Source: Streptomyces mobaraensis NBRC 13819 = DSM 40847
Lineage (GTDB): Bacteria; Actinomycetota; Actinomycetes; Streptomycetales; Streptomycetaceae
Assembly: GCF_017916255.1 (NCBI RefSeq)
Contig: NZ_CP072827.1
Coordinates: 6,597,501-6,661,500, forward strand
Direction of reading: 5' to 3'
DNA length: 64,000 nt
Below, piece by piece: positions 1 to 64,000 of this stretch. Numbering within the stretch: position 1 is the first letter of the stretch; the number at the start of each line of letters is the position of its first letter. The translations under genes and the position numbers were made by a program. A model generated the notes under the pieces. The model ran no database searches. It was not told where the DNA came from and saw only the letters and a program-made list of their open reading frames with translations.

Positions 1-1841
1 TGGCGAAGCCAGTGCTGGGCGCGCTCGGCGTCCCACTGCCGGGTCCCGCTGTCGTCTGCCAGGGGCCGGTAGGCGGCGGGGATGAACGCGGCCACCAGAT
101 GCTCGCGGATCGCGTCGGCGTCCTGGAACGACCGGGTGCTCAGAAGGTCCTGCGGGCGGCCCTCGCCGGCGTCGCCGTAGACCGTGCGCGCCATGGTGAC
201 CATCAGCGGTGTGCCGAGCGCTTCCGCGACGTTCTGCGCGCCCTGGCTGCGCGGCTCTTTGCGCAGTTCCTCCAGGACCGGGACCCAGGGCGACGTACGA
301 CCGTCACCGTCCGGTGGGCCCATGCCGGACAGATAGTCGCCGAGGTCGCCCATGGTGAGCCTCTCCAACTCGACCACCGCGGCGCCGGTGAGCACCTTGC
401 GCGGTTTTCCCGACTTTTCCTCTACCGCCTCTATGTACTCCTGGGTACGGCTGGTGAGCAACAGGGGCATATCGCCGAGGCTGTTGAGCGCGTCGAGGGC
501 CTTCAGCCGGAGGTCGGGCGCGAGTTCGTCGAACCCGTCGAGGACGGGCAGCACCCGGTCCTCCTCGATCAGGGCCCTGGCCAGGGTCCTGCCGTCCTGC
601 GCCGCCGCCCCGAGGCCGTAGTCGCGCACGAGAGTCCGGGACATCCAGGTGCGCAGGGACAGCGCGGCCGGGTCCCAGGAGCCCAGGCCGAAGATCACCG
701 GTACCCGGTCGCCGCGAGCCGGGTTCTTCAGCAGGCCGAGGGCGAAACGGGTGGTCAGGATCGTCTTGCCGGACCCGGCGGCGCCCAGCACCACCAGTCG
801 GCCGGAGGGGACGGACCGGTAGACCTGCACGATCCGGTCGAGTCCGTCCGCGAGCGGCAACGGCCCGGGGTCCGCGGCGAGCGGGACTCCACGGATGCGC
901 GCCCAGTAGTCGAAGGGGACCTTCTCCGCGTGCCGGAACCGCACCTGCAGGGGGGCGGGATCGTGCACCCGGCGCCGCTCCTCCTCGGCCTTCCACTGAC
1001 TGCGCACCAGCGAGGCGAGTCGCCCGGCCGCCCTCCCCAGCTCCCCCGGCCCGTCGGCCGGCGGCATTGGCCCGGACACCTCGTTGAGCCCGTCGAGCCG
1101 ATCCGGTAGTCGCAGTATCCGTTCCAGTTGATGGAGTTGCCGACGAGTCAGGTCCGCGTACCACCGTTCCACCCGACTCGCCGTGAGCCTGCCGATCCCC
1201 TCGCGGCCGTGATGTGTGGTGACGACGCCGATGACGTGCCCGTCGCTCCACACGAGCGCCCCCGACATCCCCTCCCAGGGAGACCGCCTGGGCTCGTCAC
1301 GAGGAGCCGGCGGGGCCTGGACGGTGAACTCGAGGGTGCCCTCGCGCACGTTCGCCGTCGCCCGGCCGCGCGCGTAGTGGGAGTCCCGGTACGTCGTGGC
1401 GGCGCGCCCGTCGAGGGAAGCTCTCTCCGAGCGGAGCTTGAACCAGGGGAAGCCCAGCGCCCCGCAGTCCACCTCCGCCAACTGCGCGATACGGCCGAAC
1501 CGCACCGGCGGTACATCGGCGGCTAGTCGACCGTCGAGCCGCCCACCGGGACGCGCGTCCACCTCGATCCTGAGCAACGCGATGTCCGTGCCGTCGTCCG
1601 CCCAGACGCATTCCCCCGGCACCTCGCACGGGGTGCCCTCGTCGGTGAAGAAGCGAGCGAGGACCGCCGCCGCGCCGTCCAGCGCGTGCGCGGCCGTGAG
1701 CACCGTGTCCCGGGTCACCCGGTAACCCGACGCCAGACGTACCCCGTCGGCGTCGCCGACCGTGACAACGACCTGGACCACACGCCGCAGATCGACCCCG
1801 TCCCGCTGTGGCTCCGGCTCCCCGGCCACCTCGGGGCTCAC
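1..1841 (-). CDS. Trypsin-like protease / NACHT NTPase fusion (partial, runs off left edge)
   Basis: About 613 residues are visible; the C-terminus lies beyond the window. The N-terminal 200 residues form a trypsin-fold serine protease with a complete triad: His52 in LTAAHAL, Asp86 in DGTDIALL and Ser193 in WEGMSGALVW. A NACHT/STAND-type P-loop NTPase follows, with Walker A GAAGSGKT (Lys359) and a Walker B-like VLPVLDGFDEL near residue 435. Start is GTG 1841, overlapping the TGA of the upstream trypco2 gene by 4 bp (GTGA), so the two are translationally coupled. Trypsin-NACHT fusions with trypco partners are known from comparative genomics as NTP-dependent conflict (anti-phage or self/non-self) systems; activation of the protease by the NACHT switch is inference. 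No signal peptide is seen, so it is probably cytoplasmic. The missing C-terminus would hold the sensor repeats. Confidence 0.88.
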   Translation of the reverse strand, partial: MSPEVAGEPEPQRDGVDLRRVVQVVVTVGDADGVRLASGYRVTRDTVLTAAHALDGAAAVLARFFTDEGTPCEVPGECVWADDGTDIALLRIEVDARPGGRLDGRLAADVPPVRFGRIAQLAEVDCGALGFPWFKLRSERASLDGRAATTYRDSHYARGRATANVREGTLEFTVQAPPAPRDEPRRSPWEGMSGALVWSDGHVIGVVTTHHGREGIGRLTASRVERWYADLTRRQLHQLERILRLPDRLDGLNEVSGPMPPADGPGELGRAAGRLASLVRSQWKAEEERRRVHDPAPLQVRFRHAEKVPFDYWARIRGVPLAADPGPLPLADGLDRIVQVYRSVPSGRLVVLGAAGSGKTILTTRFALGLLKNPARGDRVPVIFGLGSWDPAALSLRTWMSRTLVRDYGLGAAAQDGRTLARALIEEDRVLPVLDGFDELAPDLRLKALDALNSLGDMPLLLTSRTQEYIEAVEEKSGKPRKVLTGAAVVELERLTMGDLGDYLSGMGPPDGDGRTSPWVPVLEELRKEPRSQGAQNVAEALGTPLMVTMARTVYGDAGEGRPQDLLSTRSFQDADAIREHLVAAFIPAAYRPLADDSGTRQWDAERAQHWLR

Positions 1842-2137
1842 CGCTCGTTCGGCTCGGCGTTCCCGGAAACGGCGACCGGTCTGTGCGACCCCGCCAGAGT
1901 CGGCTTCAGCGTCAGCGAGATGCGCTGGGTGGACGTCTTCCCGAGCCCCACGTCCGCACCGGAATCCACAACCAGGAAACGGACCTTCGCCTGGGCCTGT
2001 GCACTCCGTTCCAGCGCAACCGACAGCTCCAGCTCGATCGGCCCCAACTCGAAGCGCAGCGCCTCGCCTTCCGCCGCGCCGACCGCCCGGTCCAACTCCT
2101 CCCGCAGATCCCCGATGACACTCGCCAGCTCGATCAC
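1838..2137 (-). CDS. Trypco2 (trypsin-co-occurring domain 2) family protein
   Basis: A 99-residue protein beginning MIELASVIGDLREELDRAV and carrying the trypco2 pattern: an N-terminal helix, a beta-rich core (RFELGPIELELSVALER), VKVRF-like and VDSGADVG strands and a terminal QRISLTLKP strand. GTG start at 2137 with a purine-rich GGAGAGAGAG stretch about 10 bases upstream. It overlaps the downstream trypsin-NACHT gene by 4 bp, the usual arrangement for this family, where it is thought to be an accessory or scaffold for trypsin-type effectors. No enzymatic motif is visible. Family assignment rests on sequence pattern plus context; the biochemical role is unknown. Confidence 0.82.
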   Translation of the reverse strand: MIELASVIGDLREELDRAVGAAEGEALRFELGPIELELSVALERSAQAQAKVRFLVVDSGADVGLGKTSTQRISLTLKPTLAGSHRPVAVSGNAEPNER

Positions 2138-2217
2138 AGTGCGCTCTCTCTCCAGGACTCCCCGTGCACACGGGAATGCGATTCCGATACGCCTCCGGCC
2201 CGAAATCAGTGGCCCGA

Positions 2218-3235
2218 TCACGTCCCGTCGGGCGGTGGCGCGAGACGTCGACGCCACCCGCTCGTGCTGGACAGCCACAGGTCCATTCGTTCCGAGTTCG
2301 CGCCGTTGGCGGATTCCATCACGTTCAGGCCCTCCGCGATCTCCCGATGAAGGTCCCGAAGCCTCAGGTAGCGGGCCACGAAGATGGTTTTCCGGGCGCG
2401 GCCGACCTCCAGCGTGCCGCACGCGTAGACGACCGGCAGCAGCCGTTCGGCCGGCGCCTCGGCTGAGGGGCTGCCGCCGCCGGAGACGGAGGCGACCGGG
2501 GCCGGGAACCCGGTGTACAGTGCCGCCTCCTCCAGCATGCCGACGAGCGGCACGATGCCCCAACGCCTCCGCACCTCGGCCTTGATACTGCGCGGGTTGC
2601 GCGGCTCGGGCTGGGCCTCGGCCGCCGTCAGCCGGATCGCCCCGGACTTGCGCTCGGCGATATCCAGCCAGGACAGCTTCGGCGTCTTGACGACAACCCC
2701 GTAGACCATGCGCACCGCCCGGCGCCGGCCTCGCCTGTCGGTGCGGTGTACGACCTCTGTCCACCCCCCCCGCCCATCGCCTTGTGGACCGGCACCGGCC
2801 CGCCCAGCGGGTAGCGCGTAGTGTTCCCCGCGTCCGCGTACCGGGCCACCAGCGCCAGGGTCTGGATCGCCGGCCGGTGGGCCTGGTTGGAGGAGCGGAA
2901 GTCCAGCACGTCCGACAGCCTGATCAGACCGCGCCGGTAGTGGTCGGTGCACGACGCCTTCAAAGTGGTCTGTACCATGCGCCGGTAGACCGGCCCCCGG
3001 GTCTTGAGCTCGGGGCGGCCCCGGGGAAACCGGCCGTACTGCCTACAGAACTTCAGCAGCACGGCGAAGCACAGCCGCGTCGCACCACGCTTGCCGGACG
3101 CGCGCGCCTGCTCGTCCTGCAACAGCGTCCAGTGCTCGACGAGTCCATCCAGGTCCAGCGGAGTACGGGCCACGATCGCCGATCTTCCCCGCAGAGCTTT
3201 ACCCACCGCAGCCGAACGGTCGCGGACTCATCCAT
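2218..3235 (-). pseudogene. Decayed Tn3-family transposase (frameshifted, internally deleted)
   Basis: Three Tn3-family blocks are recognisable. First, an N-terminal DUF4158-like part in one frame (3206 to about 2770): LVEHWTLLQDEQ, GKRGATRLCFAVLLKF, then DFRSSNQAHRPAIQ and GNTTRYPLGGPVPVHKA. After a run of eight C (2764-2771) the reading continues in another frame with VVHRTDRRGRRRAVRMVY, PEPRNPRSIKAEVRRRWG and IVPLVGMLEEAALYTG. The catalytic middle is missing: sequence jumps from PVVYACGT to the C-terminal block GRARKTIFVARYLRLRDLHR / EIAEGLNVMESANGANS. Intact Tn3 transposases are about 1000 residues; only about 330 remain. No terminal inverted repeats or resolvase were found. It lies immediately upstream of the trypco2/NACHT genes and marks past mobility there. 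Confidence 0.85.
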
Positions 3236-3591
3236 GCGAGTGACGTCCTCACAAGATCACCCCCGCTTGCGGCTGGTGACAGCGTTCTTGCCAGCACCCC
3301 GGCTACGCTGCTCCGGCCCTACGCGTGTCATGCACAAGCTGCCCCTGAACGCCCCGGCGATCGCCGAAGGCGTCCTCATCGGGGCCAGGGGCGAGGCTCC
3401 CTGCAGCTACATCGACGTCCGGACATCACCGACGAGGGGCGGCACCCGGCGGCCGGCGAGGAACGGGACCCAGCGGGGAGCCGGGCGCTCGGTGTCGCCC
3501 AGGGGGAGTCTGATCGGCATGGCTCCCACCGTCGTCGAGCACCGGCGGCCGGGGCGTCGTCTTCGTGGGGGATCACGTTCCCCCGTGAGAG
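3236..3591. other. Intergenic stretch without a supported gene
   Basis: The 356 bp between the Tn3 remnant and the hydrolase gene have open frames on both strands, but their translations are Arg/Gly/Pro-rich and match nothing I recognise. No strong hairpin or operator stands out. It may be further mobile-element debris. Confidence 0.4.
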
Positions 3592-4425
3592 CTACCTTTC
3601 GTCGTTCTGGTGGCTGATGGCGGATGGGAGAGGGGCCAGGTCGTCGAGTAGTCCGGCGAGGTCCGCGGGGGCCTCCAGGTGGGCCATGTGGCCCTGGCCG
3701 GGGAGTATGCGCACCTCGGCGTGGGGGACGCGCTTCCGTACGTCGTCGAAGGACGTTCCGTAGGGGGCCCTTCCGTGGTTGCGCTCACCGACGACCAGGT
3801 CGACGCGAGCCGTCTCCCGTCCCCATGCGTCCGGCGGTACGGCCGCGTTCAGCGCGGCCAGTTCGGCGTACGCCGGCACGCTCAGGCGGCACAGGGTCGC
3901 CCATGTCTCGCGGTCCGCCCTGAGGGACTCGACGTACGCCGTGTCGAGGCCGGCGAGCCGGCCGATCACCAACCCGGCGGTGGCGTTCCAGTCCGCCGCC
4001 TCCGCGGCGGCCTTCATGTCCGGCAGGACGTCCGCCCCGAACGGCCGGACCACCGGCTCGTAGGCGATCACCTGACGCGGCGGGCGCTCCTCGGCGGCCA
4101 GCAGGGCGATCAGGCCGCCGTAGCTCCAGCCGAACAGCGTCTGGCCGGGCGGGAGTTGGTCGAGGACCGCGGCGAGGTCATCGATCTCCGACCGCAGTGA
4201 GTACGCGTCGGTCAGCGGGCCGGAAGGGGCGCGGCCCCGGCGGTTGACGACCGTCACCGACGGCCATGCCTCGACGGCGGCCGCGACGTGGCGCCACTCG
4301 CGCGCGTCGCTCATCGCGCCCGGGACGACGACCAGGCCCGGCGCGTCCGCCCGCCCGTACACGTCGATCGTCACCCAACTGTCCCCGCCGCCGACCGGCA
4401 GCTTCTTCTGGATCGTTTGCTCCAT
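3592..4425 (-). CDS. Alpha/beta hydrolase
   Basis: A 277-residue alpha/beta-hydrolase-fold protein. The nucleophile elbow is GWSYGG (Ser101), the oxyanion region follows VVVPGAMSD, a candidate acid lies in VDLVVGERNHG, and the catalytic His is in PGQGHMAHLEAP near the C-terminus. No signal peptide, so cytoplasmic; substrate unknown. Start ATG 4425 (MEQTIQKK) is preferred over the upstream in-frame ATG 4443 because a CATAAT -10-like box on the minus strand sits 6 bases before it, which would give a leaderless transcript. The gene is divergent from a TetR regulator and the two share a perfect palindrome that contains both starts, so repression by that TetR protein is likely. A TetR-controlled detoxifying esterase or hydrolase is the simplest reading. 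Confidence 0.85.
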   Translation of the reverse strand: MEQTIQKKLPVGGGDSWVTIDVYGRADAPGLVVVPGAMSDAREWRHVAAAVEAWPSVTVVNRRGRAPSGPLTDAYSLRSEIDDLAAVLDQLPPGQTLFGWSYGGLIALLAAEERPPRQVIAYEPVVRPFGADVLPDMKAAAEAADWNATAGLVIGRLAGLDTAYVESLRADRETWATLCRLSVPAYAELAALNAAVPPDAWGRETARVDLVVGERNHGRAPYGTSFDDVRKRVPHAEVRILPGQGHMAHLEAPADLAGLLDDLAPLPSAISHQNDER

Positions 4426-4445
4426 AAATTCATTATGGAGCAAAC
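4415..4445. promoter_or_regulatory. Perfect palindromic operator spanning two divergent start codons
   Basis: Arms GTTTGCTCCATAA (4415-4427) and TTATGGAGCAAAC (4433-4445) are perfect 13-bp inverted repeats around a 5-bp spacer. Because each arm encodes ATG-GAG-CAA-AC, the hydrolase and the TetR protein both begin MEQT. CATAAT/CATAAA hexamers inside the site lie 6 bases before each ATG, consistent with overlapping -10 boxes and leaderless mRNAs. TetR binding here is inferred. Confidence 0.8.
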
Positions 4446-5115
4446 GCTCTACAATGCAAGGGTGCCTTCACCGACTCGTGGACGACCACGCGCCTTCGAC
4501 CGTGACCGAGTGATCCTCGAAGCCGCCCGCCTCTTCTGGCGCTCCGGCTACTCCGGAACGTCCACCCGCGCCCTCACCGCGGCGCTCGGCCTCTCCACCT
4601 CCAGCCTCTACGCGGCCTTCGGCAGCAAGGCCGGGCTGTTCGAGGAGGCGGTGCGGACGTACGCCGAGCGGTACCGGGAGATCTACCGGCGGGCCGTCGC
4701 GGAACCGGACCTCCCGACCGTCGTCGAACGCGTCCTCGTCGACTCCGTCCTCGAGTTCACCCAGCCCGAGGACACCCACCCGGGCTGTCTGCTCAGCAGC
4801 GCCGTGATGACCGACAGTACGAGCACCCTCGACACCAGCGCCCACTACGCCGAGCTGCACACCTGGAACGAGCGGGCCCTACGGGCGCGCGTCGGGCGGG
4901 CGGTCGGGGACGGGGAGATCGCCGCCGCGACCGACGCCGCGGCCCTCGCCGGACTCGTCCAGTCCGTCGTGCACGGCCTGTCGGTGCGGGCCCGGCTCGG
5001 TGCGGACCGCGAGGACCTGCTGGCCACGGCGCGGCTCGCGCAGAAGGCGATCTGCGCATCGCTCGCGCCCCCGGACCCGGGTCCTGACGCGCGCGCCCAC
5101 CGTTCCGGGCCCTGA
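4435..5115 (+). CDS. TetR/AcrR family transcriptional regulator
   Basis: 226 residues. The TetR_N helix-turn-helix is clear: DRDRVILEAARLFWRSGYSG then TSTRALTAALGLSTSSLYAAFGSKAGLFEEAV (residues about 22-75). The C-terminal part carries TetR ligand-domain features (THPGCLLSSAVM). ATG 4435 lies inside the shared palindrome; GTG 4462, 6 bases after a TACAAT -10-like box, is a plausible alternative leaderless start. It is divergent from the alpha/beta hydrolase and probably represses both genes through the 4415-4445 operator. The last codons fall inside a 28-bp tandem repeat, so the C-terminal tail (DPGPDARAHRSGP) is probably a recent repeat-driven extension. Confidence 0.87.
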   Translation: MEQTLYNARVPSPTRGRPRAFDRDRVILEAARLFWRSGYSGTSTRALTAALGLSTSSLYAAFGSKAGLFEEAVRTYAERYREIYRRAVAEPDLPTVVERVLVDSVLEFTQPEDTHPGCLLSSAVMTDSTSTLDTSAHYAELHTWNERALRARVGRAVGDGEIAAATDAAALAGLVQSVVHGLSVRARLGADREDLLATARLAQKAICASLAPPDPGPDARAHRSGP

Positions 5116-5158
5116 CGCGCGCGCCCGCCGTTCCGGGCCCTGACGCGCGCGCCCGCCG
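5083..5158. repeat. 28-bp tandem repeat, about 2.7 copies
   Basis: The TGACGCGCGCGCCC element recurs with a TGA at 5085, 5113 and 5141, an exact 28-bp period. The array covers the 3' end of the TetR gene and the gap to the convergent SDR gene. Since 28 is not a multiple of 3, only the TGA at 5113 is in frame. The GCGCGC core is self-complementary and may act in termination. Confidence 0.85.
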
Positions 5159-5893
5159 TCACACCAGGCGGTGCCCGCCGTCGACGTGCAGCACGGTCCC
5201 GGTGACGAACCCGTTGCGCAGCACCGACAGGAACGCCTGGGCGATGTCCTCCGGCGTACCGATGCGCCGGGCCGGGAGACGTTCCGCCAGGTCGGCGAAG
5301 GCCGCGCGCTTGTCCATGCCGAGCCGGTCCCAGACGGGCGTGTCCACCCACCCCGGCGACACCACGTTCACGCGCACCGGGGCCAGTTCGAGCGTGAGGC
5401 CGGACGCGAGCGAGGCGAGCGCGCCGTTGGCCGCGGCCACGATCGTGTTGGAGCCGTTCGGGCGGTAGGCGTTGATGCCCGAGGTGTAGGTGAGGGAGCC
5501 GGTGACCCGCCCGGCCGCGTACTTGCCGACGAGCCAGGCGCCGAGCAGCTTGACGTCCAGGACGCTGCGGGCGGCCGCGGCGGTGATGTCGGCGCTCCGG
5601 CCGTACGCCCCCGTCACGTCCGCCGCCGTGACCACCACGTGCTCCACCGGCCCCACCGCGTCGAAGAGTTCGGCCACGTCCTCCTCCCTGCCGATGTCCG
5701 CCCGCAGCGTGCGGATCCGCCTTGCGGCGGCCGATCCCGGTGCGGCGGCGGCCGGTTCCAGCGCGGCGCGGGCCGCCGCGAGCCGGTCGGCGGACCGGCC
5801 GGCGATCGTCACGTCCAGGTGCTCGGCGAGCAGGGTGCGGGCGAGGGCCAGGCCCATTCCGGAGCCGCCGCCGATGATCAGTGCGTCAGTCAT
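5159..5893 (-). CDS. SDR family oxidoreductase (atypical active site)
   Basis: 244 residues from ATG 5893 (MTDALIIGGGSGMG). The Rossmann glycine motif GGGSGMG and the C-terminal VLHVDGG of classical SDRs are present. The segment that should carry YxxxK reads TIVAAANGAL, so neither catalytic Tyr nor Lys is in place. The enzyme may be non-canonical or have a binding role. It is divergent from the HTH regulator at 6012, with about 118 bp between starts, suggesting control by that regulator. The longer upstream frame to 6082 is not used here because it would overlap the promoter region and is Pro/Arg-rich. Confidence 0.83.
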   Translation of the reverse strand: MTDALIIGGGSGMGLALARTLLAEHLDVTIAGRSADRLAAARAALEPAAAAPGSAAARRIRTLRADIGREEDVAELFDAVGPVEHVVVTAADVTGAYGRSADITAAAARSVLDVKLLGAWLVGKYAAGRVTGSLTYTSGINAYRPNGSNTIVAAANGALASLASGLTLELAPVRVNVVSPGWVDTPVWDRLGMDKRAAFADLAERLPARRIGTPEDIAQAFLSVLRNGFVTGTVLHVDGGHRLV

Positions 5894-6011
5894 GGCACCG
5901 AGCCTGTGCCGCCGCCAGGGGCGCGGGAAGGCCGGGCGGATCCCGGGGGCCGGGAACCCGGGTGTGGCACGGCCACCCGGAAGGCCGCCGTCCGGTGGCA
6001 GACTCGACGGG

Positions 6012-6890
6012 ATGAACGCCATGGGGGAATTCCTGCGGACCCGGCGCGGGCGGATCGGCCCGGCCGACGTCGGCCTGCCCACCGGACCGGGCGCCCGGCG
6101 CGCCCCCGGACTGCGCCGGGAGGAACTGGCCGCGCTGGCCGGGGTGAGCGTCGACTACTACGCCCGCATCGAACAGGGCAGGGAGACGGCGCCCAGCGAC
6201 GCGGTCCTGGACGCGCTGGCCCGGGTGCTGCGGCTCACCGACGACGAGCACGCCCACCTGTTCGCCCTCGCCGACCGGGCCGCCGGCCGGTCGCCGCGCC
6301 GCCGGCCCGCCGCCCCGCGGCCGGTCGGCCAGGGGCTGCGGCTCCTGCTGGAAGCGGTCCGGCCCGGCCCGGCGTACGTGCTGAACGAGACCAACGACGT
6401 ACTCGCCGCCAACCCGGAGGGGTACGCCCTGATGCCCGGCCTCGGCGACTGGCCGCCGGGCCGGCGGAACACCGTCCGATACACCTTTCTGCACCCGGCC
6501 GCGCGCTCGGTCTTCGCCGACTGGCGGCGGGTGGCCCGCAACTGCGTCGCCCACCTGCGTACCGTCGAGCCGGCCGCCCCGGCGGCCACCGCCGCCCTCG
6601 TCGCCGAACTGTCCGCCGCCGACCGGGAGTTCGCCGCGTTGTGGGACCGCCACGAGGTGCTGGTCAAACGCGGCGGCGCCACGGACTTCGACCACCCGGT
6701 GATCGGCCGCGTCACCCTCGCCAACGAGGTCCTCACCACCGCCCACCCGGGCAACCGCCTCCTCCTCTACCAGGCCGCCCCCGGCACGCCCGAACACGAC
6801 GCGCTGGTCCTGCTGGCCATGGCGGCGGAGGGGACGGGCGGTGGATCGGGGCCGCACCTGGAATGCTGGGAGCGGCACGAAAACGGGTGA
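6012..6890 (+). CDS. Helix-turn-helix regulator with MmyB-like ligand-binding domain
   Basis: 292 residues. An N-terminal XRE-type HTH (LRREELAALAGVSVDYYARI, then EQGRETAPSDAVLDALARVL) is followed by the MLTR/MmyB-like ligand-binding domain with its usual landmarks: LNETNDVLAANPEGYAL, NTVRYTFLHPAARSVFADW, FAALWDRHEV and ATDFDHPVIGRVTLANEVL. Fatty acids have been proposed as ligands for the MmyB family. ATG 6012 is chosen; ATG 6021 is also possible. Divergent from an SDR and followed after 26 bp by an SRPBCC gene, with which it may be cotranscribed. Confidence 0.88.
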   Translation: MNAMGEFLRTRRGRIGPADVGLPTGPGARRAPGLRREELAALAGVSVDYYARIEQGRETAPSDAVLDALARVLRLTDDEHAHLFALADRAAGRSPRRRPAAPRPVGQGLRLLLEAVRPGPAYVLNETNDVLAANPEGYALMPGLGDWPPGRRNTVRYTFLHPAARSVFADWRRVARNCVAHLRTVEPAAPAATAALVAELSAADREFAALWDRHEVLVKRGGATDFDHPVIGRVTLANEVLTTAHPGNRLLLYQAAPGTPEHDALVLLAMAAEGTGGGSGPHLECWERHENG

Positions 6891-6916
6891 CAAGGGGCGA
6901 ACGGGAGCGTGTTCGG

Positions 6917-7414
6917 ATGGGCCGTGACAGTGTGAGCGCCACCCTGATCGTCGCCGCGCCCGCCGCGACGGTGTTCGCCGTCCTGGCCGACCCGACGGCC
7001 CACGCCGCGATCGACGGCACCGGCTGGGTGCGGGGAGCCGTCGACCGGGCGCCGCTGACCGAGGTGGGGCAGGTCTTCCGGGTAGACATGTACCACCCCG
7101 GTCACCCGGACGGCGACTACCGCGTCGCCAACAAGGTCCACGTGTACGACCCGCCGCGCGCCATCGGCTGGCTGACCGGGCAGGACAAGGGCGGCGGACG
7201 CCTGGAGTCCGGCGGCTGGTTCTGGCGGTACGACCTCGAACCGCTCGGGCCGTCCACGACCGGGGTCACGCTCACCTACGACTGGACGGCGGTGCCCCGG
7301 TCCATCCGCGAGTACCTGCGCTTCCCACCGTTCGGCCCCGAGCACCTGCCGGAGTCGCTGCGGCACTTGGCCGGGATCCTGGGGGACGAGTGGCCGGGGG
7401 CCGGATCCGCCTAG
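6917..7414 (+). CDS. SRPBCC family protein (polyketide cyclase/START-like fold)
   Basis: 165 residues. The N-terminus SATLIVAAPAATVFAVLADP is the typical first strand and helix of SRPBCC/Bet v1-like domains, with FWRYDLEPLGPSTTGVTLTY matching the strands before the C-terminal helix. Proteins of this fold bind hydrophobic ligands; many annotated as polyketide cyclases in Streptomyces are simple ligand-binding or stress proteins, and nothing here marks a cyclase. Starts at ATG 6917, 26 bp after the HTH regulator gene. Confidence 0.82.
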   Translation: MGRDSVSATLIVAAPAATVFAVLADPTAHAAIDGTGWVRGAVDRAPLTEVGQVFRVDMYHPGHPDGDYRVANKVHVYDPPRAIGWLTGQDKGGGRLESGGWFWRYDLEPLGPSTTGVTLTYDWTAVPRSIREYLRFPPFGPEHLPESLRHLAGILGDEWPGAGSA

Positions 7415-7556
7415 AGGCCGTTGCCGATGGGGGGTCATGCCGCGGGCGACGAAATCCCTGGCGGCGGGCACGGCTGCCGCTGGGGCTCCGTCCCGGCCTG
7501 GTCTCTTTGTGGGGCGCCGGCCCCGCCCTGGGGCCAAGCCCCACCGACCCCGCCGC

Positions 7557-7579
7557 AACGGGCCGGTTCGGAGCCCGTT
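7557..7579. terminator. Possible hairpin terminator between convergent genes
   Basis: AACGGGC and GCCCGTT form a 7-bp stem with a 9-base loop just at the end of the minus-strand SDR gene. No T-run follows. Weak candidate. Confidence 0.35.
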
Positions 7580-8393
7580 ACAGGCGCGGGGTGCGCTCCT
7601 CGATCCGGTAGTCGAAGGCGACACCGCTGACGCTGGTTGTGGTCACGCCGCCGTCGACGGTGAGGACGGCCCCGTTGACGTAGGACGCGGCGGGAGACAG
7701 CAGCCAGTCGATCGCCTCGGCGACCTCCTGCGGATCACCCGGCCGCCCGGCGGGAGACAGCCGGGTCGCCTCCTCGTACCCCGCCTCGGCGCCGCCCGCC
7801 AGCCCCGCCTCCGCCGCGAACCGCGCCATCCGCCGGTCGGCCATCTCCGTGCGCACCCAACCCGGGCACACCGCGTTCGCCCGCAGCCCCTGCGGCCCGT
7901 AGTCGACGGCGAGGGAGCGGCACAGGTGGAGCAGACCCGCCTTGGACGTCGCGTAGCCGGCGTTGCCGACGCTGTTGCGGAGCGCGGCGACCGAGGCGAC
8001 CGCGACCACCGCCCCGCGGGCCGCCAGCAGGTGCGGCAGCGCGGCACGCAGCAGCAGGAACGGGCCGGTGAGGTTGGTCCGTATCAGCTCTTCCCAGTCC
8101 TCGACCGCGATGTCACCGACCGCGCCGGGCCGCCCGATTCCGGCGTTGAGCACCACACCGTCGAGTCTCCCGTAGGCCGTCACCGTCTTCTCGACGAGCT
8201 CGCGCACGGCCTCGGGGTCGGCGGTGTCGGAAGGGTGTGCCAGCGCTCCGGTCTCCTCGGCCACCCGGTGCAGCGGCTCGGGCCGCCGCCCGGAGATCAC
8301 CACCTGGTGCCCGGCGGTGCGCAGCAGCCGGGCGGTGGCGGCTCCTATTCCCGTTCCCCCGCCCGTCACCAGGACAACACGCTGTTCCGACAT
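7578..8393 (-). CDS. SDR family oxidoreductase
   Basis: 271 residues from ATG 8393 (MSEQRVVLVTGG). Classical SDR: TGGGTGIG cofactor loop, NAGIG, catalytic Ser in ASVAALRNS and the YATSK tetrad motif, ending with VNGAVLTVDGG. Probably an NAD(P)H-dependent alcohol/ketone oxidoreductase of unknown substrate. It lies 211 bp downstream of a TetR gene on the same strand. An extended frame to 8585 exists but is Pro/Arg-rich and is not supported. Confidence 0.88.
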   Translation of the reverse strand: MSEQRVVLVTGGGTGIGAATARLLRTAGHQVVISGRRPEPLHRVAEETGALAHPSDTADPEAVRELVEKTVTAYGRLDGVVLNAGIGRPGAVGDIAVEDWEELIRTNLTGPFLLLRAALPHLLAARGAVVAVASVAALRNSVGNAGYATSKAGLLHLCRSLAVDYGPQGLRANAVCPGWVRTEMADRRMARFAAEAGLAGGAEAGYEEATRLSPAGRPGDPQEVAEAIDWLLSPAASYVNGAVLTVDGGVTTTSVSGVAFDYRIEERTPRL

Positions 8394-8604
8394 GGCCGTT
8401 CGCCCTCCGAAGGTGGTCGGCTTCCGGTACCCCGCGCTGCGATCATACGAAGCGCCGGCATCACCGGGCCGACCGGGTGCCACTGCGGCCGGCAGCGCCG
8501 CGGCTGGATCCCAGTGCCGAGGACGGCTTCGCCGTCGTGGTGGGTGAGGGCTTCCCGCCCGCCCCCGGCCGGCGCCCGCCGGCACCGGTTCGCCGACATC
8601 CGCG

Positions 8605-9360
8605 TCACCCCGAAACGCCGGGCCGCCTCCCGGTCGCCGGCGCGACCCTCCCCTGAACCGGGTCGGCGCCGTAGCCGCGGAGCATTGCGTTCAGGATGTC
8701 GGTCAGTCGGGGGGCGACGTCGACGACGGCGTGGGCGAGGTCCGGGTCCGTTTCGTACAGGCGGCGCAGTTCGGTTCCAGGGGCGGCCATCTGCCAGAGG
8801 GCTCCGGCCATGGCCGTGGCCGTGGCGACGACGTTTCCGGCCTGTTCCGGGCTCAGATCGGCCACCCGGCGCAGTGCCTCGCCCACGGCCTCGACCTCGG
8901 CGATGGCGGTCAGCTTGAACGAGCGGACGCTGTCCAGCGAGACGTTGCGTTCCAGGTTCAGCGGGGTGTGGGCGAGCAGATCGCAGAACAGGGGGCGGGC
9001 CACGAGCGACTCGGCCAGCAGGCGGGCGACGGTGTGCGGGTCGTCCGTGGTGTTTGACGGGTCGTCCGTGGTGTGTGCCCGGGCGTCGGTGCGTGCCGTG
9101 TCGTCAAGTTGTTCGCGTACCGATCGCGACCACTCCACCCATCCGGCGGAGGCCAGGCGGAGGAAGATCTCCTCCCGCGTCTCGAAGTAGCGGAGCATCG
9201 CCGACTTGTGCATCCCCACCTCGGCGGCGATGTCGGTCAAGGTGACCGATCGGATGCCGTTCGCCGTGGCCAGGCGGGACGCCGCGGCGAGGATCGCGGC
9301 CTCGCGGGCGCGCTTGGCCTCGGGGCTCCGGGCTCGGGTGGGCTGACTGCGGCTGACCAT
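8605..9360 (-). CDS. TetR/AcrR family transcriptional regulator
   Basis: 251 residues. TetR_N helix-turn-helix: REAAILAAASRLATANGIRS, then VTLTDIAAEVGMHKSAMLRYFETREEIF (residues about 20-70); the rest is a helical ligand domain. A Thr/Asp-rich stretch around residue 95-107 (HTTDDPSNTTDDPH) contains a near duplication. Divergent from the SDR at 9423, with 62 bp between them that hold two tandem palindromes; it probably represses the SDR and itself. Confidence 0.88.
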   Translation of the reverse strand: MVSRSQPTRARSPEAKRAREAAILAAASRLATANGIRSVTLTDIAAEVGMHKSAMLRYFETREEIFLRLASAGWVEWSRSVREQLDDTARTDARAHTTDDPSNTTDDPHTVARLLAESLVARPLFCDLLAHTPLNLERNVSLDSVRSFKLTAIAEVEAVGEALRRVADLSPEQAGNVVATATAMAGALWQMAAPGTELRRLYETDPDLAHAVVDVAPRLTDILNAMLRGYGADPVQGRVAPATGRRPGVSG

Positions 9361-9374
9361 AGGGGCATGCTAGC

Positions 9375-9417
9375 TAGCGCAACCATGTTGCGCTAATAAC
9401 AAAACCGTGTTTTGCTA
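9375..9417. promoter_or_regulatory. Two tandem 21-bp palindromic operators between TetR and SDR genes
   Basis: Site 1 (9375-9395): arms TAGCGCAAC and GTTGCGCTA, perfect, spacer CAT. Site 2 (9397-9417): arms TAACAAAAC and GTTTTGCTA, one mismatch, spacer CGT. Both have the form TA-N-C-NN-AAC / GTT-NN-G-N-TA. Centres (9385, 9407) are 22 bp apart, two helical turns, as expected for two TetR dimers on one DNA face. Binding is inferred. Confidence 0.8.
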
Positions 9418-9422
9418 CGGGC

Positions 9423-10310
9423 ATGGCAGCCCAGACGTGGTTCATCACCGGTTCCTCCCGCGGCTTCGGCCGCTCCCTCGCGGTCGCCGCCCTCAAGGCG
9501 GGCGACCGGGTCGTCGCCACCGCCCGCCGGCCCGGGCAACTCGCCGAGCTGGTCGAGAGGTTCGGCGACCGGGTACTCCCCGTGGCGCTCGACGTGACCG
9601 ACGCCGCCGCGGCCACGGCCGCCCTCGACGCCGCCCGCGACCGCTTCGGCCGTGTCGACGTGATCGTCAACAACGCCGGGTACGCCAACGTGGCGCCCGT
9701 CGAGACGGCTCCGGAGGACGACTTCCGCCGTCAGTTCGAGACCAACTTCTGGGGCGTGTACAACGTCTCCAAGGCGGCGCTGCCCCTGCTGAAGGCGCAG
9801 GGCGGCGGGACCGTCGTCCAGTTCTCCTCGATCGGCGGACGGGTGGGCGGCAGCGCCGGCCTGGGCTCCTACCAGGCGGCCAAGTTCGCCATCGACGGGC
9901 TCACCCGCGTACTCGCCGCGGAGACCGCGCCGTTCGGCATCCGCTACCTCGTCGTCGAGCCGAGTGGCTTCGCCACCGACTGGGCCGGGGCCTCCATGGA
10001 CGTCCAGGACGTTCCGCCCGAGTACCGGGCGACGGTCGGGGCCTTCCACGAACGGGCTCGGGCCGCCGGCCGGGCCGCCGGGGATCCCGATCGTGCCGCG
10101 GAGATCCTGGTGCGGGTGGTCCGGCGGGAGCACGTGCCCACTCACCTGCCCCTGGGGGCGACCGCGGCCCGCATGGCGCTCGACCACTCGCGGCGTCGGA
10201 CTGCCGAAGCGGAGGCGTGGCAGGGCGTCTCCGTCTCCGCCGACTTCGGAGCGGAGTACCCCGTCGATCTCCCGGCGGACGTCGCGGAGGCCGACGCGCA
10301 GCGGGCCTGA
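9423..10310 (+). CDS. SDR family oxidoreductase
   Basis: 295 residues. Glycine motif TGSSRGFG, NNAGYANV, catalytic Ser in VQFSSIGGRVGG and SYQAAKFA (YxxxK). Length and the C-terminal extension resemble SDRs annotated as oxidoreductase or ketoreductase in streptomycetes. ATG 9423 starts 6 bp after the second operator of the divergent TetR gene, so this SDR is very probably its regulated target. Substrate unknown. Confidence 0.9.
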   Translation: MAAQTWFITGSSRGFGRSLAVAALKAGDRVVATARRPGQLAELVERFGDRVLPVALDVTDAAAATAALDAARDRFGRVDVIVNNAGYANVAPVETAPEDDFRRQFETNFWGVYNVSKAALPLLKAQGGGTVVQFSSIGGRVGGSAGLGSYQAAKFAIDGLTRVLAAETAPFGIRYLVVEPSGFATDWAGASMDVQDVPPEYRATVGAFHERARAAGRAAGDPDRAAEILVRVVRREHVPTHLPLGATAARMALDHSRRRTAEAEAWQGVSVSADFGAEYPVDLPADVAEADAQRA

Positions 10311-10616
10311 GGCGGGTTCCCTTGGTGCCGGAGGCGTCGCCGGCGGTTCGGCATCGGCCCGCCGCCTTCCCGAATTCCGGAGTGTTCTGGGAGGCCGCCG
10401 TCCGGGCTCAGCCGGGCGGAAGACCGGACAGGTCGGGCGCGACCCGGCCAAGTACCCGCGCAGGGCGTCCTCCGGAATGCCGGGAGCGTCGACCCGCGTT
10501 CGGCCGGTGCGTCGACGGGCGCCACGGCGGGAGCCGGATGGTGATGCTCCCCGCCGGGCGGACGGCCGCCTGGCGCGGACGGCTCCGTGACCGGCGTCTG
10601 CCGCATGAAGGGGAGG
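10311..10616. other. Convergent intergenic stretch, nothing recognised
   Basis: 306 bp between the SDR (plus) and the MFS exporter (minus). Open frames here are shadows with Arg/Gly-rich composition. No convincing gene or hairpin was seen. Confidence 0.4.
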
Positions 10617-11873
10617 TCAGTCGCGAGGACCGCCACGAACGGAACTCGTACCTAACGCACTTCCTCGGTCGGCGCCGCCGTCGGCCCGGCGTGCACGGGC
10701 CGCTCCTCTCCCCGGTGTACCGGCCAGGCGCAGGGCGGCCACGGCCAGCAGGGAGGCGAGGGCCATCCCTGTGAACATCGGAACGGCGGTGTGCTCGCCA
10801 CCGAGGCCGACCAACGGGGCGGCCACCGCGCTCAGGAGGCTCTGGATGGTGCCGAGGGCGGCGGAGCCGGTTCCGGCGGCCTGGGGAACGCGGTCCAGAG
10901 CGAGGGCGGCCGCGTTGATACTGGCCATGCTGATCCCGATGAAAGTGATGGAGATCAAGGTCAGGACCACGATCGCGTTCAGCAGGCCGGCCAGGGACAG
11001 CGCGCACAGGGCGGCGGAGCCGGCAACCATCACGCCCAGGCCGGTCCGCAGTAGCGACGCGGGCGTGAAGCGGCCGACGAGCCTGGTGACGGCGGTACCG
11101 GCCGCGACGCTGACGACGCCGACGGAGGCGAAAGCGGCCGAGGTCCGGGCGACGTCGAGGCCGAGGAGGTTCTGGAAGACGAAGGAGGCACCGCCCAGGT
11201 AGCAGAACAGCACGGCCAAGGTCATGCCGAAGCAGAGTGCGTGGCCGAGGTAGGGGCGGTCGGTCAGGACCTCGCGTACGGCGCGCGCGGTGGCCGCGAT
11301 GCCCCCGCGGTGGCGCCGCTCGGGCGGCAGGCTCTCGGGAACGCCGACCGCCGCGGCCAGCACGGCCAGGAGCGAGGCCGCCGACAGGACCCAGAAGACC
11401 CCGCGCCAGTCGCCGGCCCCGATGACGGCACCGCCCACGACGGGAGCGATGACCGGGGCGATCCCCATGAGGGTCATCAGGACGCCGAGCAGCCTGGCGG
11501 CCCTGTCGCCCTGGGCGACGTCGGAGATGACCGCCCGCCCGATCACCACGCCGGCGGCACCGCTGAAGCCCTGGAGGAAACGCAGGACGACCAGCCAGCC
11601 CAGGGAAGGCGCGAGCGCGCAGCCCGCAGTGGCCGCGACACAGGCGGCGCCACCGGCCAGGAGGGGGAGGCGGCGTCCGAAGCGGTCGGAGAGCGGCCCC
11701 AGGACCAGCTGCCCCAGCCCCATACCGACGAGGAAGGTCGTCAGCGTGAGCTGCACGCCCGAGGCGTCGGTGCGCAGATCGCCCGTCATCTGCGGGAAGG
11801 CGGGCAGGTACATGTCCGTGGCCAACGGCATCACGAACGCCAGCAGCACCAGGGCAGCCGTCATCAAAGGCAT
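10617..11873 (-). CDS. MFS drug exporter, Bcr/CflA type
   Basis: 418 residues, 12 predicted hydrophobic segments. Diagnostic features of the Bcr/CflA group: DMYLPAFPQMTGDL in the first periplasmic loop, motif A GPLSDRFGRR and RFLQGFSGAAG. Start ATG 11873 follows a GGAG site (8 bp); the longer frame upstream is Arg-rich and lacks support. The C-terminal tail is hydrophilic. Likely a proton-driven drug or metabolite exporter of the inner membrane. Confidence 0.88.
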   Translation of the reverse strand: MPLMTAALVLLAFVMPLATDMYLPAFPQMTGDLRTDASGVQLTLTTFLVGMGLGQLVLGPLSDRFGRRLPLLAGGAACVAATAGCALAPSLGWLVVLRFLQGFSGAAGVVIGRAVISDVAQGDRAARLLGVLMTLMGIAPVIAPVVGGAVIGAGDWRGVFWVLSAASLLAVLAAAVGVPESLPPERRHRGGIAATARAVREVLTDRPYLGHALCFGMTLAVLFCYLGGASFVFQNLLGLDVARTSAAFASVGVVSVAAGTAVTRLVGRFTPASLLRTGLGVMVAGSAALCALSLAGLLNAIVVLTLISITFIGISMASINAAALALDRVPQAAGTGSAALGTIQSLLSAVAAPLVGLGGEHTAVPMFTGMALASLLAVAALRLAGTPGRGAARARRADGGADRGSALGTSSVRGGPRD

Positions 11874-12159
11874 CGGAGATCTCCAGGGAAACGGGCACAG
11901 CGAGCGGCAGCCGCACCGACCCCGCAGCGCTTGCGGGCGGGGACTCGAGCCGGACGCCTCGGAACGGGACACCGCTGTCCCGTGCGAGGTTTCCTGCCGC
12001 CGACGACGACCGTAGGCGGGGTCCTCCGCCGGCACATCGGCCCTGGGACCGGAATGACACCCTCCGCCCGACCTAGGGCAAACGGCGCGAAGAACAGCGG
12101 CTGCGCCACTCGTCCTCGAACCCCCTCAAGGGGGGCACTGCAACGAGCTGACTCCCGCG

Positions 12160-12470
12160 TCACACCTTCCCCGCGCGGCGTTCCGCCACCAGGAGCCAGA
12201 CGAGGTACGCGCCGCCCAGGACGCCCGTCACCGCGCCCACCGGCAGGCGGTCGGCGCCGGAGAGGGAGACGAAGCCGATCGGGCCGGCGGCGGCCGTCGC
12301 GGCCGCGGTGAGGAGGGTGGCCGCGGCCATCAAGGCCAGGCGGGTGCGTTCCACCGGCACCCCGAGCGCGTGCGCCGCGTCGTCGCCGAGTTCCATCGTC
12401 GAGAGGCGGCGGCCGTACGCGGTGACCACCGGCGGCAGGACCGCGCAGGCGACGGCCGGCGGCCCCACCC
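12160..12470 (-). pseudogene. FecCD siderophore ABC permease remnant
   Basis: Reading on the minus strand gives a clear FecCD C-terminal segment: VVTAYGRRLSTMELGDDAAH, ALGVPVERTRLALMAAATLL, AAAGPIGFVSL, then ADRLPVGAVTGVLGGAYLVW. About 50 residues normally lying between GFVSL and the LPVGAVTG motif are missing, and everything upstream is replaced by a 15-bp minisatellite. No partner permease, binding protein or ATPase is nearby. The fragment is non-functional. Confidence 0.8.
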
Positions 12471-12481
12471 CGTCCCAGCGC

Positions 12482-12690
12482 CCCCGCGTCTGGTGTCTCG
12501 GCGCTTGGTGCGCCCGCGTCTGGTGTCTCCGCGCCCGGCGCCCCTGCGTCCGATGTCTCCGCGCCCGGTGCGCCCGCGTCCGGCGTCCCTGCCTCTGGTG
12601 TCTCCGCGTCTGGCGTCCCCGCGCCAGGCGTCCCCGTTTCCGGCGTCCCCGCGCAAGGCGTCCCCGCGTCCGGCGCCCCCGCGCCCGAGG
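12482..12690. repeat. Degenerate 15-bp minisatellite, about 14 units
   Basis: Units resemble GTCCCCGCGTCCGGC on the plus strand, with some 30-bp higher-order alternation (units ending TGGT versus CCGGC). One plus frame would read as Ala-Pro-Ala-Ser-Gly-Val pentapeptides and one minus frame as Asp-Ala-Gly-Thr-Pro. It abuts the FecCD remnant on one side and a short plus-strand tail (LVTLDETAVAALEARWG) on the other, so it may join two broken genes. Confidence 0.8.
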
Positions 12691-12795
12691 CGCTCGCCCC
12701 TGGTCACGCTGGACGAGACGGCGGTCGCGGCGCTGGAGGCGAGGTGGGGGACCGGCTGAGGGCCGGCTCGGCCCCTCCGGCGTCACGGACGCCGC

Positions 12796-13650
12796 TCAGT
12801 CCACCCACACCCGCACCAGGCATCTGCGGGCGCGCGGGTCGGGCGAGTCGGTGAAGGCGGTGCGGCCGTGCAGTACGACGGTGTTGTCCAGCAAGAGGAG
12901 GTCTCCCCGGCGCAGGGGGACGCGCAGGGCGGTGCGCGGGTCGGACAGGATCCGGTCGACGGCGTCGAGGGCCGCCCGCTCGTCCGGAGCCAGTGGCGCG
13001 CCCGCTTCCTGGTGGGCGCGTTCGATCCCCCGACGGTTGTAGTGGACGCGCAGGCCGGCGCCGTGCCGCCGGAAGACGGGACGGCGCCGGTCGAAACCGG
13101 GCCCCCGACCGAAGCGGAAGTCCTGGTAGAGGCGGGGCAGGGCCCAAGGGGCGTCGGTGAGAAGCCTGTTGTGCAGGGCGTGGCCGCTGGCCAGTAGCGA
13201 ATCTCCGCCGTGTGCGGCCGGCCGTACGCACAGCAGCCCGAGCACGCGCGGGGGATGGGGCGCCGGGGTGCGGTCGGTGTGGAGGGTCAGGGCGAGGTCG
13301 GTCTTGCCGAGCCCGGCGTTGTCGGCCACGGCGACGAAGCCGCCGGCGTCCGCCGGCCGCACCGCGCCCAGCGAGGCGGCGAGCCGCCGGCACAGGGCGG
13401 CGCACTCCGGGTCGGTGCGGCCGGCCACGGGAAAGCCGCGGATCACGACGAACCCGCGGCCGTTCCACAGGCGCCGGGTGATCTGCGCGGCGAGGTCCGC
13501 GACTGCCCTCCCCGGAACGGGCCCCAAGTCCTGCCCGCCGCTGCCCAGTTCGCGCGCACAGGCAGGTGGCATCGGAAGCAGCCAGTCCTCCGCACCGAGG
13601 GTGTCGCCGGTCCAGGTCGTGGGCGCTTCGACCGGGGTGGGCTGAGTCAT
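12796..13650 (-). CDS. TauD/TfdA-family Fe(II)/2-oxoglutarate-dependent dioxygenase
   Basis: 284 residues from ATG 13650, preceded by AAAGGTGAG. The facial triad is present: His and Asp in LHTDRT and the distal His in NTVVLHGRTAF, with a C-terminal Arg-rich strand (RARRCLVRVWVD) for 2-oxoglutarate. GFVVIRGFPV and DLLLLDNTVVLHG are typical of the clavaminate-synthase-like/TauD superfamily. It probably hydroxylates or desaturates a small molecule; the substrate cannot be told. Neighbours on both sides are decayed genes, so it may be the survivor of a degraded cluster. Confidence 0.87.
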   Translation of the reverse strand: MTQPTPVEAPTTWTGDTLGAEDWLLPMPPACARELGSGGQDLGPVPGRAVADLAAQITRRLWNGRGFVVIRGFPVAGRTDPECAALCRRLAASLGAVRPADAGGFVAVADNAGLGKTDLALTLHTDRTPAPHPPRVLGLLCVRPAAHGGDSLLASGHALHNRLLTDAPWALPRLYQDFRFGRGPGFDRRRPVFRRHGAGLRVHYNRRGIERAHQEAGAPLAPDERAALDAVDRILSDPRTALRVPLRRGDLLLLDNTVVLHGRTAFTDSPDPRARRCLVRVWVD

Positions 13651-13835
13651 CCGCTCACCTTTCCGCGGCGGTTGTCCGCCGACGCGTTCCGTCCGGAACG
13701 TACCCGACGGCACGGCCGGGCGCAGCCCCGGTACGCGCCGTTCCGGGGGAGCGCGGGCGTGTGACGGTTGCCGTGCCGGCTCCCGGGGCGCCGGGGCGGC
13801 GGCCGGCGCCGAGCGCCCCACTCGGCGCCGACCGA

Positions 13836-14511
13836 GGCTCCCGTGTGCGGACCTGGCCGGGGCCGACCCGTCGGGAAAGACGCACCCGGGGACGGAGAAG
13901 GACATCCCCCGGTTCTGCGAACGGCTGTTCGCCGCGCACGCCCCGGCGGCGTCCGGACGCTGCTCTCGACGCCGGCTGCGGCACCGGCCGGCACGTCGCC
14001 TACTTCACCGAGGCGGGAGTGGACCGCGTCGGCTTCGACTGCCAGGAGAACATGACGGCCTTCGCCCGCGAGCGGCGGCCCGGACCGGACTACCGCGTCG
14101 ACGACATGCGGTCCCTGCGCCCGGGCCGCGCCTTCGACGCCGTCACCTGTTTCGGCTGGGCGCTGTCCAACCTGCACACCGACGCGGACGTGTCTCGCTC
14201 GGTGGAGACCTTCGCCGTCCACTGCCGGCCCGGCGCGCTGCTGTTCGCGCATGTGCCCAACCCGCTCGCCGACCCCGTGGAGGCCGCGTTCCAGCGCCAC
14301 TTCACCCTCGCGAGCCCCTCCTTCACCGCGACCGCCGGGCCACGTACACGCTCGACCGCCGCCGGCAGCTCCTCACCCGCGGGCGGCTGTGGCGCGTCCC
14401 ACCACCCCGGGATCCCGGACCTTTCCCGACTCCCCGCATTCCCCGGGTGCTTCGGGCGGGGATCTGTCCGGAGGCGCCCTGTACGTCCTGGCCCGCTACG
14501 CGGGCGTCTGA
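13836..14511 (+). pseudogene. Frameshifted class I SAM-dependent methyltransferase
   Basis: Homology to one methyltransferase family is split over frames. The N-terminal EKDIPRFCERLFAAHAPA is in one frame (13895-13950). After a shift near 13960 the Rossmann motif LDAGCGTGRHVAYF and FDAVTCFGWALSNL follow in another (13970-14330). A further shift near 14335 leads to TYTLDRRRQLLT. The C-terminal SGGDLSGGALYVLARYAG (to 14511) lies in a third frame, with the segment before it lost. At least three lesions make it non-functional. It lies head to head with the TauD-like dioxygenase. Confidence 0.75.
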
Positions 14512-14812
14512 CGCCCGCCGCCATCCGGAAAGCCGCCCTTCTCCCGCCCGCCCGACTGCCGCAACGGTATGGGGGAAACCGGTGGGACGAACCACACGGC
14601 CTTGATGGATCAGGGGAGATACTGCGCTTTCAAGAGTTTCGGCAGGCGCGTTCGAGTGAACTTGGGGCGCGCGCGACGGAAGTTTTGCGCCCTTGCGCCC
14701 CCCGCGGGTCAGTGATCCCCGCCCATGACCGTGGCACACGCCGGTATGAATTGTTGACGTGCCCCGAGCAAGTCGCACAACGGGGGAAAACGGGAAGGGT
14801 GGGACGGAATCC
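14512..14812. promoter_or_regulatory. Upstream region of the ramR-like regulator
   Basis: 301 bp without a gene. It has lower GC than its surroundings, a TTGACG hexamer at 14754-14759 and a GGGACGGA ribosome-binding region before GTG 14813. Promoter function is inferred; GTG 14759 is an alternative but less likely start for the regulator. Confidence 0.4.
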
Positions 14813-15421
14813 GTGATTCGAGTTCTCCTGGTGCACGACACCTCGCTGCTGCGCACCGCCCTCATGGAACTGATCGGAAGAGAACCGGAGTTCGAGGTGC
14901 ACGCCGCGCCGTGGCGCCGCGCGGTCCTGACCGCGCGGACAGTGCGCCCGCGCGTCTGCGTCGTCGACATGGACAGCCCCCACGCGGCCGGACCGGGCCT
15001 GCGCGAACTGTCCGGCGGATGCGCCGAGGGGGACGCGCGCCCGGCCCTGCTCGCGCTGGCCACCGCGGAACGGCCGGGGCCGCTGCGCCGGGCGTACGAG
15101 GAGGGGGCCTTGGGGTACTTGAGCAAAAACGCTTCACCGGACCGGCTGGTCGAGGGCATCAGGTACGTCGCCAAAGGCGAGCGCTACATCGACGAATCCC
15201 TCGGCTTCGGCTTCCTGGAGGCTTCCGAGATCCCGCTCACCCGCCGTGAACTGACCGTCCTGTCACTCGCCGCCGAGGGCGCCGGCGTCGGGGAGATCGC
15301 CCGCAGCCTGCACCTGTCGCACGGGACCGTACGCAACTACATGTGCGCGATCACCCGGAAGACCGGGGCGCGCAACCGGGTGGACGCCATAAGAGTCGCC
15401 CGGGGGGCCGGCTGGGTCTGA
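14813..15421 (+). CDS. ramR: LuxR-family response regulator, RamR/AmfR type
   Basis: 202 residues. The N-terminal half is a receiver-like domain (VIRVLLVHDTSLLRTALMEL; VCVVDMDSP with candidate phospho-Asp; GYLSKNAS with the conserved Lys). The C-terminal half is a LuxR HTH (LTRRELTVLSLAAEG; EIARSLHLSHGTVRNYM; KTGARNRVDAIRVAR). Placed beside a complete SapB/AmfS-type lanthipeptide locus, it corresponds to RamR/AmfR, activators of the ram/amf operon needed for aerial growth in S. coelicolor and S. griseus. GTG 14813 has a purine-rich site 6-12 bp upstream. Its last 159 bp overlap, antisense, the 3' end of the downstream transporter gene. No TTA codon is present. Confidence 0.9.
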   Translation: MIRVLLVHDTSLLRTALMELIGREPEFEVHAAPWRRAVLTARTVRPRVCVVDMDSPHAAGPGLRELSGGCAEGDARPALLALATAERPGPLRRAYEEGALGYLSKNASPDRLVEGIRYVAKGERYIDESLGFGFLEASEIPLTRRELTVLSLAAEGAGVGEIARSLHLSHGTVRNYMCAITRKTGARNRVDAIRVARGAGWV

Positions 15422-17596
15422 CGGGCCGCCGGCCGTCGCCTCCGCCATGAGGTCGCGGTACAGCGGGGACGCGCGGAGCAGCTCCGCGTGGTCCCCGCAC
15501 ACCGTGTGCGGCCCGTCCATCACCAGCACCCGGTCCGCGCGGAGCGCCGAGGCGGCCCGGTGCGCGACGACGACCAGGGTGCCGCCCGGCCGCCGGGCGA
15601 ACGCGTCCTCGGCGCGGGCCTCCGCGGCCGGGTCCAGGTGGCAGGTCGCCTCGTCCAGCAGCGCCAAAGGCGCCGGGGACAGGTACGCCCGGGCCAGCGC
15701 GATCCACTGCCGCTCGCCCGCGGAGAGCCCGGCGGGCGCGACGACCGCCCCGAACCCGCCCAGCCGCTCGGCCAGTCCGGCCATGCCGACGGCTCGCGCC
15801 GCCGCCCACAGTTCGTCCTCCGGCACCGGGTCCGGCCGGAAATAGCCGAGGTTCTCGGCCAACGTCCCCGAGAAGACGTACGCCTCCTGCGGGATCAGCA
15901 CCCGCCCCGCCCGCGCGGCCGTGTCCCGCGCGGGCAGCCCGCCGATGGTGACGTCACCGCGGGCGGGCACCAGCAGCCCGGCCGCCAGCCCGGTCAGCGT
16001 CGACTTCCCGATCCCGCTCGGGCCCACGACGGCGAGCCGGGCCCCCGGCGGGACGCGGAGGTCCAGCGCGTGGACGACGGGGGCGGCGTGGGGGCCGTAG
16101 GCGAAGGTGACACCGCGGAGTTCCAGGGCGGGTGCGGGTGCGGGTGCGGGTGCGGGTGCGGGTGCGGGTGCGGGCGCGGGCGCGGGCGGCGCGGTCGCCG
16201 CCGTGCCGCCGGGCCGCGGAAGGCGCCCCGGGGCCTGCCGCGCCGTCGCGGGAGCGCCTGCCGGCATCCGGTCCGCGGCGGGATCCGGCGCGTTGTCGGC
16301 CGCCGAGGGCTCGGGGGCCGCGGTCGGCCCGTCGGGCCGCGGGAGGCGGCCCGGGCCTTGCGGTGCCGCCTCCGCCGCCGACCGGGCCGGTCCGCGCGGG
16401 GTGTTCGTCGGCGGTCGGTCCCCGGTACGGTCCGGCGGCGACGGAACGGCGGCGGTCACGCGGCCCGCGACGTGCCCCGGCCGCGCCGCCTTCGCCGTCG
16501 GTCCGGACCGCCCCGCCGGGGGCGCGGCCGTCGGGGCGCGCGTGGCGGCCGGACCCGCCGGCCCGTTCGTCACCGCGGCACCCGCCGCGGGTGCGTCCGG
16601 TGGCCCGTCGGCCGAGCGGTGGGGGAGGGGCCCGCCGGACGTCCCCCCGGACCCGCCGGACCCCGCCGTCAACCGCCGTATGACGACGGCGAGTCGTGCC
16701 CCGCTCGCGCCCAGGCCGTGGACGAGTTCCTGGACCGCCGGGAGGAGGGACTGGGTCACGTAGGCCAGCGCGCCGACGAAGGCCCCGGGGGTGGTGCCGT
16801 GGTCCAGGAGCCAGGGGGCCAGGACGAGGAGGAGGATCACGGGGAGGCGGCCCGCGAGGGTCAGGGCGGCGACGCGGACGAGGGACCAGCGGGCCAGGGC
16901 GCGGGCCGCGTCGCGTTCGGCGTCGACGAGGGCGCCGGTCGCGGCGGCGACGCGCCGCTCCGCGCCGCCCGCCGTGATGTCCCGCAGCCCGCGCGCCACG
17001 TCGTCGAGGGAGCGGGCGAGCGCCTCGTCCGCCACCAGTACCGCCTCCTGGCGGCGGGCCAGCACCCGTAGCGTCACCAGGAACAGCAGCAGTCCCAGGA
17101 GCAGCGGCGGCACCACGGCCAGCAGCAGGGCGGGCGCCAGGGCGCACAGGCCGGCCAGCGCGCCGCCGGCCGTGAAGACGAACGAGCGGGAGACCATCAC
17201 GAGCCCGGCGAACGTGTCGCGGGCGATCTCCACCTGGTGGGTGAGGCGGGACACCGCCGCGGCGTCGCCGTCCGCCAGGGCCCGGCCGACGACCCGCCGG
17301 ACGAGGCCGTCGCGCAGCGGCTCCACCAGGTCGGCGGTGGCGCGGTAGGTGCGCCCGGTGCCGTACGCCCCGGCGAGGACGGCGAGGGCGGCCAGGCCGA
17401 GCCAGCCGAGGCCTGTGGCCGCCCGGCCGGCGAGGAACCCCCGGTCCAGGGCCCGGGCCAGCGCGTAGCCCAGGGCGAAGGTGTGCCCCGCCTCCAGCAC
17501 CGACCAGCCGGCGAGCCGGGCCAGGGCGCCCCGCCGGGCGGCGAGGAACCGCAGCCCCTGGCGGGCGGTCGACGGCGTACGGCCCGGCTCAGGCAC
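15263..17596 (-). CDS. ramB: ABC transporter, fused membrane/ATPase, RamB type, with long Ala/Pro linker
   Basis: 777 residues. An N-terminal six-helix membrane domain (residues about 1-300) and a C-terminal ATPase: Walker A GPSGIGKST, signature LSAGERQW, Walker B LALLDEATCHLDP, H-loop VVVAHRAAS. Between them, residues about 305-490 form an Ala/Pro/Gly/Thr-rich low-complexity linker ending in an Ala-Pro dipeptide run; related half-transporters are nearer 550-620 residues. GTG 17596 overlaps the end of the upstream transporter by 8 bp. The C-terminal 50 residues overlap ramR antisense and extend beyond the usual end of the ATPase. With RamA it should form a heterodimeric exporter for the lanthipeptide. 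Confidence 0.9.
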   Translation of the reverse strand: MPEPGRTPSTARQGLRFLAARRGALARLAGWSVLEAGHTFALGYALARALDRGFLAGRAATGLGWLGLAALAVLAGAYGTGRTYRATADLVEPLRDGLVRRVVGRALADGDAAAVSRLTHQVEIARDTFAGLVMVSRSFVFTAGGALAGLCALAPALLLAVVPPLLLGLLLFLVTLRVLARRQEAVLVADEALARSLDDVARGLRDITAGGAERRVAAATGALVDAERDAARALARWSLVRVAALTLAGRLPVILLLVLAPWLLDHGTTPGAFVGALAYVTQSLLPAVQELVHGLGASGARLAVVIRRLTAGSGGSGGTSGGPLPHRSADGPPDAPAAGAAVTNGPAGPAATRAPTAAPPAGRSGPTAKAARPGHVAGRVTAAVPSPPDRTGDRPPTNTPRGPARSAAEAAPQGPGRLPRPDGPTAAPEPSAADNAPDPAADRMPAGAPATARQAPGRLPRPGGTAATAPPAPAPAPAPAPAPAPAPAPALELRGVTFAYGPHAAPVVHALDLRVPPGARLAVVGPSGIGKSTLTGLAAGLLVPARGDVTIGGLPARDTAARAGRVLIPQEAYVFSGTLAENLGYFRPDPVPEDELWAAARAVGMAGLAERLGGFGAVVAPAGLSAGERQWIALARAYLSPAPLALLDEATCHLDPAAEARAEDAFARRPGGTLVVVAHRAASALRADRVLVMDGPHTVCGDHAELLRASPLYRDLMAEATAGGPSDPAGPPGDSYGVHPVARPGLPGDRAHVVAYGPVRQVQAAGDLPDAGALGGE
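16129..16190. repeat. Hexanucleotide repeat GGTGCG in the ramB linker
   Basis: About 10 copies of GGTGCG/GGCGCG in tandem on the plus strand. On the coding strand this specifies the Ala-Pro run just before the ATPase domain. Period 6 keeps frame, so copy number can vary without disrupting the protein. Confidence 0.9.
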
Positions 17597-19268
17597 CGAA
17601 CACCGCCCGGTACTCGGGCAGCCGCCACAGCTCCGCGTGCGGCCCGGCCGCCCGTACCCGGCCGTCGTCGAGCCAGACGACCCGGTCCGCGCGGGCGGCC
17701 GTCGAGGCGCGGTGGGCGACGATCAGCCGGGTGCGGGCGGCGACGTCGTGCAGCAGCGCGCGGCCGACCTCGCGTTCGGTGGGGGAGTCCAGGCTGGACG
17801 TGGCGTCGTCGAGCACGAGGACGCGTTCCGCGTGCGCGAACGCCCGTGCCAGGCCGAGGCGTTGGACCTCGCCGCCGGACAGGGGCGCCGCCGCGCACGG
17901 CGTCGCGTACCCCTCCGGCAGCCGGCGGACGAAGCCGTCCGCGCAGGCCGCGCGGGCGGCGGCGGTCACCGCCTCGTGCCCCGGGTCGGCCGCGCCGAAC
18001 GCGATGGTGCCGCCGATGGTGCCGCCGAGGAGGGCGGGCCGCTCGAAGGCGTAGCCGACGGCGTGCCGCAGCGCGTCGTGGCTCAGCTCCGGGAGCGGGA
18101 CGCCGTCCAGCGCGACGGTCCCGGCGTCCGGGTCGGCGAGCCGGCCGGCGAGCGCGGCGAGGACGGACTTGCCGGTGCCGGACCGGCCCACGACGGCCAC
18201 CGACGTGCCGCCCGGGACGGTGAGATCGACGTCGCACAGGATGATCCGGTCGCCGCGCACGGCGGTGACGCCGCGCAGCTCCAGGGTGCCGTCGCCGGGC
18301 GGGGCCGGCCGGGTCCCGTACGCCGGGGCGGGGACGGCCAGCACCTCGGCCAGCCGGCCGGCGGCGGCCCGGGCCCGCACCAGCCCGCTCAACTGGCCGA
18401 CGATCATGCCCACTCCGGTGGCGAGTACCGCGTACCGGGAGGCGGCCAGGACGTCGCCCACGCTGATCCGCCCCTGGGACAGCCGCAGACCGGCGACGGC
18501 GAGGACGGTGATCTGGAGCAGCGGTACGAGGGTGACGGCGCGGGCGGCGGCCCGGCCCTGGACCCGCCAGACCCGGTGCCCCTGCCGGGACAGTCCGCTC
18601 AACGGGCGCAGAATACGGGCGCGTTCGCGGTCGGCCGTGCCGGCGGCGGCGATGGTCCTCGCCCCCGTCAGGGCCTCGGCCAGCCGTCCCGCGATGTCCC
18701 CCTGGAGCCGCTGGTAGCGGGCGGCACAGTCGGTGGAGGCGCGGGCGAAGGCGCGGAGGAGGAGGACGAGCAGGGGCGCGCCCGCCAGGAACGCCACGGC
18801 GAGCCAGGGGTCGATGAGGGCGAGCGCGACGACGCCGCCCAGCGGGCCCGCCGCCGACGCGACGGCGGCGGCGAGGGCGCCCGGCGCGGCGCCGGCGTCG
18901 GCGGTGTTCCCGACGAGGCGCGTCACCAGGTCGCCGGGCGGGGCGTCGGCGGTGGCACGCGGCCCGGCGGCCAGCACGTGCCGCAGGAGCCGGTGGCGGA
19001 GCCATGCGGTGGACCGGGCGGCCGTGGTGCCGGCCAGGAGGTCGGCGAGGGCGTCGAGGGCGGCGGGGGCCGTGAGCAGCACGGCGCACAGCGCCACCCA
19101 GCGGGTGGCTCCGGCGTCGTGGGCCAGTAGCCGGTCCACGGCGCGGCCGAGGGCGGCGGGGAGGAGGAGGGCGGCGCCGGCTGAGGTGAGGCTCAGTGCG
19201 GCCAGGGCCGTGGCTCGGGCCGTGCTGTGGCGTGTGGTGGCCAGGAGGAGCTGGTCGCCGGGGGTCAT
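17589..19268 (-). CDS. ramA: ABC transporter, fused membrane/ATPase, RamA type
   Basis: 559 residues. Six-helix membrane domain (about 1-300) then an ATPase with Walker A GRSGTGKS, signature LSGGEVQRLGLAR, Walker B VLVLDDATSSLD and IVAHRAS. Length is normal for an ABC-B half-transporter. It is the second transporter gene of the lanthipeptide operon, starting 111 bp after the precursor gene and overlapping ramB by 8 bp. Together the pair probably exports the modified peptide; no separate leader protease is present, as usual for class III loci. Confidence 0.9.
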   Translation of the reverse strand: MTPGDQLLLATTRHSTARATALAALSLTSAGAALLLPAALGRAVDRLLAHDAGATRWVALCAVLLTAPAALDALADLLAGTTAARSTAWLRHRLLRHVLAAGPRATADAPPGDLVTRLVGNTADAGAAPGALAAAVASAAGPLGGVVALALIDPWLAVAFLAGAPLLVLLLRAFARASTDCAARYQRLQGDIAGRLAEALTGARTIAAAGTADRERARILRPLSGLSRQGHRVWRVQGRAAARAVTLVPLLQITVLAVAGLRLSQGRISVGDVLAASRYAVLATGVGMIVGQLSGLVRARAAAGRLAEVLAVPAPAYGTRPAPPGDGTLELRGVTAVRGDRIILCDVDLTVPGGTSVAVVGRSGTGKSVLAALAGRLADPDAGTVALDGVPLPELSHDALRHAVGYAFERPALLGGTIGGTIAFGAADPGHEAVTAAARAACADGFVRRLPEGYATPCAAAPLSGGEVQRLGLARAFAHAERVLVLDDATSSLDSPTEREVGRALLHDVAARTRLIVAHRASTAARADRVVWLDDGRVRAAGPHAELWRLPEYRAVFGA

Positions 19269-19379
19269 GGGGTCACCGTCCTCGCGGTCGGGGTGGGGTG
19301 GGGCACCCCACCCATGACGGCCGGCCCCGGCCGGCCCCCACGGGAGAGGGCCGGCCGGGGCCTCAGGCCAGGCGGCGCG

Positions 19380-19496
19380 TCACAGACAGAGGAGCACGCT
19401 CGCCGTGCTGACGCAGGAGAGCAGGCTCGCGGTGCTCTGCCCGCCGCCGCCGTGCAGCTCGTCGGACTCCAGGTTCTGCAGGTCGAGAAGTGCCAT
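19380..19496 (-). CDS. ramS: SapB/AmfS-family lanthipeptide precursor
   Basis: A 38-residue peptide starting MALLDLQNLESDELHGGGGQ. The leader has the LLDLQ box used for recognition by class III synthetases. The core STASLLSCVSTASVLLCL has two Ser-x-x-(x)-Ser/Leu-Cys units with Cys28 and Cys37, matching the two-ring pattern of SapB and AmfS; the core is closer to AmfS. ATG 19496 is preceded by AAAGGA. It sits between the synthetase gene (66 bp upstream) and the ABC exporter genes. The mature product is expected to be a hydrophobic, surface-active morphogen made of two (methyl)lanthionine or labionin-type rings; ring chemistry is not determined here. Confidence 0.93.
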   Translation of the reverse strand: MALLDLQNLESDELHGGGGQSTASLLSCVSTASVLLCL

Positions 19497-19561
19497 GACG
19501 GTGTCCTTTCTCGGGGACTGTCGGTGCTGTGCTACGGCCCCGCCGAACGGCGGTGCCGGGT

Positions 19562-22201
19562 TCAGGGGCCCGCGGGCGGTGCGGGCGGGAGGGGCGGCAG
19601 GAACGGCAGGCGGGCCGGGCGGTCGCCGCGGGCGGCGGCCAGGGCCAGCAGGCAGCCGGCCGTTCCGGTGGCGAGGTCCATGGAGAGCCGCATCATCTGG
19701 TGGCCGGGGAAGGCGAGTTCGCCCCGGTAGCCCATGGCGTACCAGTCGAGGGCGTCGATCTGCGCGGCCACCTGCCCGGGGGTGACGCCCGGGGCGGTGG
19801 TGCGGGCGAGGTGCAGGACCATGCCGGCGCGGCCCTGGAACAGGCCGGGCTGGGCGTAGAAGCGGGACCGGGCGGCGGCCGTGATGCCGTCGCGGGCGGC
19901 GGCGAGCGCCGGGTCCGGTTCCCCGCCGGCCGCCGCGAGGAAGTCGTCGAGGACCATGCCGATCCCCACGCTCCCGTCCCCGACGTACGGCATGGTGCGC
20001 CAGCCCTCGTCGACCTCCAGCGTCCCGTTGCCGGTGGTGACGCACCGGGCCAGGTCCGCGCGGAGCGCCCGTCCGGCCAGGTCCAGCAGGTCGGGCGCGC
20101 CCGTCCGGTCGTACAGCCGGAGGAAGAGCAGGGCCGGTCCGGTCGCGCCGCGCAGCAGCCCGGCCTGCCGGCCGCCCGCCGCTTCGCCGCCGTCGGCGTC
20201 GTCGGCCGTGAGGCGGTCGGCGAGGATCCGGGCGGCCCGCAGGGCGTGCTCGCGGAGGGCGGTGTCGCCGGTGGTGCCGGCGAGGTGGTCGAGGAGGAGG
20301 CCGAGGCCGGACAGGCCGCCGCGCAGGTCGGACGAGAGCCGTTGCCAGTTCTCGCGCAGGATCGCCTCGGTGAGGTCGAGGGCGCGCCCGGTGTGGCCGA
20401 GCCGGTCGAGGACGAGGGCGGCTCCGGCGACGCCGTCGTAGAGGCCGAGCGGGGTGCCGGGCGGCAGCGGGTCGGTGTGGTCGAGCAGCCACCGCTCGCC
20501 CGCCTCGTAGCGGGGCGCGCCCGCTTCCTCCAGGGCGTACAGCACCCCGGCCGCGCCGTGCGCCAGGCCGAGCCCGCCGCCGTCGCCGAACTGGGCGATG
20601 TCGCCGGGGAAGAGGCGGTCGTCGCGCTCGGGCGTGGCGGACGCGAGGAGGGCGCGGACCATGGAGTCCCGGCTCGCCGGCCAGTCGCCTGGCCGGGGCG
20701 GCCGGGCGGACGGGCGTGCCGCGCGGGCGGCCCCCGCCGCTGCCGCCCCCGCCTCGCGGGTGATCTCGGCCACCGCCTCGTCCAGGAACTCCCGCGGCAC
20801 GCCCGGGAACTGGGCTGCGATCACCTCGGCGAGGTGCGCGGCCTGCTCCCGGTCGATGACGAAGAGCGTGGTGACCGGCAGGAACAGGGCCAGCCGCAGG
20901 CACGCCAGCGCGTACCGGTCCACGTCCCGGCCCCGGCGGTCCGGCGGGGCGAAGAAGCCGGGGTGGGCGACGACCTGCCGGCCGTGCTCGCTCGCCGGCG
21001 CGGCGGCCTCGAAGTCGATGAGGGTGACCGACCGTTCGTCGGGCGCCACCATGATGTTGAACATGTGCAGGTCGTTGAAGACCAGCCCGCGGGAGTGGAC
21101 GGCCTCGACGGCCTCCTCCACCGCCCGGTGGATCCGCAGCGCCCACGCGGTGTACGCGGCGACGGCGGCCGGGTCGGGCTCGGCGGCGAGCAGCGGATGG
21201 CGTTCGGCGAAGAAGGAGTTGAGCGGTCTGCCCTCGACGAAGTCCATCACCAGGAAGCTGTGCTCGCCGAGCGTGAACCAGTCGCGGTACCCGGGCGCGG
21301 CGTCCAGACCCGCGAGCCGTTCCAGCGCGTCGCGCTCGCGCTCCAGCCGGGCGACGGCGTCCGCGCCGTCGGCCGCGAGACCGGCGTACGGCCGGCCCTC
21401 CTTGAGGACGACCTTCCGCCCGTCACGGGTGTCGGTGCCCCGGTAGACGCCGCCGCCGTTGGAGAAGTGCAGCGCCTTCTCGATGCGGTACGGCAGGTCG
21501 GCCACCGTGGTCGCGTTGCGCGCCGCGAGGTGGGGTTCGAGGAACGCCGGGAGGGTCACCCAGGACGGCACCCGGAACGCCGGGTCACGGGAGTCCGGGA
21601 CGAGCCGGCCCGTGCCGTCCTCGACCGCCGGGACGAGCGTGCCGCGCTCGCCGACGCAGAAGCGGCGGGCGAAGGCGCCGTAACGGACGTAGAGCGGGCC
21701 CGCGTTCCAGCGGAGGTCGGTGAGGATGTACGGTCCTGGCCGGCCGCCGAGGAGCGCGTCGAGCTCCTCCAGCGTGGTGCGCAGCTGCTCCTCGTCCGCC
21801 GGGTAGACGGTGACGAACTTGCCGCTGTGGTCGCGTCCCGCGTACTTCGTGTTGCGGAGGTGCAACTGGTGCGGTCCGGGCACGAACTTGAACGGGATGC
21901 CCCGGGGGACGCAGTAGTCCCAGACGTCGGCCGCCGTCTTGTCCGCCGTCCCGGCGGTCGCGGAGACGTGGATCTTCCAGCCCTGGAGCGGCTGCCCGGG
22001 GAGCGGCCCGCCGTCAGGCCCGGCCGGGAAGAGGTTCAGCCAGTCGCCGCTGCGGGCGGTGGCCCAGCCGTCCGGGACCGGCCGCCGCGCGGTCTCGAAC
22101 AGGCCGTCCTCCGTGGTGGTCCCGGCGAGGGTGGGCAGGCGGTCCGGGGTCTCGTAGAAGTGGCGGTCGGCCAGGCTGTAGACCTCGTACCGCTTGTCCA
22201 T
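19562..22201 (-). CDS. ramC: Class III lanthionine synthetase LanKC (RamC/AmfT type)
   Basis: 879 residues with three domains: an N-terminal phospho-Ser/Thr lyase region (about 1-200), a Ser/Thr-kinase-like domain (about 230-500; KVVLKEGRP, FNDLHMFNIMV in place of HRD, and LIDFEAA as the metal-binding DFG), and a LanC-like cyclase half (about 560-870). Class III cyclases lack the zinc ligands of LanC, and I see none here. It phosphorylates Ser/Thr in the precursor, eliminates phosphate and forms thioether rings. ATG 22201 (MDKRYEVYSLADRHF) follows GGGGGAA; the longer frame to 22282 is not needed. First gene of the operon ramC-ramS-ramA-ramB. Confidence 0.93.
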   Translation of the reverse strand: MDKRYEVYSLADRHFYETPDRLPTLAGTTTEDGLFETARRPVPDGWATARSGDWLNLFPAGPDGGPLPGQPLQGWKIHVSATAGTADKTAADVWDYCVPRGIPFKFVPGPHQLHLRNTKYAGRDHSGKFVTVYPADEEQLRTTLEELDALLGGRPGPYILTDLRWNAGPLYVRYGAFARRFCVGERGTLVPAVEDGTGRLVPDSRDPAFRVPSWVTLPAFLEPHLAARNATTVADLPYRIEKALHFSNGGGVYRGTDTRDGRKVVLKEGRPYAGLAADGADAVARLERERDALERLAGLDAAPGYRDWFTLGEHSFLVMDFVEGRPLNSFFAERHPLLAAEPDPAAVAAYTAWALRIHRAVEEAVEAVHSRGLVFNDLHMFNIMVAPDERSVTLIDFEAAAPASEHGRQVVAHPGFFAPPDRRGRDVDRYALACLRLALFLPVTTLFVIDREQAAHLAEVIAAQFPGVPREFLDEAVAEITREAGAAAAGAARAARPSARPPRPGDWPASRDSMVRALLASATPERDDRLFPGDIAQFGDGGGLGLAHGAAGVLYALEEAGAPRYEAGERWLLDHTDPLPPGTPLGLYDGVAGAALVLDRLGHTGRALDLTEAILRENWQRLSSDLRGGLSGLGLLLDHLAGTTGDTALREHALRAARILADRLTADDADGGEAAGGRQAGLLRGATGPALLFLRLYDRTGAPDLLDLAGRALRADLARCVTTGNGTLEVDEGWRTMPYVGDGSVGIGMVLDDFLAAAGGEPDPALAAARDGITAAARSRFYAQPGLFQGRAGMVLHLARTTAPGVTPGQVAAQIDALDWYAMGYRGELAFPGHQMMRLSMDLATGTAGCLLALAAARGDRPARLPFLPPLPPAPPAGP

Positions 22202-22320
22202 GCGTTCCCCCTCGGCCCCTCGGCTGCGATGCGTCGAGATTTCCACGCAGGGGGGAGCCGGACCAGTCACACGTGTCACCAATGGGCCGTGCGAAACGCA
22301 TGGTGGAGGATGTCATTCCA

Positions 22321-22382
22321 GGGGTCGGCTCACTGAGGCGTCGGCTCACCGAGGGGTCGGCTCACCGAGGGGTCGGCCCACC
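22321..22382. repeat. 16-bp tandem repeat upstream of ramC, about 4 copies
   Basis: Units GGGGTCGGCTCACTGA, GGCGTCGGCTCACCGA, GGGGTCGGCTCACCGA and a partial GGGGTCGGCCCACC lie 120-180 bp upstream of the ramC start. They may be regulator-binding iterons for the lanthipeptide operon, or debris of the adjacent broken gene; sequence alone does not decide. Confidence 0.8.
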
Positions 22383-22690
22383 CCCTACTCCAGGGCCACC
22401 GTGACCGTCTTCGGCCGCTGGTACTCCGCGAGCACCGGCACGCTCAGGTCGGTGCCCTGGCCGGACTGCCGCCGTCCGCGCGGGCCCGCTCCGGCAGGCC
22501 GTCCAGCGCGGCGGGCGGGCCCAGCCACAGGGCGGCGTGCCCGCGCACCGCTCCCGGGCCCGTCTCCGGGTCGGCGGTGACCACCCGGCGGCCGAGCGCC
22601 GCCCGGCCGCCACGGCCGCCCGCACGTCGTCCACCACGACCAGCGGCGCGTCCAGCCGCACGGCCCCCGCGTGTCCGTTCGTCGCCGCCC
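22383..22690 (-). pseudogene. Unidentified decayed coding remnant
   Basis: The minus strand holds protein-like pieces in different frames: RLDAPLVVVDDVRAAVAAG, then LGRRVVTADPETGPGAVRGH / AALWLGPPAALDGLPERAR, then DLSVPVLAEYQRPKTVTVAL before a stop at 22383-22385. They look like one gene interrupted by at least two frameshifts. I do not recognise the family. It lies directly downstream of the 2-hydroxyacid dehydrogenase gene and may once have been cotranscribed with it. Confidence 0.4.
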
Positions 22691-22706
22691 CGAGGGCGGC
22701 CGGGCG

Positions 22707-23666
22707 TCAGGCCAGCCGCCGTACCGGCTCGCCCGTCAGGAAGGCGGCGATGTCCTCCACGGCCTGGGTGAAGTACGCCGTGTAGTTGCGGCGGGTGACG
22801 TAGCCCAGGTGCGGGGTGGCCAGGAGCCGGGGGAGGGTGCGGAAGGGGTGGTCGGCGGGGAGCGGCTCCTCGTCGAAGACGTCGACGCCGGCCCCGGCGA
22901 TCCGGCCGTCGCGCAGCGCGCGGGCCAGCGCGTCCTGGTCCACGATGGCCGCTCGCGAGGTGTTGACGAGGTAGGCCGTCGGCCGCATCAGGCGGAGCTC
23001 CGCCTCGCCGACCAGCCCGCGGGTCCGCTCGCCCAGCACCAGGTGGACGGAGACGAAGTCGCTGTCCGAGAAGAGCTCTTCCTTGGTGACCCGGACGGCG
23101 TCCGCGGCGGCGGCCCGCTCGTCGGTGAGGTTCGGGCTCCAGGCCGCCACCTCCATGCCGAACGCCCGCCCGATCCGCGCCATCCGGCTGCCGGTCTTCC
23201 CCAGCCCCAGCAGCCCCAGCCGCCGACCGTGCAGGTCCGTCCCGACGGTGCTCTGCCAGGGGCCGCCGTCGCGCAGCGCCGTGTTCTCCTGGACCAGGCC
23301 GCGGGCCAGCCCCAGGAGCAGCGCCCAGGTCAGCTCGACGGGCGGCTCGGGGTTGCTGTCCGTCCCGCAGACGGTGACGCCGTGCCGGGCCGCCGCGTCG
23401 AGGTCGAGGGACGCGTTCCGCATGCCCGAGGTGATCAGCAGCCGGAGCTTCGGCAGCCGGGCGAACAACTCGGCCGGGAACGGCGTGCGTTCCCGCATGA
23501 CGACGACGATCTCGCTGTCGGCCAGCTCCTCGGCGAGCCGGTCGTGCCCCGCGACGTGCTCGCGCAGGACCCGCACCTCGACGGCGTCGCCGAGGGCCGA
23601 CCAGTCGGCCGTGGAGAGGGCGACGCCCTGGTAGTCGTCGAGCACGGTGCAGCGGAGCGTCATCAT
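22707..23666 (-). CDS. D-2-hydroxyacid dehydrogenase family protein
   Basis: 319 residues. NAD-binding Rossmann motif GLLGLGKTGSRMARIG in the middle, and the catalytic set of the D-isomer-specific family: Arg in VNTSRAAIVD, Glu in VDVFDEEPL and His in TPHLGYVTRR. The N-terminal ERTPFPAELFARLPKLRLLI is typical. Likely oxidises or reduces a 2-hydroxy/2-keto acid with NAD(H); the substrate could be phosphoglycerate-like or another acid. Starts ATG 23666 (MMTLRCTVLDDYQGVA). Confidence 0.9.
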   Translation of the reverse strand: MMTLRCTVLDDYQGVALSTADWSALGDAVEVRVLREHVAGHDRLAEELADSEIVVVMRERTPFPAELFARLPKLRLLITSGMRNASLDLDAAARHGVTVCGTDSNPEPPVELTWALLLGLARGLVQENTALRDGGPWQSTVGTDLHGRRLGLLGLGKTGSRMARIGRAFGMEVAAWSPNLTDERAAAADAVRVTKEELFSDSDFVSVHLVLGERTRGLVGEAELRLMRPTAYLVNTSRAAIVDQDALARALRDGRIAGAGVDVFDEEPLPADHPFRTLPRLLATPHLGYVTRRNYTAYFTQAVEDIAAFLTGEPVRRLA

Positions 23667-23780
23667 GTGGTCCTTCGGTGCGGTGAACGGCGGAACGGCC
23701 GGTGGGACGGTGACACTCTGCCAGGGGCCCGCGTGGCCGCCCGCCGGGAACCCTTCCCCTTCCCGTTCCCCGCGGGCCGT

Positions 23781-25358
23781 TCAGGCCGCGGGCAGCAGGG
23801 AGCGCAGCGGCCGGGTGTCCGGGACCTCGGCGGCCACCGCCTCCACCGCGGCCGGCACCAGCTCTCCGTACCCCTCCGGCAGGCGCAGCCGGGCCGCGTC
23901 CGACCAGGACAGCTCCCAGCCGGCCCAGCCCGCGTCGACGAGTTCCAGCACCACGAGCGCGTGCAGGCCGCGCAGCAGTTCGGCCCGGGCGTCCGCCCCG
24001 CCGTCCCCGCCGGTCAGCCGGGCGGCGACGTGCCGGAGGAGGCCGCCGTCGACGGCGTCCAGCAGGGCGCGCAGCGAACCGTCGCCGCCGGTGTACGCGG
24101 CGGTGGCGGCGCGCAGCCGCTCCACCTCCGCCGCCCGGTGGGCGCGGATCCCGAAGTGCACCAGCTCCGGCCACGAGGCGCGGCGCAGCCGCAGCACCTC
24201 GGGCGCCAGCGTCGCCTCCTCCAGCCGGACCAGGAGCCGCTCCGGGGCGTCGAGGAGCTCCAGGGACCACCGCTCGGGCCCGCGCGCGGCCCGCCCGTCG
24301 TCGGGCAACGCCTCGATCAGCGCGACCCGTTCGGCCATCGGCGGGTGCGCGTCGTAGGGCGACGGCTCGCCCCCGGGCAGCTCGCGGGCCAGCCGCTCGA
24401 ACTCCGCGCGCCGGCCCGGCGCCGCGAGCAGGTGCCCGAGGCCGCCGTAGAACTGCCCCTCGGGCGGCAGGAGTCCGGCCGGGAGGCCCAGCGTGGCGTA
24501 GCCGTCGAGGTAGAAGTCGTGCAGGGTGGCGAGGGCGGCGGTGCGCCGCAGGGCGGACGCGGTGGCGTCCCGGCCCGCGACGCGGACCGCGACCCGGTCG
24601 GCGGCGAGTTCCTGCCGGCGGCCGTCGCCGCGGGTGACCCGCAGGTAGAACTTGGCGTAGCCGACGAAGAGGCGGGCCATCAGGCGGTGGCTCCGCCCGG
24701 CGCCCGTGGAGCCGGCCTTCTTGGGCTTCCGGCCCTTGAGGGCCCGCTTCTCGGCCGCCGCCCGCTGTTTGGTGAGTTCCTTCTCCACCAGTTTCTCGGA
24801 TTGCCTCCGGAAGGCCGTCACCGTCCGGGCGAGCGCGTGCCGGCCGCGCAGGGTGATGGCGGAGATCCGGGTGTCGGCATTGCAGTAGTGACCGAATTCA
24901 TGGCCGAGTACGGCACGTAGCTGGCTGTCCGTCAGTCCGGTCATCAGCGGTATCCCGATATAGAGCCGGCGGCGTCCCGGAACGAGGCCGAGGAAGCGGG
25001 AGTTCTCGGAGACCGCCGCGTTGACCCCGCCGATGAGGAGGATCTCGTCGGGCGCCCGGGTGCCCGCCGTCGCGGCCACCTCGCGGACGGCCGCCCACAG
25101 CCGGGGCTGCTCCGCCTCGCTGACGGGCAGGCCGTCCTCGCCGTCGTCCCCCGGGGTGCGGAGGTGCAGCATGCCCCGCACCAGCGGGACGGTCAGCAGC
25201 AGGGGCAGGGCGATGAGCTTCACCGTCGCGGGGTGCGCCCCGAGCGACCGGTAGACGAGGACGGCGGTGCCGATCAGGGCGCAGAGCACCGCGAGGCAGA
25301 ACAGATAGAAACCGAAGAGGAGAACGAGCGCGCGGAACGCGCGAAGAGAAACGCCCAT
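23781..25358 (-). CDS. M48 family metallopeptidase, membrane-bound
   Basis: 525 residues. Two hydrophobic segments at the N-terminus (about 10-37 and 46-60), then the HEFGH zinc motif (His153, Glu154, His157) and the third ligand in RRQELAADRVA about 100 residues later. This is the HtpX/Ste24-like M48 fold with a long C-terminal extension of about 250 residues that includes the usual YDAHPPMAERVALIE. A Lys/Arg-rich loop (KRALKGRKPKKAGSTG) follows the active site. Probably a membrane quality-control protease. No partner gene is evident. Confidence 0.88.
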   Translation of the reverse strand: MGVSLRAFRALVLLFGFYLFCLAVLCALIGTAVLVYRSLGAHPATVKLIALPLLLTVPLVRGMLHLRTPGDDGEDGLPVSEAEQPRLWAAVREVAATAGTRAPDEILLIGGVNAAVSENSRFLGLVPGRRRLYIGIPLMTGLTDSQLRAVLGHEFGHYCNADTRISAITLRGRHALARTVTAFRRQSEKLVEKELTKQRAAAEKRALKGRKPKKAGSTGAGRSHRLMARLFVGYAKFYLRVTRGDGRRQELAADRVAVRVAGRDATASALRRTAALATLHDFYLDGYATLGLPAGLLPPEGQFYGGLGHLLAAPGRRAEFERLARELPGGEPSPYDAHPPMAERVALIEALPDDGRAARGPERWSLELLDAPERLLVRLEEATLAPEVLRLRRASWPELVHFGIRAHRAAEVERLRAATAAYTGGDGSLRALLDAVDGGLLRHVAARLTGGDGGADARAELLRGLHALVVLELVDAGWAGWELSWSDAARLRLPEGYGELVPAAVEAVAAEVPDTRPLRSLLPAA

Positions 25359-25798
25359 CGGGCAGTGGCCCTCACCCGGGTAAGAGAAATGAACGGTGGT
25401 GAAAGGCCGTCATTATGTCGTACGTGCGTTTGGGGCGGCAAATGTTTTACGGGGAGGGGTGAGTTGGCGGGGGAGGGGGTGAGGCAGGGAGTGTGGGAGG
25501 GTGGAAGATTGAATTCCGGAATGGTCACGGAGTGCGGGGCGGGGTGCCTCCGGCGGGAGACCTAGCCAACCCCCGTGGGGCTCCCTATCATTCGAACGCT
25601 CCTCGTCCCAGCGGGCCGTGAAGATTGTCATGGGCATGCCTTATCGACGCTCCTGACCAGCCCCTCTTCCGGCCCGGCACGTCGTTCCGCCGGAAGTCGG
25701 AGGCCGCGGCCGGAGGCCGGGCACCGCGACGTCCGCGGAACGGTCCCCCCGTCCCCTCGGGCCGCCCGCGCCGCCCGAAGGCAACCGATTGGAGCACC
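25359..25798. promoter_or_regulatory. Divergent upstream region with a G-rich tract
   Basis: 440 bp between the M48 gene (minus) and the DUF4360 gene (plus), no gene supported. From 25441 to 25503 the plus strand carries repeated G runs (GGGGAGGGG, GGGGGAGGGGG, GGGAGGG) able to form a G-quadruplex. A lower-GC patch at 25380-25450 is the likely M48 promoter. GGAG at 25791 is the ribosome site for the DUF4360 gene. Confidence 0.4.
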
Positions 25799-26449
25799 AT
25801 GCCCGCAGGTCTGGTCACCGCCGGCGCGATCGCCGCGCTGTTCGCCTCGGCGTTCGGCACCCAGCAGCCCTCGGTCATCACCAACCCGCCGCCGGACAAG
25901 ATCGTCATCGAGATCGCGACGGTCAACGGCTCGGGCTGTCCGGCCGGTACGGCCGCCATCGCGGTGTCGCCCGACAACACCGCCTTCACCGTCACCTACA
26001 GCGACTACCTGGCCCAGGTCGGCGTGGGCTCCAAGCCCACCGACTTCCGCAAGAACTGCCAGCTCAACCTGATCGTGCACGTACCGCAGGGCTTCACCTA
26101 CGCGATCGCCAGCGCCGACTACCGCGGCTACGCCAAGCTGGAGCCCGGCGCGACCGGCACCGAGAAGGCGTCCTACTACTTCCAGGGCTCCTCGCAGACG
26201 ACACCCAGCTCCCACACCTTCAGAGGCGCGTACGGCGACAACTGGCAGGCCACCGACTCCGTCCCGGTGGGCTCGCTGGTGTGGGCGCCCTGCGGTGAGC
26301 GGCGCAACTTCAACATCAACACGGAACTCCGCGTCAACGCCGGTACCTCCGACCCCACCAAGACCAACAGCTTCATGACCATGGACTCGACGGACGGCAG
26401 CATCAACACGATCTACCACCTGGCGTGGAAGGAGTGCCCGAGCAGGTAG
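25799..26449 (+). CDS. Secreted DUF4360-domain protein
   Basis: 216 residues. An N-terminal hydrophobic stretch (LVTAGAIAALFASAFGTQQP) is a probable signal peptide. The mature part matches the DUF4360 pattern: VNGSGCPAGTAAIAVSPDNT with a conserved Cys, a second Cys in RKNCQLNLIVHVPQGF, FTYAIASADYRGYAKLEPGA and a late LVWAPCGERRNFNINTELR. Such proteins are small secreted proteins of unknown function in actinomycetes and fungi. ATG 25799 with GGAG upstream. A strong hairpin follows the stop. Confidence 0.87.
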   Translation: MPAGLVTAGAIAALFASAFGTQQPSVITNPPPDKIVIEIATVNGSGCPAGTAAIAVSPDNTAFTVTYSDYLAQVGVGSKPTDFRKNCQLNLIVHVPQGFTYAIASADYRGYAKLEPGATGTEKASYYFQGSSQTTPSSHTFRGAYGDNWQATDSVPVGSLVWAPCGERRNFNINTELRVNAGTSDPTKTNSFMTMDSTDGSINTIYHLAWKECPSR

Positions 26450-26455
26450 CGGAAA

Positions 26456-26499
26456 CGGCGGCCGGGACGGGCGGCGCACGTGCCCGGACCCGGCCGCCG
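26456..26499 (+). terminator. Hairpin terminator after DUF4360 gene
   Basis: CGGCGGCCGGG (26456-26466) pairs perfectly with CCCGGCCGCCG (26489-26499); the loop can pair further (GGGC/GCCC). It starts 7 bp after the stop codon. Confidence 0.75.
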
Positions 26500-26623
26500 G
26501 GGGGACCGCACGCCGCGTTCATCACGATTTTATGCCCCGTTAAACCCACGTCACCTGCGAATATAGCGCTCCGCAGGCCCATGGTGACCCAGAGGGTATA
26601 GACCTCTGGCGGAAATCACGCCA

Positions 26624-27319
26624 GTGTGGGGAAGACCACCGCGAAGCCCGCGTCCCCCCACGGTCCCGCCTTCGCGTCCCCCCTCGATCGCACAGAGCCT
26701 CAAGTCTGCTTCCAGCCGTGACACCCTGAGCCCCGCGCCTCCGGCGGACGCCCTCATCGGCGCCCCGGACGCGGTCGTCCCACCACCGGCCGGCCCCTGG
26801 CGCGGCCCGTGGGACCGCGGTCTCCCCGGCGGGCCGTCCGCCGCCGACCCCCGCCCCCGGGCCGCCGTCCCGCTCCGCCCGGCCCATGTGATCTCGCTCC
26901 CCGCCTCCCCGCGCTCCGTCGCCGCCGCCCGCGCCTTCTCCCGGCGCCTGCTGGCCGAGTGGGGACTGGACGCGCTGACGGACGACACCGCCCTCCTGCT
27001 CTCCGAACTGGTCACCAACGCGATCGTGCACGTCCCCGAGGGCACCGGCGACGTCGAGCTGTCCCTCTCCCGCACCCCCGCCCACCTGGTCGCCCGGGTC
27101 ACCGACCGCGGCGGTGCCCTGCCACGCTGCTCGCTCGCCGCGAAGGACAGCGAGAACGGGCGCGGCATGTGGCTCGTCGAGCAGATCGCCGAGCGCTGGG
27201 GCCACCACGCCTCCCCGGCCGGCAAGACCGTGTGGTTCGCCCTGCCGCTCCCGGACGGCCACCGCGCCCCCGGCGGCCCGTCGGCCGTCCCCGCCCCGCC
27301 GGGCCCGGCGGACGCCTGA
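26624..27319 (+). CDS. ATP-binding protein, RsbW-like HATPase
   Basis: Up to 231 residues; the true start is uncertain. The conserved part from about residue 90 is an RsbW/SpoIIAB-like GHKL ATPase: SPRSVAAARAFSRRLLAEWG, DDTALLLSELVTNAIVH (N box), RVTDRGGALPR (G1) and SENGRGMWLVEQIAERWG (G2). The N-terminal 85 residues are Pro-rich and may not be translated; GTG 26624 and GTG 26887 are both possible. Proteins of this kind act as anti-sigma factor kinases or accessory ATPases. It precedes a PAS/GAF/SpoIIE phosphatase by 174 bp, a natural partner-switching pair. Confidence 0.82.
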   Translation: MWGRPPRSPRPPTVPPSRPPSIAQSLKSASSRDTLSPAPPADALIGAPDAVVPPPAGPWRGPWDRGLPGGPSAADPRPRAAVPLRPAHVISLPASPRSVAAARAFSRRLLAEWGLDALTDDTALLLSELVTNAIVHVPEGTGDVELSLSRTPAHLVARVTDRGGALPRCSLAAKDSENGRGMWLVEQIAERWGHHASPAGKTVWFALPLPDGHRAPGGPSAVPAPPGPADA

Positions 27320-27493
27320 GCCGTCTCCCCGCCTCTCCCCGACGCCGCCCGGCTGCGCGCCGCGCGGAATCCGAGGGACGATGGAGAGCGGCGCGACGGA
27401 CGGCGGCGCGAGCGGCGGGACCGGGCCGGGCGCGACGACCCGGCCGGCACCCCCGAGGCCGCCCCCACCGCGCGGGCGCAAGGAGGACCTCGC

Positions 27494-29581
27494 ATGGGCA
27501 CCACCGACGGATTCCGGACCGGCCCCGGCCGGACCCGGCCCGCCTGGGACGAGGCGGGCAGCCTCCTCGACGTGCTCAGCGTGGCCGCCGTGGTCCTCGA
27601 CCGCGAGGGCCGGATCATCCTGTGGAGCCCGCAGGCCCAGGACCTGTTCGGCTGGACCCCGGCCGAGGCGCTCGGCCAGTACGCCGCCAAGCTGCTGGTC
27701 GCCGAGGAGGACCTGGCCGTCGTCCTCGACCTGTTCGACCGGGTGATGGGCGAGGGCGAGAGCTGGGCCGGCGTCTTCCCCGTCCGGCACAAGGACGGCG
27801 GCCCCCGCCTGGTCGAACTGCGCAACGTCCGGCTGGAGGGCCCGCACGGCAGCATGTACGCCCTCGGCATCGCCACCGACCGGGAGGTCCTGCGCGACCT
27901 GGAACGGGACCTGGCGCTCTCGCTGCGCCTGGTGGCCCAGTCCCCGATCGGCCTCGCCGTCCTCGACACCGACCTGCGCTACGTGATGGTCAACCCCGCC
28001 CTGGAGCGCATCCACGGCTTCTCCGCCGAGGAACACCTCGGGCGCCGGATCGGCGAGGTGCTGCCGTTCGTGGACGTCGAGGAGAGCGAGGCCACCATGC
28101 GCCGGGTGCTGGCCACCGGTGAACCGGAGCTGGACCGGTTCGTGGCGGGCGGCATCGGCGGGGGCGAGGACGACCGGGCCCGGCTGGTGTCCTACTACCG
28201 GCTGGAGGACGCGGGCGGGCACATCCTCGGCGTCGCCGCGTCCGTCGTGGACGTCACCGACCGCTACCGCGCCGACCTGGCCGCCGCGGAGGCCCGGCGC
28301 CGGCTCGCCCTGATCGCCGACGCCTCGGTGCTCATCGGCACCACCCTCGACCTCGACCAGACCGCGCACGAACTGGCCGAGGTCGTCGTCCCGGCGCTGG
28401 CCGACGTCGCCGCCGTGGACGTCCTGGACGCCGCCCTGGAGGGCAACCGCGCGCCCCAGGGCCGCGCCACGGCGATCCGGGCCCTGGCGGTCGCCTCGGC
28501 GGGCACCGCGGGCGCCGTCGACGCCGCGCGGGCCGCCGACCCGGTCGGCGAGCTCGCCCACTACCCTGCCGACCGGCTGGTCGCCGAGTGCGTGGCCACC
28601 GGCCACCCGGTCCACCTGCCCCGCGTCGGCACCCGCGACCTGCCGCGCATCGCCCGCGACGGGACCGCCGCGGCCCTCCTGGCCCGGGCCGGCCTCCACT
28701 CGTACATCGCCGTACCGCTGATCGCCCGCGGCGAGGTGCTCGGCGCCCTGGACCTCAAGCGCACCGACAATCCCGCCCCGTTCACCGAGGACGACGTGGT
28801 GCTGGCGGGCGAGCTGGCCGCCCGCGCCGCCGTCTGCATCGACAACGCCCGCTGGTACCAGCGGGAGCGCGCCGCCGTGCTCAGCCTCCAGCGCACCCTG
28901 CTGCCCCAGCGCCCGCCGAGCCCGCCGGGCCTGGAGGTCGCCTACCGCTACCAGCCGGCCGGCGCGGCCGGGCAGGTCGGCGGGGACTGGTTCGACGTCG
29001 TCCCGCAGGACGGCGGCAAGAGCGCCCTGGTCGTCGGCGACGTCATGGGCAGCGGCATCACCGCGGCCGCCGCCATGGGCCAGCTCCGCACCGCCGCCCG
29101 GACCCTCTCCGGCCTCGGCCTGGACCCGGCCCAGGTGCTCCGGCACCTCGACCGCGCCGCCACCGGTCTGGACCAGCAGATCGCCACCTGCGTCTACGCC
29201 GTGTTCGACCCCGAGGGCGGCCGGTGCTGCGTGGCCAACGCCGGGCACCTCCCGCCCGTCCTGCTGCGGGACGGCGGCCCGCCCGTCCTGCTGGACCTGC
29301 CCACCGGCGCCCCGCTGGGCGTGGGCGGCGTGCCCTTCGAGAGCGTGGCGGTGGACCTCGCCCCGGGCGACCGGCTCGTCCTGTACACGGACGGCCTGGT
29401 GGAGACGCGCGACGAGGCCCTGGACGTCCGCCTCGCCGAGCTCGTCCGCGTCCTGGACGCGCCCAGGACCGGCCTGGAGGAGACCTGCGACCTGCTGCTC
29501 TCGGTGTTCCGTGAGGGGAGCGACGACGATGTGGCGCTGCTGATCGCGGAGGTCGGCGGCCGGGAGGGCGCGGGCCGCTGA
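27494..29581 (+). CDS. PAS/PAS/GAF/SpoIIE (PP2C) serine phosphatase
   Basis: 695 residues. Domain order: PAS (residues about 20-130; DREGRIILWSPQAQDLFGWT), second PAS (145-260; DTDLRYVMVNPALERIHGFS), GAF (280-460; LHSYIAVPLIARGEVLGAL) and a PP2C-type SpoIIE domain (470-690; LQRTLLPQRPPSPPGLEVA, GGDWFDVV, VVGDVMGSGITAAAAMGQLR, LYTDGLVETRD, DDDVALLI) with metal-binding Asp residues in place. Such phosphatases dephosphorylate anti-anti-sigma factors in response to sensed signals. ATG 27494 follows AAGGAGG. The adjacent RsbW-like ATPase gene is its likely counterpart. No membrane segments: cytoplasmic. Confidence 0.92.
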   Translation: MGTTDGFRTGPGRTRPAWDEAGSLLDVLSVAAVVLDREGRIILWSPQAQDLFGWTPAEALGQYAAKLLVAEEDLAVVLDLFDRVMGEGESWAGVFPVRHKDGGPRLVELRNVRLEGPHGSMYALGIATDREVLRDLERDLALSLRLVAQSPIGLAVLDTDLRYVMVNPALERIHGFSAEEHLGRRIGEVLPFVDVEESEATMRRVLATGEPELDRFVAGGIGGGEDDRARLVSYYRLEDAGGHILGVAASVVDVTDRYRADLAAAEARRRLALIADASVLIGTTLDLDQTAHELAEVVVPALADVAAVDVLDAALEGNRAPQGRATAIRALAVASAGTAGAVDAARAADPVGELAHYPADRLVAECVATGHPVHLPRVGTRDLPRIARDGTAAALLARAGLHSYIAVPLIARGEVLGALDLKRTDNPAPFTEDDVVLAGELAARAAVCIDNARWYQRERAAVLSLQRTLLPQRPPSPPGLEVAYRYQPAGAAGQVGGDWFDVVPQDGGKSALVVGDVMGSGITAAAAMGQLRTAARTLSGLGLDPAQVLRHLDRAATGLDQQIATCVYAVFDPEGGRCCVANAGHLPPVLLRDGGPPVLLDLPTGAPLGVGGVPFESVAVDLAPGDRLVLYTDGLVETRDEALDVRLAELVRVLDAPRTGLEETCDLLLSVFREGSDDDVALLIAEVGGREGAGR

Positions 29582-29603
29582 ACGGGCGCCGTCCGGCGCG
29601 GGG

Positions 29604-30062
29604 TCAGGCGCCGTCGCCCGCCGCGTTCCCGTCGGCGGGCAGGTTCTGTAAGGCGCACCGGGCCCGGGCGGCGGTGTCGAGGATGTCGCTCAGCATGCGC
29701 GACAGCTGGTCCACGCGCGCCGGCGGGGTTCCCGACGCGGGCCCGCCGCCCGCGAGTTCGCCGTTGACCTGCCGGAAGACCTGCTCGTCGAGGAAGTAGG
29801 CGGGCCGCGGGATGCCCAGGCTGTCGCTGACCTTGAGCAGCGTCTCCAGGGTGAGGTTGGAGCCGTCCGCCGACTCCGCCTGGGAGAGCGTCCGTTTGGA
29901 GACCCCGGCGCGTTCCGCCAGCCCGGCGAGGGTGAACGGGCCGTCGGGGTGGTGGTGGCGCACGTACCGCAGGCGCCGGGCGACGTCCGCCTTGGCGGCG
30001 GTGATCCGCGCCTCCAGGGACGGGCGTTCCCCGCCCCCCGCGGGCGCTCCCCCCTGCTGCAT
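29604..30062 (-). CDS. XRE-family transcriptional regulator
   Basis: 152 residues. HTH at residues 44-90: FTLAGLAERAGVSKRTLSQA followed by NLTLETLLKVSDSLGIPRPAYFLDE, as in SinR/Xre-like regulators often annotated as nodulation-type or antitoxin-like HTH proteins. The C-terminal 50 residues are helical (QLSRMLSDILDTAARARCALQ). Convergent with the SpoIIE phosphatase gene. The 30063-30290 region upstream contains a short GCAAT/ATTGC dyad (30221-30232) that could be its operator; this is weak. Confidence 0.85.
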   Translation of the reverse strand: MQQGGAPAGGGERPSLEARITAAKADVARRLRYVRHHHPDGPFTLAGLAERAGVSKRTLSQAESADGSNLTLETLLKVSDSLGIPRPAYFLDEQVFRQVNGELAGGGPASGTPPARVDQLSRMLSDILDTAARARCALQNLPADGNAAGDGA

Positions 30063-30290
30063 CGTCCACCCTCTCGCGCGCTCCGACCCGAGGACTCTAA
30101 CCGGCCGGGGAGCGGCTCAGCCATGGAAGTACCCCTAGGACAAAGCAGCGTTCTATGGGTGATTGCCGGATTTGTCGAGAGTGAGGACGGAGGGAAGACG
30201 GATATGGACCGACTTTGGGTGCAATACATTGCGACTTGGGGCAGCAAGTTGCCATGGCCGGATGCGGATGGCTAACGTCCGCGATGACAC
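30063..30290. promoter_or_regulatory. Lower-GC upstream region of the XRE gene
   Basis: About 230 bp of relatively AT-rich DNA with no supported gene. It carries the dyad GCAAT-AC-ATTGC at 30221-30232 and several TA-rich hexamers. Probable promoter of the XRE gene on the minus strand. Confidence 0.35.
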
Positions 30291-30341
30291 GGACGGCGAC
30301 CGCTCAAAGCCACGGGGGTGCTTTGAGGGCGGTCGCCGTCC
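30291..30341 (-). terminator. Strong hairpin terminator of the lyase-KS operon
   Basis: GACGGCGACCGCTCAAAGC (30292-30310) pairs with GCTTTGAG..CGGTCGCCGTC (30320-30340), with a two-base bulge and a 9-base loop. It lies 20 bp past the stop of the HpaB-like gene and probably ends the seven-gene operon. Confidence 0.8.
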
Positions 30342-30359
30342 GTTTCGTCCCGCAGCCGC

Positions 30360-31910
30360 TCACCCGTCCCCGTCCCGCAGGTACGGCACCGTCCACCCCT
30401 CGGCGTCGTACTCCGACAGGCACCGGTCCACGAAGCCGCACAGCTCGTCCCGGAGCCCGGTGCGTTCCGCGAACCGGAAGGTCTCGAAGCGGGTGACCTC
30501 CGGGTTGGCCGCGTGCAGGCTCTCGTAGAGCTCGTGCCGGCTCGCGAACTCGCTGCCCACGCCGTCCCACACCAGCTTCATCAGCTTGGCGCGCTCCTCG
30601 GCGCCGCCGCCGTCCGCGCCCCGCAGGTAGACGTCCAGGAACGGGCCGAGACCGGGCGCGCGGAAGTCGGAGGGATGGGACACGGTGCCGATGAGGGGCC
30701 CGGCGACCAGCCGCTGGATGAGCTGCCGGACCGTCCGGTACGCGGTCGGGGCCAGCACCCGGTAGGCGAGGCAGGGCGCCAGCGGAGGGTGCACACGGCC
30801 GCGCGCCCACGGCTCGGACCGCTCGGTCATGGCCGTCACCAGCGCGTGCACGGTGTGCCGCCACGCCAGCGCCTCGCCCACCCCCGACTGGACGCCCGGG
30901 TGGACGTCGCTGCCGTTGCTGCGCACGGCCTTCAGCAGCAGCCCGCACAGGAAGTCGAGCTTCACCGACATCCGGACGGCGCTGTGGAAGAGGAACCGCG
31001 GCAGGAACCCGCTCCCGTGGGCGAACGCCCCGGCCCGCTCCACGTCGCGGTGGATCAGCACGTTCGGCCACGGCACCACCGCGCGGTCGAAGACCAGCAG
31101 GGCGTCGTTCTCGTCGAACCGGCTGGACAGCGGATGGTCGAACGGGCTGTCCGACCGGCCGTCCCGGAGCTCGTACCCCGCCCGGCAGACGACCTTGAGC
31201 CCCGGGGTGTCCAGCGGCGCGACGAACGACACCGCCTGCGCCGGATCGTCCGGCCGCGGACCGGTGTGACTCACGAACGCGTACTGCGTCAGGGCCGCCC
31301 CCGTGGCGATCCCCTTCGCCCCGCTCACCACGATCCCGTCGGCCGTCTCCGCCACCACCCGGACGCGGATCCCCGCGCCGTCCTCCGCGTGCCGGCTCAC
31401 CGGCGGGTCGACGAGGGCGTGGCTCAGGAACAGCACCCGGTTCTGCGCCCGCGCGTACCAGGCCGAGGCGTTGGCCGCGAACGGGCCGTAGAAGCCCGGG
31501 TCGGCGCCCAGCGTGGCCATGAACGACGCCTTGTAGTCCGGCGTCCGGCCCATCCAGCCGTACGTCATCCGCTGCCACACCGCGATGGCGTCCCGCGCGG
31601 CCCGCAGGTCCGCCGTCCCGCGCGGCGCCCGGAAGAACGGGTGGGTGACCGTCCCGCCCGCGTCGCTGTCCGTGGTCAGCACCCCGCGCAGCGCCGGGTC
31701 GTGGAGGGCGTCGTAGAGCCGGGCGAGCGTCCGGGCGCTGTTGCGGAACGCCGGGTGGGCGGTGACGTCCGCGACGCGCTCGCCGTAGATCCACACCTCG
31801 CGGCCGTCCCGCAGGCTCTCCAGGTACTCGGCGCCGGTGGGCGGCCGTTCGGCGGCGCGACCGCCGTCCTGGCGCGGTGGGGCGGGGGAGCCGACGTGCT
31901 GGTCGCGCAT
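30360..31910 (-). CDS. 4-hydroxyphenylacetate 3-hydroxylase (HpaB/PvcC) family FAD monooxygenase
   Basis: 516 residues, normal length for the HpaB family. Landmarks: TGAEYLESLRDGREVWIYGE at the N-terminus, ADVTAHPAFRNSARTLARLYDAL, YGWMGRTPDYKASFMATLGA, VSGAKGIATGAALTQYAFV and FDRAVVPWPNVLIHRD. Family members ortho-hydroxylate phenols using FADH2 from a separate reductase. A flavin reductase gene is at 42519. Last gene of the operon, 97 bp after the SDR. In context it probably hydroxylates a tyrosine- or coumarate-derived ring, free or carrier-bound (inference). Confidence 0.9.
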   Translation of the reverse strand: MRDQHVGSPAPPRQDGGRAAERPPTGAEYLESLRDGREVWIYGERVADVTAHPAFRNSARTLARLYDALHDPALRGVLTTDSDAGGTVTHPFFRAPRGTADLRAARDAIAVWQRMTYGWMGRTPDYKASFMATLGADPGFYGPFAANASAWYARAQNRVLFLSHALVDPPVSRHAEDGAGIRVRVVAETADGIVVSGAKGIATGAALTQYAFVSHTGPRPDDPAQAVSFVAPLDTPGLKVVCRAGYELRDGRSDSPFDHPLSSRFDENDALLVFDRAVVPWPNVLIHRDVERAGAFAHGSGFLPRFLFHSAVRMSVKLDFLCGLLLKAVRSNGSDVHPGVQSGVGEALAWRHTVHALVTAMTERSEPWARGRVHPPLAPCLAYRVLAPTAYRTVRQLIQRLVAGPLIGTVSHPSDFRAPGLGPFLDVYLRGADGGGAEERAKLMKLVWDGVGSEFASRHELYESLHAANPEVTRFETFRFAERTGLRDELCGFVDRCLSEYDAEGWTVPYLRDGDG

Positions 31911-32006
31911 GGGCGGTGCCTCCTGCCGGTTGACTGCCGGTCGTTGTCGTTCCCGCGTCCCTACTCCGGCCCCGCTGCCCAGGGGGCCGCCGTCCCGCGC
32001 CGGGCC

Positions 32007-32777
32007 TCAGCCCGCCATCGCGCTGACGCCCCCGTCGACGACGACGTCCGCGCCGTTCACGTACGCCGCCGCGTCCGACGCGAGGAACGCCGCGAGCGCG
32101 GCCACCTCCTCGGGCCGGCCCACCCGCCCGGCCGGGATCCGCCGCAGCAGGCCGGGCACCCCGCCGTCCGGGTCGTCGATGTGCGGGGCCGTCGCACGGG
32201 TCCGGATCAGCCCGGGGCTGATGGAGTTGACCCGGATCCCGTGCGCCGCGCCCGCCCCGCACAGGTGCCGCGTCAGCGCGAGCACACCCCCCTTCGCCGC
32301 GCCGTGCGCCGCCTGCTCGACGAAGAGGGCGCCGCGCGAACCCGAGATCGACGCGATGTTGAGGACGACCCCGCCGCCCCGCGCGACCAGGTGCGGCCAG
32401 GCGGCCCGGGTGCACAGGTAGACGAGGTCGAGCTCGTTGCGGAGGGTGTGCTCCCAGTCGTCCGGGCCGAGCCGGTCGAACGGCGCGTTCCGCAGCGACG
32501 ACGCGTTGTTGCACAGGACGTCGAACGGACCGAAGGCGTCCACGGCGAAGCCGATCCACGCCTCGGCCCCCTCCCGCGTCGACAGGTCGACCGGCGCGAG
32601 CGACACCATCTCCCCGCCCGCCTCCCGCACCAGCCGGACCGTCTCGTCCGCCGTCCGGGGATCGCGCCCGCACCCGACGACGCGGGCGCCCTCCCGGGCG
32701 AACTCCACGGCCGCCGCCCGGCCGATCCCCGAACTGGTGCCGCTGATCAGAGCGGTCTTGTCGGCAAGCCGGCCCAT
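32007..32777 (-). CDS. SDR family oxidoreductase with Tyr-to-His active site
   Basis: 256 residues. Cofactor loop SGTSSGIG, CNNASS and the C-terminal VNGADVVVDGG are classical. The YxxxK motif reads HGAAK (His158, Lys162), so the catalytic Tyr is replaced by His; the Ser is in NIASISGSRGA. ATG 32777 overlaps the end of the styrene-monooxygenase-like gene by 31 bp. In this operon it could act as a ketoreductase on a carrier-bound intermediate or process an epoxide/diol; the altered residue leaves activity uncertain. Confidence 0.88.
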   Translation of the reverse strand: MGRLADKTALISGTSSGIGRAAAVEFAREGARVVGCGRDPRTADETVRLVREAGGEMVSLAPVDLSTREGAEAWIGFAVDAFGPFDVLCNNASSLRNAPFDRLGPDDWEHTLRNELDLVYLCTRAAWPHLVARGGGVVLNIASISGSRGALFVEQAAHGAAKGGVLALTRHLCGAGAAHGIRVNSISPGLIRTRATAPHIDDPDGGVPGLLRRIPAGRVGRPEEVAALAAFLASDAAAYVNGADVVVDGGVSAMAG

Positions 32778-34039
32778 GGCCGCGTCCTCCGTTCGCCCGA
32801 CACTCCGGAAGCCGGCGCCACGGACCGCCCGCGGACGCCGTCGAGGAAGGCGGCGGTCCGCTCGGGGGTGGCGATGCTGCGCCACATGGCCGGCGGATCG
32901 TCGAAGTTGGCGGCGAAGGCCGCGGCCACCGCCGGATCCGCGGCCGCCGCCCGGAACAGCTCCAGCAGCTGCGGGGTGGGCGGCCGGACGAACGCGGCGG
33001 TCCACTGCGCCACGCTCTCCGCGTACGGGCGCATCCGCTCCTCCGCGGCTCGGCAGAACGCCTCGTCGAACGGCGGCCCGGCGGCCACCGCCTCCGCGAA
33101 CTCCAGGGCGCAGTACGAGGCCAGGTTGGCGCCCTGCGCGGTGACGGGGTCGTTGACGCACCAGGCGTCCCCCAGCGCGAACGCCCAGGTGCCCTCGGCC
33201 AGCGCCCGCCACGCCCGGCGCACCACCGGCACCACCCCGCCCTGGACGAGGTCGCCCGGCCCGTTCAGCCGGAACTCCCGCTCGTCGATCCGCTCCCGCA
33301 GCCCGGGCACATGGCGGCGCAGCGCGCCGAGCACGGCGGCGTGGAAGCGGTCCGGGTCCCGGTCGTACGGGGTGCGGCAGACGGCTTCGAGCGGGCCGCC
33401 GGGGACGGCCTCCAGGCCGAGGACGTCGACCCGGCCGTCCGCGCACACGAACGGCATCCGCAGCACCTCGCCCACACCGGGCACGGCATGGAACTCGATG
33501 CTCCGGGGAACGTCCTCCGCGATGCCCCGGTACAGGCCCCCGCACAGCACCCGCTGCGGCGCGTCGAACGGGGAGCACCGGGGGTCCCGGGGGAACAGCT
33601 CGCCGGCCGCCCGGCCGCCCGCGACGACGACCAGGTCGTGGTCGTCGGCGAGGCCGCGGACGGTCCGCGCGGTCAGCTCGGTGACGACGTGCCGGCCGCC
33701 CCGCGCCACGTACTCCTCGACCAGCGCGGGCAGGTAGAGCCGGAAGTCGACCATGCTGTAGGCGGGGTGCGGGTCGGCGCGGAAGGACAGCGGCTCCGGG
33801 CCGTGGACGGTGACCGTCCGGGTCTCGGCCAGGGTGTCCGGCGCCGTCCAGAAGTCGACGCCCAGCAGGGCCTCGCGGCGGCGGGTGCTCCCCGAGCGCG
33901 CCACGAAGTTCAGCGCCCGGCCGCGCCGTACGTCCTCCGGCGACCGCGCCCCGAACAGCGTTGCCTCGACGCCCAGTTGACGCAGCCGCAGGGCGAGGTG
34001 GAGGCCGGCGACGCCGTCCCCGGCGATGGCGATCCTCAT
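32747..34039 (-). CDS. Styrene/indole monooxygenase (StyA)-like flavoprotein
   Basis: 430 residues. FAD-binding N-terminus MRIAIAGDGVAGLHLALRL. The whole protein follows StyA: ALNFVARSGSTRRREALLGV, MVDFRLYLPALVEEYVARGG, CSPFDAPQRVLCGGLYRGI, LNGPGDLVQGGVVPVVR, LGDAWCVNDPVTAQGANLAS and FAANFDDPPAMWRSIATPER. StyA-type enzymes epoxidise the vinyl group of styrene, or indole, with FADH2 from a reductase. Here it lies with an aromatic amino acid lyase that would make a cinnamoyl-type alkene, a fitting substrate class (inference). The start overlaps the ligase stop by 4 bp (ATGA). Confidence 0.88.
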   Translation of the reverse strand: MRIAIAGDGVAGLHLALRLRQLGVEATLFGARSPEDVRRGRALNFVARSGSTRRREALLGVDFWTAPDTLAETRTVTVHGPEPLSFRADPHPAYSMVDFRLYLPALVEEYVARGGRHVVTELTARTVRGLADDHDLVVVAGGRAAGELFPRDPRCSPFDAPQRVLCGGLYRGIAEDVPRSIEFHAVPGVGEVLRMPFVCADGRVDVLGLEAVPGGPLEAVCRTPYDRDPDRFHAAVLGALRRHVPGLRERIDEREFRLNGPGDLVQGGVVPVVRRAWRALAEGTWAFALGDAWCVNDPVTAQGANLASYCALEFAEAVAAGPPFDEAFCRAAEERMRPYAESVAQWTAAFVRPPTPQLLELFRAAAADPAVAAAFAANFDDPPAMWRSIATPERTAAFLDGVRGRSVAPASGVSGERRTRPWAGLPTRPL

Positions 34040-35160
34040 GGGCCCGCCACCCGTCGCACGGCCGGGCCCCGGAGCTTCCCGGTGGCGCCGCGGTCGATGC
34101 GGTCCACGATGGTGATCCGCCCGACGGTGACGCCGAGTTCGCGCAGCACCTCCGTGGTCCGCCGGGGGACCAGGCACGGCTCGCCGGGGGCGGCGACGAG
34201 CAGTTCGACGTGCTCGCCGCGGAGCGGGTCGGCGACGGGCACACAGGCCAGGTCGGCGCAGTCCAGGACGGCGCGCAGCCGCTCCTCCAGCACACCGAGG
34301 TCGATCCGGCGGCCGTTGACCTTGATCAGCCGGGAGCGGCGGCCCCGGAACCGGAAGGCGCGGTCGTCCAGCCGCCGGACGTGGTCGTCGGTGGTCCACC
34401 GGGGCAGCGGCCGGCCGTCCGGGCCCAGGGCGAGCCGGGGGCCCGCGACGGTGAGCCGGCCGGCGGGCCCGGGGGCGAAGCGGACGTCGTCCATCAGCGT
34501 CCAGGGCTCCGGCGCCCGCGCCCCCGGCGTCCGCAGCGACGGCCCGGTCCGCTGCCGGTGGGCGATGGCGCCGGTCTCCGTCGACCCGAACACCTCGACC
34601 AGCCGCACCCGTCCGGGGCCGGTCGCCGCCGCGAACTCCGCGGCCGTCGCCGGGAGCGTGGCGGTGCTGTGCAGGACGGTGACGTGCTCGCGCCGGCCCA
34701 GCACCGACGGGTCGCGGAGCAGGACGGGGAAGGCCCACGGGATGGCGACCACCAGCCACCGGCCCGCGTCGAGGGCGGGCGCCGGCAGCCCGTACCGGGG
34801 CCAGTAGCAGACCGGGACGCCGAGCGCGGCGGGCAGCAGCACGGTGGCGACCAGGCCGTACAGGTGCGTCGGGGGAGCGAAGGACAGCACCGCCCGGGGG
34901 CGGTCGGCGCGGACCAGCCCGGCCAGCAGGTGCGCCTCCGTCCACAGCTGCCACCTGCTGTGCCGCCAGCGGACGGCGGGGCCCGTGCTGCCGGAGGTGC
35001 ACACCTCGACGAGGTCCGGCACCACCTCCGCCACCAGCCTCGCCGCCGCCTCCGGCCCCAGCCCGTCCCAGCGGACGACCGACGGGCCCGGCGGCCGGTC
35101 CGGCGCGGCCAGCACCCCGCCGAGGAACTCGCGCGGCGACGGCTCCGGATACCCCTCCAT
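34036..35160 (-). CDS. Short AMP-dependent (ANL) acid ligase
   Basis: 374 residues, shorter than the usual 500+ of ANL ligases; the N-terminal part is reduced. Core motifs are present: EVCTSGSTGPAVRWRHS (P-loop), LVEVFGSTETGAIAHR (A5-like), WTTDDHVRRLD (A7), RSRLIKVNGRRIDLGVLEER (A8) and the catalytic Lys motif GATGKLRGPAV (A10). It starts at ATG 35160, one base into the KS stop (TGATG). It probably activates an aryl acid from the lyase and loads it on the ACP encoded two genes upstream (inference from context). Confidence 0.86.
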   Translation of the reverse strand: MEGYPEPSPREFLGGVLAAPDRPPGPSVVRWDGLGPEAAARLVAEVVPDLVEVCTSGSTGPAVRWRHSRWQLWTEAHLLAGLVRADRPRAVLSFAPPTHLYGLVATVLLPAALGVPVCYWPRYGLPAPALDAGRWLVVAIPWAFPVLLRDPSVLGRREHVTVLHSTATLPATAAEFAAATGPGRVRLVEVFGSTETGAIAHRQRTGPSLRTPGARAPEPWTLMDDVRFAPGPAGRLTVAGPRLALGPDGRPLPRWTTDDHVRRLDDRAFRFRGRRSRLIKVNGRRIDLGVLEERLRAVLDCADLACVPVADPLRGEHVELLVAAPGEPCLVPRRTTEVLRELGVTVGRITIVDRIDRGATGKLRGPAVRRVAGP

Positions 35161-37619
35161 CACCGCTCCCCACCGGCCGGGCCCACCACCGCGGCCGCGT
35201 AGGTGCCGCCCCACGCGGCGGCGGTCACCAGGGCGCGGCGCGGCCCGGCCGCCCGCTCGTCCGAGAGGAACGCGCGGGCGCCGGGCAGCGGATCGGGCGG
35301 CTCCGTCGCGTACGGCAGCCGGCCGCCGCCGCAGCCGTCGAGCGCGGCGACGAGGGACAGCAGCGGGCCGGCCGCCTGGCAGTGCCCGACCGCCCCCGCG
35401 AGGGCGGTCAGCCGGGTGCCGGCCGGCTTGAGACAGGAGGAGACGGCGGCGAGCTCGGCCTCGTCCAGGGCCGGTACGCCGTGGGCGCACCCGTAGACGT
35501 CCACGTCCTCCGTGCCCCGCGCGCGGGCCCGGTGCGGGCCGGGGCCGTGCAGGGCGAGGTCCAGCGCCCGGGACCAGGTCTCGGCGCACAGCGGCGCGCC
35601 GGACGCCCGTCCGGGACCCGAGGTCACCGCGTGCCCGAGCAGCGCGCCGAGCGCGTCCGCGCCCCGGGCCCGCGCGTGGCCGGCCGCCTCCAGCACCACG
35701 GCCGCCGCCGCCGGCGCGACCGGGCCCGGGGCCGGCGTCCGCGCGTACGGCCGGGACGGGCCGGGGCCGCGCAGCCCGTAGGCGCCGAACGCCCGCGCGA
35801 GCGTGCCGGTGACCTCGTCGGCCGCCACGACGACGACGGCGTCGGCCTGGCCCGCGCGGATCAGGTCGGCCGCGTGGCCCAGGGCGACCAGCCCCGAGGC
35901 GTCACCGGTGGAGACGGCCGAGAGCGGGCCGCCCAGGCCCAGTTCCAGGGTGGCGTAGCCGGCCGTCACGCTGGTGACGATGTTCGGCGCGTGCACGGCG
36001 CTGACGTACTCCGGTCCCTCCCGGCGGACGGTCTCGTTGAGCAGTTCCACGGTCCCGATCGGACCGGCGGCGGTCGCCACGACGACGCCGACCCGCGCGC
36101 CGTCCCGCAGCCCCGCCTCGTCCCAGGCCATGCGCGCGGCGGCCACCGTCAGCGCGCCCAGGGCGTCGACCCGCGACCGGTGGCCCGGGGCGAGGTGGCC
36201 GGCCAGGTCCTCCGGTACGAGGGGCGTGCCGCCCGGGGCGGGGCGGCGGAGGGCGGTGAGGAATGCGTGCCGCCCGAGCCCCAGCGGGGAGACGACCCCG
36301 GCGCCGGTGAACACGAGTTCCGTGCCGGGCGGTCGCGGGTTCTCGCCGCCGTCCCGGGACAGGACCAGCGAGCAGCAGGCGCCGCCGAACGCGATCGAGT
36401 TGGACAGGGCGACCCGGACGCCGGCCCGCCGGGCGGTGCGCGGGACGACGTCCCAGGCCGGTGTCGCGTCCGCGTTGGCGGTCGGAGGGAGGAGCCCGTC
36501 CCGCAGCGCCAGCGCGGTCAGCACCGCCTCGACGGCGCCGCAGGCCCCCAGCGTGTGCCCGACCTGCGGCTTGGAGCTGCTCATCGGCGGCGGGTGCGGT
36601 CCGGTGAACACCGCCCGCATGGCGCTGAGTTCGGCCGTGTCGTTGGCCGGCGTCCCGGTGCCGTGACCGTTGACGTAGCCGACCGCGTCCGGGCCCAGGC
36701 CCGCCCGGCCCAGCGCGCCGAGCATCGCGTTCCGCAGCCCGGCGCCGTCCGGCGGCGGCGCGGTGATGTGGTGGGCGTCGCTGGTCAGCCCGTAGCCGCG
36801 CAGCCAGGCGAGGACCGGCACCCCGCGCGCCCGGGCCGATCCCTCCGACTCCAGCACCAGGAACGCCACCGCCTCCCCGAGGCTCAGCCCGCCGCTGCGG
36901 GCGTAGGGCGCGCAGGGCGCGGAGTCGATCGACTTCCAGCTGGCGAACGTGGCGACGGTGGTGACGTTCAGCGCCTCGTACCCGCCCACCAGCATCACCG
37001 TGGCCCGCCCGGCGGCGACGGCGTCGTACGCGTACCCGACGGCGTTGGCGCCGGCGACACACCCGGTGGCGAAGACCGCCTTCGGCCCCCGGGCGCCCAC
37101 GGCCGCCCCGAGCTCGTCGGCCACGGTGTGCGCCGGGTGCGCGGCGGGGCCGGCGGCCGCCCGGTAGCGCTTCCAGAGCTCCTCGGAGCCGGCGTTGGTC
37201 CCGAGGGCGAGACCGATCTCGTACGGGTCGAGGGAGTCGGGGGCGAGCGCGGCGTGCCGCAGGGCGCCGAGGCCGGCCTGGCGGATGAGGAGGGCGGCGT
37301 CGGGGGGTCCGGCGGGGGCGGAAGGCTCGGTACGGCCTGTGGTCTCGGGGCTCTCGGCGCCCCCGGGCGGCGTGACGGCGCGGGCGCTCTCAGCGCTTGC
37401 CGCGCCCGGGGAGCCTGCCACCCCCTTGGCCCCCGGCCGCGACGACGCCGGGAGCCGGGCCGCCACCACGTCCGCCAGGTCCGAGCACCGCCCCAGAGCC
37501 GAGTCGCCGGCGCACACGGCCCGCCAGACCTCCTCCGTCCCGACGCCCAGCCCGGTGGCCAGGTACACCCCGGTGACGGCGACGCGCGGCGGCGCGGCGG
37601 GCCGTCGGTCGGGGCTCAC
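35160..37619 (-). CDS. Double beta-ketoacyl synthase: KS-alpha-like fused to CLF-like domain
   Basis: 819 residues from GTG 37619, overlapping the ACP stop by 4 bp (GTGA). Domain 1 (about 10-420) is a KAS II/KS-alpha-type ketosynthase with Cys187 in FATGCVAGANAVG, His in VNGHGTGTPANDTAE, Lys in SSKPQ and His in VGHTLGACG, plus an inserted Pro/Ser/Gly-rich loop at about residues 60-100. Domain 2 (about 425-815) has the same fold, but the Cys position is Asp573 (VSTGDASGLVALG) and the HGTGT motif is lost (VYGCAHGVPALDEAE); only the GH of AVGHCQAAG remains. That is the signature of a chain-length-factor-like partner. In type II PKS systems these are separate proteins, so the fusion is unusual. 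Confidence 0.9.
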   Translation of the reverse strand: MSPDRRPAAPPRVAVTGVYLATGLGVGTEEVWRAVCAGDSALGRCSDLADVVAARLPASSRPGAKGVAGSPGAASAESARAVTPPGGAESPETTGRTEPSAPAGPPDAALLIRQAGLGALRHAALAPDSLDPYEIGLALGTNAGSEELWKRYRAAAGPAAHPAHTVADELGAAVGARGPKAVFATGCVAGANAVGYAYDAVAAGRATVMLVGGYEALNVTTVATFASWKSIDSAPCAPYARSGGLSLGEAVAFLVLESEGSARARGVPVLAWLRGYGLTSDAHHITAPPPDGAGLRNAMLGALGRAGLGPDAVGYVNGHGTGTPANDTAELSAMRAVFTGPHPPPMSSSKPQVGHTLGACGAVEAVLTALALRDGLLPPTANADATPAWDVVPRTARRAGVRVALSNSIAFGGACCSLVLSRDGGENPRPPGTELVFTGAGVVSPLGLGRHAFLTALRRPAPGGTPLVPEDLAGHLAPGHRSRVDALGALTVAAARMAWDEAGLRDGARVGVVVATAAGPIGTVELLNETVRREGPEYVSAVHAPNIVTSVTAGYATLELGLGGPLSAVSTGDASGLVALGHAADLIRAGQADAVVVVAADEVTGTLARAFGAYGLRGPGPSRPYARTPAPGPVAPAAAAVVLEAAGHARARGADALGALLGHAVTSGPGRASGAPLCAETWSRALDLALHGPGPHRARARGTEDVDVYGCAHGVPALDEAELAAVSSCLKPAGTRLTALAGAVGHCQAAGPLLSLVAALDGCGGGRLPYATEPPDPLPGARAFLSDERAAGPRRALVTAAAWGGTYAAAVVGPAGGER

Positions 37620-37987
37620 GCGGCACCGCCCCCGGCCGCCCGCCGCGCCTCCGCCGGGGCGCGCGCGGCCGCGGGGTTCCCGGCGGGCCCGTCGGCGGGC
37701 TCCGTGACGAGGGCCACGATGGCGCGGATGGTCCGCAGCCGGTCCGGTTCGACGGGCCGGGGCGGGAGACCGAGGGCCCGCTCCACCCGTGTGAGGACTT
37801 CCAGTTGGGCCAGGCTGTCGTAGATCGCGTCCGGCAGTTCGTCCAGCGGGCGGTCGCGGGGCCACTCGGCCGCCGACGTGCCGAGGACCGCCCCGACGGT
37901 CGCGCGGACGACGGACTCGGCGGCGCGCGGTTCACTGACGCGCGGTGCGTCGGCGCGCGGGTCCGTGGCGTGCGGTTCACCGGACAT
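37616..37987 (-). CDS. Acyl carrier protein
   Basis: 123 residues; a single ACP-like domain in the middle (about 25-95) with the phosphopantetheine Ser58 in AIYDSLAQLEVLTRVERALG. The N-terminal 20 and C-terminal 30 residues are Ala/Pro/Arg-rich tails. ATG 37987 overlaps the lyase 3' end by 11 bp; the stop overlaps the double-KS start by 4 bp. It presumably carries the aryl-acyl chain between ligase, KS and tailoring enzymes. Confidence 0.88.
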   Translation of the reverse strand: MSGEPHATDPRADAPRVSEPRAAESVVRATVGAVLGTSAAEWPRDRPLDELPDAIYDSLAQLEVLTRVERALGLPPRPVEPDRLRTIRAIVALVTEPADGPAGNPAAARAPAEARRAAGGGAA

Positions 37988-39668
37988 GGGACCTCCCCTG
38001 CTGTGCGGGCAGCCCGTCGGCCGCCTCGGCGTCGGGTGCCGCGAGCGGCGCGGTGAGCCGCCCGGACCGGATCAGGCCGACGAGACCGGCCAGGTCGGTG
38101 TCGAGCCGCCGGTCCCGGTCGACGAACGGGACCACCGTCCGGACCAGGTCGCGGGCAGCCCGCGTGGCGGGGGCCATCCGGTCGCGGCCCCGCAGGTCCA
38201 CCGCCTGGCACAGCGCGGCCAGGGCGATCGCGGCGATGTTCTCGACCAGTTCGACGGTCCGCCGGGCGTCGCGGGCGGCGATGGAGGCCATGCTCACCTT
38301 GTCCTGGTTGTGGGACTCGGTCGAGCGGGAGAACGCCGTCGCCGGCGCGCTGTTCTTCAACGCCTCGGCGGCCAGGGAGGAGCAGGCGATCTGCGCGGCC
38401 TTGAAGCCGTGGTGGATGCCGGCGTCGGCGTCCGTGTCGTCCGTCGGGCGGACCAGGTTCGCGGTCAGGCCCTGGTTGCTCTTCTCGTCGACGACCAGCG
38501 CCACCTGCCGGTCCAGCAGGTCACCGAGGCTCGCCACGGCGAGCTTGAGGGCGTCCATCGCCTGCCCGACGTGGCCGCCGTAGAAGTTGCCACCGTGGTG
38601 GACCTCCCCGGCCACCGGGTCGAACAGGGGGTTGTCGTTGGTGGAGTTGATCTCGGTGTCGAGCCAGTCGGTGACCCAGTCCAGCGTGTCGTTGAGCACC
38701 CCGGTCACATGCGGCGCACAGCGCACGGAGTAGCGGTCCTGCAGCCCGGTGCGCAGCATCTGGTAACCGGCGCCGTCCAGCCGGGGGTTGGCGCCGACCC
38801 GCTCCTGATGCTCGACGGTCAGCTTGGAGCCCGCCAGCAGCCGGCGGATCCGCGCCGCGCTGGCCCGCTGCCCCGGATGCGGCTTCTGCGTGTGCAGGAA
38901 CGGTTCGAACGGGCCGCTGCTGGCCCGGACGGCCTCCGCCGTCAAGGCCGTGCACAGGTCCGCGACGACGGCCAGCTCGCGCGCCGCCCGGACGGCCGCG
39001 ACCGCGTAACCGCTCATGAACGACGTGCCGTTGATCAGCGCCAGCCCCTCCTTCGGCGCCAGCTCCACCGGCGTGAGACCGGCCCGGCGCAGCGCCGCGG
39101 CGGCGGACCGGGGCTCGCCCCGGTGCAGCACCCGGCCGTTGCCGGTCAGCATGTCGGCCAGGTACGCCAGCGGGACGAGGTCGCCGCTCGCGCCCACCGA
39201 ACCCCGCTCCGGGATCAGCGGCAGGATGTCCTCGCGCAGGCAGTCCGCCAGCAGCTCCACCAGCGCGACCCGCACCCCGGAGTAGCCGCGGGCCAGGCAG
39301 TTGGCCCGGATCAGCATGGTCGCCCGGGTCACGTCGGCCGGCGCCGGGTCGCCGCTCCCCGCCAAGTGGCCGGAGATGAGGTTGCGTTGCAGGGTGGCGG
39401 CCTTCGCCGGCCCGATGTGCCGCCCGCAGCTGTCGCCGAAGCCGGTGGTCACCCCGTACACGGGCTGCCCGGAGGCGACGAGCTTGTCCTTGACCCGCTG
39501 GGCGGCGGCCATCCGCGCCCCGGCGGCCGGGTCGAGCCGGATCTCCCGCCCCTCGGGGCGCCGCGCGAAGTCCGCGACGTCGTCGGAGCGCAGTGCGTCG
39601 GATCCCAATACCAGGGCCGCGCCGGTCGTTCCGGCCCGCGGCGGATTCTGTGTAGGTGTCAACGGCAT
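37977..39668 (-). CDS. MIO-type aromatic amino acid ammonia-lyase (or aminomutase)
   Basis: 563 residues. The MIO-forming Ala160-Ser161-Gly162 lies in GSVGASGDLVPLAYLADML; other family signatures are YGVTTGFGDSCG, EGLALINGTSFMSGYA, INSTNDNPLFDP and the late TESHNQDKVSM. Members are histidine, phenylalanine or tyrosine lyases, or aminomutases. The substrate-selectivity segment reads LQRNLISGHLAG, unlike the Ser-His of typical HAL or His-Leu of TAL, so the substrate cannot be assigned. In context (ligase, ACP, HpaB- and StyA-like enzymes) Phe or Tyr giving cinnamate or coumarate is most likely. First gene of the seven-gene operon. Confidence 0.9.
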   Translation of the reverse strand: MPLTPTQNPPRAGTTGAALVLGSDALRSDDVADFARRPEGREIRLDPAAGARMAAAQRVKDKLVASGQPVYGVTTGFGDSCGRHIGPAKAATLQRNLISGHLAGSGDPAPADVTRATMLIRANCLARGYSGVRVALVELLADCLREDILPLIPERGSVGASGDLVPLAYLADMLTGNGRVLHRGEPRSAAAALRRAGLTPVELAPKEGLALINGTSFMSGYAVAAVRAARELAVVADLCTALTAEAVRASSGPFEPFLHTQKPHPGQRASAARIRRLLAGSKLTVEHQERVGANPRLDGAGYQMLRTGLQDRYSVRCAPHVTGVLNDTLDWVTDWLDTEINSTNDNPLFDPVAGEVHHGGNFYGGHVGQAMDALKLAVASLGDLLDRQVALVVDEKSNQGLTANLVRPTDDTDADAGIHHGFKAAQIACSSLAAEALKNSAPATAFSRSTESHNQDKVSMASIAARDARRTVELVENIAAIALAALCQAVDLRGRDRMAPATRAARDLVRTVVPFVDRDRRLDTDLAGLVGLIRSGRLTAPLAAPDAEAADGLPAQQGRSHVR

Positions 39669-39961
39669 TACGGAGACCCCCTCGATCCTGGTTTCCCTCC
39701 GGATGGTAGGCGGATTTCACCGCCGCGGGTGAGGGGCCGGGAGGAAGGAGAACCCGAACGTGGCATCCGTAGGCCAATACGATGACGGATTCCCACCTGA
39801 ATTGCGGCGTCATTCGACCGGAATACCACGTCGCCCTGGGATAAATGACGCCGGAATTCATGGGATGAACCGCCGATCGCGCATCGGCCGACGCGGCTGC
39901 CGGCCACCGCGCGTACCGCCCCGCGGCCCGTATCGCCGAACGACGTGAAGGAGCACCGCAG
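39669..39961. promoter_or_regulatory. Divergent promoter region with long inverted repeat
   Basis: 293 bp between the lyase operon and the Tat-exported protein. GAATTGCGGCGTCATT (39799-39814) and AATGACGCCGGAATTC (39844-39859) are 16-bp inverted repeats with one mismatch, 29 bp apart. It is lower in GC than the flanks. A candidate operator or paired binding site controlling both directions; GAAGGAG at 39947 serves the plus-strand gene. Confidence 0.6.
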
Positions 39962-42007
39962 ATGCCACAGGATCTCCCCGCCCCCTCCGGGCTCCTCCGT
40001 CCCGCCCGGCGGCACGTCCTCGGTCTCGGCGCCGCCCTGGGCGGGGCCTTCGTCCTCCGCCGGGCCTCGGCCCCCGGGACCGGCCACCACCCGGACCCCC
40101 CGGCCGTCCTCACCGTGCGCACCGGCGATACCGTCACCCTCGCCCGCACCACCCGCCTCCGCCGCCTCACCGTCGAGCCCGACGGCGTCCTCACCGCCCC
40201 CGAGGGCGAGGACCTGACCCTCACCGTGGACGGGGTCGAGACCGGTACCGTGCCGACCGCCGACGGCCGGCTCCGGATCACCCCGGGGACCTACCGCGGC
40301 GACGTGGCCGTCACCGTGACCGAGCGGCACACCGTCCGCCACTACGACCTCGCCTTCCCCTTCCGGCAGGCCCTGTACGTCGGTGCCGACGGCCCGGACC
40401 CCGCCCGTTCGGTTCCCGCCGCGCGGCGCGGCGGCCGGACCGGCCGGTCGGCGGCCGAGGGCCTGACCGTCGTCTCCACCGGCGCGGTCTTCAACGGCGT
40501 CCACGTCGGCGGCGGTTCGTACCTCCTGCGCGCCCCGCGCGTCGACCTCACCGGCGACGGCCGCTGTGACTTCGTCGGCTACGGCGCCGCCCTCACGGCC
40601 ACCGGCCCCCGGACCCGCCTGGTGGTGGACGGAGCCCGGATCACCTGCCACGGCGTGATGCGCGCGGCGCTGGTCGCCACCGGCGGTGCCACGGTCGTCG
40701 TCCGGAACTCCCTGCTGCGCACGCGCGACGGCACGCTGCCGGACGGCTACCGGCCCACCGTCGACCCCCGCCACATGAGGGCCGCGCCCTGGCTGCTCGG
40801 CATCACCGGCAACGCTCGTACCACCAACCTCAGCGGCAGGGGCACCACCGTCGCCTACCTCGCCTCCACCCTCACCTCGGAGGGCTGGGGCGTCCTGTCC
40901 TCCGAGGGCGGCAGCGCCGGCGGCAGGATCGCGGCGGTCAACAGCCGGGTGACGACGGCCCGCAGCGGTTACGGCTCCTACGTCTGCGACGGCGTCACCC
41001 AGCACCTCCTGGGCTGCGACCTCGACGTCGCCGACTACGCCGCCGTCATCCGCGGCGGTTCCCTGCACTACGGTGACAGCACCCGGGCAGCGGTACGGAG
41101 ACTCGCCGCCGACTGGCGACTGGGCCTGACGGAGGCGGAACTGGTCGCGCTCACCCCGCGCGCCACCACCATCCGCTCCCGCCGCTTCGGCGTGATGTGG
41201 CACGGCCCCGGCCGCCTCCGCGTCGACGGCGGCACCGTGCTCGACACCGTCGGCCCGGTGCTCCTCGGCAAGGGGCAGCCCGCGCGGATCACCGTCGACG
41301 GCTCCCGCGGCGCGCGCCTGCGGTCCGCCGACGGCGTCCTGATGCAGCTCATGGACGACGACGACCCGGGCCCGCACAGCGCCGCCGACCCCCCGGAGAT
41401 CACCGGCCGTGTCTACCGCGACCCGCCCGGCCCACCTGTGCGCGCCGACGGGTTCGACACCACGGCCCCCCACCCCACCGACGTCACGGCCGAGTTCACC
41501 GACACCGACCTGACCGGCGACTTCCTCAACGGCACGCGCGGCGGCACCCGCCGGCTGCCCGGTCTCGACCTGCGCCTCACCCTCGTCCGTACCCGCCTCA
41601 CGGGCGTCGTCTCCGCCACCACCGCCCGGCACCGGATCGCCGCCGTCGACGCCTCCCGCCTCCGGGAGCTGGGTGTCGTCACCAACACGGCATCCCCGGT
41701 GGTCAACAACGGAGTGGTCCTCACCCTCGGACCGGGCAGCCGGTGGACCCCCACCGGCACCTGCCACCTGTCGGCCCTCCACCTGGACCCCACCGCCCGG
41801 CTGGCCGCTCCGCCCGGCACGAGACTGGAGGTCACCGTCGACGGCCGCGCGGTCGTCCCCGCGCCCGGCGGCGGGTGGACCGGCGCGGTCGCCGTCCGCG
41901 TCCGGCCGGCCGGGCCGCGCCCGGCACCGAGGACCGACGGCCCGGGACCGCCGGCCGGCGGCTCACGCCCGGCGCCGCACCCGCAGCGTCCCCCCGGCGC
42001 GCCATGA
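39962..42007 (+). CDS. Tat-exported beta-helix-like protein of unknown function
   Basis: 681 residues. The twin-arginine signal is ARRHVLGLGAALGGAFVLRR. The body is rich in short beta-strand repeats (VVSTGAVFNGVHVGGGSYLL, RLVVDGARITCHG, TVVVRNSLLRTRDG, VAYLASTLTSEGWGVLSSEG, VNSRVTTARSGYGSYVCDG) typical of right-handed parallel beta-helix folds seen in pectate-lyase-like and polysaccharide-acting proteins. No catalytic motif is recognised. Divergent from the lyase operon and sharing its promoter region; its 3' end overlaps the PPOX-like gene by 45 bp. It may act on, or hold, an extracellular product; that is speculation. Confidence 0.75.
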   Translation: MPQDLPAPSGLLRPARRHVLGLGAALGGAFVLRRASAPGTGHHPDPPAVLTVRTGDTVTLARTTRLRRLTVEPDGVLTAPEGEDLTLTVDGVETGTVPTADGRLRITPGTYRGDVAVTVTERHTVRHYDLAFPFRQALYVGADGPDPARSVPAARRGGRTGRSAAEGLTVVSTGAVFNGVHVGGGSYLLRAPRVDLTGDGRCDFVGYGAALTATGPRTRLVVDGARITCHGVMRAALVATGGATVVVRNSLLRTRDGTLPDGYRPTVDPRHMRAAPWLLGITGNARTTNLSGRGTTVAYLASTLTSEGWGVLSSEGGSAGGRIAAVNSRVTTARSGYGSYVCDGVTQHLLGCDLDVADYAAVIRGGSLHYGDSTRAAVRRLAADWRLGLTEAELVALTPRATTIRSRRFGVMWHGPGRLRVDGGTVLDTVGPVLLGKGQPARITVDGSRGARLRSADGVLMQLMDDDDPGPHSAADPPEITGRVYRDPPGPPVRADGFDTTAPHPTDVTAEFTDTDLTGDFLNGTRGGTRRLPGLDLRLTLVRTRLTGVVSATTARHRIAAVDASRLRELGVVTNTASPVVNNGVVLTLGPGSRWTPTGTCHLSALHLDPTARLAAPPGTRLEVTVDGRAVVPAPGGGWTGAVAVRVRPAGPRPAPRTDGPGPPAGGSRPAPHPQRPPGAP

Positions 42008-42505
42008 CCGCACGACGGCCCCCCGCTCGGTGGCGCGCACCGTGGCCGCCTCGGCGATGTCGAGGCGCAGCAGCTCCGGGCCGGGACCGGGCGGGAGGGT
42101 CGCGCGGTCCCGCAGTACCTTCAGGAAGCCGGCCGCGGCGGCCCGATCGGTGACGGCCACCGCCCGCCCGCTGATCTTGGCGTCGTCCGCCGCCATCCTC
42201 GCTGTTCCGGCTATTCCGGTCGCGCCGGCCGTCCCGGCCGGGTTGTGCCGGCCGCACCGGCGCTCGCTGGTGGCGCTGTGCAGGGCGCAGCGCGGATCGT
42301 GGCGCAGATCGGCGGACTTGACCGAGCCCGGCATGACGAAGAGCCAGAGGTCCGAGGCGTGGAAGACCGGCTCCACGCCGCTGATCCGGGGCGCGCCGTC
42401 GCGCCGCAGGGTGGCGAGCAGAGCGTGCCGGTCGGCTTCGAAGGCCGCCCTCACGGACGCCGCGAACGCCGGTTCGGCGGCGGTGAAGGCATCCCACGTG
42501 ACCAT
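41963..42505 (-). CDS. Pyridoxamine 5'-phosphate oxidase-fold (PPOX) flavoprotein
   Basis: 180 residues from ATG 42505. The split-barrel pattern is visible: FEADRHALLATLRRDGAPRI, VEPVFHASDLWLFVMPGSVK and SADLRHDPRCALHS, as in FMN- or F420-binding PPOX proteins. The middle has an Ala/Gly/Thr-rich insert (GTAGATGIAGTARMA). It starts 13 bp after the flavin reductase gene and is probably cotranscribed with it. Function may be redox or cofactor binding. Confidence 0.82.
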   Translation of the reverse strand: MVTWDAFTAAEPAFAASVRAAFEADRHALLATLRRDGAPRISGVEPVFHASDLWLFVMPGSVKSADLRHDPRCALHSATSERRCGRHNPAGTAGATGIAGTARMAADDAKISGRAVAVTDRAAAAGFLKVLRDRATLPPGPGPELLRLDIAEAATVRATERGAVVRSWRAGGTLRVRRRA

Positions 42506-42518
42506 CAGCCCACTCCCC

Positions 42519-43088
42519 TCACGTGCGGGACGGCCCGGTCCGCGCGGCCCCGCCCGGCGCCGGCACCTCGTCGGCCGGAGCACCGCCGATCCGGTGGAAC
42601 CGGCCCAGGTAGCTGAGCAGCGGACGCGCCGACGGCTTCACCCTGCACGCGGTCACCCATCCGATCGTGAGCAGGTGGTCGCCGTTCGGCACCTGGCCCT
42701 CGGTACGGCACTCGAACACGCAGGCCGCGTCCGCCAGGATCGGATGGCCCCCGTTCGGCGCGGGGTGCCAGCCGATCCCGTGGAACTCGTCGCCCGCGCC
42801 GAAGCGTTCGGACGAGGCGAACCAGCGGGCGACCGGCGCCTGGTGCTCCTGGAGCAGGTTGACGACGAACCCGCCCGAGTCGGCGATCGCGCCGGAGAGC
42901 CGGCTGCCCCGGCGCAGGCACACGGAGAGCAGCTCGGGGTCCATGGAAACGGAGGTGACCGATCCGGCGGTCATCCCGGCCGGCCCGGCCCGGGTGAGGA
43001 CCGTCAGCACCGCGACGGCCGTCGGCAGGTGGCGCATCGCCGCCCGGAAGTCCCGCTCCGCCAGTCCGGTACCCGCCGTGTGTTCCAT
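42519..43088 (-). CDS. Flavin reductase family protein
   Basis: 189 residues. Typical split-barrel flavin reductase: FRAAMRHLPTAVAVLTVLTR, GMTAGSVTSVSMDPELLSVC, FVVNLLQEHQAPVARWFA and GDHLLTIGWVTACRV. This is the HpaC/StyB class that supplies FADH2 to two-component monooxygenases. The only reductase of this class in the window, it is the natural partner for both the HpaB-like and StyA-like enzymes encoded 3-12 kb away (inference). Divergent from an MFS gene. Confidence 0.88.
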   Translation of the reverse strand: MEHTAGTGLAERDFRAAMRHLPTAVAVLTVLTRAGPAGMTAGSVTSVSMDPELLSVCLRRGSRLSGAIADSGGFVVNLLQEHQAPVARWFASSERFGAGDEFHGIGWHPAPNGGHPILADAACVFECRTEGQVPNGDHLLTIGWVTACRVKPSARPLLSYLGRFHRIGGAPADEVPAPGGAARTGPSRT

Positions 43089-43515
43089 CGGTCCGTCCTC
43101 ACTCCGGCCCGCGCGGGTGGGATCCCGGGCGGGCGGGTCGACAAGGCGACCAGCACACCTCGACCATACGCCAGGACGTTACGACGATTATCGCCGTCGT
43201 GGGGAATCCCTTCCAACGAGGTATAGGGAACCGGAAGTCGGTCGGACGATCCGTTTATGGGCTGTGCGGACCATGGGATTTGGGGTGACTTCACCCGCTC
43301 GGAACGGCGGCTCGTTTACGCTGGAAAGCGCGGCGATTTCCCCGCGCCGATGTCCGTTCCGCGCGTTCTTTTCACCTTCCGAGCCGGCTTTCTGTCGGAT
43401 CGTCGGTCCCTTCGGATGGCCGACCCGCAGGACGACGAAAAGCGTCCGGCCCCTGCTTCCAGCCGGACGTCCGGTCCGCGCACACCCGCCCCCGCCCCCG
43501 GGAGGGACCACCGCC
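43089..43515. promoter_or_regulatory. Divergent promoter region, flavin reductase / MFS
   Basis: 427 bp without a gene. A dyad ACGACG-N8-CGTCGT lies at 43181-43200 with a TTATC core, about 95 bp upstream of the reductase start. GTATAGGG near 43221 resembles a -10 element for the plus strand. No other structure stands out. Confidence 0.4.
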
Positions 43516-44985
43516 ATGCCGCCCCCGCACCGCACCGCCCCCGCGCCGCGCCGCCGCTGGTGGATCCTGGGCGTCCTCAGCACGGCCCAGGTGCTGGTGG
43601 TGCTCGACGGCACCGTCATGAACATCGCGCTGCCCTCGGCCCAGGCCGACCTCGGCTTCTCCGACGACGGCCGGCAGTGGATCGTCACCGCCTACGCGCT
43701 CGCCTTCGGCAGCCTCCTGCTGCTCGGCGGCCGGATCGCCGACCTGTTCGGACGGCGGACCGCCTTCCTCGCCGGGCTGGCCGGATTCGCCGGTACCTCC
43801 GCCCTCGCGGGCGTGGCCGACGGCTTCGGCGTCCTCGTCGCGGCCCGCGCCGGGCAGGGCCTCTCCAGCGCCCTGCTGGCCCCCGCCGCCCTCTCGCTCG
43901 TCGGCATCACCTTCACCGAGCCGGGGGAGCGCGCGACGGCGTTCGGCGTCTGGGGCGCGGCGGCCGGCGCGGGCGGCGCGGTGGGCATGCCGCTCGGCGG
44001 CGTCCTCACGCAGTACCTGGGCTGGCGCTGGGCCATGTACGCCAACACCGTCGTCGCCGGCCTGGCGCTGGCCGCCGGGGCGCTGCTCCTCGCCCGGGAC
44101 CGGCACCCCCGCGCCTCCCGGCTCGACGTCCCCGGCACCCTGCTCGTCGGAACCGGCCTGTTCTGCCTGGTCTACGGCTTCGCCGCGGCCGGGAGCCACC
44201 CGTGGTCCGCCGTCGCCACCTGGGGGTTCCTCGCCGCCGCCGGCGTCCTGCTCACGGCCTTCGCCGGGTGGCAGACTCGGGCGCCGCACCCGCTGCTGCC
44301 GCCACGCGTCGTCCTGGACCGCGACCGGGCCGCCTCCCTGATCGCCCTCCTCCAGACCAGCTCGGCGGTCTTCGGCGTCTTCCTCTTCGGCACCTACTAC
44401 CTCCAGCGCTCCCTGGGGTACGGCCCGGCCGCGACCGGGCTCGCCTACCTCCCGATGATCGCCGCGCTCATCGCGACGTCGCCGCTGGCCACCCGGGTCC
44501 TCCTGCCGCGCCTCGGGCCCCGGACGGTGATCGCGGCCGGCGCGGCACTCGCCGCCTCCGGCCTCCTCCTGCTGGGCTCCCTGGGCCTCGACAGCCCGTA
44601 CCCGTCCGCCGTCCTCCCGGCGCTGGTCCTCACCGGCGCGGGGCTGGGGACGATCATCACGGCCACCACCAGCCTCGCCACCCTCGGGGTGGCGCCGGCC
44701 GACTCCGGGGTGGCCTCGGCGACCGTCAACGCCATGCAGTACGTGGGCGGTTCGGTCGGCGTCGCCCTGCTCACCACCGTCTCCACGGCCACCGCCGCCG
44801 CCCGCCTCGCCGGGCGCGCCGGCCCGGACGCGGCCGCCCGCGCCCAGGCCGACCTCGCCGGCTACCACGCCGCCTTCCGCTGCCTGGCCGCCGCCTTCGC
44901 CGTCTGCCTCCTCGTCGCCGTCCCGCTCTACCGCCGCTCACCGACGGCCCGCCGCACGGACGCGGCGCCGGAACGGGCGGGCTGA
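43516..44985 (+). CDS. MFS exporter, DHA2/EmrB-type (14 TMS)
   Basis: 489 residues with about 14 hydrophobic segments. DHA2 hallmarks: VVLDGTVMNIALPSAQADLG in TM1, WIVTAYALAFGSLLLLGGRI, motif A GRIADLFGRRT, and AGAGGAVGMPLGGVLTQYLG (motif C region). ATG 43516 follows GGAGGG. Such proton antiporters often provide self-resistance or product export beside biosynthetic clusters; it lies at the edge of the lyase-KS cluster and may export its product. Confidence 0.9.
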   Translation: MPPPHRTAPAPRRRWWILGVLSTAQVLVVLDGTVMNIALPSAQADLGFSDDGRQWIVTAYALAFGSLLLLGGRIADLFGRRTAFLAGLAGFAGTSALAGVADGFGVLVAARAGQGLSSALLAPAALSLVGITFTEPGERATAFGVWGAAAGAGGAVGMPLGGVLTQYLGWRWAMYANTVVAGLALAAGALLLARDRHPRASRLDVPGTLLVGTGLFCLVYGFAAAGSHPWSAVATWGFLAAAGVLLTAFAGWQTRAPHPLLPPRVVLDRDRAASLIALLQTSSAVFGVFLFGTYYLQRSLGYGPAATGLAYLPMIAALIATSPLATRVLLPRLGPRTVIAAGAALAASGLLLLGSLGLDSPYPSAVLPALVLTGAGLGTIITATTSLATLGVAPADSGVASATVNAMQYVGGSVGVALLTTVSTATAAARLAGRAGPDAAARAQADLAGYHAAFRCLAAAFAVCLLVAVPLYRRSPTARRTDAAPERAG

Positions 44986-45144
44986 CCGACGGCGTCGCTC
45001 CCGTCGCGGTCGAGGCGGACGTCGGCTTCGGGCACCTCTAGCGCTTCTTTCCGACTGCCGCGGGACGGAGGCTGACGGCGGCAGCCGGCTCGGGCCGGCG
45101 GCGGGCGCATGGTGCACCGGGCCCGCCGGTGCGGCCGCCCGTGG

Positions 45145-46518
45145 TCAGACCGGAACGCGCACCGGCTCGACACCGCCGCGGGCCCGGCCGAACCCGCCGG
45201 CCAGGACCGTGCGCCCGCGCCCGCCGCCCCGCCCCGCGGCGCGCGGCCGGAGCCGGAGGATGCGGGAGACGCCGAGCGCCTGGACGGCGAACACCGAGGA
45301 GAAGGCGATCCGGTAGTCGTCGCCGGTGGCGTCCAGCAGGACGCCGACGGCCAGCAGCGTCGTGATCGAGGCGATGAACCCGCCCATGTTGACGATGCCC
45401 GAGGCGGTGCCCTGCCGCTCCGGCGGGTTCGCGGGGCGGGCGCAGTCGAAACCGATCAGCGAGGCCGGGCCGCAGGCGCCGAGGACCAGGCACAGCGCCG
45501 CCAGCAGCCACATCGGCGCGTGCGCCCCCGGCCAGCCGAGCACGGCCGCCATCACCAGGGCGGTCGTGACCACCGTGCCGAGCGCCAGCGCCGTCCGGGC
45601 GGCGGGACGGCGGGAGACCACCTGCCCGTACACCGGTCCGACCGCCATGGCGGACACCGCGGACAGGGCGAGCAGCCCGCCGGCCGCCTCGCGGGTCAGG
45701 CCCTGCGCCTCGACGAGGAAGGGGAGCCCCCACAGCAGCATGAAGACCGTCGCCGGGAACTGGGCCGTGAAGTGCACCCACATGCCCAGCCGGGTGCCCG
45801 GCTCCCGCCAGGCGGCGGCGATCTGCCGCCGGACGTACGCCGCCCCCGCGGCCGGCACGGCCGGCGGCGTGTGGCCCTCCGGGTGGTCCCGGAGGAACAG
45901 CAGGGTCAGGACGAGCACCAGGGCACCGGCCGCCGCGCTGCCCGCGAAGGTCGCGGTCCAGCCGAGACCGTGCAGCGCCCGGGGGATCACGAGCGTGGAG
46001 ACGAGGTTGCCGACCGTCCCGATCAGCGCCGCCACCTGCGAGATCACCGGCGCCCGGTGCGCGGGGAACCAGCGCGACCCCAGCCGCAGCACGCTGATGA
46101 ACGTCATGGCGTCCCCGCAGCCGAGCAGCGCGCGCGACACCAGCGCGGTGCCGTACGTGGGGCTCAGCGCGAAGCCCAGCTGACCGGCGGTGAACAGCGC
46201 GGCGCCGAGGAGGAGGACCCGCTTGGTGCCGAGCCGGTCGATCATCAGCCCGACGGGGATCTGCATCGCCGCGTAGATCAGCAGCTGGAGGATCGAGAAC
46301 GTCGAGAGGGCGGACGCGTTGATGTGGAAGCGGTCCGCGGCGTCGAGCCCCGCGACGCCGAGGCTGGTCCGGAAGACGATGGCGACGAGGTACACGGACA
46401 CCCCGACGCCCCACACCAGCATGGCCCGCCGCCCGCCGGGGGGTGCCTCCGGCGCGGGGAGGGAGGTGGACCGGACACGGGCAGGGGCCGGCAGGGCCGG
46501 GGCTGAGGCGGGGGGCAT
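45145..46518 (-). CDS. MFS transporter
   Basis: 457 residues, 12 hydrophobic segments. Motifs: FRTSLGVAGLDAADRFHINA, IPVGLMIDRLGTKRVLLLGA (motif A-like) and LGCGDAMTFISVLRLGSRWF, the latter as in nitrate/glycerol-3-phosphate and ACS-like MFS subfamilies. The C-terminal tail is Arg/Gly-rich. Convergent with the DHA2 exporter gene, 159 bp apart. Substrate unknown. Confidence 0.87.
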   Translation of the reverse strand: MPPASAPALPAPARVRSTSLPAPEAPPGGRRAMLVWGVGVSVYLVAIVFRTSLGVAGLDAADRFHINASALSTFSILQLLIYAAMQIPVGLMIDRLGTKRVLLLGAALFTAGQLGFALSPTYGTALVSRALLGCGDAMTFISVLRLGSRWFPAHRAPVISQVAALIGTVGNLVSTLVIPRALHGLGWTATFAGSAAAGALVLVLTLLFLRDHPEGHTPPAVPAAGAAYVRRQIAAAWREPGTRLGMWVHFTAQFPATVFMLLWGLPFLVEAQGLTREAAGGLLALSAVSAMAVGPVYGQVVSRRPAARTALALGTVVTTALVMAAVLGWPGAHAPMWLLAALCLVLGACGPASLIGFDCARPANPPERQGTASGIVNMGGFIASITTLLAVGVLLDATGDDYRIAFSSVFAVQALGVSRILRLRPRAAGRGGGRGRTVLAGGFGRARGGVEPVRVPV

Positions 46519-46576
46519 CCGTACAGCTTAAGTGCGTCAATAAGAGGAAAAGTCCGTTTTGAGCGGTGAGTTCGCT

Positions 46577-46626
46577 CACGTGGCGACGCTCGCGTGACGA
46601 CGGCCACGTGACGACGGCCACGTGAC
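46577..46626. repeat. 14-bp direct repeats with three CACGTG boxes
   Basis: CGTGACGACGGCCA occurs twice in tandem (46593-46606, 46607-46620) and a third partial copy follows. CACGTG palindromes fall at 46577, 46605 and 46619. The array lies between the MFS gene (minus) and the FAD oxidoreductase (plus) and may bind a regulator of either. Confidence 0.7.
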
Positions 46627-46811
46627 CGCCCGCCCTGTGCCCACGCGTGATGAGTTTGGGCGGATAACGTCAAATAGCGAGAAAAACGTGTGGCGATACC
46701 CCCGGGCAGGGCAGACTGTTGCGGGGGCTTGGAGCCGTGGACCTGTCGCCGGGGCTCCGGAGCATGTGGGCCCGCGCGCTGTGGGCGGTGCGCCGGCGAG
46801 CAGGGGGATGG

Positions 46812-48134
46812 ATGACGCAGTCGATTTCGCGGTGGCCGCACGCTTCGGCCAAGCGCGCCACGGATGAACACGCTTCGGATGAGCACGCCTCGGCCCGGGG
46901 CCCGGCGGGCCGCCGCGGCCGTACGGTGGTGGTGGTCGGCGCCGGCCCGTACGGCCTGTCGGTCGCGGCGCACCTGCGCGAACGCGGCATCCCTGTACGG
47001 GTGTTCGGCGAAGTGATGGGCAGCTGGCGGCACGCGATGGCGACCGGCATGTACCTGAAGTCCACGCCCGCGGCGACCGACCTGTCGACGCCCCGGGCGG
47101 ACGGCCGGCTCGCCGACTTCCGGCGCGAGCGCGCGGAACCGGAGCTGACCGAACTCACCCCCATCCCCTGCGAGGTCTTCGTCGCCTACGGGATGTGGTT
47201 CGCCGCGCGGTTCGTCGACGGCGTCGACCCGCGGCGGGTGACGTCCGTCGAGCGCGACCCGGGCGGCTTCACCGTCCGGCTCGACGACGGGGAGCCGGTA
47301 CCGGCCTCGGCGGTGGTCGTCGCCACCGGCCTGGGCGCCCTGGCCCATGTCCCGGGCGAACTCGGCGGGTTGGCGCCCCAAGGCCCCGGCCCCGACACGC
47401 TGCTCTCCCACACCAGCCACCACACCGACCTCTCCCGGTACGCCGGAATGCGGGTCGCCGTGGTCGGCGGCGGGCAGTCGGCCCTGGAGAGCGCCGCGCT
47501 GCTGCACGAAGCCGGCGCCCGGCCGTCCGTCCTGGTCCGCGCCCCCCGGGTGCGGTGGGGCGACACCCCGGTCCTGGAACGGCCGCTCCTCGACCGCCTC
47601 GCCCGGCCCGCCTCGCCGCTCGGCACCGGCTGGATCCTGGCCGGACTGTGCGCCGCGCCCCAGGCGGTCAGCCGACTCCCGTCCCCCGCGCGGCTGTTGA
47701 TCCACCGCCGCGCCCTGGGCCCCTCGGGCGGCTGGTGGCTGCGCGACCGCGTCGAGGGCGTCGTCCCCGTCCACACCGGCTGCCGCGTCGAGCGCGCCGA
47801 CCCCGCGGGGGAGCGGGCCCGCCTCACGCTGACCGGCCCGGGAGACGTACCCCGCGAGCTCGTCGCCGACCATGTGCTGGCCGCCACCGGCTACCGCGTC
47901 GACCTCGACGTCCTGCCCTTTCTGCCGCCGCCCCTGCGCGGGACGGTGGTCCGCGTTCCGGGCTCCGGGGCTCCGCGTCTGACCGGCGCCTTCGAATCCT
48001 CCGTCCCCGGCCTGTACTTCACCGGCATCCTGGCCGCGCCCATGTTCGGGCCGATGCTCCGCTTCGTCGCCGGTACCGAGTTCGCCGCCCGGCGCATCAC
48101 CCGCCACCTCGCGAGGCACGCACCGCGCCCCTGA
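46812..48134 (+). CDS. FAD-dependent oxidoreductase (flavin monooxygenase-like)
   Basis: 440 residues from ATG 46812 (MTQSISRWPHASAKR), preceded by AGGGGG. A short N-terminal tail with a TDEHASDEHAS duplication is followed by the FAD motif VVVVGAGPYGLSVAAHLRER. A second Rossmann motif (VAVVGGGQSALESAALL) for NAD(P)H lies mid-protein and VLAATGYRVDLDVLPFL near the end. The layout (GxGxxG, GxGxSA, ATGY) fits class B-type flavin monooxygenases or lysine/ornithine N-hydroxylase relatives. Substrate unknown; not clearly part of the neighbouring cluster. A strong bidirectional terminator follows. Confidence 0.87.
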   Translation: MTQSISRWPHASAKRATDEHASDEHASARGPAGRRGRTVVVVGAGPYGLSVAAHLRERGIPVRVFGEVMGSWRHAMATGMYLKSTPAATDLSTPRADGRLADFRRERAEPELTELTPIPCEVFVAYGMWFAARFVDGVDPRRVTSVERDPGGFTVRLDDGEPVPASAVVVATGLGALAHVPGELGGLAPQGPGPDTLLSHTSHHTDLSRYAGMRVAVVGGGQSALESAALLHEAGARPSVLVRAPRVRWGDTPVLERPLLDRLARPASPLGTGWILAGLCAAPQAVSRLPSPARLLIHRRALGPSGGWWLRDRVEGVVPVHTGCRVERADPAGERARLTLTGPGDVPRELVADHVLAATGYRVDLDVLPFLPPPLRGTVVRVPGSGAPRLTGAFESSVPGLYFTGILAAPMFGPMLRFVAGTEFAARRITRHLARHAPRP

Positions 48135-48139
48135 CCGCG

Positions 48140-48170
48140 GGCCCGCTCACACCACGCGCGTGAGCGGGCC
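48140..48170. terminator. Bidirectional hairpin terminator
   Basis: GGCCCGCTCAC (48140-48150) pairs perfectly with GTGAGCGGGCC (48160-48170) around a 9-base loop. It lies between the FAD oxidoreductase stop (48134) and the convergent phosphatase stop (48172). Confidence 0.88.
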
Positions 48171-48171
48171 G

Positions 48172-50898
48172 TCAGTCCACCGGGTCCGGCGACCGCAGCC
48201 GGACGCCGACGACGCACGTGTCGTCGTCCGTGTCCGAACCGCTGTGGGTCAGCAGCCGGTCCAGCCGCTGCTCCAGCGTGGCGCCGCCCCGGGCCGCGGT
48301 CGCCACCAGCTGCTCCAGGCTGTCCTCAAGGGAGCGGTCCTTCCGCTCGATCAGCCCGTCCGTGTACAGCAGCAGCACATCGTCCTGTTCGAGCTGGATC
48401 TCGCCCTCCTCGTACTCCGTCTCCCCGATGGCGCCCAGCAGCAGCCCCCGCACCAGCGGGACCGTCGACGCCCGCCCGCCGCGGATCAGCACCGGCGGCA
48501 GGTGGCCCGCGCGGGCCCACCGCAGCACCCGGGTCTCCGTGTCGTACAGCGCGCAGATCGCGGTGGCGGTCACCTGGTCGGTGAGGTGGTGGGCGACGAG
48601 GTTGAGCCAGCCCAGCAGCTGGGCCGGACCGGCGCCGGTGGTCGCCAGGCCGCGCAGCGCGTTGCGCAGCGCCACCATGCCCGTGGCCGCCTCGATGCCG
48701 TGCCCGGCCACGTCCCCCACCGACAGCAGCACCCGCTTCGACGGCAGCACGATCGCGTCGTACCAGTCGCCGCCGACGAGGCTGTCGTCCTCGGCCGGGC
48801 GGTAGCGCACCGCGATGTCCAGGTCCGGGGCGTCGATCGGGCCGTGCGCGGGCGGCATGATGGCCTGCTGGAGCTGCCGGGCCAGCCGGTTGCGCTCCGC
48901 CGTCCGCTGCTCGCTGTACGCGAGCTGGTCGCGGGTGGCCGCCAGCGCCACCTCCGTCCAGTGCTGCGCCGAGATGTCCTGGAACGCGCCGCGCACCGCC
49001 ACCAGCCGGCCGTCGGCGTCGAGCACCGGCTCGGCGACGACGCGGATATGCCGTGTGATGCCGTCCGGCCGCTGGAGCCGGAAGGCCGTCGACGCGGGCC
49101 TGCGGTGGTGCAGGACGGTCCGCAGGAACCGGCCGATGGCCGCCGTGTCGTCGGGATGGGCGAGAGCGGCGAGCTGCTCCAGCGGGACCGCGGGCGCGGT
49201 CGCGGGCAGCCCGTGCAGCGAGAACAGCTGCTCGCTCCAGATGATCCGCCCGGTGGTGAGGTCCTCCTCGAACCCGCCGATGCGGCCCAGCCGCTGGGCG
49301 TGCCGCAGCAGATGGGCGAGGCGGGCCGTCTCCCCCGCGAGCCGCCAGATCAGCAGCACCTCCCGGCCGTGCCGGCTGATGCTGACGTCCGCCGTGGTGG
49401 GCACCCGCACCTGCCCGACGATCGCCGTGAACGGCATGCCCTCCGCCCGGAACGGCTCGCCCGTGGCGTGGACGTGCTCCACCTTGGCGAACAGCCCGTT
49501 CTCCTCCGCCGCCAGCGGATACGCCTCCAGCAGCAGGGCCCCGGCGACCGCTCCGCGCGGCCGGCCGCCCGGGTCGGTGAACCGCGGATTGGCGTGCCGG
49601 ATCCGGAAGTCGACCAGGCGGCCCCGCGCGTCCGACTCGCCGCACAGCACCAGCGCCGGGTCGTACAGGCTGTCGGCCAGCTCGACGAGCTCCGGGCCGG
49701 GGGCGGCCGGCACCGGCTCCGGACGGGCGGCGGGCAGTGTCTCCAGGGTGTGCGCGACGAGCTCGGCGAGCGCGTCGAACTGCCGCCGCACGGCGGGCAG
49801 GCGCTGCGCCGGGGCGCCCGGCCAGCAGATCTCCAGCACGCCGAGGATCCGCCCCTGCGTCTCTACCGGCACCGCGACCCGGCCGCCCGCCGGCAGCAGC
49901 CGGTGGGCCACCGAGGGCAGCCCGGTGGCGGACAGGTCGTCGAACCACAGCTGGTCGCGGGCGGCCAGCGCCCGGCGGGCGGGCGTGGCCACCCCCGGCG
50001 GTACGTAGTGCCAGCGCACCGCCTCGTCCGCCGGGATGCCCGCGTACCCCGCCAGGCGCAGCGAACCGCCGGAGCCGGACGCCCAGATGGCGACGGCGGT
50101 GGCGCCGAGCGGCGACAGGGCGTGCTCCAGCAGCGCGCGGGCGACGGCTTGCGTGTCGTCGGCGGCGAGCGCGCCGCTCTCCGCCGTCCGCAGCCGCACC
50201 GCGACGGACGCCTCGTCGCCCGCAGGCTCCTTCGCCCCGTCGCCCACCCGGGCGAGGAAGTCCCGCGCCGCGTCGGAGAGCCGGTCCCGCGCCGCCTGGT
50301 TGACGATGTCGGCCGCGAGCTCCAGCGGGGGCACGCCGGCGGCCTCGGCCAGCTCGTCCAGCTGCCGGGCGGCCTGCACCGGGCTCAGCCGCAGCCGCTC
50401 CACGAGCACGCCCTTGGCCATCTCCAGCAGCGCCCGCCCGTCCGCGGCGGCGTGCGCGCGCAGCACCTCCTCGCGCAGCCGCGCCACGGTGGCGGCGAGC
50501 CGCCCGAGCCCGGAGGCGGGCGGACCGCCGTTCTCGGCGGACTCGCCCGGATCCCCGGCTCCGCCCACGGGCGCGCCGGTCCCGGCACCGGCCGAGCCGT
50601 CGACACCGGCCGGAGAACTGTCCGCACCGAACCGCGCCACCGGCACCGCCCCGGCCGGAACGCCACCACGGCCTGACGCCGGACCACCGCCCGACGAGGC
50701 GGCGCTCACGGGACCACCGCCCACCCGGCCACTGTCCGACGAGGCGGTGCCCGCAGAGCCGCCGTCCGGTGAGCCGCCGCTCATGGAACCACCGCCCACC
50801 CGGCCGCCGTCCGGGCAACCGCCGCCCGCCGGTTCGGTGCCCAAGGCGCCGCCGGGGAAACCCTCACTCACGGAGGCGTCCCGCCGTTCCTCTTCCAC
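48172..50898 (-). CDS. ANTAR/GAF/PAS/SpoIIE phosphatase
   Basis: 908 residues. A Gly/Ser/Pro-rich N-terminal tail (about 1-125) is followed by an ANTAR-like RNA-binding helix bundle (135-200; LLEMAKGVLVERLRLSPVQA), GAF (210-380), two PAS-like domains (400-510 and 520-640; IGGFEEDLTTGRIIWSEQLF) and a PP2C SpoIIE domain (660-900; LQQAIMPPAHGPIDAPDLDI, GGDWYDAI, VGDVAGHGIEAATGMVALRN, LYTDGLIERKD, DDDTCVVGV). GTG 50898 is the likely start. A soluble stress-signalling phosphatase acting on anti-anti-sigma proteins. It is followed upstream by a hybrid histidine kinase, a pairing seen in Streptomyces osmotic/stress loci. Confidence 0.9.
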   Translation of the reverse strand: MEEERRDASVSEGFPGGALGTEPAGGGCPDGGRVGGGSMSGGSPDGGSAGTASSDSGRVGGGPVSAASSGGGPASGRGGVPAGAVPVARFGADSSPAGVDGSAGAGTGAPVGGAGDPGESAENGGPPASGLGRLAATVARLREEVLRAHAAADGRALLEMAKGVLVERLRLSPVQAARQLDELAEAAGVPPLELAADIVNQAARDRLSDAARDFLARVGDGAKEPAGDEASVAVRLRTAESGALAADDTQAVARALLEHALSPLGATAVAIWASGSGGSLRLAGYAGIPADEAVRWHYVPPGVATPARRALAARDQLWFDDLSATGLPSVAHRLLPAGGRVAVPVETQGRILGVLEICWPGAPAQRLPAVRRQFDALAELVAHTLETLPAARPEPVPAAPGPELVELADSLYDPALVLCGESDARGRLVDFRIRHANPRFTDPGGRPRGAVAGALLLEAYPLAAEENGLFAKVEHVHATGEPFRAEGMPFTAIVGQVRVPTTADVSISRHGREVLLIWRLAGETARLAHLLRHAQRLGRIGGFEEDLTTGRIIWSEQLFSLHGLPATAPAVPLEQLAALAHPDDTAAIGRFLRTVLHHRRPASTAFRLQRPDGITRHIRVVAEPVLDADGRLVAVRGAFQDISAQHWTEVALAATRDQLAYSEQRTAERNRLARQLQQAIMPPAHGPIDAPDLDIAVRYRPAEDDSLVGGDWYDAIVLPSKRVLLSVGDVAGHGIEAATGMVALRNALRGLATTGAGPAQLLGWLNLVAHHLTDQVTATAICALYDTETRVLRWARAGHLPPVLIRGGRASTVPLVRGLLLGAIGETEYEEGEIQLEQDDVLLLYTDGLIERKDRSLEDSLEQLVATAARGGATLEQRLDRLLTHSGSDTDDDTCVVGVRLRSPDPVD

Positions 50899-50954
50899 TT
50901 ACGACGCTCCTCGGTGACGGCACGGACGGTGGGCGGCGGGCGTCGGGCCGGTGG

Positions 50955-53900
50955 TCACGGTGTCAGCCTGCGGCGGATGCGGTCGATCAGATCGTCGGCG
51001 TCGACCGGCTTGGTGACGTAGTCGCTCGCCCCCGACGCCATGGTCTTCTCCTCGTCGCCCGGCATCGCCTTCGCCGTCACCGCGATGATCGGCAGGTCCG
51101 CGTACCGGGGCATGTCCCGGATGGCGGCCGTGGCCGTGTACCCGTCCATCTCCGGCATCATCACGTCCATCAGCACGATGTCGACCTCGGGGTGCCCGGT
51201 CAGCGTCTCGATCCCGGCCCGCCCGTTCTCGGCGTGCAGCACGGTCATCCCCTGGAGTTCGAGCATGCCGGTGAGCGCGTACAGGTTGCGCGCGTCGTCG
51301 TCGACGACCAGGGCCGTCCGCCCGGCGAGCACCGGATCCCGCCCCGGCCCGGCGGCCGGGTGTGCCTCCCGGGCCGCGGGCAGCCGCGGCGGGACGTCGC
51401 CGGGCCGCTCGGCCGACAGGTGCAGCGCGATCCGCTGCCGCAGCTCGTCGAGGCTGGACAGCAGGTCCAGCGGCCGGCCGGCGAACCGCTCGCGGATCTC
51501 CCGCTCGCGCGCGCCGCCGACGCCGCGGCTGTTGTGCGCCAGGACGGGCATGGTGCGCAGCGCCGGATCGGCGCCCATCGCCTCGACGAACCGCAGCACT
51601 TCCTCGTCGGGCATGTCGAGGTCGAGGACGACGCAGTGGCAGACCTCGGTGGCGAGCACGGTCGCCGCCTCCTGGGCGCCGACCGCGCTGATGATGTCGA
51701 CCGGGTCCGGTACCGCCGCGCCGGGGGCGGGCGCGAGGCCGGCGCGGGCGCTCTCGGCGACCATCGACAGCAGCCCGCGCGGCTGCTGCTCGATGACGAG
51801 CAGGCGCCGCTGCCGCGGTACGGCGGGGGCGGACCGCCGCTCGTCCTCGAGGTCCGCCGCCGCGGGCGGGAGCGGCTCGCCCTCGGGGGAGGGCGGCGCC
51901 TGCTCGTGGAAGTCCGGCCGGGCCACCGGGAGGTACAGCGTGAACGTGCTGCCCTCGCCCGGCGTGCTGCGGGCGGTGATCGAGCCGCCGAGCAGGTACG
52001 CGATCTCCCGGCTGATCGACAGGCCGAGCCCGGTCCCGCCGTACTTGCGGCTGGTGGTGCCGTCCGCCTGCTGGAACGCGCCGAAGATGGCTTCGAGCTG
52101 GTGCTCGGCGATGCCGATGCCGGTGTCCCGCACCCGGAAGGCGAGCGCCGCGCCGTGCCGCCGTACGGCGGGCGGCAGATCCGCGCCGGTGACGGGCTCG
52201 ATGCTCAGCTCCACGCGCCCGGTCTCGGTGAACTTCACCGCGTTGGACAGCAGGTTGCGCAGCACCTGGCGGAGGCGCGAGTCGTCGGTCAGCAGGGCGA
52301 CGGGCACGCCCGGCCCGGTCACCACGTCGAAGCCGAGCCCCTTCTGGCCGGTCATCGGCCGGAAGGTGGACTCCACATAGGCGAGCAGCCGGTCCAGCGG
52401 CACCCACTCGGGGGAGATGTCCATCTTCCCCGCCTCGACCTTCGACAGGTCGAGGATGTCGTTGATGAGCTGGAGCAGGTCGGAACCGGCCGAGTGGATG
52501 ATCTCCGCGTACTCGACCTGCTTGCCCGTGAGGTTGCCGCTCGGGTTCTGCGCCAGCAACTGCGCCAGGATGAGCAGGCTGTTGAGCGGGGTGCGCAGCT
52601 CGTGGCTCATGTTGGCCAGGAACTCCGACTTGTACTTGGAGGCGAGCGCCAGCTCCTGCGCCCGGGTCTCCAGCTCCTGGCGGGCCTGCTCGATCTCCAG
52701 GTTCTTCGTCTCGATGTCGTGGTTCTGCCGGGCGAGCAGCGCCGCCTTCTCCTCCAGCTCGGCGTTGGAGCGCCGCAACTCCTCCTGGCCCACCTGGAGT
52801 TCCTCGGAGCGGGCCTGCAGCTCCGCCGTCAGCCGCTGCGACTCGTCCAGCAGCTCATCCGTGCGGGCGTTGGCGATGATGGTGTTGACGTTGACGCCGA
52901 TGGTCTCCCGCAGCTGCTCCAGGAAGTCCCGCCGCACGGGCGTGAAGCGGTGGACGGAGGCCAGCTCGATCACGCCGAGCACCTGGTCCTCGACCACGAT
53001 CGGCAGCACCACCAGGTGCGACGGCTCGACGAACCCGAACCCGGCGGGCACGGTGACCGCCCCGGCGGGCAGGTCGTCCACCGCGACCGTCCGGCGCCCG
53101 GCGGCCGCCTGCCCGACGAGCGACTGCCCGAAGCGGAACCGCGGCCCGTCACCGCCCTCGGGGCGCCCGTACGAGCCGATCATGCGCAGCGACGGGCCGT
53201 CGTCCGCCTCCTCGGCGAGGTAGAAGCCGCCGTACTGGGCGCCGACGAGCGGGGTCAGCTCCTCCATGATCAGCCGGGCGACGAGGGTGAGGTCGCGGTG
53301 GCCCTGCATCATCCCGGAGACGCGGGCCAGGTTGGACTTCAGCCAGTCCTGCTCCTGGTTGGCGCGGGTGGTCTCGCGCAGGGAGCGGACCATCGCGTTG
53401 ATGTTGTCCTTGAGGTCGGCGACCTCGCCGGACGCCTCGACGGTGATGGACCGCGTCAGGTCGCCCTCGGCGACGGCGCTGGTGACCTCGGCGATGGCCC
53501 GCACCTGGCGGGTGAGGTTCCCGGCCAGTCCGTTGACGTTCTCGGTGAGCCGCTTCCAGGTGCCCGAGACGCCCTCGACCTCGGCCTGGCCGCCCAGCCG
53601 GCCCTCGCTGCCGACCTCGCGGGCCACCCGGGTGACCTCGGCGGCGAACGAGGAGAGCTGGTCGACCATGGTGTTGATGGTGGTCTTCAGTTCGAGGATC
53701 TCGCCGCGGGCGTCCACGTCGATCTTGCGGGTCAGGTCGCCGTTGGCGACGGCCGTGGTGACCTGCGCGATGTTGCGGACCTGCCCGGTGAGGTTGTTCG
53801 CCATCGAGTTGACGTTGTCGGTCAGGTCCTTCCAGGTGCCCGCGACGTTGGGCACCCGCGCCTGCCCGCCGAGCATCCCCTCGGTGCCGACCTCGCGGGC

Positions 53901-55238
53901 CACCCGGGTCACCTCGTCGGCGAAGGCGGACAGCGTGTCGACCATCCGGTTGATCACGTCGGCGAGCGCGGCGACCTCGCCCTTCGCCTCCACCGTGATC
54001 TTCTGCGACAGGTCGCCGCGCGCCACCGCCGCCGCCACCTGCGCGATCGAGCGGACCTGCCCGGTGAGGTTGGACGCCATCACGTTGACGTTGTCGGTGA
54101 GGTCCTTCCACGTGCCCGAGACCCCGCGCACGGTCGCCTGGCCGCCGAGGTTCCCCTCGGTGCCGACCTCGCGGGCCACCCGGGTGACCTCGTCGGCGAA
54201 CGAGGAGAGCTGGTCGACCATCGTGTTGATGGTCTCCTTCAGCTCCTGGATCTCGCCGCGCGCCCCCACGTTGATCTTCTGGGAGAGGTCGCCCTTGGCC
54301 ACCGCCGTGGTGACCTGGGCGATCGACCGCACCTGGGCGGTGAGGTTGTCGGCCATCACGTTGACCGACTCGGTGAGGTTCTTCCAGGTCCCCGAGATGC
54401 CCTTGACGTCGGCCTGGCCGCCGAGCCGTCCCTCGGTGCCCACCTCGCGGGCGACCCGGGTGACTTCGTCGGCGAAGGCGGAGAGCTGGTCGACCATGGC
54501 GTTGACGGTGTTCTTGAGGGCGAGGATCTCGCCGCGGGCGTCGACCGTGATCTTCTGCGACAGATCGCCCTTGGCCACGGCCGTCGTGACCTGAGCGATG
54601 TTGCGGACCTGGGCGGTGAGGTTGCCGGCCATGAAGTTGACCGAATCGGTCAGATCCCGCCACACCCCGCCCACGCCGGGCACCTGCGCCTGCCCGCCGA
54701 GCCGTCCCTCGCTGCCCACCTCGCGGGCCACGCGGGTGACTTCGTCGGCGAAGGCGGAGAGCTGGTCGACCATCGTGTTGACGGTGTTCTTCAGCTCCAG
54801 GATCTCGCCCTGCGCCGCCACGTCGATCTTCTGCGACAGATCGCCCTTGGCCACGGCGGTGGCCACCTGCGCGATGTCGCGGACCTGCGTGGTGAGGTTG
54901 CCCGCCATCGCGTTCACCGAGTCGGTGAGGTCCTTCCAGGTGCCGGAGACCCCCGGCACCCGCGCCTGCCCGCCGAGCCTGCCCTCGCCGCCCACCTCGC
55001 GGGCGACCCGGGTCACCTCGGAGGTGAACAGGGACAGCTGGTCCGTCATGCCGTTGAAGACGGTCGCTATTTCGCCGAGCAGCCCGTCGGCGTCCTCCGG
55101 CAGCCGGATGCCGAAGTCGCCGTCGCGCACGGCCGTCAGCCCGGCCAGCAACCGTCGCAGCTCCGCCTCGCCGACGTCGGGAGCGTTGCCGCCGCCCCGC
55201 CTGCGGCCCGGTACCGCGCCGGCCGTGGACTCGCCCAT
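50955..55238 (-). CDS. Poly-HAMP hybrid histidine kinase with GAF and two receiver domains
   Basis: 1427 residues from ATG 55238, preceded by GGGAGAGG. The N-terminal half has six tandem 92-residue HAMP units (each with [37 protein letters not shown]; coding DNA about 53420-55040, period 276 bp). Then come a GAF domain (about 660-800), a coiled coil, HisKA with [17 protein letters not shown], HATPase ([20 protein letters not shown]), a receiver-like domain ([11 protein letters not shown]) and a C-terminal receiver ([30 protein letters not shown]). No membrane segments, so a cytoplasmic sensor. It resembles OsaA-type osmoadaptation kinases of S. coelicolor; orthology is not proven. Confidence 0.92.
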
Positions 55239-55441
55239 CTCGCCTCTCCCACCCGCCGGCGCGCCAAGGGGCGGCCCACGGGAGGGGTCTCCCGTGCCGC
55301 CCGTTGTCGGCCGTTCGCCCGTCGCCCGGCTCGTCGATCCGCTTCGTCGCTCCGTACAGCGGCTGTACGGCCGTGGGGAAGGATACTCGGACCGCGTCGG
55401 ACGCGGTCGTCCCGCCGGTCCGGAAGGGCGGCGGCCGCCGG

Positions 55442-55978
55442 CTACCGCCGCCTCCCGGCCGGAGCGGTCCCGAGGACCGCGCGCAACAGGCGGGCGCCCC
55501 ACGTGCCATGAGGCGGCGGGCCCACCGGGACGGTCGGCGGGACCCGGTCCGCCCGCAGCCGCCCGCCCAGGTCCCGCAGCACGTCCGGCGGGCACCCGGC
55601 GCGCAGCCGGGGGAACAGCCGCTGCTCCTCCTCCAGGACGTGCAGGCTCACCTGTTCGACGAGGGACACCAGCGAACGGGTGAACAGCGGGTCCTCCGGG
55701 CCCCGGTCCGCCACCTCCCGGAGGATGCCGCCGATCCGCCCGTGGTCCGCGCGTTCCCGCTCCACCCACGCGGCACCGTCGGCCACGTACCGGCGCACCG
55801 CCGGGTGGAGGTGCCGCTCCTCGGCCTCCGCGTGCCGCGTGAGCCGCGCGGTGACGTCGTCGGCGAGGCGCTTGCGCTCCGGACCGCCGGGCGGCGCCGC
55901 CCGGATGCCGTCGAACAGCGCGTCGATCGCCCGGTGCTCGGCGGTCAGTTCACCGATGAGGTCGGCTCGTTCCGGCAC
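55442..55978 (-). CDS. Hemerythrin-domain protein
   Basis: 178 residues from GTG 55978 with GGAGGGAGCAAG upstream. Hemerythrin HHE pattern: [51 protein letters not shown] and [15 protein letters not shown], giving the His/Glu ligand set for a di-iron site. Such proteins sense or bind O2, NO or iron. Its place between a redox-related sensor kinase and an auxiliary respiratory branch suggests an oxygen/NO role (inference). Confidence 0.86.
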
Positions 55979-56205
55979 CTTGCTCCCTCCAGAGGGCGGA
56001 TGGTCCGCCGTATTCCTTCCCGGCCGCCGGTCCGCCCGATCGGACGGCGCGCCCCAAGGCCCCACTTGGGCCAGCGCACCGGGCCCGGCAGGCCGGCGTG
56101 CGGCATACGGAGGGCCCTGTCCCGTCCGGCCGTGTCGCCCGCCGCGTTCGGCCGGCCGGCCGTCCATGCTCCGGGTACCCGGGCGGACGGAGCGAGGAGC
56201 GGCGC

Positions 56206-57837
56206 GTGCTGGTGCGGAAGCGGAAGGCGAGGATCGAGGCGCGGGCGCGCGAGGCGGCCGTCATGGGATACACGGCGCTCGACCGCCGGGCCCCCGTCTC
56301 GGAGGCGGGACGGCAGCTGCTGCGCAAGGCGTTCCCCGACCACTGGTCCTTCCTCCTCGGCGAACTCGCGCTGTACTCCTTCGTCGTCCTGGTGCTCACG
56401 GGCAGCTATCTGACACTGTTCTTCAGCCCGAGCATGACCGAGGGCGTGTACGACGGCTCGTACGGCCCGCTGCGCGGCCTCCGGGTGTCCGACGCCTACG
56501 CGTCGACGCTGCACATCAGCTTCGACGTGCGCGGCGGCCTGCTGATCCGTCAGACGCACCACTGGGCCGCCCTCGTCTTCGTCGCCGCGCTCGGGGTCCA
56601 CCTGCTGCGCGTCTTCTTCACCGGCGCCTTCCGCCGCCCCCGGGAGCTCAACTGGGCCGTCGGCGTCACCCTGTTCCTGCTGGCCCTGCTGGAGGGGTTC
56701 TGCGGGTACTCGCTGCCGGACGACCTGCTGTCGGGCACCGGGATGCGGACCGCGTACACGATCGTGACGTCGATCCCCGTCGCCGGCACCTACCTCGGCT
56801 TCCTCCTGTGGGGCGGCTCCTACCCCGGGCACTCGATCGTCCACCGGCTGTACGCCGTGCACGTCTACTTCGTGCCGCTCGCCCTGTTGGCGCTGGTCGG
56901 GCTGCACCTGGTGATGGTGGTGTACCTCAAGCACACCCAGTGGTCCGGGCGGGGGAGGACCAACCGGAACGTCGTCGGGCAGCCGATGGTGCCGCAGTTC
57001 GCCACCAAGTCCGCCGGGCTGTGCCTGATGGTGTCCGGGGTGCTCGTGGTGCTCGGCGGTGTCGCCCAGATCAACCCGGTGTGGGACTTCGGCCCCTACC
57101 GCACGGACCAGGTGTCGACCGACGCCCAGCCGGACTGGTACGTCGGCTTCCTGGAGGGCGCGCTACGGCTGATGCCGCCGTGGGAGAACACCGTGGCCGG
57201 GCACACCCTCATGTGGAACGTCCTGGTCCCGGCGGTGCTGCTGCCCGCCCTGCTGTTCCTGCTGCTCTACCTGTACCCCTTCTTCGAGCGCTGGATCACC
57301 GGTGACCTGATGGAGCACCACGTCTGCGACCGGCCCCGGGACCGTCCGGTGCGGACCGCCCTGGGCGTGGCCGCCCTCGTCTGCTACGCGGTGCTGCTGG
57401 CCGCGGGCGGCAACGACGTGACCGCGTCCGTCTTCCGGGTCTCGGTGGAGACCCTGACCTGGATCTTCCGGGTGGCGCTGGTCGCCGGCCCGGTGCTCGC
57501 CTTCATGGTGGCCAAACGGGCCTGCCTCGCGCTGCAGGCCCACGACCGGCGGCTGCTGGAGGAGGGCGAGGAGTCCGGCGTCGTCGGCCAGAGCGCGTCC
57601 GGCGGCCTCGCCGAGCGGCACCGCCCGCTCGACGCCGCGCACCGCTACCGGCTGCTCGTCCGGGACGTCCCCCCGCCGCTCGCCCACCCGGGGGAGGCAG
57701 CGCCCCGGCGGGAGCGGCTGCGGGCGGCGCTGAGCGCCTGGTTCTCCCGCGACCGGGTCGACATGCCGGCGACGGACGAGCAGCGCCTGCAGGTCACCGG
57801 GCGGACCGCGGGACCCCTGCCCCCGGCGGAGGAGTGA
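56206..57837 (+). CDS. QcrB-type cytochrome b (second copy)
   Basis: 543 residues. Actinobacterial cytochrome b with about nine membrane helices: FPDHWSFLLGELALYSFVVL, heme-ligand histidines in HISFDVRGGLLIRQTHHWAA and YAVHVYFVPLALLALVGLHL, the LEGFCGYSLPDDLLSGTGMR loop and the Qo motif region with PPWE in LRLMPPWENTVAG. GTG 56206 follows GAGGAG. Genomes normally carry qcrB next to qcrCA; here QcrA/QcrC genes are absent, so it is a stand-alone paralog. It converges on the ctaF/ctaD pair, 22 bp apart, forming an auxiliary respiratory unit. Confidence 0.9.
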   Translation: MLVRKRKARIEARAREAAVMGYTALDRRAPVSEAGRQLLRKAFPDHWSFLLGELALYSFVVLVLTGSYLTLFFSPSMTEGVYDGSYGPLRGLRVSDAYASTLHISFDVRGGLLIRQTHHWAALVFVAALGVHLLRVFFTGAFRRPRELNWAVGVTLFLLALLEGFCGYSLPDDLLSGTGMRTAYTIVTSIPVAGTYLGFLLWGGSYPGHSIVHRLYAVHVYFVPLALLALVGLHLVMVVYLKHTQWSGRGRTNRNVVGQPMVPQFATKSAGLCLMVSGVLVVLGGVAQINPVWDFGPYRTDQVSTDAQPDWYVGFLEGALRLMPPWENTVAGHTLMWNVLVPAVLLPALLFLLLYLYPFFERWITGDLMEHHVCDRPRDRPVRTALGVAALVCYAVLLAAGGNDVTASVFRVSVETLTWIFRVALVAGPVLAFMVAKRACLALQAHDRRLLEEGEESGVVGQSASGGLAERHRPLDAAHRYRLLVRDVPPPLAHPGEAAPRRERLRAALSAWFSRDRVDMPATDEQRLQVTGRTAGPLPPAEE

Positions 57838-57859
57838 ACGGGCGCCGGGCGACCGCCGT

Positions 57860-58249
57860 TCACACGTCCACGTCGGTGAACTGGAAGACCATGCCGAACA
57901 CACCCGCCAGCATGACCCCGCAGCCGATCAGGAACAGCCACAGCCCGAAGACGATCCCCACGCCCATCAGCGCCATGCCCACGGCGGTGACCGGCGGGTA
58001 GGCGCTGTGCGGCGGGAAGAAGTCGACGGTGCCGGCGCGCTCCCGCACCTCCGCGTCGGGCACGTCCTCCGGACGGCGGCCCTTGCGCCGGTAGTTCATC
58101 GCGCAGAAGAACGCGATGACGCTCGACATCACCAGGGAGACGGTCAGCGCGGCGACGCCCGCGGGCTCCCGCGCCCACCACGTGTACAGGGCGTCGGCGA
58201 GGAGGAAGAACACCGCGACACCGGCGAAGAGGATCGCCTCGGACTTCAT
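57860..58249 (-). CDS. ctaF: Cytochrome c oxidase subunit IV (CtaF)
   Basis: 129 residues with four hydrophobic segments ([79 protein letters not shown]). [20 protein letters not shown] and [10 protein letters not shown] are characteristic of actinobacterial subunit IV. ATG 58249 overlaps the ctaD stop by 4 bp, so the two are coupled. An accessory subunit of the aa3-type oxidase in the membrane. Confidence 0.9.
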
Positions 58250-59964
58250 GGGCGCTGCTCTCCCAGCGGGTCGGGGGTGGGTTCCACGGCCGCGCCCGCC
58301 CCGCGGCGGACCTCGCGCGCCTCCGGGTGGTGCAGGTCGAAGGCGGGCGAGTCGGAGCGGATGCGGGGGAGCGCGTCGAAGTTGTGGCGCGGCGGCGGAC
58401 AGGAGGTCGCCCACTCCAGGGACCGCCCGTACCCCCACGGGTCGTCGGTCTCCACCTTCCGCCCGTACCGTGCCGTCTTCCAGACGTTGTAGAGGAACGG
58501 CAGCGTCGACCCGCCCAGCAGGAACGCGCCGACGGACGAGACGGTGTTGAGCGTGGTGAAGCCGTCGGCGGCCAGGTAGTCCGCGTAGCGGCGCGGCATG
58601 CCCGCCTCGCCCAGCCAGTGCTGCACCAGGAAGGTGAGCTGGAAGCCGACGAACAGGCTCCAGAAGTGCACCTTCCCCAGCCGCTCGTCCAGCATCCGGC
58701 CCGTCATCTTGGGCCACCAGAAGTAGAAGCCGCCGAACATGGCGAAGACGATCGTCCCGAACAGGACGTAGTGCAGATGGGCGACGACGAAGTACGAGTC
58801 GGTGAGGTGGAAGTCGAGCGGCGGCGAGGCGACCATGACCCCGCTCAGCCCGCCCAGCAGGAAGGTGACGAGGAAGCCGACCGCCCACACCATCGGCGTC
58901 TCGAACGAGATGCTGCCGCGCCACATCGTGCCGATCCAGTTGAAGAACTTGATGCCCGTCGGCACCGCGATCAGGAACGACATCAACGAGAAGAACGGCA
59001 GCAGGACCGCGCCCGTGGCGAACATGTGGTGGGCCCACACGACGGCCGAGAGCATGGTGATGGAGATCGTCGCGCCGACCATCCCGACGTACCCGAAGAC
59101 CGGCTTCCGGCTGAACACCGGGATGATCTCGGTCACCACGCCGAAGAACGGCAGGGCGACGATGTAGACCTCCGGATGCCCGAAGAACCAGAACAGGTGC
59201 TGCCACAGCAGCGACCCGCCGGTGGCCGGGTCGTAGACGCGCGCCCCGAACTTCCGGTCCGCCTCCAGGGCGAGCAGCGCCGCCGTCAGCACCGGGAACG
59301 CCAGCAGCACCAGGATGGAGGTGAAGAGGACGTTCCAGGTGAAGATCGGCATGCGGAACATCGTCAGTCCCGGGGCCCGGAGGCAGACGATCGTGGCGAT
59401 GAAGTTGACGGCCCCCAGGGTCGTGCTCACGCCCGAGAGCACCAGCCCCATGGCCCACAGGTCGCCGCCCGCCCCGGGGGAGTGGACCGCACGGCTCAGC
59501 GGCGTGTACGCGAACCAGCCGAACGACGCCGCGCCGCCCGGCACCACCAGCCCGGACACCACGATGAGCCCGCCGAACAGGAACAGCCAGTACGTCAGGG
59601 CGTTGAGCCGGGGGAACGCCACGTCCGGGGCGCCGATCTGCAACGGCATGATCGCGTTGGCGAAACCCGTGAACGTCGGCGTCGCGAAGAGCAGCATCAT
59701 CACGGTGCCGTGGATCGTGAACAGCTGGTTGTACTGCGCGTTGCTGACGATCTGCAGCCCCGGGCGCGCCAGCTCCGCGCGCATCAGCATGGCCAGTACC
59801 CCGCCGACCAGGAAGAAGCCGAACGAGGTGACCAGGTACATGTTGCCGATCGTCTTGTGGTCGGTGGTGGTCACGTAGTCCCTCAGGCGCCGTCCCGTCC
59901 GGACGCGGGGGTTCTCGGAGACCGGCACCGGCCGGCGGAACCGCTGATCGTCCACGTGCGTCAT
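58246..59964 (-). CDS. ctaD: Cytochrome c oxidase subunit I (CtaD), auxiliary copy
   Basis: 572 residues, twelve helices. Heme/copper motifs: [20 protein letters not shown] (low-spin heme His), [20 protein letters not shown] (CuB His plus cross-linked Tyr), [10 protein letters not shown] (CuB histidines) and [20 protein letters not shown] (high-spin heme). Starts ATG 59964 (MTHVDDQRF). Subunits II and III are absent here, so this is an additional subunit I gene that must borrow partners or serve in a second oxidase. Operon ctaD-ctaF, with the cytochrome b gene facing it. Confidence 0.93.
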
Positions 59965-60269
59965 GTGGCCTCCGGGGCACGGGGGAAGTACGCGAGCCGG
60001 GCGGAAACCGGCGCCTGCGGTGTAGCCGGGGCGAACGCGTCCGAAACCTCGGCGGCGGCATCCGGAGCCGTCCGCGGCCGGTGCACCCCGTCGGTCCGCC
60101 CCGCGCGCCCGTGGACTCCCCGCCGGTCCGCCCCGGGCGCCCGACGGCCCCGTCGGTTTGCTCCACCCGCCCGGCGGTTAGGCAATCACCGGCGCTCCGT
60201 GCGCCGCCGCACGGCCTGGCGGGCCGCCGCGGTCCCACGGGCGGGGGAGTACGACGGCCGAGGGTGACG
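59965..60269. promoter_or_regulatory. Divergent promoter region, ctaD / GH15
   Basis: 305 bp between the ctaD operon and the GH15 gene. No gene or strong dyad seen. It contains the presumed promoters and a GAGGG ribosome site before 60264-60270. Confidence 0.35.
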
Positions 60270-62056
60270 ATGACCGGTACCACACCAGAGAACACCCCCG
60301 ACGGGGGGAACCTCGCGCCCCAGCCGCTGCGCCAGTACGCGCTGCTGGCGGATGGCGAACGCGGCGTCATCGTGGGCCCCCGCGGCGAGTACGCCTGGAT
60401 GTGCGCCCCCCGCTGGGACTCGGACGCGGTCTTCTCCACCCTCGTCGGCGGCACCGGCGTCTACCTGGTCACCCCCGTGGGGCGGTGCGTGTGGGGCGGC
60501 TACTACGAGGAGGGGACCCTCATCTGGCGCAGCCGCTGGGTCACCGACGCCGGCATCGTCGAGTGCCGCGAGGCCCTCGCCTTCCCGGGCGACCCGCACC
60601 ACGCCGTCCTCCTCCGGCGGATCATGCCCTGCCGGCACCCCGCCCGGATGTCCGTCGCCCTCGAACCGTGCGCGGCCTTCGGCCGGTACCCGCTGCGGGG
60701 CTTCACCCGCCGGGCCCCCGGGGTGTGGGCGGGACACGCCGGCGACCTCGCGGTGCGCTGGTCCGGCCGGTTCCCCGATTCGCGGCCGGCCGACGGCGGG
60801 GGACGGCGGCTGGTCACCGAGCTGACGGTGGAGGCGGGGGAGTGCCTCGACCTCGTCCTGGAGATCGGCGACCGGCGGTTGCCCGACCGGCCGCCCGACC
60901 CCGACGCCCTGTGGCGGGCCACCGAGGACGCCTGGCACGCGGCCGTCCCGCCGCTCGACGGCGTGGTCGCCCGGACCGACGCCCGCCGCGCGTACACCGT
61001 CCTGCGCGGGCTGACCGGCTCGTCCGGCGGCATGGTGGCCTCGGCCACCACCAGCCTCCCCGAACGCGCCGAGGAGGGCCGCAACTACGACTACCGGTAC
61101 GTGTGGATCCGCGACCAGTGCTACGCGGGACAGGCCGTCGCCGCTGCCGGGGACACGGCGCTGCTGGACGACGCCGTCCGGTTCGTCACCGCCCGCCTGC
61201 ACGAGGACGGCCCCCGGATGGCCCCCGCCTACACCATGGACGGGCGCGTCATCCCCGACGAACGCGAACTCGACCTCCCCGGCTACCCCGGCGGGTTCGA
61301 CCGTGTCGGCAACAAGGTCAGCGGGCAGTTCCAGCTCGACGCGTTCGGCGAGGCCCTGCTCCTGCTCGGCACCGCCGCCCGGCTCGACCGGCTGGATGCC
61401 GACGGTTGGCGGGCCGCCGGGATCGCCGCCGACACGATCGCCCGCCGGGGCGACGAACCCGACGCGGGTGTGTGGGAGTTGCGCCCGCGACGCTGGGCGC
61501 ACAGCCGGCTGGCGTGCGCGGCGGGCCTGCGCCGGGCCGCCGGCGCCGCCCCCGGTGGGCGGGCGGCCGAGTGGAGCGCCCTCGCCGACCGCCTGGTGGC
61601 GGACACCGCCGCCCACTGCCTCCACCCGTCCGGCCGCTGGCAGCGCTCACCCGAGGACCCCGGCCTGGACGGCGCCCTGCTGCTGCCCCCGCTGCGCGGC
61701 GCCGTCCCCGCCGACGACCCCCGCACCCGCGCCACGCTCCGCGCCTACGTCGCCGAACTCACCGAGGACCACTACGCCTACCGCTTCCGCCACGGCGACC
61801 AACCGCTGGAGGAGGCCGAAGGGGCTTTCCTCCTCTGCGGCTTCGTCACCGCCCTGGCCGAACACCAGCAGGGCCGCGAGGTGTCCGCCTTCCGCTGGTT
61901 CGAACGCAACCGCGCCGCCTGCGGCCCCGCCGGCCTCTACGCGGAGGAGTACGACGTCGCCCAGCACCAACTGCGGGGAACCTCCCGCAGGCGTTCGTCC
62001 ACGCCTTGATGCTGGAGTGCGCGGCGCGACTGGCGGGGCCTTGGGCGGACGGATGA
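60270..62056 (+). pseudogene. Glycoside hydrolase family 15 protein with C-terminal frameshift
   Basis: The main frame gives 579 residues ending at 62009. GH15-like features: YALLADGERGVIVGPRGEYA, WMCAPRWDSDAVFSTLVGG, the catalytic-region RNYDYRYVWIRDQCY, GNKVSGQFQLDAFGEALLLL and EEAEGAFLLCGFVTALAEHQ. After AEEYDVAQHQLRG (about 61978) the frame goes to TSRRRSSTP and stops, while the next frame continues NLPQAFVHALMLECAARLAG, the expected GH15 C-terminus, to 62056. One base appears missing in a GGGG run. The enzyme (glucoamylase/trehalase-like, acting on alpha-glucans or trehalose) may tolerate the change, or it may be a sequencing error. ATG 60270; GTG 60264 also possible. Confidence 0.85.
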
Positions 62057-62347
62057 GTCGCCGCCCGGCTGGTGACGGACCATCAGATGTGCCGCGGTTG
62101 CGGTTCACGTTGTCTCTCACGTTGGTACCTAGGGAAGGCGATCCGGTCGGCCGGTGACGGACGGCGCATCATGCGGCTGTACCTACCCGCCGCGTTGTTC
62201 TTGACGCTTTCACCGGTCTCGGGGTGGTCACTTGCGCTCTGCGGCGTCACTGCTGCCACAAGCCGGTCGGCAGGGTGACGAGGATCACGTCCGTGAGGCC
62301 GTGATTTGGCAGCAAAGGGCGTACACGGCGCCGGGCGTTGAGGCGGT

Positions 62348-62608
62348 ATGCAGGGGAAATGGGTATGCGGCGGGTGGAAGGCGGCTCTGAAGTATGCGAA
62401 AGCAATTTGCGATTTTTTGCATGTGCACGTGCATCGCTGGAGGTTCGACAAAGAGGGCTCCACCCCAAAGAGTGCTCTCCTATCGGAAACCCTTCTCGTT
62501 GTGGCCATTCTCGGTCACGAGATTGCCGCAGTAGTCGATCAAAGTGCAGGGGATTCGATCGCGACGACAAAACGTTGGGCAAAGCGCAGTGAGGGGCTTG
62601 ACGGATAG
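62348..62608 (+). CDS. Possible small hypothetical protein
   Basis: 86 codons starting MQGKWVCGGWKAALKYAKAI. Codon use has much lower third-position GC than the surrounding genes, yet the product has a balanced composition and no Arg/Pro excess, unlike the shadow frames. A GAGG lies about 5 bp before ATG 62348. No domain recognised. Could be a recent acquisition or chance. Confidence 0.25.
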   Translation: MQGKWVCGGWKAALKYAKAICDFLHVHVHRWRFDKEGSTPKSALLSETLLVVAILGHEIAAVVDQSAGDSIATTKRWAKRSEGLDG

Positions 62609-62733
62609 TGAGGAATCGCGTCTCGCTTAGGAGGTTTCGCGCGAAATGGATCTTCGGTGCCGAGGTGGCGCCGGGCGTTAACGGTGGCCCGCTAAGCTGG
62701 CTTCAAGGCAGCGTCAGAGCCTGCCAACTGAAA

Positions 62734-62768
62734 GAGGCGGTCGCGGGATTGGGGCCCGCAACCGCCTC
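62734..62768. terminator. Long hairpin in intergenic region
   Basis: GAGGCGGTCGCGGG (62734-62747) pairs with CCCGCAACCGCCTC (62755-62768), 13 of 14 positions, loop of 7. No T run. It may be a terminator or an attenuator ahead of the small ORF at 62771. Confidence 0.55.
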
Positions 62769-62770
62769 GC

Positions 62771-63061
62771 ATGAGCCAATACGCACTGTTAGGGAGCACA
62801 TTGCTCATGATCGAAAGTCGACAACGCGAAGAAGCGCCCCCGACCTCAGGCTTAAGTATGCCCTCATCTGGGGCGGAAGGAACGCGCCCAGAGGGGACTG
62901 GAGTCAAGGCACTCCTGAGAGTGGTGTACTGCCTGATCATCGTCGTGCGGTCCTGCGCGGCCGGTGAGGTCTCATTCGAGAGCCTGCTTCAAGTGCTGGG
63001 CAGCGCTCAACTGTTGACTCGGGAGCTTGTGGTGGCCTTGCGCAGGCGGCGCCGCCACTGA
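62771..63061 (+). CDS. Possible small hypothetical protein
   Basis: 96 codons (MSQYALLGSTLLMIESRQRE; alternative ATG 62807). It includes two TTA codons and low third-position GC at the 5' end, higher at the 3' end (VKALLRVVYCLIIVVRSCAA, ELVVALRRRRRH). A hydrophobic central stretch with a basic tail suggests membrane association. No family recognised. It lies 170 bp before the DUF574 methyltransferase. Confidence 0.3.
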   Translation: MSQYALLGSTLLMIESRQREEAPPTSGLSMPSSGAEGTRPEGTGVKALLRVVYCLIIVVRSCAAGEVSFESLLQVLGSAQLLTRELVVALRRRRRH

Positions 63062-63173
63062 GTGGGCGCGGTGGGCGGCGGCCATGTGTCGTCGCCCTCC
63101 GTCACCCGTTCTGCTGATGGCATCCACCCACGTCCTCGCCCACCCCTCGATCGGGGTCTGTCCCACACCGCCG

Positions 63174-63195
63174 AGCCGCCCTACGATGGGCGGCT
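63174..63195. promoter_or_regulatory. Short perfect hairpin upstream of DUF574 gene
   Basis: AGCCGCCC (63174-63181) and GGGCGGCT (63188-63195) around TACGAT, which itself resembles a -10 hexamer. It is 37 bp upstream of the GTG start. It could be an operator, or a terminator of upstream transcripts. Confidence 0.45.
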
Positions 63196-63231
63196 TCTTG
63201 TCGTGGCCGGACCGCAACCGAAGGGGGCAGC

Positions 63232-64000
63232 GTGGTCCGCAGAGAGAAGGAACAGGATCCCGACATCGACCCAAACGTACCGAGCGTGGCGCGCATGTAC
63301 GACTGGTTATTAGGAGGGATCGAGAACTACCAATCGGATCGCACAGCCTGCTCCGAACTGCTCAAGATTGCGCCAAGTTCGCGCGAAATCGCCCTTCATA
63401 ACCGGGCTTTCCTCCGCAGAGTCGTCGGCATCCTGGTACGCGACTACGGAGTGGAGCAGTTCCTCGACCACGGCTCGGGGCTCCCCACCCAGGACAACGT
63501 GCACCAGGTGGCCCAGCGGATCGACCCCGACTGCCGCGTCGTCTACGTCGACAACGACCCGATCGTCCTGGCCCACGGCCGCACCACGCTGGACGAGAAC
63601 CGCAACACGGCGGTCGTCTCCGCCGACATGCGGGACACGGACGAGATCTTCGGCCATCAGGCCGTCCGCGACCTTCTCGAACCGGGCCGCCGCACAGCGG
63701 CGTTGTTCGTCTCCGTGCTGCACTGCCTGCCCGACACCGGTGATGCAGAGGACCCCCGCGAAGTCGTCCGCCGCACCGCGGAACGCCTGAGGGAACTCGG
63801 GCCCGGCAACCTCATGGTGATCTGCCAGCTCGTCAGCGACGATCCCGCCATCCGTCGCCAGGTCACCGAGCTGATGGCGCGCAGTACGGGCGGCAAGTGG
63901 GGCCGGGTGCGGGAGAAGGAGGAAGTCCGCGCCTACTTCGACGGCCTCGACGTCCTGGATCCCGGGCTGGTCGACGTCATCGACTGGCGGGCCGACCCCA
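63232..64000 (+). CDS. SAM-dependent methyltransferase, DUF574/SAV2177 family (partial, runs off right edge)
   Basis: About 256 residues visible. Family signatures: VPSVARMYDWLLGGIENYQS, FLDHGSGLPTQDNVHQVAQR (SAM-binding motif I), RVVYVDNDPIVLAHGRTTL, AALFVSVLHCLPDTGDAEDP. These are Streptomyces-specific proteins predicted to bind SAM; their substrates are unknown. GTG 63232 follows AAGGGGGCAGC. Codons 26 and 27 (63307-63312) are TTA-TTA, so translation should depend on the bldA tRNA, tying it to development or secondary metabolism. The C-terminus lies outside the window. Confidence 0.9.
   Translation, partial: MVRREKEQDPDIDPNVPSVARMYDWLLGGIENYQSDRTACSELLKIAPSSREIALHNRAFLRRVVGILVRDYGVEQFLDHGSGLPTQDNVHQVAQRIDPDCRVVYVDNDPIVLAHGRTTLDENRNTAVVSADMRDTDEIFGHQAVRDLLEPGRRTAALFVSVLHCLPDTGDAEDPREVVRRTAERLRELGPGNLMVICQLVSDDPAIRRQVTELMARSTGGKWGRVREKEEVRAYFDGLDVLDPGLVDVIDWRADP

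Follow-up and report, generated by a model that had tools for sequence, protein, structure and literature searches.

What might be made by an operon that reads from an aromatic ammonia-lyase to an HpaB-type hydroxylase, with a carrier protein, a KS fused to its CLF and a StyA-type oxidase on the way? The operon is in Streptomyces mobaraensis NBRC 13819 = DSM 40847 (assembly GCF_017916255.1), within the 64,000 nt of NZ_CP072827.1 from 6,597,501 to 6,661,500 that were analysed as a whole and are termed the window, positions in which are used throughout. Its genes appear to convert tyrosine, bound to a carrier protein, into a small molecule with an oxidised ring. The reading favoured here, held with about even confidence, is of a pathway akin to type II PKSs and primed with a phenylpropanoid, in which coumaroyl- or caffeoyl-ACP would undergo very few C2 elongations and then oxidation by flavin enzymes.

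Layout and conservation of the cluster

The seven open reading frames (39668-30360, minus strand) are all intact with zero internal stops, and five of the six junctions overlap (in gene order by 11, 4, 1, 4 and 31 nt; hpaB follows after a gap of 96 nt), just as the initial annotation had it in describing an overlapping seven-gene operon from lyase to HpaB. The strong terminator that it placed at the operon's end is also borne out: the stretch 30275-30350, with a terminator-like hairpin (30289..30343, minus strand, found by folding energy) 3' of hpaB, folds at -45.5 kcal/mol (z -4.83), equalled by none of 200 shuffles. The hairpin is absent from a consensus terminator scan, which demands a run of T. 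Where the annotation was too narrow was in taking 30360-39668 for the entire cluster. The cluster exceeds the seven-gene operon, since genes for a flavin reductase (42519..43088, minus strand), an MFS exporter (43516..44985, plus strand) and a protein with a Tat-like signal recognised by eye (39962..42007, plus strand) adjoin it in all five genomes that have it. An XRE regulator gene (29604-30062) is excluded from the cluster, being present at only one (L116) of the four other full-cluster loci, and no regulator was recognised inside the operon.

Those four loci, in other Streptomyces genomes, are L004, L116 (one locus with L005, under two labels), L117 and L118. The search of public genomes for the lyase/ACP/double-KS/StyA gene order that had been advised found the full set in only 4 genomes out of 391 from the taxonomic order, with the seven genes arranged alike each time; that arrangement, together with three further neighbours, in four other genomes argues that the operon is not there by chance. 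Across four comparisons the seven genes and the reductase show a dN of 0.09-0.19 against a dS of 0.33-0.60, and dN is the lower of the two for each gene every time; as judged from these rates, the operon is under purifying selection. That the locus is decayed, or a housekeeping one with no dedicated product, is scarcely credible: one could point to the lack of a recognised regulator within the operon and to a ligase ortholog that has lost its A10 lysine, but the intact frames, the substitution pattern, the order kept in five genomes and the rarity of the full set all speak against it.

The putative aryl starter and its carrier

The lyase (37977..39668, minus strand; PF00221, 549.9 bits) has the ASG triad of MIO enzymes, in GASGDL from residue 160 on. 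Its best NCBIfam model is NF041222 (673.6 bits, below the cut-off of 1000), and with the HutH model TIGR01225 it scores 447.2 bits (below the cut-off of 539.15) versus 689.6 bits for the genome's own HutH (L001). It is probably a tyrosine ammonia-lyase of the bagremycin/ferroverdin group. Overlooked initially was a difference in the substrate pocket from BagA-type lyases: window-type orthologs have G-H (H101) as the pocket pair, the lyases of L119, L015, L130, L132, L134 and L152 have Y-H, and the HutH of the genome itself has S-H. As BagA-like relatives have Y-H, the substrate may not be tyrosine. At two related loci with a truncated KS-CLF (L014 and L016) the lyases are only 36-37% identical to that of the window, another point against the favoured reading. 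NF041222 is named BagA/FevW, yet a published table lists fevV = bagA as the lyase (PMC6692506). The bagremycin (bag) and ferroverdin (fev) pathways, for whose lyase group NF041222 stands, differ from the window in that they lead to a p-vinylphenol ester of 3,4-AHBA-type acids, with no PKS named in the available sections of the paper (PMC6692506).

The short adenylate-forming acyl/aryl ligase (34036..35160, minus strand; 374 aa; AMP-binding 35.3 bits, cut-off 29.9) has the motifs TSGSTG, FGSTETG and TGK. It scores 60.4 bits with the 4-coumarate ligase model TIGR02372, below the cut-off of 334.7, and is 48% identical to Sam7, annotated as 'putative caffeoyl CoA-ligase'. Of 32 genomes with the family, counting that of the window, 27 have a MIO lyase nearby, and none was seen at the remaining five loci; as a control, window genes not expected to travel with the ligase were sought at the 31 other ligase loci and found once (SpoIIE), never (MFS2) and once (XRE), with the common SDR family at 17. 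In the L116 ortholog the A10 lysine is replaced by Glu, which, like the five loci with no lyase, tells against the favoured reading. The probable ACP (37616..37987, minus strand; 123 aa) scores 19.0 bits with PF00550 (E 0.0017), just short of the cut-off of 20.8, and its DSL motif is kept at nine of nine loci, namely the window, the four other full clusters and L014, L015, L016 and L119.

A comparable supply of starter is found in the saccharomicin (sam) cluster of Saccharothrix espanaensis, with TAL Sam8, 4-coumarate 3-hydroxylase Sam5 and ligase Sam7 (PMC3469384), and the likeness to Sam7, with Sam8 and Sam5 in the same published cluster, argues for a phenylpropanoid starter. Unlike what is proposed for the window, the outcome there is a caffeoyl-taurine glycoside, and among the aglycon genes the available part of the paper names neither a KS-CLF nor a StyA (PMC3469384).

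The fused KS-CLF

In place of the separate KS and CLF subunits usual for type II PKSs there is a single protein of 819 aa (35160..37619, minus strand, GTG start; ketoacyl-synt N and C), its KS half covering about residues 1-421 and its CLF-like half about 425-819 (395 aa). The KS triad C187/H319/H355 is kept, and is invariant across the 25 rows of alignment A1. The CLF half has D573, C711 and H746 and lacks the active Cys; D573 is common to the window protein and P0001-P0009. Fusion as such is not unique: all nine of the closest relatives (748-819 aa) are fused too, and related proteins of about 740-850 aa occur widely. The initial remark that no pathway is known to have a fused KS-CLF plus a StyA-like enzyme concerns the pairing, and no described pathway matching the cluster was found. 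No plasmid record had a match spanning 80% of the KS-CLF.

Trees built from the KS half and from the CLF half alike join the window group and a group of truncated proteins (511-526 aa) in one clade with support of 100/100. The window group is on a long branch, which drew a warning from the tree program, so that its position could be weaker than the support values imply. In the truncated relatives (L014, L015, L016, L119) the KS is followed by just half a CLF, the first. All nine examined loci of the combined clade have a MIO lyase together with an ACP and a short ligase.

Does the KS-CLF elongate at all? Around the active Cys the window clade reads TGC, against TAC or NAC in most of the aligned KSs. 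With this, and with saccharomicin as a case where TAL, hydroxylase and the Sam7 ligase lead to a caffeoyl amide (PMC3469384), the protein could be imagined as a transferase that forms an ester or amide by handing ACP-bound coumaroyl or caffeoyl over to an alcohol or amine. Against this, the protein has the full Cys-His-His set of a decarboxylating KS, and no genes for making an acceptor were recognised in the operon, which leaves this quite improbable.

A parallel for limited elongation is cispentacin (amc), where a ligase and an ACP act with a KS whose partner is without functional motifs, the AmcF-AmcG pair (KS and 'cyclization factor') performing a single elongation and then cyclization (PMC10698177). 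The truncated L119 protein resembles an AmcF-AmcG fusion (AmcF 177.5 bits; AmcG 35.2 bits, E 8.6e-9, AmcG cut-off 80). By analogy, the window KS-CLF might add one C2 unit to an aryl-propenoyl starter and close a ring on the ACP, yielding an aryl-substituted small ring, and that members of its own clade retain just the first CLF half is in keeping with this. The idea is nevertheless unlikely. Cispentacin has a 2-oxoglutarate starter and a separate, short CYF (PMC10698177), and the carbonyl that 2-oxoglutarate offers for ring closure is absent from coumaroyl. The window KS scores higher with fabF (306.5 bits) than with AmcF (194.7 bits, cut-off 325), and the AmcG match of L119 is itself below cut-off. 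Nor can the window protein be called a KS-CYF, its CLF half being full-length and without any AmcG match at E<=5; at that threshold L014 and L015 had none in their second halves either, nor had P0067 among the 25 of its 27 families listed. The words 'ammonia-lyase' and 'styrene' and the string 'coumar' are absent from the main text of the cispentacin paper (PMC10698177).

For the favoured reading, of an aryl-ACP elongated very few times, the published precedents are ava (avenalumic acid) and cma (p-coumaric acid), in which an acyl-ACP ligase puts an aryl acid on an ACP and a KS and CLF elongate it once (cma) or twice (ava), a count that the authors tie to the CLF (PMC10777205). They differ from the window in having a 3,4-AHBA starter, two ACPs, separate KS and CLF and diazotisation genes, and their gene table, in the part available, is without an ammonia-lyase, StyA or HpaB gene (PMC10777205).

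Predicted oxidation, reduction and the missing functions

The StyA-type two-component FAD monooxygenase (32747..34039, minus strand) shares with StyA/StyB its fold, the FAD motif GxGxxG and the Smoa_sbd domain (93 bits), and differs from that system in belonging to a carrier-protein operon. It is 48% identical to S. vilmorinianum StyA and scores 352.8 bits with the equivalog NF045732, below the cut-off of 550. The HpaB-type phenol ortho-hydroxylase (30360..31910, minus strand; HpaB_N 287.0 and HpaB 164.9 bits) reaches 548.3 bits with the equivalog TIGR02310, below 885.2. Each of the lyase, ligase, StyA and HpaB proteins falls short of cut-off with the NCBIfam model that would give it its name, which counts against the favoured reading. 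The flavin reductase (Flavin_Reduct 127.9 bits), which adjoins the cluster at all four other loci, scores 93.6 bits with HsaB, 87.4 with FerA, 82.4 with HpaC_Thermus and 78.4 with StyB, all below cut-offs; it is the probable FADH2 supplier for StyA and HpaB.

The MFS protein is DHA2-like (MFS_1 157.3 bits; efflux_EmrB 188.5 bits, cut-off 230.2) and 78-81% identical beside the four other clusters. The divergent 39962-42007 protein has zero matches in Pfam or NCBIfam, is 62% identical in L004 and 69% in L005, and has homologs beside the cluster in L117 and L118 also. Its labelling by eye as a parallel beta-helix is unsupported, the AlphaFold model being unusable (pLDDT 40). The protein is not cluster-specific either: its family is in 24 of the 391 genomes, of which four have the cluster, and the cluster's PKS genes were in none of 12 examined among the 20 cluster-free ones.

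The SDR (32007..32777, minus strand; adh_short; adh_short_C2 179.9 bits) has a trait overlooked initially, H158xxxK162 where the catalytic YxxxK would be, and the His is also found in L004, L116, L117, L118, L119 and L016. Among 85 aligned SDR matches with the Lys, 6 have His, all from these clusters, and 79 have Tyr (window SDR excluded, 7 Lys-less matches dropped; loci overlap, so a few may be counted twice). Exclusivity to these clusters is limited by 15 further matches, 3 of which (L175, L178, L179) have the His and adjoin homologs of the 39962-42007 protein without these PKS genes. HxxxK makes plain ketoreduction doubtful.

Flexirubin/aryl polyene and enterocin pathways have an ammonia-lyase, ligase and KS/CLF in common in parts with the window, which differs in that no dehydratase is seen, that a StyA and a flavin reductase are extra, and that the FlxA model reaches only 322.5 bits (cut-off 700). 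Could the cluster still be a highly reducing iterative type II PKS that borrows the dehydratase of fatty acid synthesis (FAS), as proposed for cma (PMC10777205), and makes an aryl polyene-type acid? Fused KS-CLFs about 40% identical to that of the window adjoin ketoreductase and ACP genes in L006, L007, L009 and L011, with a FabZ-like gene at L007, L009 and L011 and an acyltransferase gene at L009 and L011 (all by eye, from called genes), and the full set is found on L003, a Priestia plasmid with annotation. Dedicated ketoreductase and dehydratase genes mark such systems. Here no dehydratase gene is among the scanned proteins between 30360 and 46518, the operon's only SDR is of HxxxK type, and an oxidative StyA would destroy a polyene. 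All this renders it distinctly unlikely.

That acyltransferase, dehydratase and thioesterase are missing, and that partners from FAS or an unusual release step would be needed, had been noted initially, and the lack of these genes has published precedent in cma, where a FAS dehydratase is proposed and the thioesterase is not known (PMC10777205), and partly in cispentacin, whose enzymes are presumed to be recruited from FAS (PMC10698177).

Proposed pathway and its implications

The favoured phenylpropanoid pathway may be pictured thus. The lyase would convert tyrosine to p-coumarate, which the short ligase, from its family and neighbourhood, is expected to adenylate and load on the ACP. With malonyl units from the FabD of fatty acid synthesis, the KS half, whose residues are observed, could condense aryl-ACP with malonyl-ACP for one or very few rounds, the CLF half, without its active Cys, shaping the pocket. 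Going by their families, the StyA-type enzyme would oxidise the aryl-conjugated alkene and the HpaB-type enzyme would hydroxylate the phenol ring to give a catechol, both with FADH2 from the neighbouring reductase, and the SDR without its catalytic Tyr may perform a non-standard step on the C2-extended chain. More speculatively, a hydroxyl or epoxide might close a lactone or ring and so take the product off the ACP; such self-release would explain the absence of a thioesterase. The expected product, a small catechol-bearing aryl-C5 compound, would be exported by the MFS protein.

Full-text searches of open-licence PMC papers, one of them judged by the titles of 25 out of 7,892 papers, found no published cluster with this gene combination; the cluster resembles known pathways in parts and matches no described one that was found. 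A bolder proposal, tentative and somewhat unlikely, is that it represents an undescribed type II PKS branch in which a fused or half-CLF KS takes a phenylpropanoyl-ACP derived from a MIO lyase, adds one C2 unit and, with a His-SDR and flavin monooxygenases, gives a self-releasing small oxygenated ring. If that were so, its truncated members would show CYF arising from CLF by loss of the second half. A fused KS-CLF with half-length-CLF relatives in any case bears on the relation of CLF to the recently named cyclization factor, and an SDR family with a conserved His for the catalytic Tyr is a second noteworthy trait. Being small, the operon lends itself to expression in a laboratory Streptomyces strain, which could yield a catechol-type product. 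What is at hand is a rare and conserved cluster family with a new combination of starter and partner.

Operon, neighbours and distribution

The seven genes, all intact, run from 39668 to 30360 along the minus strand, and by Pfam and NCBIfam they comprise an MIO lyase, a borderline ACP, a fused ketosynthase, a short adenylate-forming ligase, a StyA-type monooxygenase, an SDR and an HpaB-type hydroxylase. With intact frames, junction overlaps of 11, 4, 1, 4 and 31 nt, a single 96-nt gap preceding the HpaB-type gene, and a terminator-like hairpin closing its 3′ end at −45.5 kcal/mol (z −4.83; equalled by 0 of 200 shuffles), the operon of overlapping or nearly overlapping genes proposed in the initial annotation is borne out. 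Its seven genes stand but its outer limits do not, since three further genes fall outside them: a flavin reductase (43088-42519, minus; Flavin_Reduct 127.9 bits, the nearest models HsaB, FerA, HpaC_Thermus and StyB each being below cut-off), a DHA2-like MFS gene (43516-44985, plus; MFS_1 157.3 bits) and a divergent gene (39962-42007, plus) with a Tat-like signal discerned by eye and no Pfam or NCBIfam match. Elsewhere in the window, at 14759-22282, inspection by eye gives a ram/amf (SapB) morphogen locus, in which 19562-22282 encodes a LanKC-like protein and a response-regulator-like gene accompanies two ABC transporter genes.

Checking gene order against public genomes, as had been suggested, found the ten genes in identical order in four more: S. 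eurocidicus (L004), Streptomyces sp. I05A-00742 (L005, also L116), and the loci L117 and L118. In four comparisons dN is 0.09-0.19 and dS 0.33-0.60 for all seven genes and for the reductase alike. Among 391 genomes drawn from the order, 19 have ligase matches and four, the window's own counted, the full set; homologs of the Tat-signal protein are in 24, some amid catabolic genes (by eye). Further KS-CLF orthologs among the best 120 of 370 matches listed carry the names S. mobaraensis, S. griseocarneus and a Kitasatospora. The window's genome is one contig of 7.57 Mb.

Probable aryl-acid genes and the SDR

MIO lyase, ACP and short ligase are together at all nine loci of the KS-CLF clade examined, five window-type and four with a truncated KS-CLF (L014, L015, L016, L119), with the lyases of L014 and L016 only 36-37% identical to that of the window. 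Three draws of 295, 391 and 394 genomes yielded 32 with a ligase match, and within the stretch examined an MIO lyase is nearby in 27, the window's own included (G267 was judged from a 3.5-kb stretch alone), and absent in G259, G371, G436 (a short contig), G529 and G537. At the 31 other ligase loci the comparison genes SpoIIE, MFS2 and XRE occur 1, 0 and 1 times, and the common SDR family 17 times. This co-occurrence links the ligase with an aryl acid made by a lyase more convincingly than does its family score (60.4 bits against TIGR02372, cut-off 334.7). Among the best 120 of 254 matches listed, the saccharomicin ligase Sam7, 'putative caffeoyl CoA-ligase', is the sole relative named for an aromatic substrate. 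Near the ligase's C-terminus, L116 has Glu at the A10 position where the window, L004, L117 and L118 have lysine. Three other loci (L126, L130, L134) have ligase, ACP and MIO-lyase clusters in which inspection by eye shows AMP-ligase genes and, in L126 and L134, DAHP-synthase-like genes; they are perhaps related to bagremycin-type pathways.

The genome has a separate HutH elsewhere (L001; TIGR01225 689.6 bits), and the nearest NCBIfam model to the window lyase is bagremycin/ferroverdin, at a score below cut-off. As pocket pair the window-type orthologs have Gly-His and L001 has Ser-His, while Tyr-His is found in L119, L015, L130, L132, L134 and L152; the window's pocket His aligns with that of a PDB tyrosine aminomutase. 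Tyrosine would be the best guess for substrate, with DOPA or another ring as alternatives.

In the SDR, His158 replaces the Tyr of YxxxK, with Lys162, Ser143 and the NNA motif retained; L004, L116, L117, L118, L119 and L016 share this His. Of 85 aligned matches with the Lys at a first set of loci, 79 have Tyr and six His, all six from these clusters; among 15 additional matches three have His (L175, L178, L179), each beside a homolog of the Tat-signal protein. Given that preponderance of Tyr, and three cases without the PKS genes of this cluster, HxxxK is uncommon, kept and not confined to this PKS type.

The fused KS-CLF and its possible product

Cys187, His319 and His355 are present in the KS half, and Asp573, Cys711 and His746 occupy their places in the second half. 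Fused proteins of ~740-850 aa are widespread, mostly 40-44% identical to the window's (best 120 of 370 listed). Those of L006, L007, L009 and L011 adjoin ketoreductase and ACP genes, the last three also a FabZ-like gene (by eye), and that on an annotated Priestia plasmid (L003) has a full reducing set. L007, L009, L011 and L003 share, besides KR, ACP and FabZ, a glycine-cleavage-T-like gene, a cluster type common to actinomycetes and a Priestia megaterium plasmid. A second fused KS-CLF in the window's genome (L085, C1:6002095-6006756) shares 32% identity with the first across residues 12-812.

Whichever half the tree is built from, one clade at 100/100 unites the window group (10 rows), a truncated group of 511-526 aa (eight rows, six different) and the single long-branched P0036, a join that may be less sure than that figure because the tree program warns of meeting long branches, the window group's included. 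Around the active Cys the window and truncated groups read TGC, most other aligned rows TAC or NAC. The truncated proteins (L119 at 7637-9211, L014, L015, L016) have a complete KS but a CLF cut back to its first half; their clusters also include an MIO lyase, a ligase, an ACP and genes for FAD-type oxidases or monooxygenases. That of L119 matches the cispentacin KS AmcF and, weakly, the cyclization factor AmcG (35.2 bits, cut-off 80); at E<=5 AmcG matched the CLF half of neither the window, L014 nor L015. The preferred reading, to which we would give an even chance, is a coumaroyl- or caffeoyl-ACP pathway with very few elongations. Among its rivals, cyclization by the KS-CLF itself is unlikely, and iterative aryl polyene synthesis and acyl transfer are each slightly less likely still.

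In cispentacin synthesis a KS with a short partner elongates 2-oxoglutaryl-ACP once and then cyclizes, FabD and FabI presumably being taken over from fatty acid synthesis (PMC10698177). The window operon is in keeping with that style, with such enzymes borrowed and elongations few. It belongs neither to that type nor to the avenalumic/p-coumaric acid (ava/cma) type, differing in starter genes, fusion and tailoring. The earlier statement that no known pathway joins a fused KS-CLF to a StyA-like enzyme agrees with our search of open-licence papers, which found no described cluster with this gene set. A type II PKS-like pathway with an aryl starter is of an already known kind; the gene combination and the KS-CLF clade are new as far as the open-licence literature searched extends.
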